Of a DNA stretch of 63,826 nt, positions 1-63,826 are shown piece after piece. Within the stretch, counting starts at the first letter, position 1; each line of letters opens with the position of its first letter. The stretch lies in the IMG/VR virus record IMGVR_UViG_3300010883_016104, positions 1 to 63,826 of that record. The stretch is one strand, 5' to 3'. Below the pieces are notes generated by a model that did no database searches, was not told the DNA's origin, and saw nothing but the letters and a program-made list of their open reading frames with translations. Source of the DNA: a virus. The translations under genes and the position numbers were made by a program.

Positions 1-1
1 A

Positions 2-559
2 GTTGAATGGACTCAAGTCACAAGTCTTCCCGTTCTGCACTCTCATGTGTCCTCTGAAACTGTAATGATCGGAGAAGTTGGATTCGACACATCTCCCAGC
101 GTCATTAAGCTCGGAGATGAGTTTATATACTACGGCAGGCTAAACAGCTCTCTAGACGAAAGAAGGATATATGCAAGAAAATCTAAAGATCTAATAGAAT
201 GGGACGAGCCGAAAAAGATAAGTATACGTGGCGAAAATACCAATAAACTCAAAAAAAACTATTACAACTCTGTAGTATTTAGCTATAATAACTGTATGTA
301 TATGTTTGCTCCTTACTTTGAAGCTTGCGGGACAACAAAAAGAGTCTGTCAAAATGGCAGGACTATAATCTTGAGGTCTTCTGATGGGTTAAGTTGGGAT
401 ACTATAGGCTATTGCCTGCCTCACTCAGGAAAATATAAAGATAGGATAAATTCTGTTATAGTAAAAGGTGACGTAGCGACCCTCTTCTACAGGGAGGGTG
501 TTCTATCAACACAGCAGAAAATCGTTTCATACGACTTGGATTTAAAGGACTTACAATGA
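2..559 (+). CDS. Beta-propeller glycosidase-like protein, 3' part only
   Basis: The reading frame is open from base 2, so this is the C-terminal part of a longer gene; the GTG at 47 is probably internal. The visible part has two short repeats of the kind found in five-bladed propellers of GH32/GH43/sialidase type: ARKSKDLIEWDEPKKI, and later LRSSDGLSWD. Each is followed by strand-like stretches such as NSVIVKGDVATLFYRE. I infer a propeller that binds or cleaves glycans; the catalytic acids cannot be assigned in a fragment. It overlaps the next gene by the four bases ATGA, so it belongs to the glycan operon. No signal peptide can be judged because the start lies outside the window. It could also be a non-catalytic structural propeller. 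Confidence 0.6.
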   Translation, partial: VEWTQVTSLPVLHSHVSSETVMIGEVGFDTSPSVIKLGDEFIYYGRLNSSLDERRIYARKSKDLIEWDEPKKISIRGENTNKLKKNYYNSVVFSYNNCMYMFAPYFEACGTTKRVCQNGRTIILRSSDGLSWDTIGYCLPHSGKYKDRINSVIVKGDVATLFYREGVLSTQQKIVSYDLDLKDLQ

Positions 560-1242
560 TTGATTTACAGAAAAAGATACTAGCAAAGTATGGCCGCCCA
601 GAAGAGTACTTAATAGATAGGTACACGCCAAATTTCTTTGATTATTACATAGATATTGGTACCAGAGGAGTTGTCAACCCTTGGCATATAAACTACATAG
701 GGTCTGACAGCCCAAGAACTAAATGCTTTGGATACGAACCAGATTTGCCTTACTTTAAGGAATTGGTGAGCGCAGTGGATGCAAAGGGGCTCTCCAATGT
801 GTACCTGCACAGTGAAGGGTTTGGCACTGGAAAAGATATCAAAACGCCTCAGGGCACAGGCGGAACCGTAACCCTTTCTGAAATATTCAATGAATACGAA
901 CTAGACCCCAGTGAAACTTGGGCTATAAAGTTTGACTGCGAAGGTGCTGAATATGCACTGTTGGAAAAAGAGTGCGAGCCTTGTGTTGACATACTCAAGC
1001 AGGCAGACCATATATCATTAGAGTTTCATGTAGCTGGCGGAGGATCTAACTTCTTCACAGTTAACAATCAGCTTCCTAGCTCGTTTGAAAAGGGCGAAAG
1101 CTGGATGTTTGAAAACTTTTCCGACTCACACGAAATATTTCTCACCTCTTACGAAGAGCGCCTGAAGTTAAAGACTTATGTTCTACTTTCTGATAAAATA
1201 ATGTCATTAACGGATAGCCTTTTCTGGAAAGAGCTTTTATGA
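556..1242 (+). CDS. FkbM-type SAM-dependent methyltransferase
   Basis: Probable O-methyltransferase of the FkbM family, which commonly methylates sugar hydroxyls in polysaccharide or glycolipid pathways. The diagnostic segment KFDCEGAEYALL lies at about residues 125-136 and matches the FkbM signature with acidic residues after the hydrophobic strand. The N-terminal region contains DIGTRG (SAM-binding loop like) and a later acidic strand end, GYEPD. At 228 residues it has normal length for the family. It starts inside the preceding stop (ATGA) and ends in an ATGA overlap with the glycosyltransferase downstream, which suggests translational coupling. Substrate unknown; a sugar is inferred from the neighbours. 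Confidence 0.75.
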   Translation: MIDLQKKILAKYGRPEEYLIDRYTPNFFDYYIDIGTRGVVNPWHINYIGSDSPRTKCFGYEPDLPYFKELVSAVDAKGLSNVYLHSEGFGTGKDIKTPQGTGGTVTLSEIFNEYELDPSETWAIKFDCEGAEYALLEKECEPCVDILKQADHISLEFHVAGGGSNFFTVNNQLPSSFEKGESWMFENFSDSHEIFLTSYEERLKLKTYVLLSDKIMSLTDSLFWKELL

Positions 1243-2018
1243 AACATAAAGTTGTAGCGTGTATACCAACAAAAGATACGGGATGGCTCCTTAAGAGAAC
1301 TCTTAAGCACTTAAGCTCCTTCTGTCATAAGATCATAGTGAGCGACGACCAAAGCACGGATGACACTCAAGAAGTCTGCTCTAGCTACGACAAGGTGGAC
1401 TACTACAAAAGGCCCGCAAGAGACTCTGGAGACAGGCAAGGCTCGCTACAAAGACAGGAATTGCTAGACAGAGCATATGAGTATGATCCAGAATACTTTT
1501 TTTTCTTAGACGCAGACGAGATGCCTTCTCCAGCTATAGTAGACTGGATAAATGGCTTGGGTTCTAGACACGAAGAAGAAGTTTGCATGTGGACTTTTCC
1601 TTGGGTTCATCTGTGGAAAGACGAAAGCCATTACAGGGTAGACTCTTACATGTCGGCTGGTGGAGGAAATATACAATGGAACCCATTTGAGACAACCTAC
1701 AGGAAAGGTTTCTTTGTTAGAAACATACCAGATTTTAAACTTGAGTATGACGTAAAACAACACAGGGTTAGGCCATCCAACCAACCGCGAAACACACCTA
1801 ACCCTTGGGTTGACGTACAAGATTCTCCTGTTATAATACACTACGGAAAGATAAGTGAATACTTTACTTCTTTACAGAACTTTAAAGACAGGGCTGAGTG
1901 GGACCAAAGCGAAAGAGGGAGTGACTACCAGAATACAATGAGTCACCACATAGCATCAAACTCAGAGAAGACTTTACAGCTCAGAGAGGTTAAAAACGAA
2001 TGGATTTGGAAAGAGTAG
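1239..2018 (+). CDS. Family 2 glycosyltransferase (GT-A fold)
   Basis: Transfers a sugar from a nucleotide-sugar donor to an acceptor. The N-terminal strand VACIPTKDTGWLLKRTL is followed by KIIVSDDQSTDDT, the usual GT2 nucleotide-binding acidic pair with the STDDT stretch. A DxD-type metal motif, FFLDADEM, sits near residues 88-95. The C-terminal half is rich in Trp, His and Arg (for example PWVHLWKDE), as expected for an acceptor-binding lobe. No membrane segment is evident, so it is probably cytoplasmic. It overlaps both neighbours (4 and 19 bases). Donor and acceptor cannot be read from the sequence. Family assignment is firm, specificity is not. Confidence 0.82.
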   Translation: MKHKVVACIPTKDTGWLLKRTLKHLSSFCHKIIVSDDQSTDDTQEVCSSYDKVDYYKRPARDSGDRQGSLQRQELLDRAYEYDPEYFFFLDADEMPSPAIVDWINGLGSRHEEEVCMWTFPWVHLWKDESHYRVDSYMSAGGGNIQWNPFETTYRKGFFVRNIPDFKLEYDVKQHRVRPSNQPRNTPNPWVDVQDSPVIIHYGKISEYFTSLQNFKDRAEWDQSERGSDYQNTMSHHIASNSEKTLQLREVKNEWIWKE

Positions 2019-2644
2019 AAGAAGCCTTAGCTTCCATGAAAAAATACGGGTTTTTTGTCATAGAAAATTACTGGTCCGAAGAAAAATGTCAAGAAGCGCT
2101 TAATGAGTTGCTAGACGTTTCTTTACCCTGTTTTGATGTTGGTCAGGGTGGTGACTTAAGGCTCAACAGGGCTAATCAGTCACTAGCTACAGCAAAAGAG
2201 TTTCTCAAAGATTCCTTTATACAGGAAGTAGCGAATAGGTATAGTAATTGCAAAAGGGCTGATAGGATTGTGGCTGGTATCGTAAAACAACAACAGGGCA
2301 AGGATATAGATTCTGGAGGAGGTTGGCATGTAGACAGTGAAATCAACGCGCAATTCAAGAGCTTTATATACTTAAGCAATGTTAGTCCAGACAATGGTCC
2401 CTTTACTTTTATTCAAAAATCAAAAAGCCTAGTTAGTAAAATAGATAAATATGACAATCTTAGAATTCCCCAAAAGACCGTAGAGGATCTATTTGAACCA
2501 GAAGATATTATAGAAATAACAGGCTCTGCAGGTACGTGCATTTTGATAGACTCAACATATGTACATAGGGGTAAAAAGATTAATAAAGGAACTAGATACA
2601 CTTATACTAATTACTTTTATGAGGTAGTGCAGGATGCCGAGTGA
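2000..2644 (+). CDS. Phytanoyl-CoA dioxygenase-like Fe(II)/2-oxoglutarate oxygenase
   Basis: A non-haem iron oxygenase of the PhyH superfamily, expected to hydroxylate a small molecule using 2-oxoglutarate and oxygen. The HxD half of the facial triad is visible as WHVDSE near residues 109-114. The distal His and the 2-oxoglutarate-binding Arg fit VHRGKKINKGTR near residue 188 onward. The core jelly-roll segments FIYLSNVSPDNGPFTFI and GTCILIDSTY are typical. Length (214 residues) is compact but complete. The start overlaps the upstream glycosyltransferase by 19 bases, with a purine-rich AGAGAGG site ahead of it. A sugar or lipid substrate is inferred from context only. Confidence 0.78.
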   Translation: MDLERVEEALASMKKYGFFVIENYWSEEKCQEALNELLDVSLPCFDVGQGGDLRLNRANQSLATAKEFLKDSFIQEVANRYSNCKRADRIVAGIVKQQQGKDIDSGGGWHVDSEINAQFKSFIYLSNVSPDNGPFTFIQKSKSLVSKIDKYDNLRIPQKTVEDLFEPEDIIEITGSAGTCILIDSTYVHRGKKINKGTRYTYTNYFYEVVQDAE

Positions 2645-3308
2645 TATTACAGATTTTAATGAGTCTCATTATACGGACCGTTTCATTAAAGGACTTTACG
2701 ACAAAGGGTTTTTTCACAGGAACTATAGAGACAAAAGACAGAAAAACTTAAACACGGCCAAGCTTCTGTACGAACACTTCGGCTTTTCCAGTTTGGTAGA
2801 CTTTGGCTGCGGCATTGGCTCTTACATTGAGGTTTTCAAGTCCAAGGGTTGTGAAGTGAAGGGGTTTGATTACGGATTTGAATATGCTAAGGATCTATAT
2901 GACATGGTTGGGTTGACAGATGATGAAGTTGCTTTTGGGGATGTTACAAAAGAAATAACATTAGAGAAAAAGTACGACGCAGCTTTGTCCATAGAGGTTG
3001 CTGAACATATCCCAGAAAGCAAAAGCAGTATTCTTGTTTCCAACCTTACAAACGCCGCAAGCGATATCATTATATTCAGTGCTGCTAAAATAGGACAAGG
3101 GGGTACAGGCCATATCAACTGTCAAAACAGCGAGTTTTGGATTGATCTATTTAACGAGCAAGGTTGGTCTCCCCAAGATATTACAGGTCTTGTTTCGACA
3201 ATGACCCCTACGAGAGATATGGCGGCAGTAGGAGGTAGCTACGTTTGGGAGTGGGTATTTAATAATCTTATGGTATTTAGAAGCAAAGAAAATCAATACC
3301 TACAATGA
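2634..3308 (+). CDS. Class I SAM-dependent methyltransferase
   Basis: A Rossmann-fold methyltransferase. Motif I is DFGCGIGS at residues 57-64, after the strand SSLV. The acidic end of the second strand is GFDYG. The post-motif SIEVAEHIPES resembles small-molecule methyltransferases of the UbiE/Methyltransf_12 type. It ends with a Trp-rich tail, YVWEWVFNNL. It overlaps the preceding oxygenase by 11 bases and the following fucosyltransferase by ATGA. Together with the FkbM-type enzyme upstream it gives the cluster two methyltransferases of unrelated subfamilies, suggesting methyl decoration of the sugar or glycan product. Substrate unknown. Confidence 0.75.
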   Translation: MPSDITDFNESHYTDRFIKGLYDKGFFHRNYRDKRQKNLNTAKLLYEHFGFSSLVDFGCGIGSYIEVFKSKGCEVKGFDYGFEYAKDLYDMVGLTDDEVAFGDVTKEITLEKKYDAALSIEVAEHIPESKSSILVSNLTNAASDIIIFSAAKIGQGGTGHINCQNSEFWIDLFNEQGWSPQDITGLVSTMTPTRDMAAVGGSYVWEWVFNNLMVFRSKENQYLQ

Positions 3309-4126
3309 TAGCTATTAACAAACAAACGAGTGGACGGCACGGCAATAAGGTCTTTCATTTTAATACACTAATGCAGCTGTCTCAAATAACTGGGCAACAG
3401 TGCTTTACTGACCATTGGGATGGGTATGAGTATTTTGATAAGACGTGTGAATTTTTAAAAGGCGTTACGGAAGTAGCGGAGATACCTTTTTCTGACCCTA
3501 TATACAAAAGTCAAGAGAGGTTAGCAGAAGAATACTCTGAAGGCAATTGGAAGCTGCACACCCTTTCCCTTTGTGGGCCATTCTTTAGGATTACAAATAT
3601 TGACCCAAGAGAATTCATCCGGTTAAAAAATCATCCAGAGCTTGAAAATGAAGCGGTTGGGATACATATAAGGGGTGGTGACACTAGAGGTGCGGATGGT
3701 ATGAATGGTAGAGAGATTCATCCGTCAAGTTACTACATTAAAGCTATAGACTTTGTTCTAGAGGAAACCAATGACCCTTGCTTCTATTTATGCACAGACG
3801 ATCCAGACCCGCGTTATGAAACATATACAGATACTTTAAATTACCTGCTAGAGAAAGGCGTGAAGCTTGTGCACAATACAGCCAATCACTATATGCAGGA
3901 CTTTGCTATTCTGTCTGAGTGTGAAGTTTTGATATCTGGGTCTAGCACGTTCTCTCTAGCTGCTGGCATGATAGGTAAACATAAGAAAATGATACACAGC
4001 AAAGATTTCGTAGAACAGTTCAAAGAAGAAGATCAAAAGTGGTATAGCAATTTCGGAAACGGGATGTTCTTCCATGACATGAATCATATCAATAGTAAAT
4101 ATTATAACATTTGGAGGCTTATATGA
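3305..4126 (+). CDS. GT11-like (alpha-1,2-fucosyltransferase type) glycosyltransferase
   Basis: Probable GDP-sugar-dependent fucosyltransferase. The hallmark is VGIHIRGGDTRG, with HIRGGD at about residues 121-126, matching the HxRxGD motif that binds the GDP donor in GT11/GT23-type enzymes. The N-terminal SGRHGNKVFHF resembles the GLGNQMFQ-like opening of GT11. The late segment SECEVLISGSSTFSLAAGMIG matches the conserved motif following a terminal Rossmann strand. Length of 273 residues fits. It sits in the same transcript as a GDP-L-fucose synthase-like gene about 8 kb downstream, which makes GDP-fucose a reasonable donor. That link is inference; other GT-B enzymes share HxRxGD. Confidence 0.72.
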   Translation: MIAINKQTSGRHGNKVFHFNTLMQLSQITGQQCFTDHWDGYEYFDKTCEFLKGVTEVAEIPFSDPIYKSQERLAEEYSEGNWKLHTLSLCGPFFRITNIDPREFIRLKNHPELENEAVGIHIRGGDTRGADGMNGREIHPSSYYIKAIDFVLEETNDPCFYLCTDDPDPRYETYTDTLNYLLEKGVKLVHNTANHYMQDFAILSECEVLISGSSTFSLAAGMIGKHKKMIHSKDFVEQFKEEDQKWYSNFGNGMFFHDMNHINSKYYNIWRLI

Positions 4127-5010
4127 GAGCTTTAGTTACTGGAGGAGCCGGATTTATAGGCTCAAACTTAGTGGACAGATTAATCGCAGACGGCCATGAG
4201 GTCGTTGTGTTAGATGACGAGTCTTCCGTAGTCAATGAAAAGTTTTATTGGAATGATGCTGCTGAAAATCACAAGGAAAATATATGTGACTTTGATGCCA
4301 TAAGACCCTTGTTTGAAGGCGTAGATGTTGTTTTCCATCTAGCTGCGAGATCAAGAATACAATTAGCCATAAAAGACCCAAGAGATTCGGTGCTAGTTAA
4401 TGCTTATGGAACATGTAACATATTACAGTCAGCTAGAGAGGCGGGTGTTGACAGGGTTGTTTATTCCTCTACTTCTTCTGTCTATGGACTGACAGATCCT
4501 CCGCATAAAGAAGATCAGGAGGTAGACTGTTTAAATCCATACTCTGTTTCTAAAATATCCGGAGAAAAGCTTTGTGAAATGTACAGCAACCTGTTTGGCC
4601 TCAAGACTGTAGTATTTAGGTACTTCAATGTCTACGGAGATAGGCAACCTCTTAAGGGTCAATACGCTCCAGTAATAGGGATATTCCAGAAGCAGGCCGA
4701 AGTAGGGGATCCTCTTACGATTGTTCCAGACGGACATCAGAGAAGAGACTTTACTCATGTTTCAGACGTTGTGCAAGCAAATATCTTGGCCGCAACTACT
4801 GATTTAGACGGTCATTATGGAGAAGTGTTCAATATAGGCACTGGGACAAATCACTCTGTTCTTGAGTTGGCATCAATGATATCAGACGAGACCGTATTCA
4901 TAGAGCCTAGACTAGCAGAGTCTAGGGAAACTTTAGCGGATATAACGAGGGCCAAAACACTTCTTGGCTGGGAGCCAACAGTAAAACTAGAGGATTGGAT
5001 AAATAAATGA
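4123..5010 (+). CDS. NAD-dependent sugar-nucleotide epimerase/dehydratase (extended SDR)
   Basis: An extended short-chain dehydrogenase acting on a nucleotide sugar. The NAD-binding glycine motif GGAGFIGS lies at residues 7-14. Then come VFHLAARS, the Ser/Thr-rich YSSTSSVYG, and the catalytic pair Tyr140/Lys144 in YSVSK. VFRYFNVYG and the C-terminal RADI-like ADITRAKTLLGWEP are typical of GalE/WbpP/RfbB-like epimerases and dehydratases. I chose the ATG at 4123 over an upstream in-frame TTG at 4111 because a strong GGAGG lies at 4113-4117 and the ATG overlaps the previous stop as ATGA. Epimerase versus 4,6-dehydratase cannot be settled; a dehydratase would supply the missing first step of the nonulosonic pathway. 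Confidence 0.82.
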   Translation: MRALVTGGAGFIGSNLVDRLIADGHEVVVLDDESSVVNEKFYWNDAAENHKENICDFDAIRPLFEGVDVVFHLAARSRIQLAIKDPRDSVLVNAYGTCNILQSAREAGVDRVVYSSTSSVYGLTDPPHKEDQEVDCLNPYSVSKISGEKLCEMYSNLFGLKTVVFRYFNVYGDRQPLKGQYAPVIGIFQKQAEVGDPLTIVPDGHQRRDFTHVSDVVQANILAATTDLDGHYGEVFNIGTGTNHSVLELASMISDETVFIEPRLAESRETLADITRAKTLLGWEPTVKLEDWINK

Positions 5011-5711
5011 AAGTATTAGAATATTCAACACAAGAGTACGATTTTCACAGCCTTGTAAGGCCTCTCTTCGACTGTGAGCTTGAGGAGTTAGACAGCGAAG
5101 AAGTCAAATCAGACCTTACCTTAGGCAAAGATACGCACACTTCTTTCCACAAGAATTTTTATCAGGCAATTGACGCTGGGTGGCCAGAGTTTATGAACCT
5201 GTACCACTCATTCTTGTCAGAGGTGGTTCACCCTCTTTTTGAGGATGACACATTAATTTTTCAAAAATATCCGGGGATTAGATTTAACCGTCCCGGAGCT
5301 AAGGCTGTTTATAAATGGCACTCAGATGGAGACCGAGACCACAAGCACCCTCTTGGAGAAATCAATATCTTTCTACCCATAACTAAGTGTTCTGGGAACA
5401 ACTCGATGTGGCACGAAAGCATTCCCGGTATGGGTGATTGGAGACCTTTGGAGATTGACTACGGCCAATTTCTTATAGGATATTTAAACCAGTGTAGGCA
5501 TGGCAACAAGACAAATGACACAGACAAAACTAGAGTCAGCTTTGATTTTAGGGTAATTCCGGGCTTTGCTTATGATGAAAACTGTCCTCTAAAAAGCTGC
5601 ACCACGCATCAAGAATTTAAAATTGGTGGGTACTACGAAAAAATGACTAGAGGAGCAACTGATTCAATGTATGACCCAGTCGAAAACGCAAAGCTAGGAG
5701 GTGCATGTTGA
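5007..5711 (+). CDS. Fe(II)/2-oxoglutarate-dependent oxygenase, StrG-like
   Basis: A second probable non-haem iron oxygenase, unrelated in detail to the PhyH protein upstream. The iron ligands fit His105 and Asp107 in KWHSDGD and His165 in CRHGNKTNDTDKTR; the Arg in KTRVSFDFRV is the expected 2-oxoglutarate ligand. The double-stranded beta-helix strand EINIFLPIT lies between them. Overall it resembles the StrG/SyrP-like oxygenases of sugar and antibiotic pathways. Length of 234 residues is normal. ATGA overlap upstream and 7-base overlap downstream place it in the operon. Two oxygenases in one phage glycan cluster is unusual and suggests hydroxylated sugar or lipid products (inference). Confidence 0.65.
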   Translation: MKVLEYSTQEYDFHSLVRPLFDCELEELDSEEVKSDLTLGKDTHTSFHKNFYQAIDAGWPEFMNLYHSFLSEVVHPLFEDDTLIFQKYPGIRFNRPGAKAVYKWHSDGDRDHKHPLGEINIFLPITKCSGNNSMWHESIPGMGDWRPLEIDYGQFLIGYLNQCRHGNKTNDTDKTRVSFDFRVIPGFAYDENCPLKSCTTHQEFKIGGYYEKMTRGATDSMYDPVENAKLGGAC

Positions 5712-6679
5712 TAGACGCAGTAATACCCTCTCATAGAAAAGACGCTGAGACATTAGACTTATGTATAGAAGGCATAAGGAAGAATGTCAAAGGCATTAAT
5801 AGGATAATCGTAGTATCAAAAGAGAGACTCACAGATAAAGCAGAGTTTTATTCGGAAGAGCTTTTCCCCTTTTCTTTTGAAGACGTAGGGAATATAATTG
5901 GGTTTCATAGAAAAACCTTCAACTACTATGGAGGTTTAATACAAACAACTTCTGCTGCGGTCATACCAGACTTGCAGAGGGATGTTCTCATTTGTGACGC
6001 AGACACGATCTTTCTCAAGCCAGTTGAGTTTGTTGACGGGGATGTGGGTTTGTATAATGTGAGCTACGATGTTCCTCTAGGCGTTACTGTTCACCCATAC
6101 TTTGAACACTTTGAGAAGCTTATACCGGGATTGACTAAGCAAACAGAATATTCTGGGATATGTCACCACATGCTGATACAGAAAGACGTGCTTTCAGATA
6201 TGTTTTGCCTTGTTGAAGAAACTCATCACATGCCATTCTGGAAGGCTGATATATCTGTTACTCTAGAGGACTATAAAAGCTTACATCCAAAACCTCCACA
6301 TGACCAAGCACCTCTTTTGTTTACAACTTATGAGCTTTACCTAAACTATGTCATGAAGTTTCATCCAGAACGCTGTCGAATAAGGCAGCAAAAAAGCATA
6401 CTGGCCTACAAGGGCAGAATGGGTGTTGAGGGCGAAGAAATACAGAAAGTCGGTTCAAGAACAAACCTATTTGGCAACGTTCAAATCATACCAGCAGAAG
6501 AAGAGAGCGGATTCAAATTCGACTCTTTTAAAGAATCCTGCAAGCATATATCTAAAAGATGTGCTGAGCTTGAGTGGGACGCTGTTACCTTTCAAAACCA
6601 CACAAGGATTGGGTCTAAAGAACATAAACAGGCTTGTTTGAAAGAAATAGATGAACTTTTTAAAGATAGATCGAAATAA
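5705..6679 (+). CDS. DUF6492-type glycosyltransferase-like protein
   Basis: Resembles the DUF6492 family of predicted GT-A-like transferases found in surface-polysaccharide clusters. It opens with the strand IDAVIPSHRKDAETLDLCI. The central YYGGLIQTTSA is followed by DVLICDADTIFLKP, where Asp98-Ala-Asp100 would be the metal-binding DxD. The later HHMLIQKDVL and the EYSGICHH region are characteristic of the family, with His residues near the active site. Length of 324 residues agrees. It overlaps the oxygenase by 7 bases and runs 29 bases into the acetyltransferase gene. The family is biochemically poorly defined, so donor, acceptor and even transferase activity remain inferred. Confidence 0.68.
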   Translation: MLIDAVIPSHRKDAETLDLCIEGIRKNVKGINRIIVVSKERLTDKAEFYSEELFPFSFEDVGNIIGFHRKTFNYYGGLIQTTSAAVIPDLQRDVLICDADTIFLKPVEFVDGDVGLYNVSYDVPLGVTVHPYFEHFEKLIPGLTKQTEYSGICHHMLIQKDVLSDMFCLVEETHHMPFWKADISVTLEDYKSLHPKPPHDQAPLLFTTYELYLNYVMKFHPERCRIRQQKSILAYKGRMGVEGEEIQKVGSRTNLFGNVQIIPAEEESGFKFDSFKESCKHISKRCAELEWDAVTFQNHTRIGSKEHKQACLKEIDELFKDRSK

Positions 6680-7064
6680 CGTCGATAAACTAGAGTGCTT
6701 TGTTAAGACAATAGGCTCTTCGGTAGATACCTTTAGGTATTACTCCCATAGAAATCCATTAGAAGCCATAGCCAACCACCTAGTGACGTTTCTCTTACTC
6801 GATGGTGACTCTGTCGGTTATGGACATTTGGACGAGGAGAACGGCGTTGTGTGGCTTGGTATCTGTGTAAAGGAGTCCTGTGTAGGTAAAGGTTATGGCA
6901 AATCAATAATGAAAGAGCTTGTGAATAGCTACGACGGAAAAATATGTCTAACCGTAGATAGTAGCAATAATGCAGCCATAGGACTATACAAAAAGTTTGG
7001 CTTTGTAGTGACTAAAGAAAACGCTACCGTTTATATGGAGAGAAGAAATGATACCAGTATATAA
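6651..7064 (+). CDS. GNAT N-acetyltransferase
   Basis: A GCN5-type acetyltransferase that would move an acetyl group from acetyl-CoA onto an amine. The acetyl-CoA-binding motif A is CVGKGYGKSIM (about residues 76-86, with GKGYG forming the pyrophosphate loop). Motif B is LTVDSSNNAAIGLYKKFGF, the usual N-x-x-A-x-x-L-Y-x-x-x-G-F end. At 137 residues it is a single minimal GNAT domain. It lies directly before a DegT-type aminotransferase, the order expected when an amino sugar is made and then N-acetylated, as with LegH/PseH-type enzymes in nonulosonic acid synthesis. The role in that pathway is inferred from context. Confidence 0.8.
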   Translation: MNFLKIDRNNVDKLECFVKTIGSSVDTFRYYSHRNPLEAIANHLVTFLLLDGDSVGYGHLDEENGVVWLGICVKESCVGKGYGKSIMKELVNSYDGKICLTVDSSNNAAIGLYKKFGFVVTKENATVYMERRNDTSI

Positions 7065-8127
7065 ACCATACATACCAGACTCAAGTGTATATTACGCAAC
7101 AGATGCGATAAGATCCTCTTGGATATCTTCTATAGGAGAATATATAGATAGGGCTTCGGAGAAACTTGCGGAATTAAGTGGTTGCAAGTATGTGGTTTTG
7201 ACAAACAACGGCACTGCTGCAACACATTTGGTTACTAGATGCTTAAAAAGGTTTCATCCAGAGGTTAGGAGGGTCTTAGTACCCAGCGCTTGCTACGTAG
7301 TTCCTTACAATACTATACTCTACGACCATAACGACTGGGAAGTGCTCTGTATCGATCTGTCTATTGACAGTTGGAATATGCAGATAGATTCGATTAGAGA
7401 AGGTGACGCTATATTTGCTGTCCATAACCTAGGGAATATAATAAATGTACCACTAATTAAAAGAAGGTTTGCCTGTCCGGTGATAGAGGATAACTGCGAA
7501 GGGTTTTTTGGCACCTATGAAGGTAACCCCTCCGGTTCTGAATCTCTATGCTCATCCCTTTCTTTTTTTGGGAATAAGAATATAACCTGTGGTGAGGGCG
7601 GCGCTTTCTTGACTGACCGTCAGGACGTATATGAGTTTGCTATGAAGCTTAGGGGTCAAGGCCAAAGCGACCTTAGGTATGTACACGATGAACTAGGATA
7701 TAATTACCGGATGACCAATGTTCAAGCTGCTATACTATTAGGTCAACTTGAAGAATCTGAACACATACTCAAAGAGAAGCAAAGGGTTTTTTCTAGATAT
7801 AGGGAACATCTTCAAGACGTGTCTAACATCTCACTTCAGCAAGAAGAGGAAGGAACTAGTAGCTCCCTTTGGATGTTCGGTGCTCGCTTTGATGATCTTG
7901 ATGGAGCGTATGAACTTGGTAGTAAGTTCTTCAAGAGTAGAGGAATTGACACCAGACCAATGTTTTACTCATATAAACGACATAATCATATAAATTTTGA
8001 GGGAAATGACCGCGTATCTGATATAATAAATAGGCAGGTTATTGTCTTCCCGTCTTTTCCAGAACTAACAAATGACGAGATAGACTACATATGCAAAAAA
8101 ATAATTTCTTTTAGGAAGGGCGTTTAG
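7048..8127 (+). CDS. DegT/DnrJ/EryC1-family PLP sugar aminotransferase
   Basis: Transfers an amino group, usually from glutamate, to a keto-sugar nucleotide. The PLP-binding lysine fits Lys177 in SFFGNKNITCGEGG. Other family hallmarks are the N-terminal SSWISSIGEYIDR, LTNNGTAATHL (phosphate-binding loop), PVIEDNCEGFFG (Asp for the pyridine nitrogen) and GYNYRMTNVQAAILLGQLE. Length of 359 residues is full size, so the enzyme looks intact. The start overlaps the acetyltransferase by 17 bases. It matches LegC/PerA-type aminotransferases in general features, and its position between a GNAT and a UDP-GlcNAc 2-epimerase supports a role in making a diamino sugar precursor. Confidence 0.87.
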   Translation: MIPVYKPYIPDSSVYYATDAIRSSWISSIGEYIDRASEKLAELSGCKYVVLTNNGTAATHLVTRCLKRFHPEVRRVLVPSACYVVPYNTILYDHNDWEVLCIDLSIDSWNMQIDSIREGDAIFAVHNLGNIINVPLIKRRFACPVIEDNCEGFFGTYEGNPSGSESLCSSLSFFGNKNITCGEGGAFLTDRQDVYEFAMKLRGQGQSDLRYVHDELGYNYRMTNVQAAILLGQLEESEHILKEKQRVFSRYREHLQDVSNISLQQEEEGTSSSLWMFGARFDDLDGAYELGSKFFKSRGIDTRPMFYSYKRHNHINFEGNDRVSDIINRQVIVFPSFPELTNDEIDYICKKIISFRKGV

Positions 8128-8772
8128 ATGCTTGTTGAAGAATACATGAAAGAATATAATCTATCAGATCCTTGGGATGTGGTAGATCTATTCGAGAAAA
8201 GGATGGCTGAGTACGGAGGTAGTAAGTATGCGGTAGCTGTAGATAACTGTACAAACGCATTGTTTCTTTGTCTTAAATATCTAAAGGCTGGTGGGGAAAT
8301 CATACTTCCTAAAAGGACATATGTCTCGGTTCCGTGCACGGCAATACATGCTGGGTGTCAAATAGATTTTCAGGACATTGAGTGGAGTGGGGCATATCAG
8401 CTGAAACCTTATCCAGTCTGGGACGGGGCGACACGTATGCGTAGAGATATGTATGTCGAAGATTCATACTACTGCATATCTTTCCACAGAAGAAAACATA
8501 TACCAATAGGTAAAGGCGGTATGATCCTAACAAACGATAAAGATGCATACGACTGGTTTAAGGTTGCGCGATACGAGGGTAGACATATAGATAGGTTATA
8601 CAAAGACGACTCTTTTGACATGATAGGTTGGAACATGTACATGCCTCCTGAGCAGGCTGCTGAAGGGCTAGAATTGTTTAAACAGACAGATGACTGGAAT
8701 GAAGATCTTGAAACCTCTGGCATGCATAAAGATTTATCAGATTTTCCTATATACGAAAGGGCAAACAGATGA
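8128..8772 (+). CDS. Short DegT-like aminotransferase lacking the C-terminal domain
   Basis: A second DegT-type protein, about 214 residues against the family's usual 360-400. The N-terminal phosphate loop region (AVAVDNCTNALFLCLKYL) is present. So is the lysine segment SFHRRKHIPIGKGG, in which Lys123 occupies the PLP lysine position. The segment RHIDRLYKDDSF and the short motif NMYMPPEQAAEGL replace the usual GYNYRM..AAIG region, after which the small C-terminal domain is missing. It begins immediately after the stop of the full-length aminotransferase and ends in an ATGA overlap, so truncation by mutation looks unlikely. It may be a minimal enzyme, or a partner or regulator of the full-length one. 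Confidence 0.7.
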   Translation: MLVEEYMKEYNLSDPWDVVDLFEKRMAEYGGSKYAVAVDNCTNALFLCLKYLKAGGEIILPKRTYVSVPCTAIHAGCQIDFQDIEWSGAYQLKPYPVWDGATRMRRDMYVEDSYYCISFHRRKHIPIGKGGMILTNDKDAYDWFKVARYEGRHIDRLYKDDSFDMIGWNMYMPPEQAAEGLELFKQTDDWNEDLETSGMHKDLSDFPIYERANR

Positions 8773-9758
8773 TACTTATTTGCTTTGGAACTAGGCCGGA
8801 ATATATAAAGCTAAAACCTCTAATGGATAAGCTGGATGGGGTTTTGGAATACAAAACTTTATTCACTGGACAGCACAAAGACCTTGTTCAGCACAGGCCA
8901 GATTACTCAATAGAAATTGAGGATGGTAGGAACAGATTGGACTCAATCATTTCGTCTACAATGAACTCAATAGACTTTGACGGAGTGTCTTGCGTCATGC
9001 TTCAAGGGGACACAACTTCGGTTTTAGCTGTAGCCCTATCTGCTTTCAATAACAAGGTTCCAGTTATACATCTAGAAGCCGGACTAAGAACCAATAATCT
9101 ACAACAGCCTTACCCAGAAGAGGCTAATAGACAGATAGTTTCTAGAATATCAGATTTACACCTATGCCCAACGATAGAGGCGGCTGCAAATTTGGCTAAA
9201 GAAAATGTGCCAACAGACAGGATTTACACTGTTGGAAATACAGTACTAGACCACCTAGTTGGAGTCAAGACAACTGACACTAATAAGGTTCTAGTAACAA
9301 TGCACAGGAGGGAGAACCACGCAAAGATAGAAGAGTGGTTTAAAGCTATAGATGAGCTAGCGCAGCAGAACAAAGAATATGAATTCTGCCTACCTATTCA
9401 CCCAAATCCCGCAGTAAAAGAAAAGACATATCTACTGGAGAATGTAAAGGTTGTAGACCCTATGTCTCATAAGGAATTGATAAAATATTTGTCCTCATGC
9501 TCATACGTCATAACTGACAGTGGTGGAATACAGGAAGAGGCGGCCTTTTTAAGAAAGCCGTGCTTAGTCTGTAGAGAGGAAACTGAGAGAGCTGAAGGCC
9601 TTGGGGTATTTTCGCTCCTCTGTAAACAACCTGAAGAACTACATGAGTTGTGTTCACAGCTGGATAACTTATCAATGGAAGGCGATTGTCCGTATGGAGA
9701 CGGGAAAGCTTCTGAAAAAATAGTAAGGATATTGAATGAATATAGTTATACCAGCTAG
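8769..9758 (+). CDS. Hydrolysing UDP-GlcNAc-type 2-epimerase (WecB/NeuC/LegG family)
   Basis: Probably converts a UDP-GlcNAc-type donor into a free ManNAc-type sugar, the committed step toward sialic or legionaminic acid, or else epimerises it at C2. Family signatures run the full length: ICFGTRPEYIKLKP at residues 4-17, FTGQHKDLV, VMLQGDTTSVLA, VIHLEAGLRT, PYPEEANRQ, VGNTVLD, VTMHRREN, PIHPNP and VITDSGGIQEEAAFL. Length of 329 is slightly short of the usual 360-380. It lies directly before the CMP-sugar synthetase and NeuB-like genes, which favours the hydrolysing NeuC/LegG role over WecB. Sequence alone does not separate these subtypes with certainty. Confidence 0.85.
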   Translation: MILICFGTRPEYIKLKPLMDKLDGVLEYKTLFTGQHKDLVQHRPDYSIEIEDGRNRLDSIISSTMNSIDFDGVSCVMLQGDTTSVLAVALSAFNNKVPVIHLEAGLRTNNLQQPYPEEANRQIVSRISDLHLCPTIEAAANLAKENVPTDRIYTVGNTVLDHLVGVKTTDTNKVLVTMHRRENHAKIEEWFKAIDELAQQNKEYEFCLPIHPNPAVKEKTYLLENVKVVDPMSHKELIKYLSSCSYVITDSGGIQEEAAFLRKPCLVCREETERAEGLGVFSLLCKQPEELHELCSQLDNLSMEGDCPYGDGKASEKIVRILNEYSYTS

Positions 9759-10350
9759 AAGAAATTCTAAAGGTCTGCCTTTTAAAAACAGGAAACTTTT
9801 AGAGTATACGTTAAAAACAATACCTAGAGATCTTGTTTCTAGCACAATAATATCTACTGACGACGAGGAGATAGTCTCTATAGGTATAAAAAGTGGTTAC
9901 AAGATACATAATAGGAGCGAGTACTCATCTAGAGACGAGGCCGCAACAAAGGAGATTATGGAAGAGGTGGTCAGGGACATGGAACTGACTGGGCCTATAG
10001 TTATGTTATACCTAACCTATCCAAAAAGAACTTGGAAAGATGTGGAAAACGCATACTATTGGTTTTTGATGAATAACGCAAAGTCTATGTTATGTAAAGA
10101 AGAAATAGAAACCCATCCTTTCATGTGTCTGTATGAGCTTCCGGGTAATAAGGGAGGCCAAGTTGTTACTAACGACCTGTACAGGAGGCAAGATTATCCA
10201 AAATGTTTTAGGTTCTGTCACATGGTTTCCATATTTGATGCAGAAGAACTAAAAGATCTAAACAAAAACCTTTACAACCAAGATACAATATATTATAATA
10301 TAGAACATTCACTAGATATAGATAATAAAGAGGATTTCAAATGCATATAA
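9736..10350 (+). CDS. CMP-nonulosonate cytidylyltransferase (NeuA/LegF-like)
   Basis: Expected to activate a nonulosonic acid with CTP. The N-terminal nucleotide-binding motif IPARRNSKGLPFKNRKLL (residues 4-21) is the diagnostic IPARxGSKxxxxKN signature of CMP-Neu5Ac and CMP-KDO synthetases. IISTDDEEIVSIG, IHNRSEYSSRDEAATKE and IVMLYLTYPKRT follow in the usual order. At 204 residues it is about 20 shorter than typical NeuA, mainly at the C terminus. An AAGGAT site precedes the ATG, which lies 23 bases inside the preceding gene. Its placement beside the NeuB-like gene supports the assignment. Sugar specificity is not determined. Confidence 0.8.
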   Translation: MNIVIPARRNSKGLPFKNRKLLEYTLKTIPRDLVSSTIISTDDEEIVSIGIKSGYKIHNRSEYSSRDEAATKEIMEEVVRDMELTGPIVMLYLTYPKRTWKDVENAYYWFLMNNAKSMLCKEEIETHPFMCLYELPGNKGGQVVTNDLYRRQDYPKCFRFCHMVSIFDAEELKDLNKNLYNQDTIYYNIEHSLDIDNKEDFKCI

Positions 10351-11156
10351 ATATAATAGCAGAAGGTGGCATAAACCACAATGGTAGTGTCGAAATAGCG
10401 AAGAGGATCATTGATGTCTCTGTAGTTGCTGGGTGCGACTATATAAAGTGGCAAAAGAGGACTCCTGAGCTATGCGTCCCAGAAGAACAAAAGGGGAAGC
10501 CTAAGTCAACTCCTTGGGGAGAGATGACATATATTGATTACAAGCATAAGGTGGAGTTTGGCACTGAAGAATACAGTGAGATTTTTGACTATTGCAGAGA
10601 CAGGATCAAATGCTTTGCCTCAGTATGGGATAAACCCTCTGTTGATTTTATGAACCCCTTTACTGACATAGCCAAGATACCTTCAGCGTTAATAACTGAC
10701 TTGGATCTATGCAAGTACGCAAGAGATAATTTTGAGACCTTAATAATATCTACTGGGATGAGCACTGAAGAAGAAATAGAACACTGTGTGCATGCCTGTC
10801 ATCCAGATGTAATTATGCATACAAACTCAACTTATCCATCTCCAATAGACGAGCTAAATCTTAGGTACATAAACTACTTACAGAATAAGTGGCCTGCAGA
10901 GATAGGGTACAGTGGTCACGAATACGGCTTAGTCACAACATTCGCTACCATAGCCATGGGAGCAACTTGGATAGAGCGTCACGTTACTCTAGATAGAGAA
11001 ATGTGGGGATCAGACCATTTAGCTTCTGTAGAACCTCAGGGCTTAATGAAGCTAGTTAAGGGTATCCGAGATATAAATAAGAGCTTGGGGGATTACGGGC
11101 CAAGAGAGGTTCTGGAATCGGAAAAGTCAAAGAGAAGATCATTGAGGGGCAATTAA
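10341..11156 (+). CDS. NeuB-type nonulosonate synthase lacking the SAF domain
   Basis: Condenses phosphoenolpyruvate with a ManNAc-type sugar to give sialic, legionaminic or related acid. Hallmarks are AEGGINHNGSVEIAKRII near the N terminus, YIKWQKR, the TIM-barrel segments FASVWD and KIPSALITD, LIISTGMS, GYSGHEYG and ERHVTLDREMWGSDH with the conserved His/Arg/Asp cluster. The protein ends soon after, at 271 residues. Bacterial NeuB is about 345 and carries a C-terminal SAF (antifreeze-like) domain that closes over the active site of the partner subunit, which this one lacks. The stop overlaps the next start as TAATG. The catalytic core seems intact; activity without SAF is an open question. 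Confidence 0.82.
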   Translation: MHINIIAEGGINHNGSVEIAKRIIDVSVVAGCDYIKWQKRTPELCVPEEQKGKPKSTPWGEMTYIDYKHKVEFGTEEYSEIFDYCRDRIKCFASVWDKPSVDFMNPFTDIAKIPSALITDLDLCKYARDNFETLIISTGMSTEEEIEHCVHACHPDVIMHTNSTYPSPIDELNLRYINYLQNKWPAEIGYSGHEYGLVTTFATIAMGATWIERHVTLDREMWGSDHLASVEPQGLMKLVKGIRDINKSLGDYGPREVLESEKSKRRSLRGN

Positions 11157-11464
11157 TGATTATATATGTAGATATAGATGGTACAATATGTGAGACAGCT
11201 GAAAAAGGACTGGACTACAGTAAGTCGTACCCAATAAAAGAGAGAATTTCAAAGATAAATGATCTTTATGCTTCCGGAAATACTATAATATACTGGACGG
11301 CTAGAGGTACAGTTACTGGTGTTGACTGGAGAGATGTGACCTTGAAGCAGTTTGAAGAATGGGGAGTAAATTATCACAGCCTTGTGATGGGAAAGCCTCA
11401 CTTTGACTTATTTATAGACGACAAGAATATAAACAGCGAAGAATTTTTTAAGGATGTGCAATGA
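11156..11464 (+). CDS. Small HAD-superfamily phosphatase
   Basis: A 102-residue HAD-fold protein. The nucleophile motif is IYVDIDGTICE, with Asp6 and Asp8 in DxDGT. IIYWTARGT is the second motif with Thr and Arg. GKPHFDLFIDDKNI holds the Lys and the terminal acidic pair. No cap domain is present, as in KDO-8-phosphate phosphatase-like or small capsule-cluster HAD proteins. It is tightly coupled to the NeuB-like gene (TAATG) and to the GDP-fucose synthase-like gene (ATGA). A role in removing phosphate from a sugar phosphate, such as a nonulosonate-9-phosphate, is plausible but inferred from position. Confidence 0.75.
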   Translation: MIIYVDIDGTICETAEKGLDYSKSYPIKERISKINDLYASGNTIIYWTARGTVTGVDWRDVTLKQFEEWGVNYHSLVMGKPHFDLFIDDKNINSEEFFKDVQ

Positions 11465-12375
11465 AAATACTGTTAACCGGATCTGGCGGATTTTTAGGAC
11501 AGAACCTTGTTCCAATCTTATCTAAAGAACATAGCGTTTACGGACCAAGAGCAAAAAGATGGGATTTAAGAGATCAGAAAGCTTGCCAAGAATTGATAGC
11601 TCATACTAGACCTGAAGTCATAGTACACGCCGCTGGTTCTGTTGGCGGGATTGGAGCAAACAAAGAAAACCCCGGAAAGTTTATGTATGAAAACTTAATA
11701 ATGGGAGCAAATGTAATCCACGCCGCAAAGGAACGTGGTATCAAAAAGTTTGTGTTGTTAGGAACTGTGTGTTCTTATCCCAAGCACACTCCTGTGCCTT
11801 TTAAGGAAGAGAACTTGTGGGAAGGGTATCCTGAGGAAACAAATGCTCCTTATGGTATCGCAAAAAAAGCCTTGATGAAAATGGTTGAGACCTATAACGA
11901 ACAATATGGTTTTAATGGCGTCAATTTGATTCCTGTAAATATGTATGGGCCATACGATCATTTTAACTTGACTAGCAGCCATGTTATACCAGCCCTTATT
12001 TTAAAGGTTTATAACGCAATGAAGAGCAGCTCCAGATCTATAACACTTTGGGGTACTGGACAAGTATCAAGGGAGTTTCTTTATGCTGAAGACTGCGGGC
12101 ATGCGATCAAATTGGCTATAGAAAAAGATGTTCCTCCCAGTCCCATCAATATAGGTACAGGTAAGGAAATAAAAATTTGCGACTTGGCTTCTGAGATTGC
12201 TGAGCAGATGGGCTTTGATGGAGAAATCTTATATGATTCAAGCAAGCCTGATGGACAACCTAGAAGGTGTCTAGATACAAACAAAGCAAAAGAGTTACTT
12301 GGGTTTGAGGCTAAAACCTCTTTCCAAGAAGGACTTAAGAAAACAATCGAATGGTTTTTAAGGAATAACAAATGA
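11461..12375 (+). CDS. GDP-L-fucose synthase-like SDR
   Basis: Extended SDR most like the fcl/WcaG enzymes that epimerise and reduce GDP-4-keto-6-deoxymannose to GDP-L-fucose. The cofactor motif is LLTGSGGFLGQN (residues 4-15). VIVHAAGSVGGIGAN is a close match to the fucose synthase signature, FVLLGTVCSYPK precedes the active site, and the catalytic pair is Tyr131/Lys135 in YGIAKK. NMYGPYDHFNLTSSHVIPALI is also characteristic. Length of 304 is normal. No GDP-mannose 4,6-dehydratase is present in the window; the host or another phage region would need to supply the substrate. The GT11-like transferase upstream would be a natural consumer of the product. Confidence 0.82.
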   Translation: MKILLTGSGGFLGQNLVPILSKEHSVYGPRAKRWDLRDQKACQELIAHTRPEVIVHAAGSVGGIGANKENPGKFMYENLIMGANVIHAAKERGIKKFVLLGTVCSYPKHTPVPFKEENLWEGYPEETNAPYGIAKKALMKMVETYNEQYGFNGVNLIPVNMYGPYDHFNLTSSHVIPALILKVYNAMKSSSRSITLWGTGQVSREFLYAEDCGHAIKLAIEKDVPPSPINIGTGKEIKICDLASEIAEQMGFDGEILYDSSKPDGQPRRCLDTNKAKELLGFEAKTSFQEGLKKTIEWFLRNNK

Positions 12376-12824
12376 ATTTAGGAGTATATACAACTAGTCT
12401 TGGAATCAGTGAAGAGACTGAGGCTATGATAAATAATTTAAATAGCGGAGTTGAAAGTGACAAACTCACAGCAGCAAGCGTGTTTTTCAACTCTGTGGCT
12501 TTTAATCCGCTGCCTATGAAGTGCGGATGTTTTAACGCTGCAGACTTATGGAATTTTACAGGCACCCTCTTGAGCACAACGCTTTCTAATGTCATTAGAG
12601 CGTCGTCAATAGTGAACAAAGCAAAAATTTACTATTACTATGGCTGGGAAGAGAGTGTTCCAGTACTTCATCTAATTAATATTTCCAAGAGTAGGACTAT
12701 TGAGGTTTTATGTAGAGATGAAAACTCTAACAAAGAATACCATCGTCTTACTGGTAAAAATTCAGCTGGTGTGGTAAATGACTTTAATATAGATCAGTTA
12801 TTAGAATTGGTGCAACATGAATGA
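12372..12824 (+). CDS. Protein of unknown function, 150 residues
   Basis: I do not recognise this protein. It opens with a strand and helix, LGVYTTSLGISEETEAMI. It has a Cys pair in MKCGCFNAADLWNF, then a helix-like GTLLSTTLSNVIRAS, a tyrosine-rich strand AKIYYYYGWEE and a hydrophobic strand VPVLHLINIS, ending in an acidic helix. The alternating pattern suggests a small alpha/beta fold, possibly nucleotide- or sugar-related, but no motif supports a function. ATGA overlap with the fucose synthase-like gene and an 8-base overlap with the endonuclease gene place it at the change-over from glycan genes to DNA-handling genes. Confidence 0.55.
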   Translation: MNLGVYTTSLGISEETEAMINNLNSGVESDKLTAASVFFNSVAFNPLPMKCGCFNAADLWNFTGTLLSTTLSNVIRASSIVNKAKIYYYYGWEESVPVLHLINISKSRTIEVLCRDENSNKEYHRLTGKNSAGVVNDFNIDQLLELVQHE

Positions 12825-13584
12825 AACAAGAATAGTAAAGATGTATGTAGATCAAGATATGAGCACATACGAGATAGCGGAAAGCTTCAATACGTATCCA
12901 AACAAGATACGAAGAATTTTAACCAAGAATGGTGTACCTCTGAAGAGTCACAGTCAAGCTCAAATGGCTGCGTTAAAGAAGGGGAGAGCAAAGCATCCTA
13001 CAATAGGAAGAAAGCGTACAAAGGAAGAACGTATCAAGATCAGCTCATCAGTACATGACTATTGGGAAAAGATGTCAGATAAAGAAAGGGCTCAAAGAGT
13101 AGAAGACGCCAGAGAGCGCTGGAACTCTATGAGTGAAAGTAAGAGATCTGAGATCTGTGCCGCAGCAATACAGGGTATACAACGGGCAAGTAAAGAAGGA
13201 TCTAAACTAGAAAAGTTCCTATTTAATGAGCTTCAACAACACGGCTATGACGTGGAGTTTCATAAAAAAGGTCTGATACCGACACAAAAATTAGAGATTG
13301 ATATGTATGTACCATCTCTCAACACTATAATAGAGGTAGATGGTCCTTCTCACTTTTTACCCATCTGGGGTGAAGAGAAGCTTGCTAAACAAATAATCGC
13401 AGACGAGCAAAAAAACGGCATAGTCCTAAGCAAGGGCTTTGCTATGCTTAGGATAAAAAATCTATCCGACTTCATATCGCTACAAGCCAAGGAAAGGCTC
13501 ATCACTGAAGTAGTCTCTACACTTGAAAAGATTAAAAAGCGTTTTCCTAAAAGAGCAGAAAGGTTTATTGAAATTAAATTATGA
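12817..13584 (+). CDS. Free-standing homing-type endonuclease with Vsr/DUF559-like nuclease domain
   Basis: A probable mobile DNA endonuclease. The first 36 residues look like a helix-turn-helix (YVDQDMSTYEIAESFNTYPN). Residues about 52-110 contain a NUMOD3-like stretch, GRKRTKEERIKISSSVHDYW, and a charged helix. The C-terminal part carries a PD-(D/E)xK core of the Vsr/DUF559 type: KLEIDMYVPSLNTIIEVDG, with Asp near 162 and the E-x-D pair near 173, followed by IVLSKGFAMLRIKN. The combination of HTH, DNA-binding repeat and Vsr-like nuclease is typical of phage free-standing homing nucleases. It lies between overlapping operon genes and overlaps the next start by ATGA, so it is well integrated rather than freshly inserted. 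Confidence 0.7.
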   Translation: MNETRIVKMYVDQDMSTYEIAESFNTYPNKIRRILTKNGVPLKSHSQAQMAALKKGRAKHPTIGRKRTKEERIKISSSVHDYWEKMSDKERAQRVEDARERWNSMSESKRSEICAAAIQGIQRASKEGSKLEKFLFNELQQHGYDVEFHKKGLIPTQKLEIDMYVPSLNTIIEVDGPSHFLPIWGEEKLAKQIIADEQKNGIVLSKGFAMLRIKNLSDFISLQAKERLITEVVSTLEKIKKRFPKRAERFIEIKL

Positions 13585-14348
13585 GTAACAAGGAGAAAGA
13601 AAAAGATATGTTTGAAACAGTAGAATTACAGACGCCTTCTAATACTGACACTTCGGTCAAAGATGTTATTGCTGGAGATACACCACTGATAACGTCTCCA
13701 GAATGGAGTGCCTATATCTTAGGGTTGTTTGAGGATAAGGAGCTTATTGACGGTAACCCGTTGGTAGCTGGACTGAGAAGAGTTGCAGAGTTGGTTTTAG
13801 GACCAATCGTCTATAGCGGACCTAGTCAGGTCTTCCCAGTAACTGCAGAGAATGGTCCCGGAAGAGCAACGGTGGTTTTCAGTATAGAGTTTGAAAACGG
13901 AACAAGATATGCTGACGTTGCTGACTGTTGGGAAGGAAATACTGACGATATGTTTTGTGCATACGCTGTAGCCACGGCAAGTACAAGAGCAGAAGGTCGG
14001 GCATTAAGAAAAGCTCTACGGCTAAAATGCGTTGCTGCTGAAGAGATTACAAAAAAGGATACGGCTAAAATTGTCAGAGAAGCCTCCAGCAAGAAAGTTA
14101 GTAGTGATGGAGATTATGACGATGAAAGCAGGATGAGTGACGCGCAGTTTAACTTCATTGACGTGAAGTGTAGACAGTTAAATATCAATGGAAAAGTGTT
14201 GTTCAAAGATAGCTTTGGTGTTGAAGTCAATAGAAAGGTCTCTAAGCGTATTGCTAGTGACATTATTGACAAACTAAATGAATGCCAAAGAGACAAGAGC
14301 ATCATATCACAAGAACTAAACGGTTATGAACAGGAGTGGAGAAACTAA
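13581..14348 (+). CDS. Putative single-strand annealing recombinase (Rad52/Erf-like)
   Basis: Probably a phage recombination protein that anneals single-stranded DNA, although the match is by pattern only. The central region has VVFSIEFENGTRYADVADCW followed by an Ala-rich helix and AEGRALRKALRL (about residue 135 onward), which resembles the helix bearing RALR in Rad52/Sak/Erf-type annealases. A charged acidic linker (DGDYDDESRMSD) leads to a small C-terminal domain beginning AQFNFIDVKCRQLNING, as seen in several phage annealases. Length of 255 fits. It is translationally coupled to the endonuclease upstream and the zinc-ribbon gene downstream. A different ssDNA-binding role is possible. Confidence 0.5.
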   Translation: MSNKEKEKDMFETVELQTPSNTDTSVKDVIAGDTPLITSPEWSAYILGLFEDKELIDGNPLVAGLRRVAELVLGPIVYSGPSQVFPVTAENGPGRATVVFSIEFENGTRYADVADCWEGNTDDMFCAYAVATASTRAEGRALRKALRLKCVAAEEITKKDTAKIVREASSKKVSSDGDYDDESRMSDAQFNFIDVKCRQLNINGKVLFKDSFGVEVNRKVSKRIASDIIDKLNECQRDKSIISQELNGYEQEWRN

Positions 14349-14683
14349 TGAAACTAACTTATACAACCAACAATAGCAGAATCAGTGTGGAACTCGAAGG
14401 AGATTCACAACGAGAAATTTTTAGCCAAATTGGGAAATTCCAAGAGGTGTTTGAAGAGAATGTTTGCGGTAAGTGCGGACATGACCACATTAGGCACATT
14501 GTTCGTACAGTTGATGACAATCAATACTACGAGCTAAGATGTACTAACTGTGGAGCAAAGCTATCCTTTGGAGCTCACAAGAAAGGCGGAGGGCTTTTCC
14601 CAAGACGGAAAGATCCAGATGGCAATTGGTTGCCTGATTCTGGCTGGGTTAAATGGAATCCAAAGACAGAAAAGAATGAGTAA
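14348..14683 (+). CDS. Zinc-ribbon protein
   Basis: A small protein with a four-cysteine zinc ribbon: CGKC at residues 40-43 and CTNC at residues 65-68, with His residues between (CGHDHIRHI). The N-terminal 38 residues are polar and helical or strand-like. The C-terminal tail is Gly, Arg and Trp-rich (FPRRKDPDGNWLPDSGWVKW). I chose the ATG at 14348 instead of an upstream in-frame GTG at 14336. The ATG overlaps the preceding stop as TAATG and has GGAG at 14338-14341 at good spacing. It is coupled to the annealing-protein gene, so a role in DNA binding is plausible. It is the last gene before the convergent terminator. Confidence 0.7.
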   Translation: MKLTYTTNNSRISVELEGDSQREIFSQIGKFQEVFEENVCGKCGHDHIRHIVRTVDDNQYYELRCTNCGAKLSFGAHKKGGGLFPRRKDPDGNWLPDSGWVKWNPKTEKNE

Positions 14684-14686
14684 AAT

Positions 14687-14708
14687 AAGGGGCCTAACGG
14701 CCCCTTTT
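14687..14708. terminator. Probable bidirectional intrinsic terminator
   Basis: A perfect 8-bp stem (AAGGGGCC / GGCCCCTT) with a TAAC loop is followed by TTTT on the plus strand. On the minus strand it is followed by ATTTTA, because the left flank is TAAAAT. It lies exactly between the convergent zinc-ribbon gene, which ends 3 bases upstream, and the minus-strand 236-residue gene, which ends 25 bases downstream. It can therefore stop both transcripts. This is the clearest terminator in the window. Confidence 0.85.
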
Positions 14709-14733
14709 CTCATTGATTATGTACAAAGCAATA

Positions 14734-15444
14734 TTACAAGTATTCTACTGTGAAGTAAAGACCGTAATTTGTCTTGCTACCAATAGTCGTAGGTGAAGCG
14801 CTTAACGAGATATACCAATCATGTCTAGAGGCTTTATGCGTAACTCCATCATTTGATTTTTGCCCCAACGAATTGTCTGATGGGTCTGTAGTATTTGTAT
14901 TAGTACCGCTAGAACCGGGAGACGCTGTAAGAGTCATCGCCGCCATACTAGTACCAGCTTCAAAAGCACTCCAGTTGCCTGCTGAGCTAGAAGAGCCGTG
15001 CTGATTTAGGTCGTTAATACTCCACAAAGAGTGGGGATGTCTACTCTCATAAACATAAGTCAAAACACCGCTAGCGTGCTTAGTGATGTCGCTTCTGTCG
15101 AATATTCTTAGTTTACAGTTCTGCACCATTACAGATTCAGAGTGTGTAAATCTTACATTAAGCGGAGCCAAGTAATTTGGCATATATTTTAGCTGTTTTG
15201 AGCTAGTTCCATCTGCAGAAACACCGCTAGTATTGATAAATTTGCTATTATGTAGCTGAGCACCCTGTCCAGTACCGTCTGAATTGGTTATCCATGTAGA
15301 GTCTTGATACGAGGCAATAGGCACTGAAATGCCATGTGTAGACCCGTAAAAGCCTACACCAGAGCCACTACTGTGGTTTATTAAGCCAGCCTCAGTAGTT
15401 TCTGACCCTGCTACGCCGTTTCCGTAAAATTTAATATCTGCCAT
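14734..15444 (-). CDS. Virion-associated protein of unknown role, separately promoted
   Basis: A 236-residue Ser, Gly and Thr-rich protein with many predicted beta strands, no signal peptide and no membrane segment. It begins MADIKFYGNG and ends KTNYGLYFTVEYL. Such a composition (NTNTTDPSDNS, SSSSAGNW) is typical of secreted-looking phage surface or tail proteins. I see no enzymatic motif. It is the last gene of the minus-strand virion block. Unlike its neighbours it has its own promoter-like element (CGTGTATAAT at 15471-15480) and a good ribosome site (AAGGAGA), which suggests abundant or separately timed expression. A decoration protein, minor fibre or tail-tip adhesin are all possible. Confidence 0.6.
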   Translation of the reverse strand: MADIKFYGNGVAGSETTEAGLINHSSGSGVGFYGSTHGISVPIASYQDSTWITNSDGTGQGAQLHNSKFINTSGVSADGTSSKQLKYMPNYLAPLNVRFTHSESVMVQNCKLRIFDRSDITKHASGVLTYVYESRHPHSLWSINDLNQHGSSSSAGNWSAFEAGTSMAAMTLTASPGSSGTNTNTTDPSDNSLGQKSNDGVTHKASRHDWYISLSASPTTIGSKTNYGLYFTVEYL

Positions 15445-15470
15445 TGTAATCTCCTTATGATTTCATTGTT

Positions 15471-15480
15471 ATTATACACG
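15471..15480 (-). promoter_or_regulatory. Promoter-like CGTGTATAAT element
   Basis: On the minus strand the sequence reads TTTTTCGTGTATAATA, with TATAAT as a likely -10 box, 26 bases upstream of the start of the 236-residue gene. The same 16 bases occur before the tail tube-like gene, and the 10-base core also occurs before the 79-residue gene near the right end. No good TTGACA box lies 17 bases upstream, so recognition by a phage-specific factor or an atypical holoenzyme is possible. Confidence 0.65.
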
Positions 15481-15513
15481 AAAAATGAGTTTATTTATAC
15501 GTTTTATACTGAG

Positions 15514-15619
15514 TTTGGAGGGTCGACTGTTTTTTCGTCGTCTGAGTCAATTGCTCCGTTATTTATTTTGGAGGGTCGACTGTTTTTTCGTCGTCTGAGT
15601 CAATTGCTCCGTTATTTAT
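15514..15619. repeat. Perfect 53-bp tandem duplication at the 3' end of a virion gene
   Basis: Bases 15514-15566 and 15567-15619 are identical 53-base units in direct tandem. The repeat covers the last 17 codons of the minus-strand 1400-residue gene. Because 53 is not a multiple of 3, the second unit is out of frame. The present protein ends DPPK with a TAA formed across the junction. Reading through a single unit would give DPPNSV followed by TAA. It could be a recent slippage event or an assembly artefact; read coverage would tell. Confidence 0.9.
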
Positions 15620-18600
15620 GATGACGGACAATCCTCCAAGGATTTTCCCAAGCGTTCCATACTCGCCGCTCAGGAGACTCTTTATATTAGATGATTTAGA
15701 GCTTAGAGGTGGTGGTGCTTCTGCGGCTACTGCTGGAGAAAATCTTAAATCGCAGTAATTTAGGTGGTTTCGGGTTTTACTGTCATGATTGTCGCTGTAG
15801 TATGAAACATCTGCGTGAAAGTAGAAGTATACATCATATACACCAACAGGGTCTGGAATATTAACTATTTTCTGCCTTTGACCAAGAGCGATTCCGTTAT
15901 TACCATCTTGCGTGTTTTTACCCTCTTTACTAGGAAGGGACAGTAATTCTACCTGTCTTTTCGTTTGGCCAAAATCATGTATATACTTATTATATACTAT
16001 GCCTTTTTTAACCCCAATATCAGCTCCTGTGCCTTGTGAAACACGTAATCCGGGCATTCCATCAACCCTGACATCACCCCCTGTATAGTTAGAGAACCTG
16101 AGCTTGCTTCCTTGTTCTGTGACAGTCCATTGGCCACTAGCCTCAGTGCAATCATCTTTATTTGTGGGCGTTTGGAAGCCCGAAACAGTACAAACACCAG
16201 CATATTCAGAAAAGTCTTCGTGGCCAAATCCGTACCCAATTGAATCCTGAAGAATTTTCCCATCCACTGGAACACCATTTTCGTTATATTCGCCATAAGC
16301 AATTTCAAACGGCTCTACAGCAGTTATTTCGCCATTACTGCCAATGGCCTTGACTTTTAACCAAGCGTCTTGCCCCTGACCTCCGTAACCTTTCAAAACG
16401 TCGTTGGGAACATAACCTTCACCACCAGAAATAATCTGCAGATGATTCTTTGAAAACCCAATAGTTATCTTATAGTGATGAAAAGGTTTGACCATGCCTC
16501 TCTTTACGGTGTTGACTCTCCAGTCCTGCTTTTTCCTTACTGTACTACTACTATCTAATAAGGTACCCGTCCCTATTATCGTGCCTGTTGGGCTAGGAGC
16601 GAATGTCGGAACTCTAAAATCTACAGAGCCAGATCTTTCTTCTACTTGGTAACACGTATCAAGTCCATCCTCTACTGTTGAGTAGCCAAATACGGCGTTT
16701 GAGGGGAGTAACGAAGCGTCTTCAAACAGCTCTCCCTCGTCAAATAATGGCCTGCCTCCCCTGTACCATAACTTTCTAGGAGCCAAAGTCGGGTCTCCGG
16801 GTTGAAAGTGATGGACAGCCATACATCTTGGGTCAAACACAGTTAAGTGTGTAGGCCAAGCGTCTACTATTCTAGCATGAAGTGCGCTGGTATTATAACT
16901 GCCTATGTCGTCGGTCCGCCTACCCCACTGTGATTGTGGCTGTGTTGGGTCAAGGCCGATCTCGTAGTTGACCCCTAGTAATTGATCTACGCTAAACTCT
17001 ATTGCGGAAGCTCCTGTAGAAAGCCTGACTTTAGCAGTGCTTATGTGACATATATAAGAACCAAAATCTTGGTAGAAATTACGGTCAGCAGTTTGGGGAT
17101 TAGCCTGCCAGTTAGGACTGATCATGCCGTTTGTGTAATAGCCGGGAGCTTTATCTTGTGGGAGGTCGCCTTGGCCGAGATTGCCAAACCCAGCAGTATT
17201 GTAAGGATATGTCTTTACTATAGACTCTTCGTCTTCTCCGATGAGGGCAATATACTCAAATGAATTGTTTGGCATCTCAAATGTCGGGGCACTAGAATTG
17301 TCCAAACTAGTAGGGACAAAAGGACTACCTAAGATTTCTCTTTTATAAAAAGAGTCGCCAAATATATTCAACTTAGAGCCTTCTTCATTTTCAGTGCCGT
17401 TCTGTTCTGCCTGAAAACCGAAACCGACTGGATGGTTAGGAACAGAGTTGCTATTTCCCCCAAGATTTCTATAGATTTCGCTGTTCATCACGCCAACGTT
17501 TCCGTTTACATAATGTAGACTGTGTGGTGAGTCTAGGTGTGTAGCAACCTCAGCCATCATAGGTATGAAGGTAACGTGACTTGGGTTCCTTGGTTTCAGG
17601 TTCCACAAGTCAGCTACATGGTCTCCATCAGCATAATACTCCAACCAATGATATCTATGTTTTCTGTACTCTACTACGTGTTGAGCAAAGTTATTTCTAT
17701 CTCTAGTCATTGCAGTGCTCTTAGTGACGGGGTAGTCTGTTGCCCACTTGAGCAAAGCTAGCGATTGTACAGGACAGGCTTGCTTAGAAATTACAGACCC
17801 GTTAAGGGCTACTTCTGCCGGTATGTGAGTATTATCTTTGCTCTCAAATATAGCATTTACGTGCCTATTAACACCTGTGCCGCCAAGCTCTGGAGTCCTG
17901 CCAGTGTCAAATATCTGATTTATATCCCAAGGGGCACGTAGGCTTGCATTCTCGGTATTTCCACCAAAATAGTTCTGAGCGTATGACCCAGCTCCTACTG
18001 CTTTAAGCACTCCTTTGTCCGCGTAAAACTTAAGGGCTCTAAGCTTGTCAGCCTCGTATCCCTCTGGAAAAGACATGCCAGCAAAAGGGTTAGCCGCCAT
18101 GGAGTCAGTTTCGAGGGGAGTATAAACAGCACCTAAAGTACTCTCATATTGATGACAGTTGGCAATCATGTTACCCTTACTATTCGACCCACCAAGTTGT
18201 GAATGCAACATGTCGAATTGTGTATATTGATATGTGTATCCGGGATCATACTCTACGTCACCCTGAGTATCATAGTTTAGCGATATGGAAAATTTATTCA
18301 GCTCAAAAAGTGCAGGGTCCACGAAGGCATGCATTCCGTTGACGTTTTTGTTGAGACCTCGATAGAACTGTTCATTAAAGGCTGCCTCAGCAACGGCAGG
18401 ATCTCTGTGTATCTCCCAAATGCGCTTTTCTGTATCTTCATGGTGCAGAAGTTCACCATCATTTGGGCGGCTTCTTGGATCTGGGTCGCCTTCTTTAGAG
18501 TGCATATGCTGTCGGAGCCCTATCATATTAAATATATCACTCCAGCCGTCGATTGAGAAGCGGCCCCCATCACTTGACTCAGCGCCTTCCTGAGACTGGA

Positions 18601-19765
18601 GAACTAGCCATTCACCAGAAATCCAACCGAGCAACACTTTCTCACCTTTAGCATATGACTGTGTACTTCTGTTTACAACCACAACTGTTTCTTTTATCAG
18701 GCCCTCCTCACACGGACCACCTGCCGTATCTGGACCGTATACATTTGGGTTGCTACCCTTTACGCCCACAGGCATGGCTTCTGCTAACTCAAAACTTCCC
18801 ATATAGGTCTGTGAAGTTGAGTTTAAGAAATCGTCCATTTTTAGCGTATGAAACTCCTCTGGGTCTATACCAACGGAATTAACTCCTAACAGTTCTGTCG
18901 AGAGAAGAGCTATCATTTGTTTTGTGCCAGCCTCAAACTTGCCGGTGTTTTGCTCAAAGTGCATTTCTAGAGGCGCTGCGACTACGTTTTTAGGATTATC
19001 AAGACCTCCATGAGCTATGTTTTCAAAAGTTCCGGGAGCGGCTAGGTTGGGCTTGCCCGCTTTGCCATAAATAGTACTTGGCGCAGCGGAAATCATTGGC
19101 CCATCTGTACCTTGACCCTTGATGGCTATGTTTCTCTTTGAGTTCGACAAATAGTCGAAACCATACAGCATGCATGTTATTAAGGTATTTTGTGATTTGA
19201 TACATTCTGCACCATCAACTTCAGCGGTTCCAAAGCGATAAGATAATTCTATTTCTGCATATAGACCACTTGGTGCTCTAGCAACTTCGCTGGCAAAAAC
19301 CTGTCTATTTAAAAGCTCCGCTTGATAAGCGGCGTCGTTTGGCTGGGCTCCACCATTAGGAAGTAGAACAAGTTCGGAATGGCTTTGAATAGCTCCGGCA
19401 AGACCACTTCCCCCATGAATTTCATTACCGTAAATGGTAAGCTTTTTTGTTATAAAGGTATTGTCCCAATGGTCAAGCTTTACATTAGATTGATCTGGAG
19501 CGCTGCCCACAAAATTCTGGTTATGCAATATCTTATGAACTGTCTCTTCTGCAAACTTATCTGTATAAAGAGCAGCATCTTTCAAGGCATCCTCGTCACC
19601 CTTGACGCATATAGACTTGTCTCTCTTTAATATCTCAAAAAGTTCGCCGGAGCTGAATGAGTAAAGTCCTAAGTCCTTAGCGAACAAGTTATTAGGCATA
19701 CTTAGTCTGTGATAGTCAGCATTTGTGTCTACATCAAACCAGTCGCCAAAGTCAAAATCAGCCAT
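15563..19765 (-). CDS. Large distal-tail/virion structural protein, 1400 residues
   Basis: A large beta-rich protein following the hub-like 1681-residue gene by a single base. It begins MADFDFGDWFDVDTNADYH and has no signal peptide or membrane segment. Regions rich in Gly, Asn and Tyr alternate with short strands. A Cys mini-motif near nt 16135-16190 (CTVSGF, then DDCTEASGQW) resembles one in the neighbouring 1681-residue protein. KYIHDFGQTKRQVELLSLPS and the acidic tail GAIDSDDEKTVDPPK close it. I recognise no enzyme domain. Position after tape measure, giant protein and hub-like gene suggests a tail-tip or baseplate component. The 3' end is altered by a 53-bp tandem duplication that sets the present stop. 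Confidence 0.7.
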   Translation of the reverse strand: MADFDFGDWFDVDTNADYHRLSMPNNLFAKDLGLYSFSSGELFEILKRDKSICVKGDEDALKDAALYTDKFAEETVHKILHNQNFVGSAPDQSNVKLDHWDNTFITKKLTIYGNEIHGGSGLAGAIQSHSELVLLPNGGAQPNDAAYQAELLNRQVFASEVARAPSGLYAEIELSYRFGTAEVDGAECIKSQNTLITCMLYGFDYLSNSKRNIAIKGQGTDGPMISAAPSTIYGKAGKPNLAAPGTFENIAHGGLDNPKNVVAAPLEMHFEQNTGKFEAGTKQMIALLSTELLGVNSVGIDPEEFHTLKMDDFLNSTSQTYMGSFELAEAMPVGVKGSNPNVYGPDTAGGPCEEGLIKETVVVVNRSTQSYAKGEKVLLGWISGEWLVLQSQEGAESSDGGRFSIDGWSDIFNMIGLRQHMHSKEGDPDPRSRPNDGELLHHEDTEKRIWEIHRDPAVAEAAFNEQFYRGLNKNVNGMHAFVDPALFELNKFSISLNYDTQGDVEYDPGYTYQYTQFDMLHSQLGGSNSKGNMIANCHQYESTLGAVYTPLETDSMAANPFAGMSFPEGYEADKLRALKFYADKGVLKAVGAGSYAQNYFGGNTENASLRAPWDINQIFDTGRTPELGGTGVNRHVNAIFESKDNTHIPAEVALNGSVISKQACPVQSLALLKWATDYPVTKSTAMTRDRNNFAQHVVEYRKHRYHWLEYYADGDHVADLWNLKPRNPSHVTFIPMMAEVATHLDSPHSLHYVNGNVGVMNSEIYRNLGGNSNSVPNHPVGFGFQAEQNGTENEEGSKLNIFGDSFYKREILGSPFVPTSLDNSSAPTFEMPNNSFEYIALIGEDEESIVKTYPYNTAGFGNLGQGDLPQDKAPGYYTNGMISPNWQANPQTADRNFYQDFGSYICHISTAKVRLSTGASAIEFSVDQLLGVNYEIGLDPTQPQSQWGRRTDDIGSYNTSALHARIVDAWPTHLTVFDPRCMAVHHFQPGDPTLAPRKLWYRGGRPLFDEGELFEDASLLPSNAVFGYSTVEDGLDTCYQVEERSGSVDFRVPTFAPSPTGTIIGTGTLLDSSSTVRKKQDWRVNTVKRGMVKPFHHYKITIGFSKNHLQIISGGEGYVPNDVLKGYGGQGQDAWLKVKAIGSNGEITAVEPFEIAYGEYNENGVPVDGKILQDSIGYGFGHEDFSEYAGVCTVSGFQTPTNKDDCTEASGQWTVTEQGSKLRFSNYTGGDVRVDGMPGLRVSQGTGADIGVKKGIVYNKYIHDFGQTKRQVELLSLPSKEGKNTQDGNNGIALGQRQKIVNIPDPVGVYDVYFYFHADVSYYSDNHDSKTRNHLNYCDLRFSPAVAAEAPPPLSSKSSNIKSLLSGEYGTLGKILGGLSVIINNGAIDSDDEKTVDPPK

Positions 19766-19766
19766 T

Positions 19767-22700
19767 TTATACGTCCTGTGGTCCTATGTTATCTTTATTG
19801 TAAAATGCGTCCTCGAATCGTTGTCTCTTGTTGCCAAGCATTGGATTTACGCTAGGGAGTGTTGCATGGTAATTATCGCTACTGTATCCAGAGTACATGT
19901 CTGTCATCTCAGAACTTGCTGTGTCGGCATATTTCTTCATGGCGGATTGTGAGTCTGCAGCTATCCCCATTGTGTTTTTTATTTGTTCTTCGTTTGATGC
20001 GGCTCCTTCTTGTATCGTTTCCTCCACATCTTGGGGGCCGCCTGCTAAATCCGTGGAGCTGATATTACTTGCCACCGCAGATATTGTTATGTTGTTAGTA
20101 ACGGCTGGTTTTTGAGTACTCATAATAGTGCTAGTCTCCATCAAACCATCAAATTGCCCAAACTCTTGAGCAAAATCTCTACTGCTTTGGTTTTTTCCAA
20201 TACCATTTCTTATGAGTGAATTATTTATATCTCTCTGCTTTTGTCTTTCTCTAATAACCTTCGATAAGGCTATCTCTTTCTGCTTGTCTAATTTGCCAAA
20301 ACCAGTGGTGTAAAGATCCATCTTGTACGTGGTGCTTATACTACTCTCTGTGATACTAACAGAAATGTCCGTAACTAGCGGCCCACCATCTATCAAAGCT
20401 TGGCACAAGGAAACCCCACTGGGAACGTCTGGTATCGTAAACCCTCCTCTTTCAGAGAATAACAGAAGGCTATTTGAGAACTGGGCCTCGAACTTACCAG
20501 CCTCCTCCAAAAGTCCATTGCCACCATAGTTCCAAGGAGCAAGCTCCTCTTTCTTTACAAATTCTATTCTGCCTCCTATGTGGCTCAGCGAAGCTGCAGC
20601 AGTTCCTGCGATTTGAGAGGAAAGCCATGGGCCGTAACACTTTTCCGTAGAAGTGAGAGGTAAAACAACTAAATTTGGATATACTGGAGACGGTGCTGTA
20701 ATCATTAGTCGTCCAGCTCCTGTTGCTAAGCTCATCTTAGCCAGAGCGGCCTTGTACGGAGCAAAGGCGGTAAATACAGTCCTGAAGCTGGCCTGATCGC
20801 AAAGCTGTTGCAAACCAGTAGCAGGGGTAAGTTCAGGATCAAGCTGCCGCCCTCTCATGGGAATGCCTCTCACGGTAGGTGTCTCAAAACCACCTACTCT
20901 GGGGCTTACAGTGTCCATCGTCAAATAGTGTTTAATTAAGGGGGCTTGGAAGACTTGGAACGGACCGTCTTGGAAGCGGCTGTCTATAGCTGGCTTTACT
21001 CTTGTGGGCAGGGTTATAATCGCATAAACGTTCCCTGAGTCTAATGACATAGACTCTGTGTTTATAATACCAATCATGCTGTTTTCTAGCCGTGCTTCAG
21101 GTATTGCTAGTTTAGGGGCAAATACATGTCTATTCCTTCTTTCATAGTCAAACATTTTGACAGAGGTTCCATCGTATCCGCCAGTCTTGCTGGTTGTAGG
21201 CACCCAAGTCCCGCCATTGCCTGTGCATGAAACCTCATCCGGATACGAACCTATTGAACAAGACCCACCAGCACTAGCCACTCTAGCAGAGCAAGGAAGG
21301 AAATTGGCTATGTAGTAACCTATGCTTTCTCTCCAAGCGCACTGCTCCTCATTCCAGAATATTTTCGGAGGGGTTATGGCTCCATTATCTTCTACGCATC
21401 TGCCAAAAACGTCCACATCTTTTAATACTGTCATCGGTGGCATATATAGCTTTGGATCTAGTGTGCATGTCATAAACGCTATGGTTTTTGCGTCTGTCTG
21501 GTCATTAGGATCGCCGCCGTCTGAAGTTGAAAAGGTTGTAAATTCGTCAGGCTTGGTATTATCAAGCTGTAAGGCAACGTCTGGTATAAACCCTCCTCCT
21601 TTATTTTGCTCCTGCGTAAACGTTTTTGAATCAATTCCGTCAAAAGTTAGGAACTGGCTGTTATCAAATCTTACATACGCTTGCATTCGACCATCTTGGA
21701 CGAAGTTTGTTAGGTCAGTTGGGAATAGCTTATCTTCTACTATTGATGGTTTTATAGCAAACAGCCCTTGGCCAACGGGTGCCGTTAAATTAATATCTAT
21801 CAATTCAGGAGGGGTAGAGTTCCAATATAAGCGCTTGTCAAAATAGCCACCTCTGGGCTCAGGGTTATAGTTATTCTCCCACTTCTCTGATAGGGTGTTC
21901 CAGTTGCACTTCAGGCCTCCGTCTTTAGAGAGGGATCCATTTACCGCCTCCTTCAAAAGTTTAAAGTTTTGAATTGAACCGTCATGAATATAATAAGTAC
22001 GCGGGTCTCTCAGGTAGTGAGGGTTCTGTCTAACATATAAGTTTTCAGTGGCAATCAAGCCTAAGGACATTGTTTCTGCAACCTCAAGCGAAGACCTGTA
22101 GTCTTCTCCAGAACTAATCGGGGAGTAGTCAAAACCCCAAGGGCCTTTCTCAAAGTCTATTACCGCGTTAGTTTGAGCAGAGCTACCGAAGTTCTTCAGC
22201 TCTACCTTATCGTTATATCCCCAGTTTGCAAACTTCGGCATTTTAACCAAGAATTTTTTACCAAGATGTTCGTCAGCAACCTTCTTAAGGAAGTTGTAGA
22301 CCCGATAGGAATTCTCTATAGTCTCTTTTCCAAGCCTATGTATGGACTTTAGCAAGTCTTGATTATTACCAACAAACTCTTTAATCTGACTTACCTTTCC
22401 TTTAAACTCCTTATTTATGTCCGCCATTCTTTGCTCAAGTAGTCTGTACTTTTCTCTAATCTTCTCAAGCTGCTCTGGGGTAACGCCGTTGCTAACGCTT
22501 TGTATTCTAACAAGCTCAATTTTCATCTGCCTCTTTATCTCTTCACTAGCTTTCTTGGCGTATTCTTGGGCGGTTGCCGGGTTTTGTGAACTAGCGTAGT
22601 CTGTGATCATTCTAGTTAACGCGGCTTGTATTCTTACAATCCCCGCCTCAGGTATCCCAATTCTCTCTGCCCGCTTGTAATACAAAGGGTAACCATACGG

Positions 22701-24812
22701 AGGGCTACAGGGACTCATTGGTAGGCCATTACCATCACAATCTTGAATGTCTGACTCAAAGACGCATCTAGGAACAGAAACGCCATAATTCTCAGAAAGA
22801 TTCGTTATGGTTCTTTTGCTACCGGCAGGTAGGTTAGGCTTTGCTAAAAGAGCGATTTGGACAGCATCATCCTCTTCCATGGACTCCATGTATATATCAT
22901 TGTATTGGACTAGGAATTCTTTCCATTTCTCGTAAGACACTGCTGCAGCTCTCAATTCAAGCTCAGTAGCTATGTAGTAATTGCCCACACCGTGTGCGTT
23001 GAGGGCCGTTGTATCTAGCTGTATTTGTTGGTATGATCCCCAGCCTCTAGGTATCGTGACAGCATCTTTGCCGAGAAAACCATAGAACGGGAGAACTTGC
23101 TGCCTTAGAGAACAGTCATGATACCATTGAAATTCTTCCAAGAACTTGACGTCGTTGGCTAAGCCAGCTTCTTGTTTTCTAACCTCAAGAAAGTCTCTGT
23201 CGCCGTTGGTATGAAAAAAGTGCATGTCAGTCTTCTGTGCGCCAACCACAAATTTGTCAGTGACAACGTTTGACAACTCAAAGCCAATGTCCTCGTTTAT
23301 GACATTCATGCCTTCAGGTAGTCTGTCTATATACCTTTTTATACTTCCGTAGTTAGGTTGTTTAGACCTGTCTATAGCGTCTACTCTTATTATGCCGGCG
23401 ATCATCCTGTCAAAATCCGTATTGGATTGTATAATGTGGTTATTATATTGATACCACAGTTCTGTCATTGGGTGGTCTATGATTGGCAGCAATTGCACAA
23501 AGAAGTCGTGGCTTATTACATCGCACAATTCTTGACAAAGCGAAAGTATATCGATTTGGTCAAACTCTAAATAGTACGTGTCGGGTATCTTGTCTAACGG
23601 TATGCCGCCTAAATCAACTATATATTTAAACCCTCTAAAATCAATAAAGCCACCAAAGCCTGCGTTTATAAACTCTTCGGGAAATACTGGGCCAGCGTTT
23701 ATCGGTACTCCAATATCCTTTAGTCTCTCAGAAGCCTCGATATGAAATATTGTATCTAAAGCCTGTTGTACCCTGTAAAATGGTATTCCAGCTTCAGACC
23801 TTCTGGCAAAGCCCTCTCCGGTTACTGGCCAAGACGGTGGTAGATTCCAGATGCTTGGAACGTTCTGTCCAGAAACCCACAAGTCTCTGCCGTCGTATCT
23901 TACCTCGGAGGTTGCTGGCTCAACAACCTTTCTAAGGATATCTTTTCCAAGGTAGTTGGCCTCAAGGACTCCGTTTAGTTCGTCTGAGCAATCATGCTGA
24001 AGGAATCCATATAGATTAAATAGGTTCTTGTTGTTGTAGGTAGTCCCCGCGTAATTATTTAGTATCAAAGTGGCGTTTGACAGTATTTCTCTTGGGTCTT
24101 TTACAGTAACGGCGTACTCTGGATTAGCCGATGGGCCCCTGTTTTGTGTATAACTCTGCAATATTCCACCAAACACTAAATGATTATACCCACGACAGTC
24201 ATTGCTTAAGCCCGGAATGCCAGTAGTATTTGGGTAATTTATCCACTGGCCGCTGACAGAACCTGTATTTGCCCTGTCGCTTATTGGAACGCCATCGAAA
24301 AACGCCTCTCCACCAATTGGCTGGGGCCTCTGTGTGATCGGGCCTGTCTGTGGAGAATTTGTGCTTGGTATTCCAAGACAACTAGGTACGCCAGAGTGTA
24401 GTTGATCTAGCGTTCTAATCCAAGACTGCTCAACATCAGCGTGGTTTCTACCAAACTTAAAGAAAACTGGAGTGCCTACAGGAGGAGGTAGAAATCTGTC
24501 ATTCTGACCGTTGTGGTATGCGTCATCCCCGACTCCGTAGCCAGTTGTGTCGGAAACATTATACTCATCAACCACTAAACTTAGGCTAAGATCTGAAGAA
24601 CTATCTCCAAAACCACCCTTCATCGAAAAGTTTCTTATGGAGGCTCCTAGGAAAGTCTGCTGAATGAAACCCTCGTTCCCATTTGTCCAGTCAGCCATAG
24701 AGATGGAGCCGTGCAACCCTTGAGGAAGATTGGCGTTACTTGGCCATGTGCCTGCAGCATAAGCTCCTGTTGGAGGAATGACTAAGTGTGATGCGTCTGT
24801 ACTATGTACCAT
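19767..24812 (-). CDS. Putative baseplate/tail-tip hub protein, 1681 residues
   Basis: Probably the central hub of the tail tip. The N-terminal 250 residues have the layout of hub (gp27/Mtd-like) domains: a strand-rich start (IRNFSMKGGFGDSSSDLSLS), then PVGTPVFFKFGR, then FGGILQSYTQNRG with EYAVTVKDPREIL, the wrapping-strand pattern seen in tail hub proteins. A long helical segment around residues 740-860 (EEIKRQMKIELVRIQ, KIREKYRLLEQRM) is likely coiled coil. A Cys mini-motif lies near nt 21200-21260. The C-terminal 150 residues are helical and Gln/Asn-rich. An AAGGAT ribosome site precedes the ATG. The hub call rests on pattern and position only. Confidence 0.6.
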   Translation of the reverse strand: MVHSTDASHLVIPPTGAYAAGTWPSNANLPQGLHGSISMADWTNGNEGFIQQTFLGASIRNFSMKGGFGDSSSDLSLSLVVDEYNVSDTTGYGVGDDAYHNGQNDRFLPPPVGTPVFFKFGRNHADVEQSWIRTLDQLHSGVPSCLGIPSTNSPQTGPITQRPQPIGGEAFFDGVPISDRANTGSVSGQWINYPNTTGIPGLSNDCRGYNHLVFGGILQSYTQNRGPSANPEYAVTVKDPREILSNATLILNNYAGTTYNNKNLFNLYGFLQHDCSDELNGVLEANYLGKDILRKVVEPATSEVRYDGRDLWVSGQNVPSIWNLPPSWPVTGEGFARRSEAGIPFYRVQQALDTIFHIEASERLKDIGVPINAGPVFPEEFINAGFGGFIDFRGFKYIVDLGGIPLDKIPDTYYLEFDQIDILSLCQELCDVISHDFFVQLLPIIDHPMTELWYQYNNHIIQSNTDFDRMIAGIIRVDAIDRSKQPNYGSIKRYIDRLPEGMNVINEDIGFELSNVVTDKFVVGAQKTDMHFFHTNGDRDFLEVRKQEAGLANDVKFLEEFQWYHDCSLRQQVLPFYGFLGKDAVTIPRGWGSYQQIQLDTTALNAHGVGNYYIATELELRAAAVSYEKWKEFLVQYNDIYMESMEEDDAVQIALLAKPNLPAGSKRTITNLSENYGVSVPRCVFESDIQDCDGNGLPMSPCSPPYGYPLYYKRAERIGIPEAGIVRIQAALTRMITDYASSQNPATAQEYAKKASEEIKRQMKIELVRIQSVSNGVTPEQLEKIREKYRLLEQRMADINKEFKGKVSQIKEFVGNNQDLLKSIHRLGKETIENSYRVYNFLKKVADEHLGKKFLVKMPKFANWGYNDKVELKNFGSSAQTNAVIDFEKGPWGFDYSPISSGEDYRSSLEVAETMSLGLIATENLYVRQNPHYLRDPRTYYIHDGSIQNFKLLKEAVNGSLSKDGGLKCNWNTLSEKWENNYNPEPRGGYFDKRLYWNSTPPELIDINLTAPVGQGLFAIKPSIVEDKLFPTDLTNFVQDGRMQAYVRFDNSQFLTFDGIDSKTFTQEQNKGGGFIPDVALQLDNTKPDEFTTFSTSDGGDPNDQTDAKTIAFMTCTLDPKLYMPPMTVLKDVDVFGRCVEDNGAITPPKIFWNEEQCAWRESIGYYIANFLPCSARVASAGGSCSIGSYPDEVSCTGNGGTWVPTTSKTGGYDGTSVKMFDYERRNRHVFAPKLAIPEARLENSMIGIINTESMSLDSGNVYAIITLPTRVKPAIDSRFQDGPFQVFQAPLIKHYLTMDTVSPRVGGFETPTVRGIPMRGRQLDPELTPATGLQQLCDQASFRTVFTAFAPYKAALAKMSLATGAGRLMITAPSPVYPNLVVLPLTSTEKCYGPWLSSQIAGTAAASLSHIGGRIEFVKKEELAPWNYGGNGLLEEAGKFEAQFSNSLLLFSERGGFTIPDVPSGVSLCQALIDGGPLVTDISVSITESSISTTYKMDLYTTGFGKLDKQKEIALSKVIRERQKQRDINNSLIRNGIGKNQSSRDFAQEFGQFDGLMETSTIMSTQKPAVTNNITISAVASNISSTDLAGGPQDVEETIQEGAASNEEQIKNTMGIAADSQSAMKKYADTASSEMTDMYSGYSSDNYHATLPSVNPMLGNKRQRFEDAFYNKDNIGPQDV

Positions 24813-24821
24813 TCTTGATCC

Positions 24822-25100
24822 TTACTGACCGATGTCCGATTCTTTATTATCTGGAACTGAAATAGTTTTCCCCGCCTTGGCTGCTGCTGACTCAGCGTAA
24901 GCAAAACCATAATTTATTGGTACTGCCCTGTCATCAACAAGTACAGATCCATCTGCCTGTTTAGGAATATAATGTATATATGGATTAAATATATTAAAGT
25001 CATTAAGACCCATCCAGTCTGTAGCATCTCTACTAGCCTTTGCGTTAGAAAGGCCTTGCTGGAATTCTAATCCTTGCGGGTGTATGAAGCTTCTTTCCAT
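24822..25100 (-). CDS. Small tail protein of unknown function, 92 residues
   Basis: A short soluble protein starting MERSFIHPQGLEFQQGLSN and ending in the polar tail SVPDNKESDIGQ. The middle is rich in aromatic and Pro residues (FNIFNPYIHYIPKQADG), consistent with a small structural adaptor. Its ATG overlaps the stop of the 681-residue gene as TAATG, and it ends 9 bases before the hub-like gene. It therefore sits inside the distal-tail assembly group. No domain recognised. Confidence 0.6.
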   Translation of the reverse strand: MERSFIHPQGLEFQQGLSNAKASRDATDWMGLNDFNIFNPYIHYIPKQADGSVLVDDRAVPINYGFAYAESAAAKAGKTISVPDNKESDIGQ

Positions 25101-27145
25101 TATCTATCCAGTTCGTATGTCCAGTTTAGGTTTAGTGAGTAGGTGCCATCTTTGGGGTTCCAACTCTCAGTGGGAGGGTTGATGAAATACTTTCTTATTC
25201 CGGGCTCTTGCATTGGACTCAACTCCATTATTACTTGTTGTAGCTGCGTCCTTGTTGGCTCTGCTATGCTAGGCTTCTTTGATAAGAGAGCCTTATACGA
25301 ATAAGCATTACCACCTCCTAAGGAGTTATTGGCATGATTATTTCTATCTACATTTTCATATGCTGGATTGCCCCAATAGTTATCGAAGCCAGACTGCCTA
25401 TCAATGGTTAACTCTATGGTTACATCTCTACTGTATTCTGTTCTTCCTCCTATATACTGCAAGACAGGACCTGTGGCTCTTCCAATGACTGGTACTATAG
25501 CAAACATGTCTCCCGGATAGGTGTCATTTATGTTTATGGTTTCTGATAAAACGCCAGAGAATATATTGCTAGGTCTATTATCATATGATGCAGCATAATC
25601 TAACGTTCCACCAACCTCATCTATAGCTACGGATCGAGTTAAAGGCAAAGGGTTTAATCTTCTGTATATATCATTATAGTGAGATACGGAGAAATTTGCT
25701 CGTTTATATACTTCAGAAGCGTAACCAAAAGAACCATTACTAGTGACTTTATCATATTTAAACCAAGCGTTTACTATGGGGCTTACTATAGCCCCACTTT
25801 CATGAAATATTTCATCGTCCATAGCATCGCCTGTCTTGTCGAAACCATAAGGGGAGTTTACTGCTTCCCCTTTAGTATGAACACCTCCATACATTTTAGG
25901 GTTCATGGCAGACAGACCTTTTATATTACCATCAATACTTACTTGTACATATGGATTGTCAAGACCTTGAGATATATTAATCTTATAGGTTTCATAGGCA
26001 ACTCCTGAGGCCAATAACCAAGTCTCTGTCATACCATACGAACCCGCTGCTTCATCTATTTGTTCAGAAACAACTCTATTATAGCCACCATAAGCAGAAA
26101 TGAGGTCAAGAGTGCCTTTTCCTATCAATCCAGCAATAACTGATGGGTCAGAATTGATATCGCTGGTCCACGCACCACCTACCGCCTGAGACTTGTTGTC
26201 TGAATTTGGGTAATTACGAATTGGGCCGGGAGGAAACGTTCCTATGGTCATTAGCTTGTTCTGAACAAAACCCTTCGCCTGCTGCCAAGCCCTAAGCTTT
26301 GTACCGTCTGGAAGATAGTGTGTTTTCCCGACAGCAGACATGTTGTGGGTTATTGAATATGTTCGGGGGACTAAGAAGCCATCTTGAGCTGTTTCGGCAT
26401 TTGCTTCGTCTGTATCTAAGCTCCAGTCTTCTGAAAACTCGCCTATGAAAAATTGACTGTCGGCTACATATTGAGCTTCAGTTGTTGCCTCATAGACTGT
26501 ACTACCATCTAGGTTTCCACCAAACGCAGTACCTTCTTTAACGTATGCAGCCAAGCCCTCATTGTCAACCATTCCGTTTGCGGCCCTTAAGGTGTCAGCC
26601 TCAAGCTCGATTGTGTAGCCGCATTTGTTAACATATATACCTTCAGAAAAAGAAACAGACACAGTTCTTGGGTTGCATGCTATAGATGGAGCATCTCCAT
26701 GAATAGGTGTGATTTCCAGTAGCTGACCATCACGAGCAAAAAGTGATCTTATGGCTCTTTGCTTGCTGAATATTGAATCTAGAGAATAGTCCTCGCTGAT
26801 TATCTGAGGTGGAGGACCTTGATCGGGAGATCCAAAGTTACTGCCAGAAAAGAATAAGTTCTGAGGCCCATATCTTTTAGCAGTTCCGGGAGATGAAAGA
26901 CCTATTAGAGGTGTGTACACACTTCCGTTATCGTCTACTTCAAAAGGGATTCCGTTTAGAGCATGCGCCCCGAAAGGAGAACCTTTGTCTGCAAGAATTG
27001 TGCCAGTTAAAGTTATGCTATACGTAGCCCCAAGAGTTTCTCCAGCACCATTTTTTTTAATATCTAGGTTCATAGAAATCAATGGCGCAGGCCTTAACGT
27101 GCAAGGCGAATTACTATCGTTATTGTAATATACTGTAATTGGCAT
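25100..27145 (-). CDS. Distal-tail/baseplate structural protein, 681 residues
   Basis: A beta-rich virion protein between the giant propeller protein and the hub-like gene. It opens MPITVYYNNDSNSPC and has, near residue 25, the strand pair ISMNLDIKKNGAGETLGATY followed by TYSITLTGTILADKG. That is a layout I associate with tail-tip proteins of large environmental phages, by memory rather than by search. The C terminus has YFINPPTESWNPKDG and YSLNLNWTYEL. It may be a distal tail (Dit-like) adaptor. Its ATG overlaps the giant gene's stop (TAATG). A CGTGTATAAT element lies 161 bases upstream, inside the giant gene, and may give it an extra promoter. Confidence 0.6.
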   Translation of the reverse strand: MPITVYYNNDSNSPCTLRPAPLISMNLDIKKNGAGETLGATYSITLTGTILADKGSPFGAHALNGIPFEVDDNGSVYTPLIGLSSPGTAKRYGPQNLFFSGSNFGSPDQGPPPQIISEDYSLDSIFSKQRAIRSLFARDGQLLEITPIHGDAPSIACNPRTVSVSFSEGIYVNKCGYTIELEADTLRAANGMVDNEGLAAYVKEGTAFGGNLDGSTVYEATTEAQYVADSQFFIGEFSEDWSLDTDEANAETAQDGFLVPRTYSITHNMSAVGKTHYLPDGTKLRAWQQAKGFVQNKLMTIGTFPPGPIRNYPNSDNKSQAVGGAWTSDINSDPSVIAGLIGKGTLDLISAYGGYNRVVSEQIDEAAGSYGMTETWLLASGVAYETYKINISQGLDNPYVQVSIDGNIKGLSAMNPKMYGGVHTKGEAVNSPYGFDKTGDAMDDEIFHESGAIVSPIVNAWFKYDKVTSNGSFGYASEVYKRANFSVSHYNDIYRRLNPLPLTRSVAIDEVGGTLDYAASYDNRPSNIFSGVLSETININDTYPGDMFAIVPVIGRATGPVLQYIGGRTEYSRDVTIELTIDRQSGFDNYWGNPAYENVDRNNHANNSLGGGNAYSYKALLSKKPSIAEPTRTQLQQVIMELSPMQEPGIRKYFINPPTESWNPKDGTYSLNLNWTYELDR

Positions 27146-30100
27146 TATTTCCCTCTTATGGAAAGATTTAGTTGTTCTCCAGAAGAAACTATTCCAGACG
27201 TATACAGAGTAAATATTCCGGAAGTTTCTATTGGTACATACTTAGTGAACAGTTTTAAGTCCGCAGTAGGTTTACCTAACACTGATGGAGTATACAATCC
27301 TATACTATTATACACGGTTGCAGACGGCTGAGACAAAATATGCAAGTTCATCTCAGAGATAGACTGAGGAACTTGGCCTGAAGCGTATAAACTAAAGTGG
27401 TTTATGGTCTCTGTTCCAACTGCCACTTTTCCTAATACGGACTCTATTAATGGTCTATGTTCAGGCATTCCCTTAATAGCTGGATCGTACCCAGAGGTCT
27501 CTAAGAATATTTCTCCTTGAGGATTACTGACTATGTAACCCGTGGTCATGTACTCTTTATTTGGTCCTTCTGCCTGAGTGAAGGAGAGTGAGATGTTTTC
27601 ACTAGCTGGTGGTGAAGCAATACCTCCGGAACCTGTTAGTCCTAAGTTTGTGTATATCGTGCTTGCCTGACTTCCTATCGAAGGAGTCTGTCTTCTTAAC
27701 ATAGCGTCAAATGTGTATACAGCTCCTGCGTTTGGCATAATGCTTGATGGAGCAGCATAGTAGGAGCCACTTGTTGAGTATTTATGTCTTATAGCCCCGC
27801 CAACCAATGTATAATCAGCATCGCCTCTTGATGTATTAACCCTGTCAATAGCAACAGATCTTCCAAACATATCATTTTCTGAACCTAGGTTGTAAGCAAC
27901 AGTTCCTCCGTCGTCGTATGCAGTGACTCCAGATCTTGCCGCATATCCTTGAGCTACAATCTTCTGAGCATACTGCCAAGACTTCTTGCGATTCCCCCAG
28001 TCTGGTTTAAGCATCTCTCCAGAACCTGAGACGTCATACACATAAGTATATATAGCGCCGTTATTAATTACGACATTGCCACTTGGTACAGAATGTCTGA
28101 CTCCAGAATCGCCTAAGTCATACATTGCGTGCAGAGGAATATCGAATTCAAAGTCAAACTCTTTACGTATGAAGCTACCGTCATAGCTGACACCATCTGC
28201 GTTCCTGCTGTATATATGGTGATGGAATACATCAAAGTTATGTCCGGGAGCACCGATAGCTATGAAGTCTTCATCTATACTGACATCATGACCAAACTGA
28301 TCGGTAACATAAGCATCAGTGAGGTGTTGGTCATTATAGTCATTCGTGCCAAGTAACGTGTCTGCATCAGGGGCGCTGGCGTTGTTCCAATTATCATACC
28401 CTGCGTTGACGCTGCTAGGCTTGATCTTTCTGATGTATTCCCAGAGGAGGCCAGAGGATTCGGCGGTTGTTCCATCTTCGGTTCTTTCAAAGTAGTAAAC
28501 AGCTCCGCCACCACCATTACCGCTGATTGATAAGGTTCCTGAGGGGTCTTCTTGAACTCCTGACCATTGTATCAGATCTTCTCCAACGAAGCCGTTGAAA
28601 GGAGAACCTATGACTAATCTGTTTCTATGTATGTCTATTGAATATCCAAATAGATCGCCGGGATATCCAGAAGCAAACTGATCGAAGTCGAGGTAATCAT
28701 ATCCAGTCCTCTTGATAATTTCTGGCATACCTCCGATATAAGTAGCATCTCCAATGTCCTCATGGCCAACTATTCCCCCACTAAACATAGGAGCCATTCC
28801 ATAAGTATCAAATGTAAGCTCAAAATCCCGCAGAGCAGCTAGTTGTGCATCTTCATCCTCAGGGACTTGGAGAGATTTTATAACTTCAGAACGTTTGTAA
28901 CTTGACTCATTATCATAGAACATTCCCATCGATGGACTGTTGTAATTTTCTCCATTGAATCTAGAAGCTAAACGTCCAGAACCGACAGGGTCTACTCCTA
29001 TTCCAGAAGGGGTCATTGCATACTGAGCTGCAGAGCGATACTTACCGGCACTTCCTCTGTCTGGAGCGATTAGTTTTTGACTTAGGTTATACTTAGAACC
29101 CTGCGTTATTTTGGACAAAACCGCTTCTTGTGAATCATTGTCATCAACAATTGGATTCTTAGGATATAAGTGCCTTAAGAACAACTGGTTTTCAGATCTA
29201 TAGAAATTGCACTCGCCCTGTACTACAGAGGCATCTGATATGACAATAATCGTAGACCTTTTCTCACCAGCAGAGAATCCTGAGAATGTTTCTACTTCTT
29301 CTGCGACAACAACTGGCCCATCTTCTATATCTATCTTCTTATCTGAACAATCACTTGAAGATGAAATATCCGATTCCGTGTGGTATGAGAAGAGCTGACT
29401 TTCCATGAATGTTTCATATGTAGTAGGTTGATACTGTTCTTCAATAGGTAGCTGGGAATATCCGCCACAGTATTTTGCATGATCAGTTTTTATAGGTCTA
29501 AACTGCTCAGGCGTAACATCAACTCTTTCAGGACTACCCTTTATTAGCTCCGTAGTCTTTGTGCATGTTTTATGTGAGAATACTTTATGTGTTTTAGTTG
29601 TAATCTCTTGCTCTATTGGAAGAGGAGCACCAGAGACTTCTAAGAACCTTACTGTCTTAAGCTGAGCGTTATTAGGATTTTCTATCAAGTCGTCTGTGCC
29701 TTCTATGGCTATTGTTATTTTAGGTCCGGTAGCCATAACGTCTAGATAACCAGAAGAAGGCTGAGCTATTACAGAGGTAGCGTTAAGGTTTGCTTTTACA
29801 TTTGCCTTAAACCTTGCAAACTTAACCAGATTTTCGTTTAGGTCGAATATTACTGTAGACCCGTTTGGCTGATCTGGGTCTGCGTTTTGCGAAACTCCTC
29901 CAACGTGTATCCTTAGTGGTCTGTTTTCATTAGCCTGCTCGGATACCCAGCTATAGAATATCCTATAACCACTACCAGAAATTGCGTTGAACGTTGCTTG
30001 AGCAACGCCGGTGTTCATGTAATATTTTGGATTACCTGCTGCTATATAGTCTTCAGTAATAATACCTTTAAGCCACACGACTTTACTTCCACCAGCAATC

Positions 30101-33100
30101 GGGTAGAAAACTTCGTCTTTTTCAGACTCTGCTGAGTAAGAGCTATATGATCCTTCGTTTTTCAGAACTGTGAACTCGCCAACACTTTCTTCTTCTGTGC
30201 ATCCACTTATGAAATTATTGTCTTTGTCTATACTATAGGAACTGTTGAGGGGCAGTGCGGTATTTTTGTATTCTCCTTCGGTGTCTGAATAGATTGGGTT
30301 CATTTCCAAGCCAAGGGATTTACATATATTATGTGCATTTCTGGTGGACTCAAGCGTATGGTCATAAGTGATTACTAATGTTTTGTTACCTCTCTCTAAC
30401 CAAGCTTTTATGTCTCCAGCTTCTGAGTTGTCAGGTACTCCTGCTGAATTTGCTATCCAAGCAGTGTTGTATGTAGACATCATCTTGCCTTCAAAGTTTT
30501 CAACCACTGTATTGCCAGTAACTCTGAATAGTTTTTCAAGGAGAGAGTTCTTAAACCCATCAACAAAGGACGTTCTCTTAGTCCAGCCTCCAAGCTGCAT
30601 AATTCTGCCCTTAGAGTTGCAGGTTTTTTGCACTAAGTTAAGGTAGAACGAGACATTATGGTCATTTCCTTTAGTTAAGCTTCTCTCATTTTCTGGAAGA
30701 ACTGAAGCTATCATAACAACCTTCGAGGCTCCAACTCTTTCTTGAGATACTAATGGTAACGGATCTAAAATAACTCTTTTCTTAGTCTGAAAGGACCCCT
30801 GAGTTTCCATAACTTTTTGTAGCATGGCGTCTCTGCCGTTGAGTGGCTCTGGGTTTTCAAAGTGTTCTACAGCAGATTCAATACCATTGAACTCTAAATC
30901 AGACCAAAGAAAGGAATTTTGGGCCAGATGGTTTTCGGCAAATACTGGCCTTGAGGTATTTTTCTTAACCTCTATAAAGTGATCTTCACATATCTCGCTA
31001 TCTCTGTAGCTATCTTCTGTCGCTGGGATTACAGTGGTTACTGGTGGGAAATACTCTGCCGCCGTTAGGAGTGCTATAGGTTCTGATCCAGCAACTAAAC
31101 CTAGACTTGGGTTTTCTACATACAAAGGTGGAGGTGTTGGTTGTGGGGGACAGCAATCTGCAGAGGATGTGCCAAACTCAAAAGACCAGTTTCTTTGGTA
31201 TATCAACAAGCCATCACATTTTGACCCGGCCAAACAGCCTTCATTCCACTCAGCTCGTAAATCTCCCTTGTGCTCAATTGGCATATTACATCTGCTATTG
31301 AGTACAAACGGTGTTTCTTTTGTTTCTACACTCAATGTGTCTGTGAAAGATTCCTCAACGCAGACTGGTGTTGGCGAAGGTTTGTATACACTTGGTACGT
31401 GAATCCTAATATCACCTACGCCCTTAGCATAAATATTATAAGAGCTAACTAAGTTTGTAGATCTCTGGCCCCTCGTTTTGTAGGCTGCTGTAACATTTGG
31501 CTTCCCTTGCTCCGTGCACTCTGGCAAGGACTCATATTCATTTCTAGCTGAATGAATTCTCATCTTTGAATTGAGTTTGGAGAGTATATTATTTAGAATG
31601 TCGTTGGAATTCTTATATCTGCCATTTTCTTCCCACGTCGGGTCATTGCCTACCAGAACAAGTGTTCTATCACCAAGGGATAGCCAGTTTTTTATGTTGT
31701 CGATAACTTCATCGCTAGCCGCGTTTATCTGGGGAGTGATAATGTAGGCAAGGCCTGCATCTTGAGGTATCTTGTTATCTGTATATGCAGTTCTATTAAA
31801 GTTGTAGTCGTGATAAACATCGTTTAAGTCGGTGTAAGTATCTGGCTCAATTCCAGCAACTATGTGTGAATTTCTGTCTAGATTACCAAACCTAGTAAAC
31901 TCAACCACTTGATTGTGTTGGTAGTACTTTCTACCATCAAACACTCTTACTGCTCCAGCATTTGTTGTTGATGCCCAAGTATTGGAAGCTAATTGGTTAT
32001 CTTTGGTATCACCCTCATTTTTGTACCAAACGTCTAAGTCGTCAAACTGGTTGAAGCTATCGGTTGGTGCTCCAAAGGCAACAGTGCTTCCGTCTTCGTT
32101 GACAGCGCAGCTATATCCAAGTCTAGATGTAGGAGCCCATTTGCGATGTATAAAGTCCCACTTGCCTTCATAGGGAATGTCGTTGTATGTATAAGCGAAT
32201 ATGCTGCTGTATTCTTCAATACCCAAATCAATACGTATTTGATATCTACCACTCTCGTCTATTTCTTCGTATAGTCTCTTGGCTCCCTGTATGTTTCCAG
32301 CTTCTTTCTTGTAATTTGCTAAACGGGAAATCTCATCTTGATACGTTTCGCTACGTTCATTCAACCAAGACTCTAGTCCAGTATAAATTCCTGACCTTGC
32401 AGACGGGTTGAAGGAGTAAGCTAAGCAGCTATCTGTTGCGTATGGAGAGCCAATAACGATTGTGCTCGAATCTTTAGATGTTGCTACTGAGTGACCAAAT
32501 CTATCTGGGACTTCAAACGGTCCAGAGGAAGGGGCTTTGATTTCTTGTATAAGGTCGAATCGGCCATTTACTCTTTCAAAGACATGAACTCTACCTCCAG
32601 AATCTGGCGGTATGTTAAAGTCTATGGCGGAGGCGTTTACGAACTCAGCGCCTATACCGGAAGTTATGAATCGCAGAGAATCATTCTCTATGAGTCTTCC
32701 AGTGTCTAAGGTGTTATTGATTATCCTCTTAGACATGCTTACCCAGTCTTCTAAGTCAGCTTTAGAATTTTCATCTGGGTCTCCGTGATAATCTACTTTT
32801 GTGGTATCGACATCTGGGAAATATTCATATAGATGACCTTCAGATCTGTTTCCGTAGAAGTCTCTAACACCGCTAGCGTAACTGTAGTCTCTGTACCATT
32901 GCTTGAACTGGTTTATAGCTGGTTCTATGGCTGCTCTGCCAAGTGAGCGACTACTATCTACATAGATCCCAAAGACAACGGGTATTCCACTATTGTTAAC
33001 TGAAGAGTCATGTGGCCAAGTATTTAGGAAAGCACTCTTTATCCCGCTGAATATTGCGCCATCGGAAACTCCTATGTTTTTCCTACCTATTTTGTTGTGC

Positions 33101-36100
33101 GTTATGAATTTTGGAAGATTACCTTGGTTTGATTTTAATGTTCCAAATATGCCAGTAGGTTGGACAACCGCTACCTTTAAGTCTAGCTCTGCTGGATGAG
33201 AAGCATAGTACTTATAGAGTTTATCCCAATATCTTACTTCGGATTCTATATCCGATCCCTTATTGTCACTATAATAGAACTCGTCACTGATGACCATAAC
33301 CCCGACAGGTATTCCTGAGGTCTGTATCTCTGCAAAAGTTCTTGACCAAGCAGCAGATGGAGAGCCAACAACTATTACTTCTCTCGGTGAATCACCGCTT
33401 CCGGAAGTCATATCTACTGAATGACCAAACCTTCTTCCTTCTTGGCCTATATACCATTTCTTGTCTTTTACAGTTGGCATTCCGGGGAAGGTTATAGCGG
33501 ACTCTTGTGGTATGTTGTAGTCTCCTCTGAATCCTGATGGCATCATTAGCTTCTGCATTAGGTGCCAAGGAGCTTTTTCACCACCTCTTGTTTCGTCTTG
33601 CCTTTCGTAGACAAATACAGAACCAGCTTCTTTTAATCCGCTTCCATACTCGTCCTGTATTTGATGGAAAGGTGCGGAAACTGCCATTAGGGTATTATCT
33701 ACAGCCACAGAGAACCCGTACTTATCATCGATGTTTCTGCCAGAAGCAGGCGTTAGATCGACAGACCCGCTCATGTATGGGAAGTCTGCTGTAAACTTAA
33801 CCCCTGAGAAGGCTAGCTCATCAACACATCCAGAATCTCCACAACACGAGGCAGGATCGTGGGACGGTCCACATATACCATATTCCCACTCTTCCCAAAC
33901 TCTAGGAAGTTCAATTCTTTTGTCTGAACCGCTCTTACCTCTTAGTGTAACGTCATAAACAGTATCTGGAACCAAGCCTGTATATTTGGTTATGTTGTAG
34001 TAGTTGTTATTATATCCAGCGCCCATGTTTGTATAAACACTATGTGCTCTTGCTATCCCACCATCAACGCAACCAGACTCCGACCATTTAGTCCCATGAG
34101 ATATCATAGAAGCTTTGATTATCTTCTTAGGTGAATCGCTTGCACAAGAGCCATAACCCATCGTCTCTACGCCGCGTATCTCATCATTAGAGAATTTGCT
34201 TGTGTAATGCTCATCTCTAGCTTCTATGCCAGATCCGTAATCATTACCATTCCAGAAGAATGATTCTAAACCTTTTCCTGCTACAGTAGAATAATTAGCA
34301 GTAAACAGATTTATCTGGTTAGAAGATGAGTCCTCGCTAATTCTTCCATCACCATACAATGTTAGAGGCATCTTTTCGTTTGCTATTTTTGGAGAATCTA
34401 TAAAGAGATTCATGGCAGCTTCTGGGAAGTGATTCACTAAGGCTGGGCCACCTTTAGTGTATACGTTCATTGTTCCCGTACCAGCTCCAGCAGTTCTGGA
34501 AGTGTTGTCCCCGAGAGCAAACAAATTGAACTCTGAGAACATGCCAACTGAGTTTTCTGAAGAACCAAATGTAGACAAGGGCAAGGAATACGGGGAATCA
34601 ATCCAGCTTTGCTCGTTGTATGCAACGAGATTCATCTTGGCTTCTGGTCTATATTGACCACTAGCATAAAGGTTGAACGAGCCCGAAGATGGATAAACCG
34701 TTGGTAAAATTAATGGAAGTGTATCTACGCTGTATAAGGCTCCAGAGACGAATAGTGTGATGTTGCTCGTAAGCCCTGAAGGCACATGTTTTGTGAAGAG
34801 TGGCAAGCCTGAGGCGCCACTAACAAGATTGTCTATCTGTGTGACTGTAGGAAGCATGGATAAGTCAAGTGAAGCAAGGGATCTCTTGTCTCCACTGACA
34901 GCCAGCTTGAAATTGTCGTTGATTTCTGTAGGCTTGACAAAAGCGTCAACTAATCTAATGTGAGAACTGTGTAGGTTTATTCTAGATGTAAACTCAGAGC
35001 CAGATGGATACACTAAGTCATACTGTAAGAACATTTTATCTATGTCTTCAGAATAGTACTTCTGGCTAAACTCTGAAACCCTCTTGGATTTAGGGAATAG
35101 GGCCCATGACTCAGTAGTGTCTACAAAATTATCAAAATCAAACCTGCTTTCGATTCTTTCAAAACACATGCCTGAACTTAAGTGATGGATGGACCTATTT
35201 ATCAAGCCCCAGTTATCTTCGGTGGGAGTCCAGTATGGATCTCTTCTCTTGGTGTACAAGCTGACTATTAGCTTAGGACCTAGCTTACCGTTTTCCCAAG
35301 TTATGCTTCCACTTGAATTGTGTTCAATTATACTATCAACTACTATCGCGTCCTCTTTAAAGCTATAGCCACGAGGTAGTGTTTTGCTTATTCTAGGAGG
35401 AATTGAATGGAAGTTACTAGCCGTGTCAGAAAGGTTAAATCTTAAGAAGTCGTTCTCTACCTGTGTGTGGTATGCTATACCACTAAACCCAAGACTGGAA
35501 GGTTCACTCAAGTTTGTAACCTGAGAGTAACCAGATCCTTGGTGAACTATATTAAAGCCTATTAGGTCTCTGCCCTCTCTCTTAGTGAAATAATCAAAAG
35601 CTGAAGCAAATGAGCAGTATTTGAAAGCTCCTAAATCCCACTTGGTTGTATCTTCGTTGACATAATCCCATAGCTTATAGCTGTCAGAACTGGTTGCGTC
35701 AGAAGCTTCCCAGAAGTAGACTCTATGATTCTCTAGGAATTTCTGAGCAGTGACTTCTTTATGTAATAGGTTAGGTCCAGAAGCAACTATGTTTGTGCCG
35801 TCCATGTTGCCTGAAGCGCCATATGTAGATACGCCAAATTCGCTGACAAAAGCGTTGATACCAATACCAGAACCTGAGGAATATCCTAACGTCAGATTGT
35901 TAGTATCTGTTTTGATTGTGAATGGCGACGACTGAGCTCTGAGGTTTGTAAACGAGCTTTCAAATTCGTTGTCTGTATATAACTTCAGGCCGCTAGATTT
36001 ATGGTCGTTGTAAGTTAGTATTACGGAGAGTGGATATTGGTACTCGTCATACTTCAGGGTGTCTTTAACTGTAACCGTGTTGCCTACATTATCTTGTGCT

Positions 36101-38985
36101 TGACCACATAGGTAACCGCTCTCATAACCAAGCGTAAACTCAAGGTTCTTGCCAGTGTCCCACTTAGAAACCAAAACGCCTGAGTCCCATAGGCTATAGT
36201 TAACTCCGCTCATATCACAGTCTGGACTGAATCTTGTAAATACCGCAAACCCGCTGGCTGTATCTATTGGGCCAAAGTTGATATGTGAGTCAGCACCAGA
36301 TACTCTAACAACGTTATTGAATGCATCTGCAATCTTACCGTAGAGTTCATGATTCTGGAAGTTGTTAGCCCCACTTGCTAGAGACGTCCAGTCAGTAGTT
36401 TCGTAAGACCCGCTATATCCGGGTAGCTTATCATTGAATATGACACCGCTACTAAATCTCCAACCAATGTTGGTATACTTAGGTTTGCCATAGGTGGTAA
36501 ACAGAGTTCCGCTTAGTGCGCCTAGTCCATGACCAAGAGATCTAGACATGATTTCATTACCATTATCGTAATCAAAATCGAAGTATCCAGAGAGGAATGG
36601 AAAATCAACTAATTGGTTTTCAAAACCGAAACCAAACTGGCTAGGATCATAAGGACCATTTACTGTACCTTCTATACCTCTCCATCTTCTTGAATAGTTT
36701 GACTTTATGGTGTTAGGCGTAGTGTATGCGTGAGGTATGCCAGAGATGCTTGAAAGTGGTGCGTATCCGCTTCCGGTATTTAATATAGAATCTAACGTCT
36801 GTCGAGATGAAGGGTATATCTTACCTTCACTTCTTCCGTCTTGTATTCTTGCTATGTCTCCACCAACCGTATATAACTGCATTGCATTGGCTGGGGGATA
36901 TGTAACAGAAAGCTCCATTGAAGCAATTTCAGCACCAGAAGGCAATGGGTATATGTCAAGTATTAAATTTTCAAAGAATGTGCTTTGGCCGTAATCATAT
37001 AGCCAGCCTAGAGATATGTCGTCCTTGTAGATCTTTAGGGGTATGTCATACCACTTAAATACGCCTGTGTTGGTGACTACATTACCGCATAGTAAGTAGT
37101 GATCCCCACCATCGTTGTTTGTTTTGTTACTGGTGAAGTACTGGCTCTTATCTGATACCGGCTCTCCATCTAAAGCAAAGTGATCGGTTTTATTGAAGCC
37201 AGAGGTTGTAGGTATAGTGCCCTCACAACCAGATGGGTTTTGAAGGAACCCTCCAACTGCAGATGTCACATGTAGTAACTGGTCGTCGCTATAACCAACT
37301 ACGTCTATTGGGTAATCAGAAGCTCCAGCCGCTTTTCTAGCATAGACTCTTAAGGAAACCGTGTCTATCGGGAAGAAGTTATCAACTGGTTGGTATGAAG
37401 CTTTATAGGCTGTGTTAAAAGCCCCGCTAGGAGATAGGCCAATTGAGAAGGCTCCATTTACATAACCAAATACTCGGTCTGGCGTTTCGTGACCAAACTT
37501 GACAGTCATCTTCCCTGACTCAGTAGGTAGTATAGAATCTAGGGCTACATACTCAGTCTCGTTATTACTTCTTATAAAGTTCTTAAGGGCGTTGCTTCCT
37601 TTTATGTTATTGTAAGAAGCTCCAACGCAAGTGTTATATCCACTCCAGAGAGTGAATTTTTCTGGGTTAATTCCTGTGTCAAAATCCGTAGACTTGAACT
37701 CTGTGGGGAATATCTTTCTCTCTAGTCTCTTGCCGCGAGAGTCAGCTTGTACCATAAAGTTAAGCCTAGACTCTTTCGCAGGACCAATCCCTGAAGACAT
37801 TTCAAAGACATGGCTAGAGATTTCAATAGCTGAAATTCTAAGGGCATCTGTAGGGTTTAGGACTCTTTGTGTTCTTGTTGAAAGTGGGCTACCGTCAAGG
37901 GCTAGATAGTCATCGTCGCCAAAGTTTTGATAGAGCTTAGATGCTCTCTGCTGAAAGCCTACCTGTTGGTAACCCCTGTCAAACGGGTCATCCATGCTTT
38001 TACTTTGTATGTCAAAGCTGAGCGTGTAGCCAGAGGGGTGCGAACCGCTTTCCCACATGGCTGGATAGTTTTCGTCCCATTGATATTTTCTGGCAGGGTT
38101 TGAAGATGGCTTGGAAGAATAGGTAGCAAAGTTTACAAAGTTGCCTTTGAAGTCCGCGTCACCCCTTAGCTTAATATCGCTATACTGGGTTATCAAGCCT
38201 CCTGAAGGGTCTACTAGCTTTATATTTTTTAGGATATATTCTGGCGGTGCCTTTGATTCAAAGTTAGTAAGGGGACCTGCTGCTCTTATGTGGAGCCTGC
38301 TATCTTTTAACCAAGTTACTGGCTTGGTGATTTTGCATTTGTATGAAGAACTTGACTCTGTGTATACAGAAGAAGGTTGAATCCAAGTTGACTTTTCGTC
38401 AGATATTTTCTGGCTTTCACCAAGGTGCTTATGATAGAACCCCGTAAAGACACCTTCGTCTACGCTAGAGTAAAGAGGTGAGTGTCTTCCGCTTTCGTTT
38501 ATGAACCCAAAACTAGAAACATCTGATATGGGGTACATCTTGTGGGAAGATGGTTTGTCGTTAAAGTCTCCAGCAAACTTGTCCGCATAAATAGACTTGA
38601 AAGATCCAGACATCTTTGCTTTAGTATTTAGACCGTGAGCTAAGATTAGTCTTCCTTCTAGCTCACCAATAGCAACCATGTCTTCTTTTGAACATCTTAT
38701 TTTACTGACACGGGTGTTTACTCCGCACTTGTCATACTCTCCTGTATCTACACAGGCGCCAAATCTTATGTTAGCGGTTGTTCTAGATTTTATATCAGAG
38801 TCTAAAGAAAGAGTAGCGGAGATCGTTTTACTCTTTGAGGGGCCTTTAGTTACAAGTAAGGAGCCAACAGCAATGGCCTCTGCACTGATTCTCATGCTAC
38901 CAACGCTCATTGTAGCCGTAATCACACAGGCCGAGGCGTTAACCTTGCTACTGGTCTTTTTTACACATAGACATTCTAAAGACAT
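27145..38985 (-). CDS. Giant 3946-residue tail protein with integrin-like FG-GAP propeller, vWA-like and LamG-like regions
   Basis: An enormous probable adhesin or tail-tip protein. Approximate regions: a beta-rich N-terminal part; a LamG/concanavalin-like region at 900-1080 (INFGPIDTASGFAVFTRF); short NLF-type strand repeats at 1410-1560; seven FG-GAP-type blade motifs near 1750, 1850, 2158, 2285, 3440, 3560 and 3703 (for example YGFSVAV, FGHSVDM, FGHSVAT, LGYSCAV, FGYSIDI, FGHDVSI, FGRSVAI, each followed by a GxP-like turn). A vWA-like strand with DxSxS (GIYVDSSRSLG, near 2009) lies between blades 2 and 3. Two related Rossmann-like segments near 2407-2450 and 2838-2880 sit between blades 4 and 5. 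More strand repeats end the protein. Cys clusters occur near 1700 and 2600. It follows the tape measure by 14 bases. No signal peptide. Confidence 0.75.
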   Translation of the reverse strand: MSLECLCVKKTSSKVNASACVITATMSVGSMRISAEAIAVGSLLVTKGPSKSKTISATLSLDSDIKSRTTANIRFGACVDTGEYDKCGVNTRVSKIRCSKEDMVAIGELEGRLILAHGLNTKAKMSGSFKSIYADKFAGDFNDKPSSHKMYPISDVSSFGFINESGRHSPLYSSVDEGVFTGFYHKHLGESQKISDEKSTWIQPSSVYTESSSSYKCKITKPVTWLKDSRLHIRAAGPLTNFESKAPPEYILKNIKLVDPSGGLITQYSDIKLRGDADFKGNFVNFATYSSKPSSNPARKYQWDENYPAMWESGSHPSGYTLSFDIQSKSMDDPFDRGYQQVGFQQRASKLYQNFGDDDYLALDGSPLSTRTQRVLNPTDALRISAIEISSHVFEMSSGIGPAKESRLNFMVQADSRGKRLERKIFPTEFKSTDFDTGINPEKFTLWSGYNTCVGASYNNIKGSNALKNFIRSNNETEYVALDSILPTESGKMTVKFGHETPDRVFGYVNGAFSIGLSPSGAFNTAYKASYQPVDNFFPIDTVSLRVYARKAAGASDYPIDVVGYSDDQLLHVTSAVGGFLQNPSGCEGTIPTTSGFNKTDHFALDGEPVSDKSQYFTSNKTNNDGGDHYLLCGNVVTNTGVFKWYDIPLKIYKDDISLGWLYDYGQSTFFENLILDIYPLPSGAEIASMELSVTYPPANAMQLYTVGGDIARIQDGRSEGKIYPSSRQTLDSILNTGSGYAPLSSISGIPHAYTTPNTIKSNYSRRWRGIEGTVNGPYDPSQFGFGFENQLVDFPFLSGYFDFDYDNGNEIMSRSLGHGLGALSGTLFTTYGKPKYTNIGWRFSSGVIFNDKLPGYSGSYETTDWTSLASGANNFQNHELYGKIADAFNNVVRVSGADSHINFGPIDTASGFAVFTRFSPDCDMSGVNYSLWDSGVLVSKWDTGKNLEFTLGYESGYLCGQAQDNVGNTVTVKDTLKYDEYQYPLSVILTYNDHKSSGLKLYTDNEFESSFTNLRAQSSPFTIKTDTNNLTLGYSSGSGIGINAFVSEFGVSTYGASGNMDGTNIVASGPNLLHKEVTAQKFLENHRVYFWEASDATSSDSYKLWDYVNEDTTKWDLGAFKYCSFASAFDYFTKREGRDLIGFNIVHQGSGYSQVTNLSEPSSLGFSGIAYHTQVENDFLRFNLSDTASNFHSIPPRISKTLPRGYSFKEDAIVVDSIIEHNSSGSITWENGKLGPKLIVSLYTKRRDPYWTPTEDNWGLINRSIHHLSSGMCFERIESRFDFDNFVDTTESWALFPKSKRVSEFSQKYYSEDIDKMFLQYDLVYPSGSEFTSRINLHSSHIRLVDAFVKPTEINDNFKLAVSGDKRSLASLDLSMLPTVTQIDNLVSGASGLPLFTKHVPSGLTSNITLFVSGALYSVDTLPLILPTVYPSSGSFNLYASGQYRPEAKMNLVAYNEQSWIDSPYSLPLSTFGSSENSVGMFSEFNLFALGDNTSRTAGAGTGTMNVYTKGGPALVNHFPEAAMNLFIDSPKIANEKMPLTLYGDGRISEDSSSNQINLFTANYSTVAGKGLESFFWNGNDYGSGIEARDEHYTSKFSNDEIRGVETMGYGSCASDSPKKIIKASMISHGTKWSESGCVDGGIARAHSVYTNMGAGYNNNYYNITKYTGLVPDTVYDVTLRGKSGSDKRIELPRVWEEWEYGICGPSHDPASCCGDSGCVDELAFSGVKFTADFPYMSGSVDLTPASGRNIDDKYGFSVAVDNTLMAVSAPFHQIQDEYGSGLKEAGSVFVYERQDETRGGEKAPWHLMQKLMMPSGFRGDYNIPQESAITFPGMPTVKDKKWYIGQEGRRFGHSVDMTSGSGDSPREVIVVGSPSAAWSRTFAEIQTSGIPVGVMVISDEFYYSDNKGSDIESEVRYWDKLYKYYASHPAELDLKVAVVQPTGIFGTLKSNQGNLPKFITHNKIGRKNIGVSDGAIFSGIKSAFLNTWPHDSSVNNSGIPVVFGIYVDSSRSLGRAAIEPAINQFKQWYRDYSYASGVRDFYGNRSEGHLYEYFPDVDTTKVDYHGDPDENSKADLEDWVSMSKRIINNTLDTGRLIENDSLRFITSGIGAEFVNASAIDFNIPPDSGGRVHVFERVNGRFDLIQEIKAPSSGPFEVPDRFGHSVATSKDSSTIVIGSPYATDSCLAYSFNPSARSGIYTGLESWLNERSETYQDEISRLANYKKEAGNIQGAKRLYEEIDESGRYQIRIDLGIEEYSSIFAYTYNDIPYEGKWDFIHRKWAPTSRLGYSCAVNEDGSTVAFGAPTDSFNQFDDLDVWYKNEGDTKDNQLASNTWASTTNAGAVRVFDGRKYYQHNQVVEFTRFGNLDRNSHIVAGIEPDTYTDLNDVYHDYNFNRTAYTDNKIPQDAGLAYIITPQINAASDEVIDNIKNWLSLGDRTLVLVGNDPTWEENGRYKNSNDILNNILSKLNSKMRIHSARNEYESLPECTEQGKPNVTAAYKTRGQRSTNLVSSYNIYAKGVGDIRIHVPSVYKPSPTPVCVEESFTDTLSVETKETPFVLNSRCNMPIEHKGDLRAEWNEGCLAGSKCDGLLIYQRNWSFEFGTSSADCCPPQPTPPPLYVENPSLGLVAGSEPIALLTAAEYFPPVTTVIPATEDSYRDSEICEDHFIEVKKNTSRPVFAENHLAQNSFLWSDLEFNGIESAVEHFENPEPLNGRDAMLQKVMETQGSFQTKKRVILDPLPLVSQERVGASKVVMIASVLPENERSLTKGNDHNVSFYLNLVQKTCNSKGRIMQLGGWTKRTSFVDGFKNSLLEKLFRVTGNTVVENFEGKMMSTYNTAWIANSAGVPDNSEAGDIKAWLERGNKTLVITYDHTLESTRNAHNICKSLGLEMNPIYSDTEGEYKNTALPLNSSYSIDKDNNFISGCTEEESVGEFTVLKNEGSYSSYSAESEKDEVFYPIAGGSKVVWLKGIITEDYIAAGNPKYYMNTGVAQATFNAISGSGYRIFYSWVSEQANENRPLRIHVGGVSQNADPDQPNGSTVIFDLNENLVKFARFKANVKANLNATSVIAQPSSGYLDVMATGPKITIAIEGTDDLIENPNNAQLKTVRFLEVSGAPLPIEQEITTKTHKVFSHKTCTKTTELIKGSPERVDVTPEQFRPIKTDHAKYCGGYSQLPIEEQYQPTTYETFMESQLFSYHTESDISSSSDCSDKKIDIEDGPVVVAEEVETFSGFSAGEKRSTIIVISDASVVQGECNFYRSENQLFLRHLYPKNPIVDDNDSQEAVLSKITQGSKYNLSQKLIAPDRGSAGKYRSAAQYAMTPSGIGVDPVGSGRLASRFNGENYNSPSMGMFYDNESSYKRSEVIKSLQVPEDEDAQLAALRDFELTFDTYGMAPMFSGGIVGHEDIGDATYIGGMPEIIKRTGYDYLDFDQFASGYPGDLFGYSIDIHRNRLVIGSPFNGFVGEDLIQWSGVQEDPSGTLSISGNGGGGAVYYFERTEDGTTAESSGLLWEYIRKIKPSSVNAGYDNWNNASAPDADTLLGTNDYNDQHLTDAYVTDQFGHDVSIDEDFIAIGAPGHNFDVFHHHIYSRNADGVSYDGSFIRKEFDFEFDIPLHAMYDLGDSGVRHSVPSGNVVINNGAIYTYVYDVSGSGEMLKPDWGNRKKSWQYAQKIVAQGYAARSGVTAYDDGGTVAYNLGSENDMFGRSVAIDRVNTSRGDADYTLVGGAIRHKYSTSGSYYAAPSSIMPNAGAVYTFDAMLRRQTPSIGSQASTIYTNLGLTGSGGIASPPASENISLSFTQAEGPNKEYMTTGYIVSNPQGEIFLETSGYDPAIKGMPEHRPLIESVLGKVAVGTETINHFSLYASGQVPQSISEMNLHILSQPSATVYNSIGLYTPSVLGKPTADLKLFTKYVPIETSGIFTLYTSGIVSSGEQLNLSIRGK
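27307..27316 (-). promoter_or_regulatory. Internal CGTGTATAAT promoter-like element
   Basis: The exact 10-base core found before three other minus-strand genes lies here inside the 3' end of the giant gene, reading ACCGTGTATAATAGT. It is oriented toward the 681-residue gene, whose start is about 160 bases downstream. It could drive the distal-tail genes separately. Being inside a coding region, it may also be chance. Confidence 0.45.
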
Positions 38986-38999
38986 GTTGCTTCCTTACA

Positions 39000-41900
39000 T
39001 TATCCCAATACGCTGCCGTTGTATTTGTGATTTCCGCTTACATTATCGTGTGAGATCGTCGGTATCATTTCTTGAGCAACTATTTTTAACAGTTCGTTCT
39101 TAAGACCTTCTGTTAGTTGACTCAGGAATCCAGCGTTTTGGAAATTCACATTCACGTTTGTTGGGCCGTCTAGTTGAATCTTAAACTTGAGGTCTTTGAG
39201 TTCTTTTATGTTTTGAGCTAACCCCTCATTGAATTTCTGCATCTGAACGCCAAAGTTCCCAATGTTCTGAGAGAATACGTTCATGACTTGCATAAGGCCA
39301 GCTTGATCTATTCCTCCTGCAGCTGAGCCTCCCGCAACTCCAGCGGCTACGTTAGGTAAAGGACCCGAAAAAGCTGGGCCTCCAGCAGCTTGAACAGATC
39401 CCGGATTCATGACAGGTGATGCAGTTTGTGTTGACGCCGCTAAGATTGCATCTCTTTGACCTGCTAATCCCCCAAAACCGCTGACGTTGGATTCTAGAGA
39501 ACTTGAAAGAACAGAACCATCTGATGCAAACGAGTTCCCTAGAATTTCACTGGTCTGCCCAGTAATAACTTTACCACTGGAGTCTTTGCCGGAGGCGAGT
39601 TCTGCCTCAACCTCTTGGGCGCCTTTGATGTCATTCACTGAATATGCTACCTTAATACCTTCAGTTATTAGGCCAAGGGCTGCACCGACACCAGCTCCAA
39701 CCACAGTTCCAACGGGGCCGCCGAGAGCAGTACCAATCGCAGCGCCAGTGAATGCTCCGTGAAGACCAGCGCCAATCACTCCAAGTCCTTTATCTACAGT
39801 TCCGCCTCTCTCTATGCCTGCGCCCAAAAGGTTTGCGCCTGAAGTAAATATGCTATCTCCAGCGTAGGCGCTGCCACTAAGCAATCCAAGAAGGGCTCCA
39901 CCTGCTATGCCCCCCGTGTTTTCTCCAGCCTGTTTTGCTTCGTAAGCCCCAAATCCAGCGCTTATCGCCGCCCCTATTAGGGGTATTTTTGATCCAAACT
40001 TAGAAAACGCTTTGACTCCGAGTTTTCCAGCGCCTTCTAACCCTTTTCCTAAGAGTTTTTTCCCACCTTGTGATGCAATGTTTTTTAAAGGTGCAGTAAT
40101 CTTGCCCAGTTGATTACTGGTTCTACCCAGCAGGTTTGCTGTTGCGGCTCCACGCCCTGTTGATTCTATCACTTTCGCAGCAGCCGCTGTTGTACTAAAC
40201 CCAATGCGCGTACCTGTTGCCGCCACCTTCTCGCCTAATTTAGTCCCTGTCTTTCCAAGCTGAAAAGCTTTACCAACATTACTTCCAGCTATAGCTGTTG
40301 ATGCGGCCTCCGCCAAACCCGCCGCTCCGCGACCAGCGATTCGCCCCACGACTCTGGTGTTACGCGCCATGAAATCGAGCCCGCTTTTTTGTGATACAAA
40401 TTTTGCAACCGTTAACGATCCTCTGCCAAACGACTTAGTAAGATCTTTGCTTTTTATCGCAATATCCTTTATAATCCCCCCAAAATTCCCCAATTGCTGT
40501 CTAAGCCCTTTAGGCAATACCTGCCCCGCCTGCGCGCCAAGAAATCCCGAGGTAAACTTTCCGGCTCTGGCTCCTCTGCCTAGAGCGGCACCTTCTTTAA
40601 AGGGTGCAGCAAAGTCTTTAAAACCTTGAGTAAGCTTAATCAATGTCTTGCCTATGCCAGCCCCTGACTGCACTCCAAGCCCTCTATTAAGCCCTTTAAA
40701 GCCTGCTTTCAACGCATCTTTGAAGCCTCCGCCTGCTTGTAAGGTTTTAGTGAAGCCTGTACCTCCTCGTTGTAAGGCTTCTCCAAGTTTAGCCCCTCCC
40801 GTCCCTAACGCTCCCAATTTTCCTCCAAACTTCCCGGCTTGTTGGGCATTTGCCCTTACAATAGACTGGCTTATTGAGGCAAGGTTTGCTGCTCCTAACA
40901 CTGTCTTTCGCTTACTCCCAGTAAACTTCCCTGACGAGTTCATCACGGCTACCCGTTGATCCACCTTGCTGCTCTGTTCTGCTTCTTTAAGGATTTGGGA
41001 TTGGGTTTTGTAGACGCGTTCATCGGATGTATCAAGCGAGTGTCCACCGTTGTTTTCTTTAAGAATTTCAGCTGCTTTTTCAGTAGCGGCAGCGGTTCTT
41101 GCGTTGTCATCTTGTATCTGTTCCAGCTGTTCCTCTGATCGCTTTAATATCTCGTTTGTTCTGACTTCAGCGGTAGCTCTAATATCCGCAGCGGCCTTGG
41201 ATTTTTCTTGCGTTTCCTGCTGGGCTTTCTGAACGACTATGGTGGCCTGAGCTACTTTGAATTCTGCGGTTTTTAAATCCTGTGCTGCTATACCAACTCC
41301 TACATCTCCAGTAGCACCAAGTTCACCAGCTAGGTCTCTTATGTTTCCTTTGGAGATTTCTTCTTCAGCAGTTGTTTGAGCCATGAGCGCTGCCGTTCTT
41401 GGGTCAGTAACACCTCTGGCAGAAAGTGCGGCTCCGCTAGCCTGCTCTAGGAGCCCTCCTGACCCACCAACCTGCTGACCAAATAATGACGTAACTCCAG
41501 CAGCTTGCTGTTTTTCTATATTGTTAAATGCTCCGCCAAGAGCTTCTGCCCCAAATATTCCTTGAAGCCTTGTATCTCCTGAAGCTATAGCGGCAGTAGC
41601 GCCAACGGCAGCTTGCTTCTTCAAGAACTCTTCTACATCACCGTCTATCAAGGACTTCAGAGATTCTTTTTCTAGCCTGTTCTTTTCTTCAATTGTTTTA
41701 AGGTGAGCTTCTTCTGCAGCTATCAACGATTTGATAGTAGTTATCTGCTCTTGCTGTGCTTGCCTTAGGGCTTGATCCCTAGCTTCAGTAGCTTGACCTT
41801 GACTGGAGAATCCTGCACCAGTTACTTTAGGGCCAGATCCAAAGAACCCACCGCCTCCCGCGACATTGGCTCTGCCACCAGCTTGGATTCCAAACACTCC

Positions 41901-44900
41901 ACCACTAATCTGCTGGTTTCTTCTCCGTATCTCTTCTACACTTCCAGTTTTTAAGTCTGAAAGACCGGATCTGCTACCGCCAACATTCGCCCTTTTAATA
42001 GCTGCTTGTTTTTGAACTTCAGAGGTTACAATTTTACCACCAAATTTGGCTTGTATTTTAGCCCCTTCTAGCTGTAAGCCGATAGCTGTTTTTTGAGCTT
42101 CAAACAGAGTTGTTTCAGAACTTATTCTCTCTGCGTTAAGTTTTGCAACCTCTTCTGTTAGAGCAGCTATCTTGGCCATGGTCTCAAGAGCAGCTTTAAG
42201 CTTATCATTCACTTCACTAAAGCCATCCGCAAGTACAGATACGTCACCAGCTAGAATCGAGGTAACGTCATCTTGGCTTAATTCTGGCAAGGATTTCATC
42301 AAATCTTCAATAGCTCCTTTATCGGCACCTGCGGCGCCAGCCTTCTCACTCAACCGTTCCTTTAATTTCTCAGTGAATTCCTGAGGACTTCCAAGGCCGG
42401 TGCTGGTCTGCAGCTCACCAACAAGCCTCTCTGTCTCAACCCTGAACAACCCTTGAACAGTATTTAATGCTCCAAACTGTTTAGTTATATTGTCTACTGA
42501 TCTTGGGTCAACACCAAAATTGGAAAGCTCCTTATTGATAGCGTCTAGGTTTTTCTGCAGAGCTGTTGGGTCCATCGACGCTCCATCTTCAATGATAGTG
42601 CTGAGCTTATTTATACTAGACCTTATTCTTGACGCACCGCTATCGAAAGCCATGTTTAGGTTATCTATTTTTGCTGAGGCCATGGCAATAGCGCCGTTTG
42701 TTTCAGTTAGGCCAAAATTAAATAGATTTAACTGTTTAATATTATCTATAACAGCTTTTAGTTGGTTTTCGTACTCTTTGGCTAGGTCATTCAGGATCTC
42801 AATCTGCTGATCTGGTGTTAACTGACTAAGGGCATCTCCTAGTCGGAGACTTTGCTCCTTAACATACTCTGCCTGAGTGATGTCTTCATCACCAACCATT
42901 CCTTTGCCTGAGATAATCTGCTCTTTAGCAGCTCTGGCTCTTAGATCTGCCTCTTCCTTAATTAGGTCGAATACTTTTTTACTATTTTCCCTAAAGCTTG
43001 TTATTTCAGCATCGTCTATTCCAAGGTCTTCCATACTAGATTTTGTATTAGCAGAGACTCCTTCTTCAGTCCCGCTCTCTGTCATGAAATCTCCTATAAC
43101 AGCTCTTCTGATGTCTAGGCCTCTATTGCTAGTGTCTGTGCCAGCATCTGAAGCTTGAGCTTTCAGCTCTCTGTTTATCGCTCCTCCAGAAGCCTTGAAG
43201 GATTTCTGGGATTCTGCATCATCTAATAATGCGTCGCTGGCGGTCCTACTACCATCCGCCACCTCTTTGAATGCTTCTGATACATTATCCGAAGCTTCTT
43301 TTAGTCTCTTTGCTGCGTTTGTTGCTGCAGCGTCGGCTTCTGCTCTTAGTCTTATAGTAGTTGAGCTATCCATGAGCCCAAAGAAGGCTAAAATATCTCG
43401 GAAAGCATTGCCGACGTCGCCCAGCGCACCGGCCCACTCTAATAGGCCTGCTATTATAGCGCCAATCGCTATAATAGCAAGACCCACGCCCATTGTCATG
43501 CCTGTAAATATAAGTAAGAGTGCAACGATGGCGACAGTAAGAACAGACATCATTCCGGCGGCGGCATAGCCAGATTCGTCCATAGCTGCTAATCCAGCAT
43601 TCTCTATATTGCCAGCTTCAATTGCCTCTTCTTTGGCTTGTTTTGCCATATCGCTAAGTGTTTTAAAGAGTAAGTAAGCGGCAGCGGCGATTGCTATAAA
43701 TATACCGATCCCAAATTGGCCGAACTTCTCCACGCCCACGGATGCCCGTGATGCTGCGCCAGATAATCTTAATAGTGCGTTGGAGGCGAAAGCGCTGCTA
43801 GCACTGAGCGCTTTTTCTGATATTAAGTCTGAAGCGTCTTTAAGCTTGGTCGTAAGAATCGCGGCACTGAGACTTATTCCAAACTGGTTTAGTAAGAATA
43901 TCGCAGTAAATAGAGTCAGAGTCAGTTTGATAGCCCCCTTGCCCAGCCTCTTAAATGCCCCATCTGTCTTCTCTATCTGAGTTGGGAGCATAGCCAGTGC
44001 AGCCTGAATGGCTAGAAACATTCCTGTCGAACCTACGCCAGCCTTAGTGGCCTCTTGAATTTTTTTGGCTTCTTTCTCCTTTTTGCTACTTACTTTATCA
44101 CTCGCTGCAGCTTCCTCTAGTTTCTCTTGGACTAACTTGTCTGAAGCTTGGGCCTCCTCCTTCAACCCCTGAACAACTTCCGTCAGGCCACTCTCCATCT
44201 GAGTGCCAACATTAATGATGTTTTGTTGATTATTTACAAGACCGTTCATGCTTTGGTCAAATGCCCCAAAAGTGAGTTCAACAGCATTGCCGGCATGGTT
44301 TACGCCAGTGTCAAGCGTACCAAAGCTCTGTGAAAGTGGTTTAATCACTTCTCCAAGTGCATTAATAGACTGGCTTGCGTCTTGTACAGTCGAGCTTAAA
44401 GAGTCGCCGGACATGTCGGCTGATGGCTGGTTAGATGGCATAATAGATCCTGAACCTACCATCGGGTCAATCCCGTCGCCAATTGGGGCAAACGTAGATG
44501 GGTCAAGACCACCTGCTGGTGCAGCATTGGCAATAACAGTATCTGTATTTATAACATCTCCGCCGCCTGTTGAGTTCTTCTGAGAGGTCACCGCTGACTT
44601 TGCGGTTTGTATCTGCTCATCCTTTGCGTATTGTTTGTTTTCCGTCGTAGTTAGTATCTCTTCCGCTTTCGCCTTATTCGCTTCGAGTATCAATCTTGTA
44701 AAGTCCTCAAGTGGGACCTTTGAGTTGACGAGTTTCTCATCCCAGCCAGCAATTTCTGAGGTGATTCTAGTAAAATCACCCGCAAGAGCATCGGCCTCTG
44801 CCTGCAACAAGCCCACGTCCACACCTCCCGTCGGTATCCCGGCTCCAGCATCAATTGGGCCAAAATCGTCTAGAGTACCGCCGTCGCCAAGGTATTGAAC

Positions 44901-47537
44901 CCCTCCTACAGAGCCACCCTTAGCAAAGCCCTGAACTCCGCTTTTATTCATTTTACCAAGAGCGCCGTAACCAATCTGTTGTGCGGAGCCTTTGTTTATA
45001 ACAAACTCGCCGGGAGTAAGCATGGCGGGTACAGTGTCTGATACAGAACCGCCCTTAGCGAACTTTTTAATAAGGGTATTGTCTGAGTTCTTTGTTGCAG
45101 AAGCAATCCCCGCAGTGTCACCTTTAGAGAAGTCCGAAATTACTTTGCCTGCTATACCGTCTAAGTTGTCGTTGTTTAAGGTTTTTTTAGCGTCTGCTTT
45201 TACGAGCTTTTGCATTGCGGATTCACCGCCAAAGAAAGATTGTAATTTCTCTCTCTTACCACCAATGGAAGTTGCCGGGAAGTCAAAACTGGACGTCCCT
45301 CCGCCGGGTTTTGCTCCCGTCATGGCATTAATGAGACCTTCAAAGACAAAGCCTTGAGTTGAGTTTACGGCATTAGAGTCGGCCTTTATGTTGTCCATGG
45401 CCTCTTGAACTGATGTGTCACCGAGGTCAAACGTGCTCCCGAAAACGTCATTGTAGACAGCAAAAGTTGATTTCTGCACTATGTCGGCTAGACCCTGTTT
45501 GGTCTTTTTAGCGACTTTTGCAGCAACTGTTTCGTCAGACTTTAACTCGTTCTTACTGGGCAGGAATCTGGCCACTTGCCCTACGGCTTGGACTTTAATG
45601 CCCGCTCCGTCACTTTTTAAATCGCCCTCTTTATAGGATTTTCTAACGCCATCATCAACTTTTTTCTTATCTTCAGCGTTCAACTTCTTATATTTCGTGA
45701 TTGCTGGATTTTTGTTGGATTTATCTGCCTGAGATTGGCTTAGAAGATTCAAGCCCTCCGGGCCGAGTTGCCTCCCGGTTAGACCCTTAAGGCCAGCAAA
45801 ATTAGAGCCTACTGGATTATTTTTATCAAACGCCACGTTGCCAGTCAGACCCAGTAAATCAGCACCCCTCCGGCCCTTCATTGTTTTTATCTCTGATTTT
45901 GCAAATTCGTTAGCATCCTGACCCCCAGCAGGGTTCAGGAAAAAGCCTCCTATTTTTCCCGGACTCAGGTCTAATTGCACATCTGCTTTCCCGCCTTCTT
46001 TAAACTTCTGAGCTCCACCATTATTCATAGAAGCTAAGCTACTTGCTCCAATACCCTTAACGCTACTCTTCTTGATTACGAACTCGCCGGGTTGAAGCAT
46101 GGCAGGAACAGTATCACTATTGCCAGTTCCCGGAACCATACCACCCCTTGCAAAGTGCTGTATTCGACCACCGCTATTAACCCCCTGAACATTTGCTGAT
46201 AGATTCTTAATCCCAGTAGATAAACCCGCTCCAAACTGACCAAAAGTTGATGCCAGCTTAAATGCTGCAAGGGCAGCTAAAATGGGGATAAGGGGCTTGA
46301 TCGCGTCAGCAATTCTAATGAGGGAACTAGCGAAAGCTAGGGCAGACTTCGCCATTACTTGGAACGTGGTGGTGTCAGTGACGTCTCTTATCAGCTTCGC
46401 GAAAGACTCTTGGACTTTAGTTATCTGAACCGCTAAGGTTGCCTGTGCTGCGGCGGCATCCTTGGTTAGGCTGTTTCCTCCAGCTATGGCTGCTTGACGA
46501 GCAGCTTCTGCGGTTCTAAATTCTTTAAGTAAAGGAATAACTTTACCAATTTGCCTAAATCCACCAAGCTGTTCAGCAATTTTGATAAACCTAATATCGC
46601 CTTGCTCAAGACCTTTAAGGGCATCGCTGAGTCTTGAGACAGCCTCAAAGGCTCCAACAAATTTACCTGAAGTGTCCGTCAATTGAACACCAAACTGTTT
46701 CAAGAACTCAATAGTCTTTGGTCTCTGTATTCTGGTAAAGATAGTTCTAAGACCAGTAGCAATCGAGTCAGCAGACTCACGAGTTGTTGCTCTAACGGAA
46801 GTAAAGAGACCTATAAGTTCATTCAAGTCACCTCCAGCTTCTCTAAACACACCACCAGTACGGCGAATGACAGAGATTAAGTCACCAGCTTCAACAGCAA
46901 ACTGGCCAGCAACAGCATTGATTGCGCCAAGCTGTTTCTCAAGGGCTGCTGCGCCTTGTTTAAACTGAGCCAAGACAGCTACGGCACCTTCAGCGGTTTG
47001 AGTTATATCGTCAAACGTAGGAGCAAGGGTTGTCTTAGCTAAAGAATCAAGGGCTATTTTGGTGTCCCTAGCTGAGAGACCCGCCTGTGCTAATGTTCTA
47101 GAAACTTGTAATAGAGACTTAGAAGTAACACCTAGACCTGTAGAAAGGCGAGTGATCTCTCCAGTGAGATCTGTTAACTGGGCCTTTGTTTTACCAGTAA
47201 CCTGAGAGACTTTAAGGAGTTGTCTCTCAAAGTCAATGGCTTCATTAACAGCGTTTCCAAGAGTGCTTGTAAATAGACCAACTGCACGAGTAGCTATAGA
47301 GAAGGCCGCAAAGCGCTTGATTGACACGGCAAAAGCCTTACCCATCCGATTTGCTGCGGTGGTGGCTTCATTGGTCGCGCTTGTAACGTTTTTAATTTGT
47401 TTCTGTGCTGCCGAAGCTCCCTGTGTCTGTATGTTCACAGTGACGCCGTTTAACTGTCGTTGTATTTGATTAACGACTTGGCTAACGTTATTAGGCGCTT
47501 GGAGCTGTAATTGTGCAGTCAGTACGAATTTACTCAT
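39000..47537 (-). CDS. Tape measure protein, 2845 residues
   Basis: Sets tail length and probably takes part in DNA delivery. The N-terminal third contains a TP901-type tape measure core: DFERQLLKVSQVTG, GLGVTSKSLLQVSRTLAQAG, FREAGGDLNELIGLFTSVR and IATGLRTIFTRI. Two copies of the tape-measure motif DTVPAMLxPGEFVI occur near residues 475 and 832. Hydrophobic segments near 1200, 1280 and 1330-1370 (VLTVAIVALLLIFTG and following) are probably membrane-active. A Gly/Ala-rich zipper-like region lies near 2545-2640. Long helical stretches fill the rest. At about 0.15 nm per residue it predicts a tail near 430 nm. It is preceded by three probable tail-assembly genes. Confidence 0.92.
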   Translation of the reverse strand: MSKFVLTAQLQLQAPNNVSQVVNQIQRQLNGVTVNIQTQGASAAQKQIKNVTSATNEATTAANRMGKAFAVSIKRFAAFSIATRAVGLFTSTLGNAVNEAIDFERQLLKVSQVTGKTKAQLTDLTGEITRLSTGLGVTSKSLLQVSRTLAQAGLSARDTKIALDSLAKTTLAPTFDDITQTAEGAVAVLAQFKQGAAALEKQLGAINAVAGQFAVEAGDLISVIRRTGGVFREAGGDLNELIGLFTSVRATTRESADSIATGLRTIFTRIQRPKTIEFLKQFGVQLTDTSGKFVGAFEAVSRLSDALKGLEQGDIRFIKIAEQLGGFRQIGKVIPLLKEFRTAEAARQAAIAGGNSLTKDAAAAQATLAVQITKVQESFAKLIRDVTDTTTFQVMAKSALAFASSLIRIADAIKPLIPILAALAAFKLASTFGQFGAGLSTGIKNLSANVQGVNSGGRIQHFARGGMVPGTGNSDTVPAMLQPGEFVIKKSSVKGIGASSLASMNNGGAQKFKEGGKADVQLDLSPGKIGGFFLNPAGGQDANEFAKSEIKTMKGRRGADLLGLTGNVAFDKNNPVGSNFAGLKGLTGRQLGPEGLNLLSQSQADKSNKNPAITKYKKLNAEDKKKVDDGVRKSYKEGDLKSDGAGIKVQAVGQVARFLPSKNELKSDETVAAKVAKKTKQGLADIVQKSTFAVYNDVFGSTFDLGDTSVQEAMDNIKADSNAVNSTQGFVFEGLINAMTGAKPGGGTSSFDFPATSIGGKREKLQSFFGGESAMQKLVKADAKKTLNNDNLDGIAGKVISDFSKGDTAGIASATKNSDNTLIKKFAKGGSVSDTVPAMLTPGEFVINKGSAQQIGYGALGKMNKSGVQGFAKGGSVGGVQYLGDGGTLDDFGPIDAGAGIPTGGVDVGLLQAEADALAGDFTRITSEIAGWDEKLVNSKVPLEDFTRLILEANKAKAEEILTTTENKQYAKDEQIQTAKSAVTSQKNSTGGGDVINTDTVIANAAPAGGLDPSTFAPIGDGIDPMVGSGSIMPSNQPSADMSGDSLSSTVQDASQSINALGEVIKPLSQSFGTLDTGVNHAGNAVELTFGAFDQSMNGLVNNQQNIINVGTQMESGLTEVVQGLKEEAQASDKLVQEKLEEAAASDKVSSKKEKEAKKIQEATKAGVGSTGMFLAIQAALAMLPTQIEKTDGAFKRLGKGAIKLTLTLFTAIFLLNQFGISLSAAILTTKLKDASDLISEKALSASSAFASNALLRLSGAASRASVGVEKFGQFGIGIFIAIAAAAYLLFKTLSDMAKQAKEEAIEAGNIENAGLAAMDESGYAAAGMMSVLTVAIVALLLIFTGMTMGVGLAIIAIGAIIAGLLEWAGALGDVGNAFRDILAFFGLMDSSTTIRLRAEADAAATNAAKRLKEASDNVSEAFKEVADGSRTASDALLDDAESQKSFKASGGAINRELKAQASDAGTDTSNRGLDIRRAVIGDFMTESGTEEGVSANTKSSMEDLGIDDAEITSFRENSKKVFDLIKEEADLRARAAKEQIISGKGMVGDEDITQAEYVKEQSLRLGDALSQLTPDQQIEILNDLAKEYENQLKAVIDNIKQLNLFNFGLTETNGAIAMASAKIDNLNMAFDSGASRIRSSINKLSTIIEDGASMDPTALQKNLDAINKELSNFGVDPRSVDNITKQFGALNTVQGLFRVETERLVGELQTSTGLGSPQEFTEKLKERLSEKAGAAGADKGAIEDLMKSLPELSQDDVTSILAGDVSVLADGFSEVNDKLKAALETMAKIAALTEEVAKLNAERISSETTLFEAQKTAIGLQLEGAKIQAKFGGKIVTSEVQKQAAIKRANVGGSRSGLSDLKTGSVEEIRRRNQQISGGVFGIQAGGRANVAGGGGFFGSGPKVTGAGFSSQGQATEARDQALRQAQQEQITTIKSLIAAEEAHLKTIEEKNRLEKESLKSLIDGDVEEFLKKQAAVGATAAIASGDTRLQGIFGAEALGGAFNNIEKQQAAGVTSLFGQQVGGSGGLLEQASGAALSARGVTDPRTAALMAQTTAEEEISKGNIRDLAGELGATGDVGVGIAAQDLKTAEFKVAQATIVVQKAQQETQEKSKAAADIRATAEVRTNEILKRSEEQLEQIQDDNARTAAATEKAAEILKENNGGHSLDTSDERVYKTQSQILKEAEQSSKVDQRVAVMNSSGKFTGSKRKTVLGAANLASISQSIVRANAQQAGKFGGKLGALGTGGAKLGEALQRGGTGFTKTLQAGGGFKDALKAGFKGLNRGLGVQSGAGIGKTLIKLTQGFKDFAAPFKEGAALGRGARAGKFTSGFLGAQAGQVLPKGLRQQLGNFGGIIKDIAIKSKDLTKSFGRGSLTVAKFVSQKSGLDFMARNTRVVGRIAGRGAAGLAEAASTAIAGSNVGKAFQLGKTGTKLGEKVAATGTRIGFSTTAAAAKVIESTGRGAATANLLGRTSNQLGKITAPLKNIASQGGKKLLGKGLEGAGKLGVKAFSKFGSKIPLIGAAISAGFGAYEAKQAGENTGGIAGGALLGLLSGSAYAGDSIFTSGANLLGAGIERGGTVDKGLGVIGAGLHGAFTGAAIGTALGGPVGTVVGAGVGAALGLITEGIKVAYSVNDIKGAQEVEAELASGKDSSGKVITGQTSEILGNSFASDGSVLSSSLESNVSGFGGLAGQRDAILAASTQTASPVMNPGSVQAAGGPAFSGPLPNVAAGVAGGSAAGGIDQAGLMQVMNVFSQNIGNFGVQMQKFNEGLAQNIKELKDLKFKIQLDGPTNVNVNFQNAGFLSQLTEGLKNELLKIVAQEMIPTISHDNVSGNHKYNGSVLG

Positions 47538-47576
47538 ACTTAGGTAACCCTATCTAAATGACCGCGCACTTTCTCT

Positions 47577-48443
47577 TTAACTGTCCGTTGAGTCTGCTAT
47601 TTCGGTAGTTTCTTTTGCTTTAGTTATTTTTTTCCGCGATTTTGGTTTTGGCTTATCGTCAACTTCAAATTCTGTAGTTGGAATATAAGCACCATCCTCA
47701 TCTAACGGGTTTCCGTCTATATCGACACGGTTGTCTTTTTCGTCAATAAACTGCCCTAAGTCATTGACCAACCTATTTTCAGTGTCTACTTTATGACCTT
47801 CCTTATTAACTAAGTGTAGGTCATTATCTATATACTCGAATTTTGCGAGAAACTTGTTTTCAGGGAGTTTCATCTCAAAGTCTTTGTCTAGAGAGTACAA
47901 CATAGCCGCCAGAGCCTGAGCTGCGGCAAACGCAACTTCGTCATCGTGTCTACTGCTGTAATCATCCATATCTTTATACACGGGTTGTTCATCTTTATCG
48001 AAAGTACACTTAGCTACAATGTAATCAAATTTTGCATTATCTGAGAGTGATTCAGCAGTGTTTTGTTCGAGAGAAACTTTCTCAGCCAATAGGTCTCTAA
48101 GCTCGATTCGCTTACGTCTCATCTGGATAGCCATTTCCTTTCCTTCTGAGGTCTTTAGCTTTTCTCCTCTACCAAGGAAGAGCTTCTTTTCTAACTTACT
48201 GATTTCAGTTAGTATTGTCACTTGCTCCTTAGCTCTCTCTTTTGTCCAAATGCCCCTATCTTCGAGGATCTTTTCAAGCTCCTTTTTAGTCATGACACCC
48301 TCTTGAATACATTGAGTCCATACAAGAGCGCCTCTTCTCTGAGCGGCAGACATCACTGCGTTATTTGGTTTTTTAACAATTATCTTTGTTTTAGAACCAT
48401 CTTCTAATTCTACGTCTATTGTTTTTTCTTTTGGAGTCTTCAT
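47577..48443 (-). CDS. Putative tail assembly chaperone with GVMT/GIWT module
   Basis: Lies directly upstream of the tape measure gene, the usual place for tail assembly chaperones. It begins with an acidic and basic strand region (TIDVELEDGSKTKIIVKKP). The module EGVMTKKELEKILEDRGIWT follows at residues 48-67, then a helical coiled region, an Ala-rich helix (FAAAQALAAMLYSL) and a highly charged C terminus (KPKPKSRKKITKAK). The module recurs in the 344-residue gene two positions upstream, so the two look like partial paralogues. An AAGGA ribosome site is present. Chaperone role is inferred from position and charge; I see no clear frameshift signal. Confidence 0.55.
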   Translation of the reverse strand: MKTPKEKTIDVELEDGSKTKIIVKKPNNAVMSAAQRRGALVWTQCIQEGVMTKKELEKILEDRGIWTKERAKEQVTILTEISKLEKKLFLGRGEKLKTSEGKEMAIQMRRKRIELRDLLAEKVSLEQNTAESLSDNAKFDYIVAKCTFDKDEQPVYKDMDDYSSRHDDEVAFAAAQALAAMLYSLDKDFEMKLPENKFLAKFEYIDNDLHLVNKEGHKVDTENRLVNDLGQFIDEKDNRVDIDGNPLDEDGAYIPTTEFEVDDKPKPKSRKKITKAKETTEIADSTDS

Positions 48444-48467
48444 GTTTTCCGTCCTTATAAATAAATC

Positions 48468-48797
48468 TTAGTTTTCTTTTGGTTTAACTGGGATTGTCAT
48501 AGTATACTTTAACCACTTCAAGTCATATTGAGACAATTCAGCATCAACGTTCCTTGCTTGCGTGTTACCTTTGTCTAGTATATCTGATCTAACCTTGTTG
48601 TATAAATCTAACATTGCTGCTTTTTCTTCATCTGCGTAAGAGCCGTCTTCTGCCCACAGGAAGCCAAAGTGCTCCTCTATGCTGCTCAGAGCTCCAATCA
48701 TAGTAGTTTCTATCTTTTTCCTTAATATTTTAGATAGTCTTTGCTTGGAGTCTGAGCGATATTTTTCTTCCCTTACGCGTTGATAGTCCGCGTCCAT
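48468..48797 (-). CDS. Small tail-assembly-region protein, 109 residues
   Basis: A mostly helical, charged protein (MDADYQRVREEKYRSDSKQ at the start; a hydrophobic patch IGALSSIEEHFGFLWAEDG; the tail YDLKWLKYTMTIPVKPKEN). It sits between two genes that share a chaperone-like module. It has the strongest ribosome site in the block, AGGAGGT, which overlaps the end of the preceding gene only 2 bases away. This suggests high expression. I do not recognise the family; a tail assembly or tail tube partner is likely from position. Confidence 0.5.
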   Translation of the reverse strand: MDADYQRVREEKYRSDSKQRLSKILRKKIETTMIGALSSIEEHFGFLWAEDGSYADEEKAAMLDLYNKVRSDILDKGNTQARNVDAELSQYDLKWLKYTMTIPVKPKEN

Positions 48798-48799
48798 AT

Positions 48800-49834
48800 T
48801 TACCTCCTAAACTTATCCTTAAATTGTTGATTTGATTGATTACTAACGTCTAATTTTGCGTCTTGGAACTGTCCTTGAGAAGCGCTTCCTGCTTTCTTTA
48901 AAGTGTCGAGTCTTTGTTTTTTAATCATTTTAGATGTTGGACTGTTGAGGCTTTCTATCTTATCAGCTTGCTCTTTATTGTTTGCCATTATGTATACTTC
49001 ACCAGCTCCAGCTATTTTTGGGTTTCCCTGTTCAAATTCTTTTTCAGATTGCGCTTTTTCTCTCTTCTTCCTCTGCACTATAAACCAGCCATCTAACATG
49101 TAATCGTCTTTTATTACACTTTCTCCGGGAGCCTCTTGTGACTCGTTAACACCGTCGTACATCTTAGACCAAATTATTAAATTATTTTGGTTTGGCGTAA
49201 ATTCTCGACCTTTATTTGAAAACATCGTGGCCGCTGCTACATCCTTCATATACCAATTTATTTTCCAAGGATCGTTCCTAGCAATCTCTCTAATACTGCT
49301 TTCTGAAAGGATAGATTCGTTATAGGCGGAAAGTACGTTGTCAACATCAATTAATGAAAAATCGTATAGTTCTGTGTTGAGGTATGTGTTTGTTGTTATT
49401 ATGTGTCTAGCTTTCTCTAAGCTCGCCATGCCTTCGCATGTGTTGGGAGCATAATGACCCCTCTTCTGCTTTGCTTCTAGTAATTGTTCTTTTCCCTTGT
49501 CTATTATAGTCCTTAGGTTGTCTACTGTACTGGGTACATATCTAGATTCATAGATACGTTCCTTGCAGCTTTCCACCTCTTTCTCAAGTAATTCCAAAGA
49601 TTCTTCGTCCTCTTGTGTCCACAATCCTTTTGCTTCCATCCACTCTAAAGTTTCCTCTTCAGTCATGACGCCATCTTCGTATGCCTCTTCATAATACATA
49701 TTGTATATTTCAGATGCGTCTTGTTGGTTTTCAATTGTTGATGAATGTAGTTTTAGGACTAATCCGTTATTTCTATATGTAAAAATACCAGTTCTTATCA
49801 TAGCTACAAAAAACTCCCGCTCATGCTGTTTCAT
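48800..49834 (-). CDS. Putative tail assembly protein sharing the GVMT/GLWT module, 344 residues
   Basis: Follows the tail tube-like gene. The N terminus is strand-rich (FFVAMIRTGIFTYRNNG). Residues 54-73 contain DGVMTEEETLEWMEAKGLWT, closely matching a segment of the 288-residue gene just before the tape measure. The remaining part is helical with a central region that mentions no known enzyme motif (DPWKINWYMKDVAAATMFSN). The C-terminal 60 residues are Gln, Lys and Ser-rich and probably disordered. I infer a chaperone or scaffold for the tail tube or tape measure. A GAGGTT site lies 7 bases ahead of the ATG. Confidence 0.5.
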   Translation of the reverse strand: MKQHEREFFVAMIRTGIFTYRNNGLVLKLHSSTIENQQDASEIYNMYYEEAYEDGVMTEEETLEWMEAKGLWTQEDEESLELLEKEVESCKERIYESRYVPSTVDNLRTIIDKGKEQLLEAKQKRGHYAPNTCEGMASLEKARHIITTNTYLNTELYDFSLIDVDNVLSAYNESILSESSIREIARNDPWKINWYMKDVAAATMFSNKGREFTPNQNNLIIWSKMYDGVNESQEAPGESVIKDDYMLDGWFIVQRKKREKAQSEKEFEQGNPKIAGAGEVYIMANNKEQADKIESLNSPTSKMIKKQRLDTLKKAGSASQGQFQDAKLDVSNQSNQQFKDKFRR

Positions 49835-49883
49835 AGGACAACCTCATGACGGGAGTAGTTATTTGCATTTGTTTCCTTGCTGT

Positions 49884-49915
49884 AGTTAACCGCTTTCCTA
49901 TAAGCGCAATTAACT
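49884..49915 (-). other. Imperfect hairpin after the tail tube-like gene
   Basis: Two stem segments pair: AGTTAA with TTAACT, and CGCTT with AAGCG. A small internal loop separates them and the apex is 6 bases. The hairpin lies in the only gap of about 90 bases in this area, just after the tail tube-like gene and before the 344-residue gene. It lacks a T-run on the minus strand, so it is not a standard intrinsic terminator. It may stabilise the mRNA end or attenuate read-through. Confidence 0.35.
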
Positions 49916-49926
49916 AGATATTGCGA

Positions 49927-51096
49927 TCAGTCATTACGATACGTGGCCGCAACGTCTGCGTCTGCATGGTATGCCGTATAAGCAGCTGCTTCCGTAGCTC
50001 CGTGTCTATACTTCGGATCTTGCGGATGAAGAACGGAAAAGACATTAAAGTTTTGGAAACTATAAGAGCAGGACACATTGCCTCCAGTTGCGTCGCCTCC
50101 ACCATAACTTACGGAAGAAAGCTTGTTCTTACTTCCGAGGTCAAAAATGGTTCCATCTCTAAGCTGGACTCTAATCACTTCGTCTTGAATATTGTCGCCT
50201 TGATCTTTTGTTCCAATAAACGCAGGATCTCCAGCTTCATAAACACTGATGAAGTCACCAGAAATTGTAATGGCTTCAATCTCACAACTAACTTCAATTG
50301 GGAAGCCGGGAGCACGGAAGTAGGGAGTCTTACGACCAAGTTCCATAATGTCTTCACGCGAGAAGTCTGTGCTGATAGAGACGTTCTGGATATGCACACC
50401 ATTGTTAACAAAGTCAGAGTCCATTCCGTTGCCTACCTTGACAACGTTACGAACACCTTGAATACCAACAGGTAGAATCGAGCTGGCCATAATAACGTCT
50501 TCACGTCTTTGAACACCTCCACTATATGCATATGAATAAGCAAGAGGCTCGTCAGAACCAAAGCCGACTACATGAGCTCCGTGTAGGAATTTTTGAGCAT
50601 CGTCTGATGTTGGTGTCGCAGCGAGGCCGGTGAGCCACTTTTTGTTATTACCAACAAAGGTAAGAGACTCAGTTGCGTTACCGTCAACAGGTATGGTATA
50701 GCTAATTGAGTTGATATACATACCAGAGCAGTAAACTTCAACGTCTGGAGTGCCAGCAACTTGATCTGCATCGTCGGGGTAAATGCCAAGTCTAACGTCT
50801 GTACGGGATTTTGAACGAGAAGTTAAACTGTTATTTGTTGAACCACTAGAAGCAAGGTGATAAAGCAGTGGATAACCATCCATAAGCTTTTCCATCGTTA
50901 CTTCCACATCTGGTAAGCCTTCGATGTTTTCATAAATCTGAATTTGGCCAAGTTCAAAAGCCTGCTCAAGATTAAAGTTTGTTGTAATTCCTATGCTTTG
51001 CACACCATGAGCTATGGTAAGCTCGCCGGAGCCTCCGCCCATTCTATTGATACCAACAAGTTGGCAAGCATAGAAGATTCTATTATTTGAAGCCAT
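49927..51096 (-). CDS. Putative tail tube (major tail) protein, 389 residues
   Basis: A beta-rich protein with no signal peptide, likely the most abundant tail component. It begins MASNNRIFYACQLVGIN. Two similar halves each seem to contain a strand run with E/D-LG-x turn: NFNLEQAFELGQIQIYENI near residue 40, and DFSREDIMELGRKTPYFRA near residue 245. This suggests an internal duplication of a tube-type domain. The promoter-like CGTGTATAAT lies 36 bases upstream, and GGGAGAGA is the ribosome site, both fitting high expression. Location between completion genes and tape measure-associated genes supports the call. No sheath gene is adjacent. Confidence 0.6.
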   Translation of the reverse strand: MASNNRIFYACQLVGINRMGGGSGELTIAHGVQSIGITTNFNLEQAFELGQIQIYENIEGLPDVEVTMEKLMDGYPLLYHLASSGSTNNSLTSRSKSRTDVRLGIYPDDADQVAGTPDVEVYCSGMYINSISYTIPVDGNATESLTFVGNNKKWLTGLAATPTSDDAQKFLHGAHVVGFGSDEPLAYSYAYSGGVQRREDVIMASSILPVGIQGVRNVVKVGNGMDSDFVNNGVHIQNVSISTDFSREDIMELGRKTPYFRAPGFPIEVSCEIEAITISGDFISVYEAGDPAFIGTKDQGDNIQDEVIRVQLRDGTIFDLGSKNKLSSVSYGGGDATGGNVSCSYSFQNFNVFSVLHPQDPKYRHGATEAAAYTAYHADADVAATYRND

Positions 51097-51132
51097 TATT
51101 ATCTCTCCCTAAAGTAAGATTGATTCTATTCT

Positions 51133-51142
51133 ATTATACACG
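51133..51142 (-). promoter_or_regulatory. Promoter-like CGTGTATAAT element before the tail tube-like gene
   Basis: Reads TTTTTCGTGTATAATA on the minus strand, sharing 16 bases with the element before the 236-residue gene. TATAAT would be the -10 box. It lies in a 52-base gap, the right place for separate strong expression of the tube gene. The upstream -35 region is AT-rich without a clear TTGACA. Confidence 0.65.
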
Positions 51143-51148
51143 AAAAAA

Positions 51149-52129
51149 TTAAATTTTTGTATCAATTACCTCTGCGGTTAATTTTACAATACCGCCAAAA
51201 AGGTTATTGCTGATCATATCCATGCCCTGAATTGAGGCATTTTTGAGTCTTATGTGTTTTAAGTAGTGTTTTTTTACCAAATCTGGATACATTTGCGCTC
51301 CAGAGACTGGAACTCCTATGTGATCTAATGGAAAATCTCCACTGTCCGCTATCGAATTACTGTCAAACATGTATATTGTCTTATCATTTTGAAAAGACAC
51401 CATGTCAACAAGACTGTTTCTAGCTACGCTGTCTTCAGCTAAGCAATGAAAAAGTATATCTGTGGATACCCATTGGCCTCCGCCAAGTTGGTATCCTTGC
51501 ATTTGCCTTCTTGGTACAACCTCAATTGCTATAGCCGGAAGCTGAAGCCTTTGTTCAGGATCAGTATCCCAAGCTCCTTTTCCTGTAGATAAAAATTCTC
51601 CGTTTGGCTCATATGTTCTATATTGAACATCTCTAAGCCAAGGAACTGAATTGGCATATACAACATTTATATATTTATAGCTAAATTCAGCCTGAACTTT
51701 TGATCCTGTTGCTACTGGGGTATCAAAGATAACCCTGCCATTAAAGTGGTCTATACTGTGAGAGTTAGTTCCTACGCCTGAAGATGGATAAAATGTATCA
51801 TCTATATAGACACCAGAAACTCCGGGATTGCTATCTACCCCTCCAACAGCTGGAGCTGGAATATTGCTAACGCCGCTTTGCCAAACCCAGTTACTTCTAA
51901 AACCTTCCCACACTTGCCCTTCGGAATATTGACTATTTGAAGCTAACCGTAGCCTGCTATAATCAGTACCTCTAGGCGAGAGCTCTCCTTTTGTTACATT
52001 GAAATAATTTCCCTTTTCGAGCAGAGCCCAATCAAAGAATTCCAATAGATTATCTTGCAGTTCGTTAGTTAGCGTGTTTTTAAATACGCCATCAATACCT
52101 TTTAGGTTGTATGGATCTGATGTTGCCAT
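51149..52129 (-). CDS. Neck/tail structural protein of unknown role, 326 residues
   Basis: A soluble alpha/beta protein starting MATSDPYNLKGIDGVFKNTL, with an N-terminal helix (ELQDNLLEFFDWALLEKGNY) and then a strand-rich body, including VIFDTPVATGSKVQAEFSYK, which resembles a jelly-roll or tail-domain hairpin. It ends FGGIVKLTAEVIDTKI. It lies between the gp10-like completion gene and the tail tube-like gene, the usual place for tail completion, terminator or neck proteins. I do not recognise the family from the sequence; an AGGTAG site precedes the ATG. Confidence 0.5.
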   Translation of the reverse strand: MATSDPYNLKGIDGVFKNTLTNELQDNLLEFFDWALLEKGNYFNVTKGELSPRGTDYSRLRLASNSQYSEGQVWEGFRSNWVWQSGVSNIPAPAVGGVDSNPGVSGVYIDDTFYPSSGVGTNSHSIDHFNGRVIFDTPVATGSKVQAEFSYKYINVVYANSVPWLRDVQYRTYEPNGEFLSTGKGAWDTDPEQRLQLPAIAIEVVPRRQMQGYQLGGGQWVSTDILFHCLAEDSVARNSLVDMVSFQNDKTIYMFDSNSIADSGDFPLDHIGVPVSGAQMYPDLVKKHYLKHIRLKNASIQGMDMISNNLFGGIVKLTAEVIDTKI

Positions 52130-52134
52130 GTTGA

Positions 52135-52776
52135 CTACCTAAAATGTTTCTGGACTAGTTTTTGTATTTCTTTTGATCTTGACGCAAATGCTCTTGTTAT
52201 AAAGTTGTTGTCTGCTGTACCTGCATGAGCCGGAGGAACTCTCCAAGACCCACCTTCTTCCATTACGCCGCCTTTTGACCTACCTTTTCCCGGACTCATT
52301 TCATAGCTATAGCCTACAATGATAGGTTTGTAGCCTTCTAGTAAAAGCCACCTTAACCACGGAAGCTTAGCCGCTACTTTAGTTCTGACAAAACCCTCTG
52401 GCATGTTTAATAACCCCATGAAGTCTGATGGCTGACAATGAAAAGTTATTCCTCCTTTTTTCAGGTTGCTTGACACTGTAGTAATCTCTATATCTACTGA
52501 AGATACTATATTTTGTATTATTTTATCTGTTATTATAGCCTCTGTTCCAGCCACTAATCCTAACTCCGAGGATAGTGTTCCGGGACCTGACTTACTTAAC
52601 TCAACCATCTCAGGCTGCTCTGATACCCACTGCTTAACCAAGGCACGCAATTCTTTGGTAAGAATCTCACGATTTTTAATTATCACCTTATTGATCATAC
52701 CAGCTAAGGCTTTGTTTATCTTATCTTTTATCTGGGGTATCGTATCGAGCAGTTTTAGTCCAATGTCTTTAGCCAT
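52135..52776 (-). CDS. HK97 gp10-like head-tail/tail completion protein
   Basis: Probable neck or tail completion protein. I placed the start at the ATG reading MAKDIGLKLLDTIPQ because it overlaps the preceding stop as TAATG and has GGGAG 8 bases ahead. A longer version starting at 52797 lacks a ribosome site. A helical N-terminal half (INKALAGMINKVIIKNREIL, ELRALVKQWVSEQP) is followed by strands and the C-terminal signature NNFITRAFASRSKEIQKL. The tail pattern of an Asn/Pro-Phe-Ile segment with a helix is typical of HK97 gp10-type proteins. Length of 213 is a little over the family norm. Function by analogy. Confidence 0.55.
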   Translation of the reverse strand: MAKDIGLKLLDTIPQIKDKINKALAGMINKVIIKNREILTKELRALVKQWVSEQPEMVELSKSGPGTLSSELGLVAGTEAIITDKIIQNIVSSVDIEITTVSSNLKKGGITFHCQPSDFMGLLNMPEGFVRTKVAAKLPWLRWLLLEGYKPIIVGYSYEMSPGKGRSKGGVMEEGGSWRVPPAHAGTADNNFITRAFASRSKEIQKLVQKHFR

Positions 52777-53255
52777 TATGAACGCTCCCAAAAGCATCCA
52801 AAGTACTTGTTTTGTTGCAGACCCATTGGAAAGGGTTCGCCTGCTAGACTAAACCTCATCTCTATTATATCCTTTACCCCTTTGTGGACTATCATTTCTT
52901 TAGCTCTCAAAATCTTTGGAAGGTCTGTAGCGAAACAGATAGTTTGTATAGAGCCTTCCGCAGCTACTATATCGTTAGAAACCTTAACCCAGCTCTTCCT
53001 GTCCCAGTAAACCTTTAAGGTTATATCCTCAGTCTTCTCAACTTCTACATAGGTAACACCGCCCCTGTTATAGTCAGTATTACTTCGCCTGTGTGGATTC
53101 ATAGAATTGTTAGTAGGAAGATTGTCAAAGTCTGCAACTTTCTTCTCTATCTTATCTATGTAAACCAATTGGCAAGAAACACCAAATATTGTAAAGGTGG
53201 AATCTATTACATCGAAGTATTTGTCAAAAACACTTTGTGGGACATTGATAGGCAT
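52776..53255 (-). CDS. Putative head closure/stopper-type connector protein, 159 residues
   Basis: A small beta-rich protein: MPINVPQSVFDKYFDVIDST, then FTIFGVSCQLVYIDK, a central charged strand pair (ITLKVYWDRKSWVKV) and the end FSLAGEPFPMGLQQNKYFGC. The pattern of a strand barrel followed by a terminal loop before the stop resembles head-closure proteins of the SPP1 gp16 kind, by position and size only. It is coupled to the gp10-like gene by TAATG. An AAGGA ribosome site is visible. Other neck roles are possible. Confidence 0.45.
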   Translation of the reverse strand: MPINVPQSVFDKYFDVIDSTFTIFGVSCQLVYIDKIEKKVADFDNLPTNNSMNPHRRSNTDYNRGGVTYVEVEKTEDITLKVYWDRKSWVKVSNDIVAAEGSIQTICFATDLPKILRAKEMIVHKGVKDIIEMRFSLAGEPFPMGLQQNKYFGCFWERS

Positions 53256-53265
53256 GGTTTATTCC

Positions 53266-53478
53266 TTATCCGTTAGCATCGCCGGTATAATATCTCACAT
53301 CATCAAACCTAGTGTCTAGTATGGAAAACAAACTTCCACTACCGGGCTGCTGATTTATGACTATAGAGCCGGAAGCCCAATAATGTTGATACTCTCCGGT
53401 CTTTTGAACTCCAGTAACCACGCGACCATTTTTTATACCGTCTGTGTGCTTATGCGCATGTTTAATTACGTCAGACAT
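53266..53478 (-). CDS. Small virion protein of unknown function, 70 residues
   Basis: A short His-rich protein, MSDVIKHAHKHTDGIKNGR at the start, with a central YQHYWASGSIVIN and a Gly/Ser-rich PGSGSLFSILD. The ATG at 53478 is preferred over a TTG at 53490 because GGAGA lies at ideal spacing and would be inside the longer reading. It sits between the RCC1-type gene upstream in transcription and the connector-like gene downstream. No domain recognised; the His cluster could bind metal. Confidence 0.5.
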   Translation of the reverse strand: MSDVIKHAHKHTDGIKNGRVVTGVQKTGEYQHYWASGSIVINQQPGSGSLFSILDTRFDDVRYYTGDANG

Positions 53479-53502
53479 TTTTCTCTCCAAATAAAATTAA
53501 AA

Positions 53503-56500
53503 TTATCTAATACCCCAAAACTTAGTCTGGCTGGGGATTAGAGGATATTGAGTAACCGTTAAATCCTCCCAACCGTCATAAAAATTATGTAAATCTTGCC
53601 CGTCCAATAGGAAGTCCCTCTGTATTGTCATTGCTCTTCTTGGATGCTTAAAGGTCATTGTTCCATTGTTAGGATCTTCAGCAAGACATGTTTGCCTTAC
53701 CCACTGATACTTGATTTCTTCTCTATCAGCACGGTCAAAATCTGAGGAATCGTACTGCGTGTTGGCACCTAAGGTGACTATGCACTGGCCATTCCTACTG
53801 ATACTCCAAGACGAGGCTCTTTGGTAAGTATGAGTAGAAGTGTCTTGTGGTCTGTGTAACCTTTTCTTGTTTATTTCAATCCACTTATTGAGACCGCTGT
53901 CCCACTCATATGTTGCAGCCTTGTCCTCGGAGTTGTGTCCAGCAACTAAGTAGTTCCCATCAGCACTCATAGATAGGTTTTTTAATGAGCCGTCACCCGG
54001 CATTCCTCTAGGCGAGTTGCTGTCCTTAAACTCTTCGCCGGTCTCAATGTTCCAAGTGTCAAGAATGTTAAACTCGCTAATCGCTATTTTAGGCGAATTA
54101 ACTACGCCGTTAGTTTTATAAGTTGCAAAGTCAGACACTGCATATTCTCCATGACCGCCTCGCGTTCCTCCCACATGCTCAAAGGGAACAAACACTCTAA
54201 CCGCATTTTCTACCCATTGGAACGTGGCGTCATTCCATTTATACACTAAAAGATACATTGTGCTGCCAGATTTTACTTGACAGAACAACCATCCCGGCAA
54301 TATCTTAACGTTGTATATAACGTCAAAGTTTATTATGACCGGAAGGAAGAGGTTTAATGAAGATACGCTTTGCCAGATGTGCTTCTCCATATTGTTCGGA
54401 ACAAACTTAGTAATCTTATTTGAGCCATCATTGTAGACGCCGCTAGGAACCCAGTCGTGTGCATAAGCAAATGTTCTGATATACTTTGTCTGCAGCGGCG
54501 AAGGTGACGCTATTGCTAAAGACGGAACACCACTGGTAGCACCGTCATTTTGTAAGTTCCTAGTTATTGAAACGAAGCTCAGTAAATCTGCTGCATCCCC
54601 TTCTATGCCAGAACCAATAGGAACAAAGTCAGAGCCGTTATATTGATACGTCTGAACGATACCGCTAGAGATGGGCGAGGCGTTATTAAATCTGGTTGCT
54701 ATTACCATGGTCAGGCCAGTGAGGGTGCCGTCATCAGCAATGTTGTGTCCGGTCATGTCAAACGCATTCTCAAAACTCTGCTCTCTTTTGCCTACTATGT
54801 CAACAGCTGGGTCTACATATATTCTTGTTCCTAAAGACGTCCAGCTGATAATTGGGTCAGCGGCTGTTTCACTACTTATAGTAGATGGATACTTAACATC
54901 TATGTACCCACTAGGAGGAGTTGTGCTGGTTCCTTTTCCTGTGTGGCAGTAAGCTATGATAGTGCCGTCATCATTAAGTCTTGCCCCATTGAAAGTATAG
55001 TTTTTATCTAGTCTGGCTGTTCCACCAGTTACAGTTGTTTTGAAGACAATGCTATTATAGTTTCTGTTGTTGATACCCCCAGTTTCTTGACCAGAAAAAG
55101 TCCATTGGTTTAACGGCTTCCCCCTCATGCTCAGGCGAGGATGATCTTCAACCGTGTCTTTACCGTTATTAGTTATGTCTTTTACGGAAACGGCGGAAAG
55201 TATGGGGTTATTGTCTACAGACCTGTATCTTATTCCCCAAGTATCTCCACCTATAGACTTGCCGGGTTGATCGACAAGAGTTCCATGATCATCGCTATGT
55301 GCCCATATTAAACTTTCCCAAGGCTTGACTCTTTGTAGCTTACCGCTAGGCTGAACTAATTCATTACGATTGTGGCCAGATAAAGCCTTTGCTATTCTTT
55401 CTTCGGCAGGTTTTATATAAGGGAATGTGTATGCGTCTTCTGGATACTGATTTCTATACGTATTGTCTGAACAATACATCGACCCATTATCAGTCAGGGC
55501 GATTATTGCAAACATCCTTTTTCGATACATGTGTTCAATTGGCCCTGAACTGTAGACGCTGCTGTCTATACGCGTATCGAGGCCATGTCCCCAAGGGTGG
55601 TGAACATGGTTTGGGGAAAGTATGATTTTCTTAAATATCACGTTCTTGGGTGAGATCATTGACCAGTTTGCGCTAGCAGCTACTGTCGCGTCAGTAGACA
55701 TATTATGGTAACCCATTGTGGGGGTTCCGTCGTCGTTTGCTAGTCTAAAGCTGGCAAGCGGATCTCTAAACCAAACTTCACCAGAAGCATTTATAGCAAT
55801 TACCCCTCCGCCTTGAGAGTTTCTTGCCTGAGAACCTTGTTTAGGGTTCAGTTCGCTTAAGCAGTAAACTTGAGTCCACACTGTTGAGGCTAAAGATTCG
55901 CCAGCGTTAACTGTATTGTCTAGCTTCTTATTGAGTGGAAATCCAGCAGCCGAGAGACCCCAGTCGCTCATGTCCTCTGTGATGTGGTAAGGGTAATTGT
56001 TGGCTTTTGTTGCGTAATGTATCGCACCATTCTGTATGAAAGCAACCCCAAGTGTGCTTGCGTCAAACCAAGAAAATTTATCATCAAATTCAGTCGTTTT
56101 TATCCTATGCAAGTTGCCAGCAAGACCCAGTCTGTGATTTCCATACAAGTATAGTCCAGATACGGATGAGATAATACCGGCAAACCCATTACCGTTGGCA
56201 AAAACCTTTTCAAATAGAGGTTGAGAAGTTTTTATTTCGAGGTAGATAGAACGACTAACTTTCCTAAAGGCATTGACGACTTCGTATTGTCTCGACCACT
56301 TGGCGTAGGAGCTATGTTGTTGACTGAATTTAACGCTGTTTGTATATAACTTGTAATCTTTTATGGCTATAAGGTCCCCTCTAACGCTTGCATATTGATC
56401 GTCTGGGCTGGGATCTGTTCCGGCTTCGTGAGAGGAGTTAGTTCCACGATGTGGTAGGCTTCCTAAACAACCTATGTCCTGCCACTGATCCGATGGAAAT

Positions 56501-57438
56501 GTTGCGGTAGATAAGCTGGCATATTCTGCGGCCAGATGTCCCGCTGAGTCCACTCGATACCTACTTAGTGGATTATTCCTTGGGCCGATACTGAGGGGTG
56601 TGTCATACCTATTAAAACCAGAGTCGCAAATCTCAGGAACATTAGACCAGTATTGTAGGCTGGGGTCTAGCGTACTACCTCCAAGAAAATGCCCTTGACC
56701 CCAACCCCAAAGCTGTCCACTAGCTCTGGGGCTGGTGCCGCTACTTTTGATTCCTAGGCACCCTATATCCGTGGCTTGGAGCTTTACCCAGTTTTCCCTA
56801 GATATCCTATCTCCATTTGAGTTGTAGTCATCAAGCCTCATGGGAACTGGCACTTGGGTAACTAGACCGCAGGTTCCATACCCTCCGTTATAAACGTTGC
56901 CTCTATTGCGTCTGCCAGTGGTTTCTGCATATCCAGCGGCGACGGTTTCTTCAGAATAGAATCTTTTTCCAACGAATCCTAAGTCATCTTTGCCATCGCC
57001 TAGGAAGAGGGGGTAATCAATACCTATCCCTAAGCCACCAAACATGCTGGACTTTTTGGTTGGGCCCCCGCCATAAGTTGCGCTGGTCTCGCCGTCGGAA
57101 ATGTAATAACTAGAGGGTAGGACGGGGCGGGTGTAGTACTTTTTGCCGACTTTGATGGCTTTCAGCGAACTATAACGGGGGAGACTTTCTATGTCGTTAT
57201 ACGGGCTATTGTCCCCTCCCTCAAACAACCTAACATTATTTGCGCCTATTAGGACGTCTGTTCCAATCTCGACGCCGTTCTCATCTGTATTATTTGGAGA
57301 GGGGCTAGCTTCGTTTAGATAAGAAACTAAGCCGCCTTTGTTTAAGTCGTCAGCATACGTGGTATAAGCATTGAATCCCCAGCCATAGAGCGAGGTCATG
57401 TTGCTATGGGGCCTGTCTGGTCTATGAAGCTGCGGCAT
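53503..57438 (-). CDS. RCC1-like beta-propeller virion protein, 1311 residues
   Basis: Probable surface or fibre-associated protein containing RCC1-type propeller repeats. The repeat signature (x-LxxWGxN-x-x-G-x-LG) is seen in SLYGWGFNAYTTY near the N terminus, QLWGWGQGHFLGGSTLDP near residue 240 and LYLYGNHRLGLAGN near 435, with weaker blades later. The C-terminal third has another propeller-like pattern: LKNLSMSADGNYLVAGHNSE and ATYEWDSGLNKW, then SWSISRNGQCIVTLGANTQY. The start at 57438 is chosen because it overlaps the fibre gene's stop as TAATG with GGAGA ahead. RCC1 propellers bind proteins or ligands; in phage their role is unknown. It has no signal peptide. Confidence 0.68.
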   Translation of the reverse strand: MPQLHRPDRPHSNMTSLYGWGFNAYTTYADDLNKGGLVSYLNEASPSPNNTDENGVEIGTDVLIGANNVRLFEGGDNSPYNDIESLPRYSSLKAIKVGKKYYTRPVLPSSYYISDGETSATYGGGPTKKSSMFGGLGIGIDYPLFLGDGKDDLGFVGKRFYSEETVAAGYAETTGRRNRGNVYNGGYGTCGLVTQVPVPMRLDDYNSNGDRISRENWVKLQATDIGCLGIKSSGTSPRASGQLWGWGQGHFLGGSTLDPSLQYWSNVPEICDSGFNRYDTPLSIGPRNNPLSRYRVDSAGHLAAEYASLSTATFPSDQWQDIGCLGSLPHRGTNSSHEAGTDPSPDDQYASVRGDLIAIKDYKLYTNSVKFSQQHSSYAKWSRQYEVVNAFRKVSRSIYLEIKTSQPLFEKVFANGNGFAGIISSVSGLYLYGNHRLGLAGNLHRIKTTEFDDKFSWFDASTLGVAFIQNGAIHYATKANNYPYHITEDMSDWGLSAAGFPLNKKLDNTVNAGESLASTVWTQVYCLSELNPKQGSQARNSQGGGVIAINASGEVWFRDPLASFRLANDDGTPTMGYHNMSTDATVAASANWSMISPKNVIFKKIILSPNHVHHPWGHGLDTRIDSSVYSSGPIEHMYRKRMFAIIALTDNGSMYCSDNTYRNQYPEDAYTFPYIKPAEERIAKALSGHNRNELVQPSGKLQRVKPWESLIWAHSDDHGTLVDQPGKSIGGDTWGIRYRSVDNNPILSAVSVKDITNNGKDTVEDHPRLSMRGKPLNQWTFSGQETGGINNRNYNSIVFKTTVTGGTARLDKNYTFNGARLNDDGTIIAYCHTGKGTSTTPPSGYIDVKYPSTISSETAADPIISWTSLGTRIYVDPAVDIVGKREQSFENAFDMTGHNIADDGTLTGLTMVIATRFNNASPISSGIVQTYQYNGSDFVPIGSGIEGDAADLLSFVSITRNLQNDGATSGVPSLAIASPSPLQTKYIRTFAYAHDWVPSGVYNDGSNKITKFVPNNMEKHIWQSVSSLNLFLPVIINFDVIYNVKILPGWLFCQVKSGSTMYLLVYKWNDATFQWVENAVRVFVPFEHVGGTRGGHGEYAVSDFATYKTNGVVNSPKIAISEFNILDTWNIETGEEFKDSNSPRGMPGDGSLKNLSMSADGNYLVAGHNSEDKAATYEWDSGLNKWIEINKKRLHRPQDTSTHTYQRASSWSISRNGQCIVTLGANTQYDSSDFDRADREEIKYQWVRQTCLAEDPNNGTMTFKHPRRAMTIQRDFLLDGQDLHNFYDGWEDLTVTQYPLIPSQTKFWGIR

Positions 57439-60400
57439 TACTGAATGTCTCCAGTCAGGGTCCAAGTATTTGTATCAACCTTTTTGATTGATATAATCGA
57501 GTATTGTCCTGCTGAAGTTCTTGAGTAAGCTGAATTTATGGCAACGTTGGGTCCGGAAGGTAGTACGGAAATGTTAACACCACCAGCTTGCTCAAACGAT
57601 ATCTCTGTTCCTATAGCCGGGCTCCAAACAGTATTTTCAGGAACGTTCACTGTAACATACCCGGAAGCTCCATTGTATGTACACCTAATATAGTTATTAA
57701 CAGCATTGGATAAATCTGAGAATCCAGTAACGCCTGAAGCAGCGGTAAGTTCAATTACCGTTGTTGGTACATAAGCACTAGCGTCAATTTTGTCGAGGTT
57801 AATAACTAATCCAGCATTATTCTTATAAGAAAGCTTGTTGTTGTCTTCGTCAACAAACACACTGTTGAGTGGTACTCTACCACTGTCAAATGTAGAGTCC
57901 ATTACAAGCACACCGCTATTGCTAACAGATAGCCTCTTAACGTTTTCAGAGAACCATTGTTGCAGATCTGCTGTCTGGTCTTTTATACCACTAACAAAAA
58001 CGCCGACATTGGTGGCTGCGGCAGGGTATATATCTAAAGTACCAATAGGTATTGGGCCCCTGTCTGGTGTGGCGTCGGATGACTTCACAGCTCCGATAGC
58101 CACCTTGTTATCAGCTAGATTGCCCGCTATTGTATTTCCTATATTTAGAACTTTATCATTAGATGATGTTATACCATCAGAAACTTCGTCGAATGAAAGT
58201 ATTTCTATGCTCTCATCACCAGTTAAGTTCATGCCAGCGTATGGGCCTATAAAGCTTGAGTAGTCAGAATTTGTCTGGGATCCAGCTCTATATCCGATAT
58301 TTATGCTATAGTCACCCTGAGATGTTTGACCAGCCTCTTCTCCTATAAATACTGATCCCGTTGAGTTGGAAACGCCTGAGCCTGCATGTTTACCGATAGA
58401 TATCGCTGAATCAGAACTTGCCGCGTCTCCTCCCGCTCCATTGCCTATAGAAACCATGTCATAGCTTGAGTTGGCGTTTCTTCCGGCGTTCATTCCGAGG
58501 AATACTGATCGGTCATTATTTTGGCCTATCTTTCCACCAGATGGATAAGGGGCCATAATTACGCTGAACTGTTGTCCGTTTGCTACTGAATATCCACCAC
58601 CTGTTCCTCCTCCCATGGAGGCAAAGTTTCCAGTTGGTAGATAGATGCCGCTGTCTTCAGATAGATTGCCATCCCAATATGTAGAACTAGAGAGATGTCC
58701 AGAGACGGAATATAGAAAAGCTGGGGTTACAGCGAGGCTGTCATTGAAGGAGTCCGTGGGACCGCCAGCAGAGTTAGTTAATTTTACTATTCCAGATTCA
58801 TGTATGCCACCAGACGGTACATGGAAAAACTTAGTTCCACTGGTCCCTGTGTCTTGGAGTCTAAGGCCAGAACCCGCAGCGAATGGAGCGGAGAATCTAA
58901 TCCCAGAATCTTGTGTGGTTTGTATTATAACACCAGACCCACCTACTAAGTATAAAGAGTCGGCATCAAATGTTGCTGACAAGTTATCCACACCCCAAGG
59001 GTGGCTAAAGCTGTCTGTCCCAGATGTGACGATGATATTTTGCCAAGAGTGCTCATTTGCATCGCCTCCAGTAGCTGTACCAAGTCTTCCGTCTAACTGA
59101 GCTATCGTTGACCAAGACCATTGCCCAATACTATCATCCCAGAATAGCATGGCGTCAGACGCTTTAACCATGCTTCCACTAGCAAGATAGGCCAGTGTTG
59201 AATCTGGATCAGCAAGCTCAATTACTTGGTTTGTGATTCTTATACCGCTTTGGGCAGTCAATGGGGTACGGGTTGCTAAGTATCCAGAAACGCCGCTTAC
59301 ATGATTCCATATAGCCGCTCCAGAAGCTAGGCTTTCGTCGTACCTGAATACACCACTAGCCATATCCACATTGAATTCTTGACCATCTAATATCAATCCA
59401 GAACCCGCTGTATATGCTGCGGCGGACTGAAGATCTCCTCCGTCTATTAGTATTGTGTGTATGTTCCCAGAAGTTGTTAATGTTGTCTGAACTCCAGAAA
59501 TGCCACTAACCATTATAGTGTCTGCTTGAGATACTATTGAAGTTACCTGAGGTGATCCAGAAGCTCCAATATTGAAGACATCTTTTATATTGAATGTAAA
59601 GTTATGCAATCCGCCAGCTTCTAATCCACTTCCAGCAGAAAGTCCGTAAATACCTGATGTAAATAGTGTGCCGGAAACTAAGACATCTCCGTTTACAGCT
59701 AATGTGTGATCAGGATCTGAAAAACCAATGCCTAGACGATTAAAGCCTGAGTTCCAAATGAAGCTTGAGTCATAAGCTATTACACCACTCTCGTCAAAGA
59801 AGGCTACACCACTCTTTGATGCGCCGCCTAGTTGAGACACGAATCCTCCCGGACTTAAGTCTGGGAGATCTTCATAGGTAAGCTGCCTAAAGCTTGGGTA
59901 GTTAGGTGAGCAACCTACGCCACAGCCGCTTGGAGGTCCAGCAAGCACTTGACCTGCTTCTTGTTTGACTAAGCCAATATATTGGTCAACTACGCCGCTA
60001 AGCTGTATAAGCTCAGTAATGTTTGTGGTTTCAGGCTGATCTCCTGTCCCGTCGATCAGTGTATTCCTGAGGAAGTGCTCTATCTGTCTGCCGCTGGGAA
60101 ATAATACTCCTGATCCCCCAACTATCATACCGGAAGCTCTTACTTGAGAATTCGTATGAGAGCCCCCTATGTCAACAGCAAATTCAGGCGATATATTTGA
60201 AATGCCCAGCCTATCATTGTCTTTATCCCAAACAATATTTGGGTCGTAGTTTAATATGTTTCCGGTCTGCCAAAAAGCTAAGCCGCTTTCAGACGGCTGG
60301 TGGAAGTCACTTGAAAGACCAGATGCTGTATAAACAGAGAAGTTTGCGGGATAAGTTACAAAGACCTCTTTTACCGTACTTGCTGAGAAGTTTACAGCAA

Positions 60401-60659
60401 TGTTATTATTAGTACTTACCGTGGGGCTTCTTGAGAGTTCATCATCAGCACCGGATTTATAGTGGTAGACACCTGAACCAACTTCGTATTCAGTACCGTC
60501 TGTGATGGCATAAAATACAACATCGCCACTTGCATAAAAGCTAGCGAAGGTACTAAATCCCTGAGCAGCACCAGTGAGGCGTATATTTGCAGTGCCTCCG
60601 TCATATGTAAGCTCTTTTACTCTGTCTGCGAGCTTGATTCCAGATGTGTTAATAGGCAT
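57438..60659 (-). CDS. Large fibre protein with YadA-like head repeats, 1073 residues
   Basis: A probable long fibre involved in host attachment. The N-terminal 90 residues (ELTYDGGTANIRLTGAAQ and following) look like a phage fibre attachment domain. The body is strongly Ser-Gly rich, with dozens of x-SG-hydrophobic units such as VSGTLFTSGIYGLSAGSG. At about residues 717-805 there are six repeats of a left-handed beta-roll type as in YadA and Hep/Hag adhesins (SVFLGMNAG, VSIGNGAG, ISIGKHAG, SVFIGEEAG, SINIGYRAG, SSFIGPYAG). A C-terminal domain of about 130 residues follows, with strand-rich pieces (AAGLVINL-like, NTWTLTGDIQ end). Probably trimeric. A GGGAT site precedes the ATG. Confidence 0.78.
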   Translation of the reverse strand: MPINTSGIKLADRVKELTYDGGTANIRLTGAAQGFSTFASFYASGDVVFYAITDGTEYEVGSGVYHYKSGADDELSRSPTVSTNNNIAVNFSASTVKEVFVTYPANFSVYTASGLSSDFHQPSESGLAFWQTGNILNYDPNIVWDKDNDRLGISNISPEFAVDIGGSHTNSQVRASGMIVGGSGVLFPSGRQIEHFLRNTLIDGTGDQPETTNITELIQLSGVVDQYIGLVKQEAGQVLAGPPSGCGVGCSPNYPSFRQLTYEDLPDLSPGGFVSQLGGASKSGVAFFDESGVIAYDSSFIWNSGFNRLGIGFSDPDHTLAVNGDVLVSGTLFTSGIYGLSAGSGLEAGGLHNFTFNIKDVFNIGASGSPQVTSIVSQADTIMVSGISGVQTTLTTSGNIHTILIDGGDLQSAAAYTAGSGLILDGQEFNVDMASGVFRYDESLASGAAIWNHVSGVSGYLATRTPLTAQSGIRITNQVIELADPDSTLAYLASGSMVKASDAMLFWDDSIGQWSWSTIAQLDGRLGTATGGDANEHSWQNIIVTSGTDSFSHPWGVDNLSATFDADSLYLVGGSGVIIQTTQDSGIRFSAPFAAGSGLRLQDTGTSGTKFFHVPSGGIHESGIVKLTNSAGGPTDSFNDSLAVTPAFLYSVSGHLSSSTYWDGNLSEDSGIYLPTGNFASMGGGTGGGYSVANGQQFSVIMAPYPSGGKIGQNNDRSVFLGMNAGRNANSSYDMVSIGNGAGGDAASSDSAISIGKHAGSGVSNSTGSVFIGEEAGQTSQGDYSINIGYRAGSQTNSDYSSFIGPYAGMNLTGDESIEILSFDEVSDGITSSNDKVLNIGNTIAGNLADNKVAIGAVKSSDATPDRGPIPIGTLDIYPAAATNVGVFVSGIKDQTADLQQWFSENVKRLSVSNSGVLVMDSTFDSGRVPLNSVFVDEDNNKLSYKNNAGLVINLDKIDASAYVPTTVIELTAASGVTGFSDLSNAVNNYIRCTYNGASGYVTVNVPENTVWSPAIGTEISFEQAGGVNISVLPSGPNVAINSAYSRTSAGQYSIISIKKVDTNTWTLTGDIQ

Positions 60660-60681
60660 GTTTACTATCCCTTATAGGATT

Positions 60682-61101
60682 CTAATGGAGGATTTCTGGC
60701 CAATAAGATTTAATTTGCTTTAGTGTTCTCAGCTTTCTGAAGTCTTCTCTCTCTGTGACATCTCTCAGCATTTGCTTCTTTGCGGCAACACTGCTTGCCA
60801 CCTTAACTTCTCCATTTTCCATGGCCTTCATCCACTCTATATCTAAAGCTTTTAGTTTTTGATCCCTGACGATTCTCATTCTATTTTTCCAGATTTCTTT
60901 AGCTTTTTTGATATCTACTGTGCAGTCGATAGTCCAAGCACCCCAGAAATTTGGATCGTCTGGAAGTTGGTTTTCTTCAATTATTCTGTAATTTGATCCT
61001 ATTGGGGCTAAATACTCAGCCGCCTCTTTTATGTCTAGATGCGATGCTGGGGAAATAACAACCAATCCATCATCGCTTTCATGTATAATAACTTGAGTCA
61101 T
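60682..61101 (-). CDS. Putative tail fibre assembly chaperone, 139 residues
   Basis: A small alpha/beta protein sitting between two fibre genes, the typical place for a fibre chaperone. The N-terminal part has short strands (VIIHESDDGLVVISP). The middle has DDPNFWGAWTIDCTVDIKKA. A helix follows with WKNRMRIVRDQKLKALDIEW, a pattern of basic helix then Leu/Asp seen in many phage fibre assembly proteins (R-x-x-R-x-x-L-x-x-x-D). It ends in a basic helix and Trp-Pro. The assignment is by pattern and position, so another small fibre or tail protein is possible. Confidence 0.5.
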   Translation of the reverse strand: MTQVIIHESDDGLVVISPASHLDIKEAAEYLAPIGSNYRIIEENQLPDDPNFWGAWTIDCTVDIKKAKEIWKNRMRIVRDQKLKALDIEWMKAMENGEVKVASSVAAKKQMLRDVTEREDFRKLRTLKQIKSYWPEILH

Positions 61102-61113
61102 GTTAACTTCTCC

Positions 61114-62034
61114 CTAACTAATTGTTCCAGTATTGATATTGTCTGTAGAAACCCCTGAACCTAGCCCAAATACAACAACGTGATTTTGTTTTGCATTAGA
61201 TGCGTATACGCCACTTTCTGTAAGTACAGCGAAGCTTAGCGTGTGTTGAGAGGCTTGTGTTCCAGCTCCCCCTCTGGCAGTCATTCCTACAAAACACCTA
61301 TCAAAGTCCGTGTTGTTATCTGCTGTAGATCTACCATTACTATACCCAAAGGCTAGATAGTTATTGTCATGTAAGACTCCAGAGTCAAAGACTATAGAGA
61401 ACTTGCTTGAGGATTTTGATATTGCGGTTACATTATAACCAGACCAAGAAACAACTCCCACAGAGGCGTCAAATGTTGCCCAAGCTCTTGCTGCCTGCAG
61501 TCCAGTGTTCATTTTTGACTGATCTGAAAAGATCATTGTTCCAGAGACTAATACCTCTTCTTCTCCGTCGTGTCCCTGTCTAAACCCAATACCTTTCTGA
61601 TTTACTGTGCTACCAGAAGAATTAATAAAGTAAGAATCCATACCAAGATTCCCCTCCATTTTCCTGTTTCCTGCAACTGGGAGATATTGAGAGTGAGGGT
61701 CTCCGGCTGTGAGTCCGCCAAGATTGTTGTGTGTCAAGCCAGCTTCGCCGGGAAAGCAGTCAGTCTGAGTGCAGCCCTGTGCTTCAAATGTAATGCCGGA
61801 ACCTACAACTAGTATTCCAGTGCTACCATCTGATGTTGACTTTTTGATCTTAACATTATTAACGAAAGCATCAGTAGTTGCTGTTGAGCCACTAGCGACA
61901 ATTCCATTCATTGACTGCGCAATGTCTTCCATGTTCGATCTAACGTCTGTGGCAGAAATTAGACCGGCATTGTTGTCTGCTAAATCAGCAGCAATACTGG
62001 ACAGCAAATCTGCTTTGCTTTTATTATTAGCCAT
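61114..62034 (-). CDS. Small fibre-like virion protein, 306 residues
   Basis: Likely a short fibre or fibre tip. The N terminus is helical (SKADLLSSIAADLADNNAG, then SATDVRSNMEDIAQSM), a common start in phage fibres. The mid-region contains LGGLTAGDPHSQYLPVAGN, typical of tail fibre collagen-like or trimerising junctions with the DPHSQY motif. The rest is Ser/Gly-rich and beta-stranded, ending GLGSGVSTDNINTGTIS. Cys appears in CTQTDCFPGE. AAGGAGA lies at good distance before the ATG. It would bind a receptor or connect to the longer fibre. Confidence 0.68.
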   Translation of the reverse strand: MANNKSKADLLSSIAADLADNNAGLISATDVRSNMEDIAQSMNGIVASGSTATTDAFVNNVKIKKSTSDGSTGILVVGSGITFEAQGCTQTDCFPGEAGLTHNNLGGLTAGDPHSQYLPVAGNRKMEGNLGMDSYFINSSGSTVNQKGIGFRQGHDGEEEVLVSGTMIFSDQSKMNTGLQAARAWATFDASVGVVSWSGYNVTAISKSSSKFSIVFDSGVLHDNNYLAFGYSNGRSTADNNTDFDRCFVGMTARGGAGTQASQHTLSFAVLTESGVYASNAKQNHVVVFGLGSGVSTDNINTGTIS

Positions 62035-62048
62035 CTAAGAAATCTCCT

Positions 62049-62567
62049 TTAGTTATTTAAATATCCGCCTGCTCTGTGGTCACTAGATCTTCCGGACAGT
62101 AAATCACTGCCAGCAGCATAAGGACCAAGTATAGCCTGCCCTGCAGAACTGTTGCCAGCTCTGTATTCTAGTAGTAAGTGTTCGTATTTTTCACATAAGT
62201 CTTTATATAGTAGAGCTAAAACCTGAGTAACTCCTCTAAGGTCAATAGCTGAGGGGCCGTCTTTTATTGAAATGGCGTTACCTGACTCACTCCTTATTTC
62301 GCTTCCTAATATTATACACGCGGTTCTCAGGCATATCAAAGCAATAAAGGCATCATCTTTTGTGCCTCCATCTGTGGGGTCTGGAGTTAGTGTGCATTTT
62401 TCAACATTGATAGAGTAGACATTATCAAAGTCAACGTTCATGATTGTTAGCTGAGCAGCAACCAAGATCGCTGTTTCAAGTCTATGTGGTGTGTATGCAT
62501 ATTTACTAGCATCCAAGTCATTAACTAAGTGCCTTACTATTGTGGACATCTGACCTTGCCAAGACAT
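62049..62567 (-). CDS. Head-tail connector/neck protein, 172 residues
   Basis: A mainly helical protein, MSWQGQMSTIVRHLVNDLD at the start, then RLETAILVAAQLTIMNVDF and ALICLRTACIILGSEIR. It ends in a Gly/Ser/Arg-rich tail (SDLLSGRSSDHRAGGYLNN). I associate this pattern with small neck or connector proteins widely seen in environmental tailed phages; that is memory, not a search. Helices of this arrangement resemble adaptor (gp15/gp6-like) proteins that bind the portal. It precedes the small fibre gene by 14 bases. An internal CGTGTATAAT lies within it. Confidence 0.5.
   Translation of the reverse strand: MSWQGQMSTIVRHLVNDLDASKYAYTPHRLETAILVAAQLTIMNVDFDNVYSINVEKCTLTPDPTDGGTKDDAFIALICLRTACIILGSEIRSESGNAISIKDGPSAIDLRGVTQVLALLYKDLCEKYEHLLLEYRAGNSSAGQAILGPYAAGSDLLSGRSSDHRAGGYLNN
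62311..62320 (-). promoter_or_regulatory. Internal CGTGTATAAT promoter-like element
   Basis: The exact core shared by other elements lies inside the neck-protein gene, 277 bases before the small fibre gene's start and oriented toward it. It may give the fibre cluster additional transcription, or may be incidental. The flanks (GCGTGTATAATATT) differ more from the two strongest copies. Confidence 0.4.
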
Positions 62568-62577
62568 ATTTTATACC

Positions 62578-62886
62578 TTATAAATTACAGTGTACTTTAA
62601 ATGTGTAAATGTCTGTGTAATACGTTCCGCTAGGTAGCGACACCTTAGCTTGTAGCTTATAGTGCCCAACCTCGTCTAAGTCACCAGCAATAGTATCGTA
62701 GTACATTATGCCAGATAAAGCTGATCCTGAGCTTATTATTGATCCAGACTTGTTCAAAGTTGTGTCGTCTGGTCTTCTGATGTTTATTTGTCTAACTCCG
62801 CTTGAAACATCTACAGCTACGTCGTTGTCTTTAAGGGTTATTAGAAACCTTGTACCTATATCGTATTGGTGGATTTCACTTGCCAT
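62578..62886 (-). CDS. BppU N-domain/Ig-like small virion protein, 102 residues
   Basis: A single small beta-sandwich-like protein. The order of strands (GTRFLITLKDNDVAVDVSS, then VRQINIRRPDDTT, ALSGIMYYDT and GHYKLQAKVSLPSGTYYTDI) resembles the N-terminal domain of phage baseplate upper proteins (BppU type), which attaches fibres to a baseplate. It lies in the neck/fibre region, consistent with a fibre adaptor. An AAGGTAA ribosome site precedes the ATG. The match is at the level of pattern. Confidence 0.55.
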   Translation of the reverse strand: MASEIHQYDIGTRFLITLKDNDVAVDVSSGVRQINIRRPDDTTLNKSGSIISSGSALSGIMYYDTIAGDLDEVGHYKLQAKVSLPSGTYYTDIYTFKVHCNL

Positions 62887-62951
62887 TTTATTACCTTATG
62901 AGTACTATGTCTAGCGTTTTCTTTATATATAGTGTTAGTTCTAATACCATG

Positions 62952-63149
62952 TTATATCGTTAGCTTAACTGATTCTTGCGTATTTATGGCTAGTGGTATG
63001 TTTATTACATTATACTCAATTTGTAAAGAAAGTTCCTGCTTCTGTTTGAGATTGAGTGTGAGTACTATGTTTTCTATGTTTCCGTGAACAATTGCAACTG
63101 CGTTGTAAGAACCAAAGCTCTCAGCTCCAAAGGGTGAAAATCCAAACAT
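62952..63149 (-). CDS. Small virion-region protein, 65 residues
   Basis: A short protein starting MFGFSPFGAESFGSYNAVA and ending INTQESVKLTI, mostly strands (IENIVLTLNLKQKQELSLQI). The Phe-Gly rich start is seen in several small phage adaptor proteins. Its GAGGG ribosome site is inside the preceding gene, with a single base between stop and start. The 65-base gap after it holds only AT-rich sequence. Function unknown. Confidence 0.5.
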   Translation of the reverse strand: MFGFSPFGAESFGSYNAVAIVHGNIENIVLTLNLKQKQELSLQIEYNVINIPLAINTQESVKLTI

Positions 63150-63150
63150 G

Positions 63151-63390
63151 CTATCCCTCTGGGTTTGGGTCTGAAAGGTTTACGGATGTGTCAAGTTGAT
63201 CTAAAGCCTGCTTTGAAGCGTTTTCTTTTTCAAACGCCGCTACATTCTCAGATAAAAATCTCCTTACTATACGGTGAGTAAAGTCACCTTTAGTTTCTTC
63301 GCTTCCCGCGTCCCACCCGTAATTGGTACACACAGAGTCAAAAACTCTATCGACATCCCCGTCTGCAATTTCTAGTTTAAATATGGCCAT
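63151..63390 (-). CDS. Small phage protein, 79 residues
   Basis: A small acidic and mainly helical protein: MAIFKLEIADGDVDRVFDS, then YGWDAGSEETKGDFTHRIVR and FLSENVAAFEKENASKQAL. I associate such proteins with the neck/fibre gene region of many tailed phages but know no defined function. It is the first gene after the promoter-like element near the window's right end and is coupled to the 65-residue gene. Ends with a disordered acidic tail. Confidence 0.55.
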   Translation of the reverse strand: MAIFKLEIADGDVDRVFDSVCTNYGWDAGSEETKGDFTHRIVRRFLSENVAAFEKENASKQALDQLDTSVNLSDPNPEG

Positions 63391-63422
63391 TTTAGGACTC
63401 CCTTTAGGTGATTCATCAACAA

Positions 63423-63432
63423 ATTATACACG
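63423..63432 (-). promoter_or_regulatory. Promoter-like CGTGTATAAT element at the right end
   Basis: Reads AAGCGTGTATAATTTG on the minus strand in the 79-base gap between the partial beta-helix gene and the 79-residue gene, 33 bases before the latter's start. It shares the 10-base core with four others. It would drive the neck and fibre cluster. No clear -35 box at normal spacing. Confidence 0.6.
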
Positions 63433-63469
63433 CTTTTCTGTACGCAGCCTGTTTTATATTTTGTCCACA

Positions 63470-63826
63470 TTAATCTAGGAATAGTAAAAAGGCGGCTGGA
63501 CTACCTGTTGATGCTACGGCAGTGGTGAACTGAAAGCATCCCGCGTCCCAGTCTACAGCAACACTATTTCTATCAAAACCATTCAAGTCAATATTTACTC
63601 CGACAGGAGTAGTTACCAAGTCTTCGCTCACCCCTATTGCAGCGGAGCCGGTCTTTAGTCTGAGAAAATCTGTAGCTGTCGCGGTGCCATACTCTTCAAA
63701 AGTATCCGCTAAAACCACGCTGTTAACGCTATTAGACCCAAACACCGAATTTGCCGTCGTATCGCTAGCAAGATTATAGTCTGAGCTGGAAGAGACCCCT
63801 CCGTTATTCCAATAGCAAACGCCGCC
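63470..63826 (-). CDS. Right-handed beta-helix protein, C-terminal part only
   Basis: The frame is open from the window's right edge, so this is the end of a longer gene; the GTG near 63745 is not a convincing start. The visible 118 residues carry a layout typical of the end of pectate-lyase-like parallel beta-helix proteins. AVCYWN-like and SSSSDYNLASDTTA segments come first, then FLRLKTGSAAIGVSEDL (compare the FRLKSGSPAID type), and a closing VDWDAGCFQF that matches the usual WDIGAFEY end. Such helices in phage are often tailspikes or surface depolymerases. Catalytic residues would lie in the missing part. Two Cys occur. Confidence 0.6.
   Translation of the reverse strand, partial: GGVCYWNNGGVSSSSDYNLASDTTANSVFGSNSVNSVVLADTFEEYGTATATDFLRLKTGSAAIGVSEDLVTTPVGVNIDLNGFDRNSVAVDWDAGCFQFTTAVASTGSPAAFLLFLD

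Follow-up and report, generated by a model that had tools for sequence, protein, structure and literature searches.

Results and discussion

The tail block and the P0001 family

The stretch of DNA analysed here (the window, 63,826 nucleotides of an IMG/VR virus record) encodes on its minus strand a giant tail-block protein, P0001 (27145-38985; 3946 amino acids), whose open reading frame lies directly downstream of the gene for the tape-measure protein P0002 (39000-47537, minus strand; phrog_4211, 3.7e-20). On the same strand it is followed by P0003 (25100-27145) and P0004 (19767-24812), two conserved neighbours without a known family. P0001 also adjoins a tape measure in most relatives, and the gene order tape measure, P0001, P0003, P0004 is fixed in 62-69 of 73 loci (P0003 is present downstream of the propeller gene in 69 and P0004 in 62), which places P0001 in the distal-tail block. 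PHROGs holds no family for P0001, P0003 or P0004, and PDB profile searches with the latter two gave no useful match. The N-terminal part of P0001 (residues 1-1614; 34144-38985, minus strand) had no match in the Pfam search and is an open reading frame of its own in several relatives (e.g. L029, L036, L042, L045 and L047); one relative, L123, is short, at about 1,850 residues. Long fibre-like genes also occur upstream, for example at 53503-57465 and 57438-60659. All features of P0001 located below lie on the minus strand.

Direct queries with P0001, P0003 and P0004 found no relatives, either by tblastn against phages or in scans of viral contigs; the relatives were reached via the tape-measure N-terminus first and then via an alignment. 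They occur on about 70 environmental viral contigs and are roughly 30-45% identical to P0001 (31-38% in the 23 contigs examined first, versus 52-72% for the tape-measure N-terminus), and searches of 50,697 deposited phage records gave the family no match. About 70 loci keep the full set of seven blades and the two large inserts described below, except for a few clipped at contig ends, and the layout is therefore selected. Conservation of individual residues was counted over 57 sequences. A host assignment from the MAG labels SAR202 and Verrucomicrobiales was dropped, the MAG relatives being most likely binned phage contigs. Integrin-type propellers have been described in bacteria in a study that does not cover phages (PMC3192720), and our literature search found no paper on FG-GAP phage tail proteins.

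Seven FG-GAP repeats

A sequence-only reading of the window had proposed seven FG-GAP motifs, several of them joined by strands of the G-A/R-V-x-V/Y-F type, and both proposals are borne out. There are exactly seven FG motifs, at residues 1754, 1851, 2161, 2287, 3444, 3562 and 3705, each followed by a GxVYVF-type strand (residues 1788, 2131, 2260, 2344, 3494, 3643 and 3754). The whole protein matches Pfam FG-GAP_2 (PF14312) with an E-value of 8.8e-18 and 64.7 bits against a curated cut-off of 23, and the match recurs in 22 of the 26 relative contigs looked at first; the integrin-type FG-GAP family PF01839 has no match in the window.

Searched piecewise, blade 1 (residues 1751-1818; 33532-33735) and blade 3 (2158-2285; 32131-32514, also seen in the AF2 model) match FG-GAP_2 at 1.2e-6 and 5.4e-4, and blades 5 (3440-3530; 28396-28668), 6 (3558-3685; 27931-28314) and 7 (3700-3765; 27691-27888) together at 3.4e-12. 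Blade 2 falls into two parts, strands A and B (1848-1877; 33355-33444), which rest on the motif, the HMM and the AF2 model, and strands C and D (2129-2152; 32530-32601), which are taken from the AF2 model; blade 4 (2286-2366; 31888-32130) is delimited by a leave-one-out HMM and the AF2 model. In the leave-one-out HMMs the omitted blade always ranks next after the six used, and no eighth repeat appears. Blades 2, 3, 5 and 6 score above background when left out, and blades 1, 4 and 7 (-0.2, 3.7 and 0.3 bits) lie near a background defined by the shuffled maximum of 3.3-5.1 bits. Blade-versus-blade profile comparison in the relatives gives E-values of 1e-8 to 8e-12, with blade 2 outside the pairs.

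Blade 7 ends after strand C and has no strand of its own beyond GAVYTF, and the conserved strand ahead of blade 1 (FSGVKFTADF, residues 1727-1736; 33778-33807; conserved as ySG.KL) is therefore a candidate for the outer strand of blade 7. We infer that the seven blades close into one ring. Because blades 1-4 and 5-7 were predicted here as two separate models (pTM 0.54 and 0.49), the two sets, about 1,070 residues apart, might instead form two partial propellers or a split structure. We consider this very unlikely, since there are exactly seven repeats, as in a plain bacterial protein of the same family, since a last blade without an outer strand and a conserved strand ahead of the first are the usual means of closure, and since a large insert between blades is also accommodated in integrins.

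A predicted alpha/beta domain inside blade 2

Insert 1 (residues 1878-2128; 32602-33354) is predicted to be an alpha/beta domain (AF2 model m8e1988c5d07c, pLDDT mostly 80-95) with the vWA-like element order b1-a1-b2-b3-a2-b4-a4-b5-a5. It is bounded by VVGSP of strand B and GGRVHVF of strand C, so that blade 2 itself is interrupted; an insert had been placed between blades 2 and 3, and it does lie between FG motifs 2 and 3, but within a blade rather than between two. The strand GVMVISD is where it had been described (residues 1895-1901), with Asp1901 (33283-33285) after this first strand conserved as D in 48 and N in 7 of the 57 sequences. The DxSxS motif is likewise present, at residues 2010-2014 (32944-32958), although in the AF2 model it follows the fourth strand and not the first. 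D/N1901 (55/57) and [DE]x[ST]xS (56/57) are thus retained despite a mean identity of 35% over insert 1.

The proposed vWA character of the insert is supported in part. The predicted strand and helix order agrees with the vWA domain (PF00092), as do a conserved acid at strand 1 and [DE]x[ST]xS at strand 4, and alpha-I integrins come first in Foldseek; on the other side, none of 53 insert 1 sequences matches a vWA family in Pfam, hhalign against 14 bacterial vWA sequences is not significant (3.4%), and a PDB profile search with insert 1 returned nothing useful. The canonical MIDAS, for which a Thr and a second Asp were to be sought, is absent from the predicted unpermuted topology: strand 1 bears Asp/Asn only, DxSxS sits on strand 4 instead of strand 1, and none of the positions between strands 3 and 4 is a conserved Thr in the 57 sequences.

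On another reading, insert 1 is a circularly permuted vWA domain with a complete MIDAS, with FTDE (residues 1899-1902) as the fourth-strand TDG motif, DxSxS as the first-strand motif and Thr2095 as the MIDAS Thr. FTD does resemble the motif of the fourth vWA strand, [DE]x[ST]xS is nearly invariant, residue 2095 is T or S in 49 of the 57 sequences, and the best local vWA profile alignment sets DxSxS on vWA strand 1. That alignment is the non-significant one, however; in the AF2 model the first helix is followed by two strands with no intervening helix, like the b2-b3 pair of an unpermuted vWA domain, and the Foldseek alignment to I-domain integrins runs sequentially, so that we regard permutation as unlikely. 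A generic Rossmann-type domain is a possibility of more weight, the preference for alpha-I integrins then reflecting any alpha/beta domain at about this place. No stand-alone vWA structure is found among the 50 best PDB hits of the blades 1-4 model in Foldseek, vWA-named viral proteins match only at E 0.15-0.4, and the vWA family match is missing; against this reading, the element order agrees with vWA, and so do the two central strands that carry the conserved acid and DxSxS.

The further inserts, within blade 3 and after blade 4

Blade 3 holds a helical insert in its B-C loop (residues 2190-2256; 32218-32418; AF2 model and alignment), which is the least conserved stretch of the protein (mean identity 22%). 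The insert of about 1.1 kilo-residues that had been noticed between blades 4 and 5 is real: insert 2 spans about residues 2367-3435 (28681-31887; some 1,070 residues by alignment and AF2 model). Its first domain, D1 (2400-2790; 30616-31788), is an alpha/beta domain that matches DUF4350 (PF14258) weakly in 23 of 47 members, at best 4.2e-4, and includes the best conserved block of P0001 (residues 2400-2492, mean 61%); a PDB profile search with D1 gave no useful match. The second, D2 (2792-3280; 29146-30612; DUF4350 0.0083), aligns with D1 by hhalign (94.6%, 7e-8, 75 columns). Both carry the ITP..WL..GD..LVLVG block and C-terminal VISD-type strand of DUF4350, although P0001 of the window scores 16.9 bits, below the curated cut-off of 30.4. 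We take DUF4350 to be akin to GldG/glutamine-amidotransferase-like folds. Within D2 a predicted beta-sandwich (2985-3125; 29611-30033) is CBM4-like by fold; the Foldseek match to 1gui (E 3.5e-3) would, judging from its size, belong to this stretch. The sandwich and the helical insert are the most variable parts of P0001 (22-26% identity).

Comparison with integrins and bacterial FG-GAP proteins

With a profile of blades 1-4 and the following module, integrin alphas make up eight of the nine PDB hits obtained at E up to 1, at a weak level (integrin alpha-6 best, E 0.032; alpha-IIb also among the hits). In Foldseek, ranks 1-8 for the blades 1-4 model are alpha-I-domain integrins (alpha-L, alpha-X, alpha-E), and integrin alphas also head the list for the model containing blades 5-7. 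For alpha-X chains of 1063 and 1084 residues the alignment covers 663 and 654 columns (E 3.7e-6 and 1.1e-5), versus 138-140 columns (E 0.01-0.05) for chains of 880-884 residues, which, being about 200 residues shorter, presumably lack the I domain; the added gain therefore most likely comes from that domain. TM-scores of the top hits are low (about 0.06-0.25, rmsd near 20 A), the models being multi-domain and in part uncertain.

The integrin-like layout that had been suggested thus holds in outline: P0001 shares with alpha-I integrins a predicted seven-blade FG-GAP propeller with an alpha/beta domain inserted at its FG-GAP end, between FG motifs 2 and 3. It departs from them in detail. The integrin I domain lies between blades 2 and 3 (PMC10659397), whereas insert 1 occupies the B-C loop of blade 2 and has its DxSxS at the fourth strand; P0001 has an extra insert after blade 4, and neither integrin legs nor a beta subunit was recognised. 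The Dx[DN]xDG calcium loop is missing from most blades (0/57 in blades 1, 2, 3, 5 and 7, 14/57 in blade 4, 2/57 in blade 6). Another counterpart is a bacterial FG-GAP_2 propeller (L127, Acidobacteria MAG) with the same repeat family, seven repeats, a strand ahead of blade 1 and no outer strand past blade 7; its blades are compact and free of inserts, while P0001 carries three inserted modules and an N-terminal part of 1,600 residues. The FG-GAP proteins that BFVD contains from giant viruses and from one uncultured phage of the Caudovirales (A0A6J5S3H5) are also virus-encoded propellers, matching at E-values down to 8.5e-8; this is a fold-level match, with no inserted layout demonstrated in them here.

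Judged by its repeats, the P0001 propeller belongs to the bacterial FG-GAP_2 type, and its likeness to integrins would therefore be convergence in layout and not descent. The earlier reading had left convergence and distant descent side by side, and convergence is the better reading for the inserted layout. Acquisition of propeller and vWA domain from an integrin-bearing eukaryote, or an inserted ancestor shared with integrins, could be argued from the weak but specific hits to alpha-6 and alpha-IIb and from the Foldseek preference for alpha-I integrins. We hold it to be extremely improbable, because the blades match FG-GAP_2 and not PF01839, plain seven-repeat bacterial proteins occur among the relatives, calcium loops are mostly absent, the insert sits in another loop, and integrins gained the I domain a single time, in the Olfactores ancestor, within chordates (PMC10659397).

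A possible role in host attachment

We propose that P0001 is a large tail-tip or baseplate component in long-tailed phages of an uncultured group. Its C-terminal part, of 2,200 residues, would form a single seven-blade FG-GAP_2 propeller serving as a display scaffold, with three modules plugged into loops at the FG-GAP end of the ring: the vWA-like domain with its conserved acidic/DxSxS cluster in the B-C loop of blade 2, the variable helical bundle in the B-C loop of blade 3, and, between blades 4 and 5, the two-domain DUF4350-like unit with its carbohydrate-binding-type sandwich. The module-bearing face most likely touches the host surface, in the manner of integrin heads, which use the same face, perhaps via a metal held at a putative site formed by Asp1901 and the DxSxS cluster. 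The propeller would thus probably help the phage to grip the host cell, and we consider the reading of a module-displaying propeller in contact with the host to be moderately probable. A stronger version, that phages independently evolved an integrin-like head in which the halves of a vWA-like MIDAS are swapped, with strand 1 bearing Asp and strand 4 DxSxS, for cation-dependent attachment, is speculative and rather unlikely.

The propeller may also be a structural baseplate or hub whose inserts bind phage proteins, with other genes (53503-57465 or 57438-60659) recognising the host, which we rate as possible though doubtful. P0001 adjoins the tape measure, the same inserts are found throughout the relatives, blocks of up to 61% mean identity are unusual for receptor-binding parts, and further long fibre-like genes lie upstream; on the other hand, P0001 diverges more than its neighbours, and its most variable parts, the helical insert and the CBM-like sandwich, would suit exposed binding surfaces. 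The presence of P0001 in all relatives examined, together with its very conserved blocks, would be less usual for a receptor-binding protein and counts against a receptor role.

Conclusions

P0001 represents a family of giant proteins of the phage tail block that is conserved and widely distributed, and it provides a well-supported case, outside animals, of a propeller that resembles the integrin one and carries inserted domains. Should the insert prove to bind metal and ligands of the host, adhesion heads of the integrin style would have had more than one origin, and the propeller would become a candidate determinant of host recognition in phages that are known only from metagenomes. An adhesion head with a swapped MIDAS, if true, would represent a convergent solution in a widespread group of uncultured phages.

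The predicted seven-bladed propeller

The window is a 63,826-base record of an environmental virus. The giant protein P0001 is encoded by a single ORF of 3946 residues on the minus strand (27145-38985) and contains seven FG motifs (residues 1754, 1851, 2161, 2287, 3444, 3562 and 3705), each followed at a variable distance by a strand of the G-A/S-V-Y/F-x-F type. The seven FG-GAP repeats noted in the sequence-only reading are sound and not due to chance, because P0001 matches the Pfam family FG-GAP_2 (8.8e-18, with piecewise matches in blades 1, 3 and 5-7), the omitted seventh blade was the next match of six-blade profiles in all leave-one-out trials, and blade profiles derived from relatives match each other (E 1e-8 to 8e-12 for pairs without blade 2). 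Blades 1, 4 and 7 were recovered only near background in the leave-one-out test; blade 1 has a significant Pfam match, and no eighth blade of P0001 was detected by the six-blade profiles. Since the integrin-type family PF01839 has no match in the window and calcium loops are mostly absent from the blades, the propeller is, as judged by sequence, of the FG-GAP_2 lineage known from bacteria.

Blades 1-6 have four strand signatures apiece, with a conserved aromatic in the outer strand of most, blade 7 ends with its third strand, and upstream of blade 1 there is a conserved ySG.KL segment. Seven-blade rings usually close in this way, the strand ahead of blade 1 completing the last blade, and the bacterial FG-GAP_2 protein L127 (from an Acidobacteria MAG) shares both features. 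We infer that the blades of P0001 would close into one ring. The propeller region of about 2,060 residues was modelled by AlphaFold2 as two separate pieces, 1740-2795 (pLDDT 76.5, blades mostly 85-95) and 2785-3800 (pLDDT 69.6), both with the expected strands. A PDB profile search with 1740-2795 ranked integrin alpha-6 first (E 0.032) and alpha-IIb chains next; the single non-integrin among nine matches was a glycoside hydrolase (0.68). The first eight PDB fold matches of the model with blades 5-7 are integrin alphas (3.8e-5 and weaker). On either side of the propeller, short '(F/M)xLYxSG'-type strands recur, at residues of about 1400-1600 and 3850-3946 (34100-34800 and 27145-27450, minus strand).

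Domains inserted into the propeller

Insert 1 (residues 1878-2128) was originally placed between blades 2 and 3; it actually lies inside blade 2, to which both the preceding VVGSP and the following GGRVHVF belong. In integrin-type blades one end carries the FG-GAP residues, in loops 1 and 3, and the opposite end the calcium loops (PMC3192720); insert 1 therefore belongs to the FG-GAP end. The I domain of integrins comes after a proline situated between blades 2 and 3 (PMC10659397), one hairpin later than the phage site, and the two insertions would point outwards from a common end of the ring.

The predicted elements of insert 1 are strand 1890-99, helix 1907-26, strands 1932-44 and 1961-67, helix 1975-89, strand 2004-09, helix 2023-37, strand 2051-55 and helix 2081-92 (AlphaFold2). 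The strand-strand step past the first helix would fit a vWA domain without permutation. DxSxS (2010-2014) would then stand behind strand 4 and Asp1901 behind strand 1; both acidic MIDAS positions would be present, with Ser-x-Ser on the other strand and without a conserved Thr ahead of strand 4. Of 57 sequences, 56 keep the [DE]x[ST]xS motif and 55 keep D/N1901.

In a Foldseek search with the blades 1-4 model, ranks 1-8 were taken by the alpha-L, alpha-X and alpha-E integrins, subunits that carry I domains, and rank 9, the first integrin without one, aligned over about 138 columns. Alpha-X served as an internal control, in which the 1063- and 1084-residue chains (4nen, 4neh) aligned over 663 and 654 columns, versus 138-140 columns for chains of 880-884 residues (3k71, 3k6s), which by their length presumably have no I domain. 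The TM-scores for integrin matches were low and stand-alone vWA domains were absent among the matches listed, so that the vWA fold is probable and not proven. Of the vWA-like insert proposed from sequence, the fold thus stands as a probable relationship in predicted shape; sequence comparison did not match insert 1 to vWA.

Insert 2 (residues 2367-3435), between blades 4 and 5, contains two related alpha/beta domains, D1 and D2 (profile comparison 94.6%, E 7e-8 across the shared block). DUF4350 is weakly matched by D1 in 23 of 47 relatives (best 4.2e-4) and by D2 in the window protein (0.0083). A beta-sandwich is predicted at about 2985-3125 (pLDDT mostly 70-92), and its probable fold match, judged by equal size, is the CBM4 structure 1gui (E 3.5e-3). 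Conservation within P0001 is highest in the block 2400-2492 (61% mean) and lowest in the beta-sandwich (26%) and in the helical insert of blade 3 (22%).

Relatives and genomic context

Searches with the P0001 sequence itself found no relatives. The N-terminus of the tape-measure protein retrieved 26 contigs, 24 of them with FG-GAP_2, and an alignment built from these contigs retrieved 70 loci; the deposited phages of the collection searched gave no match to the propeller gene. Nearly all examined loci have the gene complete, with the large insert flanked by blades 1-4 and 5-7; incomplete copies reach the contig or locus end. The order of tape measure, propeller gene and the neighbours P0003 and P0004 is repeated in 62-69 of 73 loci. 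In tailed phages, genes following the tape measure tend to encode distal-tail proteins, and this fixed place suggests such a role for P0001.

In a subset of relatives (L029, L036, L042, L045, L047, L068, L071-L073, L078, L080, L084, L085 and L114) two ORFs, divided at window residue about 1614-1630, stand in place of the single propeller gene; this break sets the N-terminal 1,600 residues apart as a unit of their own. Locus L043 (G017:C1:4669-5802) has a separate open frame of 1102 residues, distinct from the inserted giant gene, in which seven FG-GAP_2 repeats follow one another regularly at about 170 bases. The contigs of relatives L124, L125 and L126 belong to MAGs with the labels SAR202 (two contigs of a single MAG) and Verrucomicrobiales, and are either host hints or mis-binned phages.

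Elsewhere in the window, a plus-strand surface-sugar cassette (1239-11464) encodes a glycosyltransferase, epimerases, DegT aminotransferases, UDP-GlcNAc 2-epimerase, a cytidylyltransferase and NeuB, pointing to phage-encoded synthesis of nonulosonic (sialic-type) acid. On the minus strand, a 1320-residue protein (53503-57465) combines RCC1-like GWG motifs close to the start with propeller-like 'SMSADGNYLVAG...' segments towards the end; it matched nothing in Pfam and PHROG and is possibly a second propeller fibre. A 1073-residue fibre-like protein (57438-60659, minus strand) carries short repeats similar to 'SIGKHAGSGVSNSTGSVFIGEEAG'.

Origin and possible role

Integrin-type propellers have been described in bacteria (PMC3192720) and placed in the VCBS supercluster (PMC8023676), neither paper mentioning phages or viruses; contractile injection systems include tail fibres with beta-propeller lectins (PMC12923769), and in the literature searched we found no paper on phage FG-GAP tail proteins. 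A single acquisition, in the Olfactores ancestor, gave integrins the I domain (PMC10659397). In contrast to I-domain integrins, the phage insert occupies another loop, its DxSxS is placed otherwise and its propeller is of bacterial type. Of the two origins initially considered, convergence in layout is for these reasons much the better explanation, at the expense of distant descent. The best account of P0001 is that of a putative tail-tip display scaffold whose decorated face would contact the host, perhaps through a bound metal. The main rival is a purely structural role.
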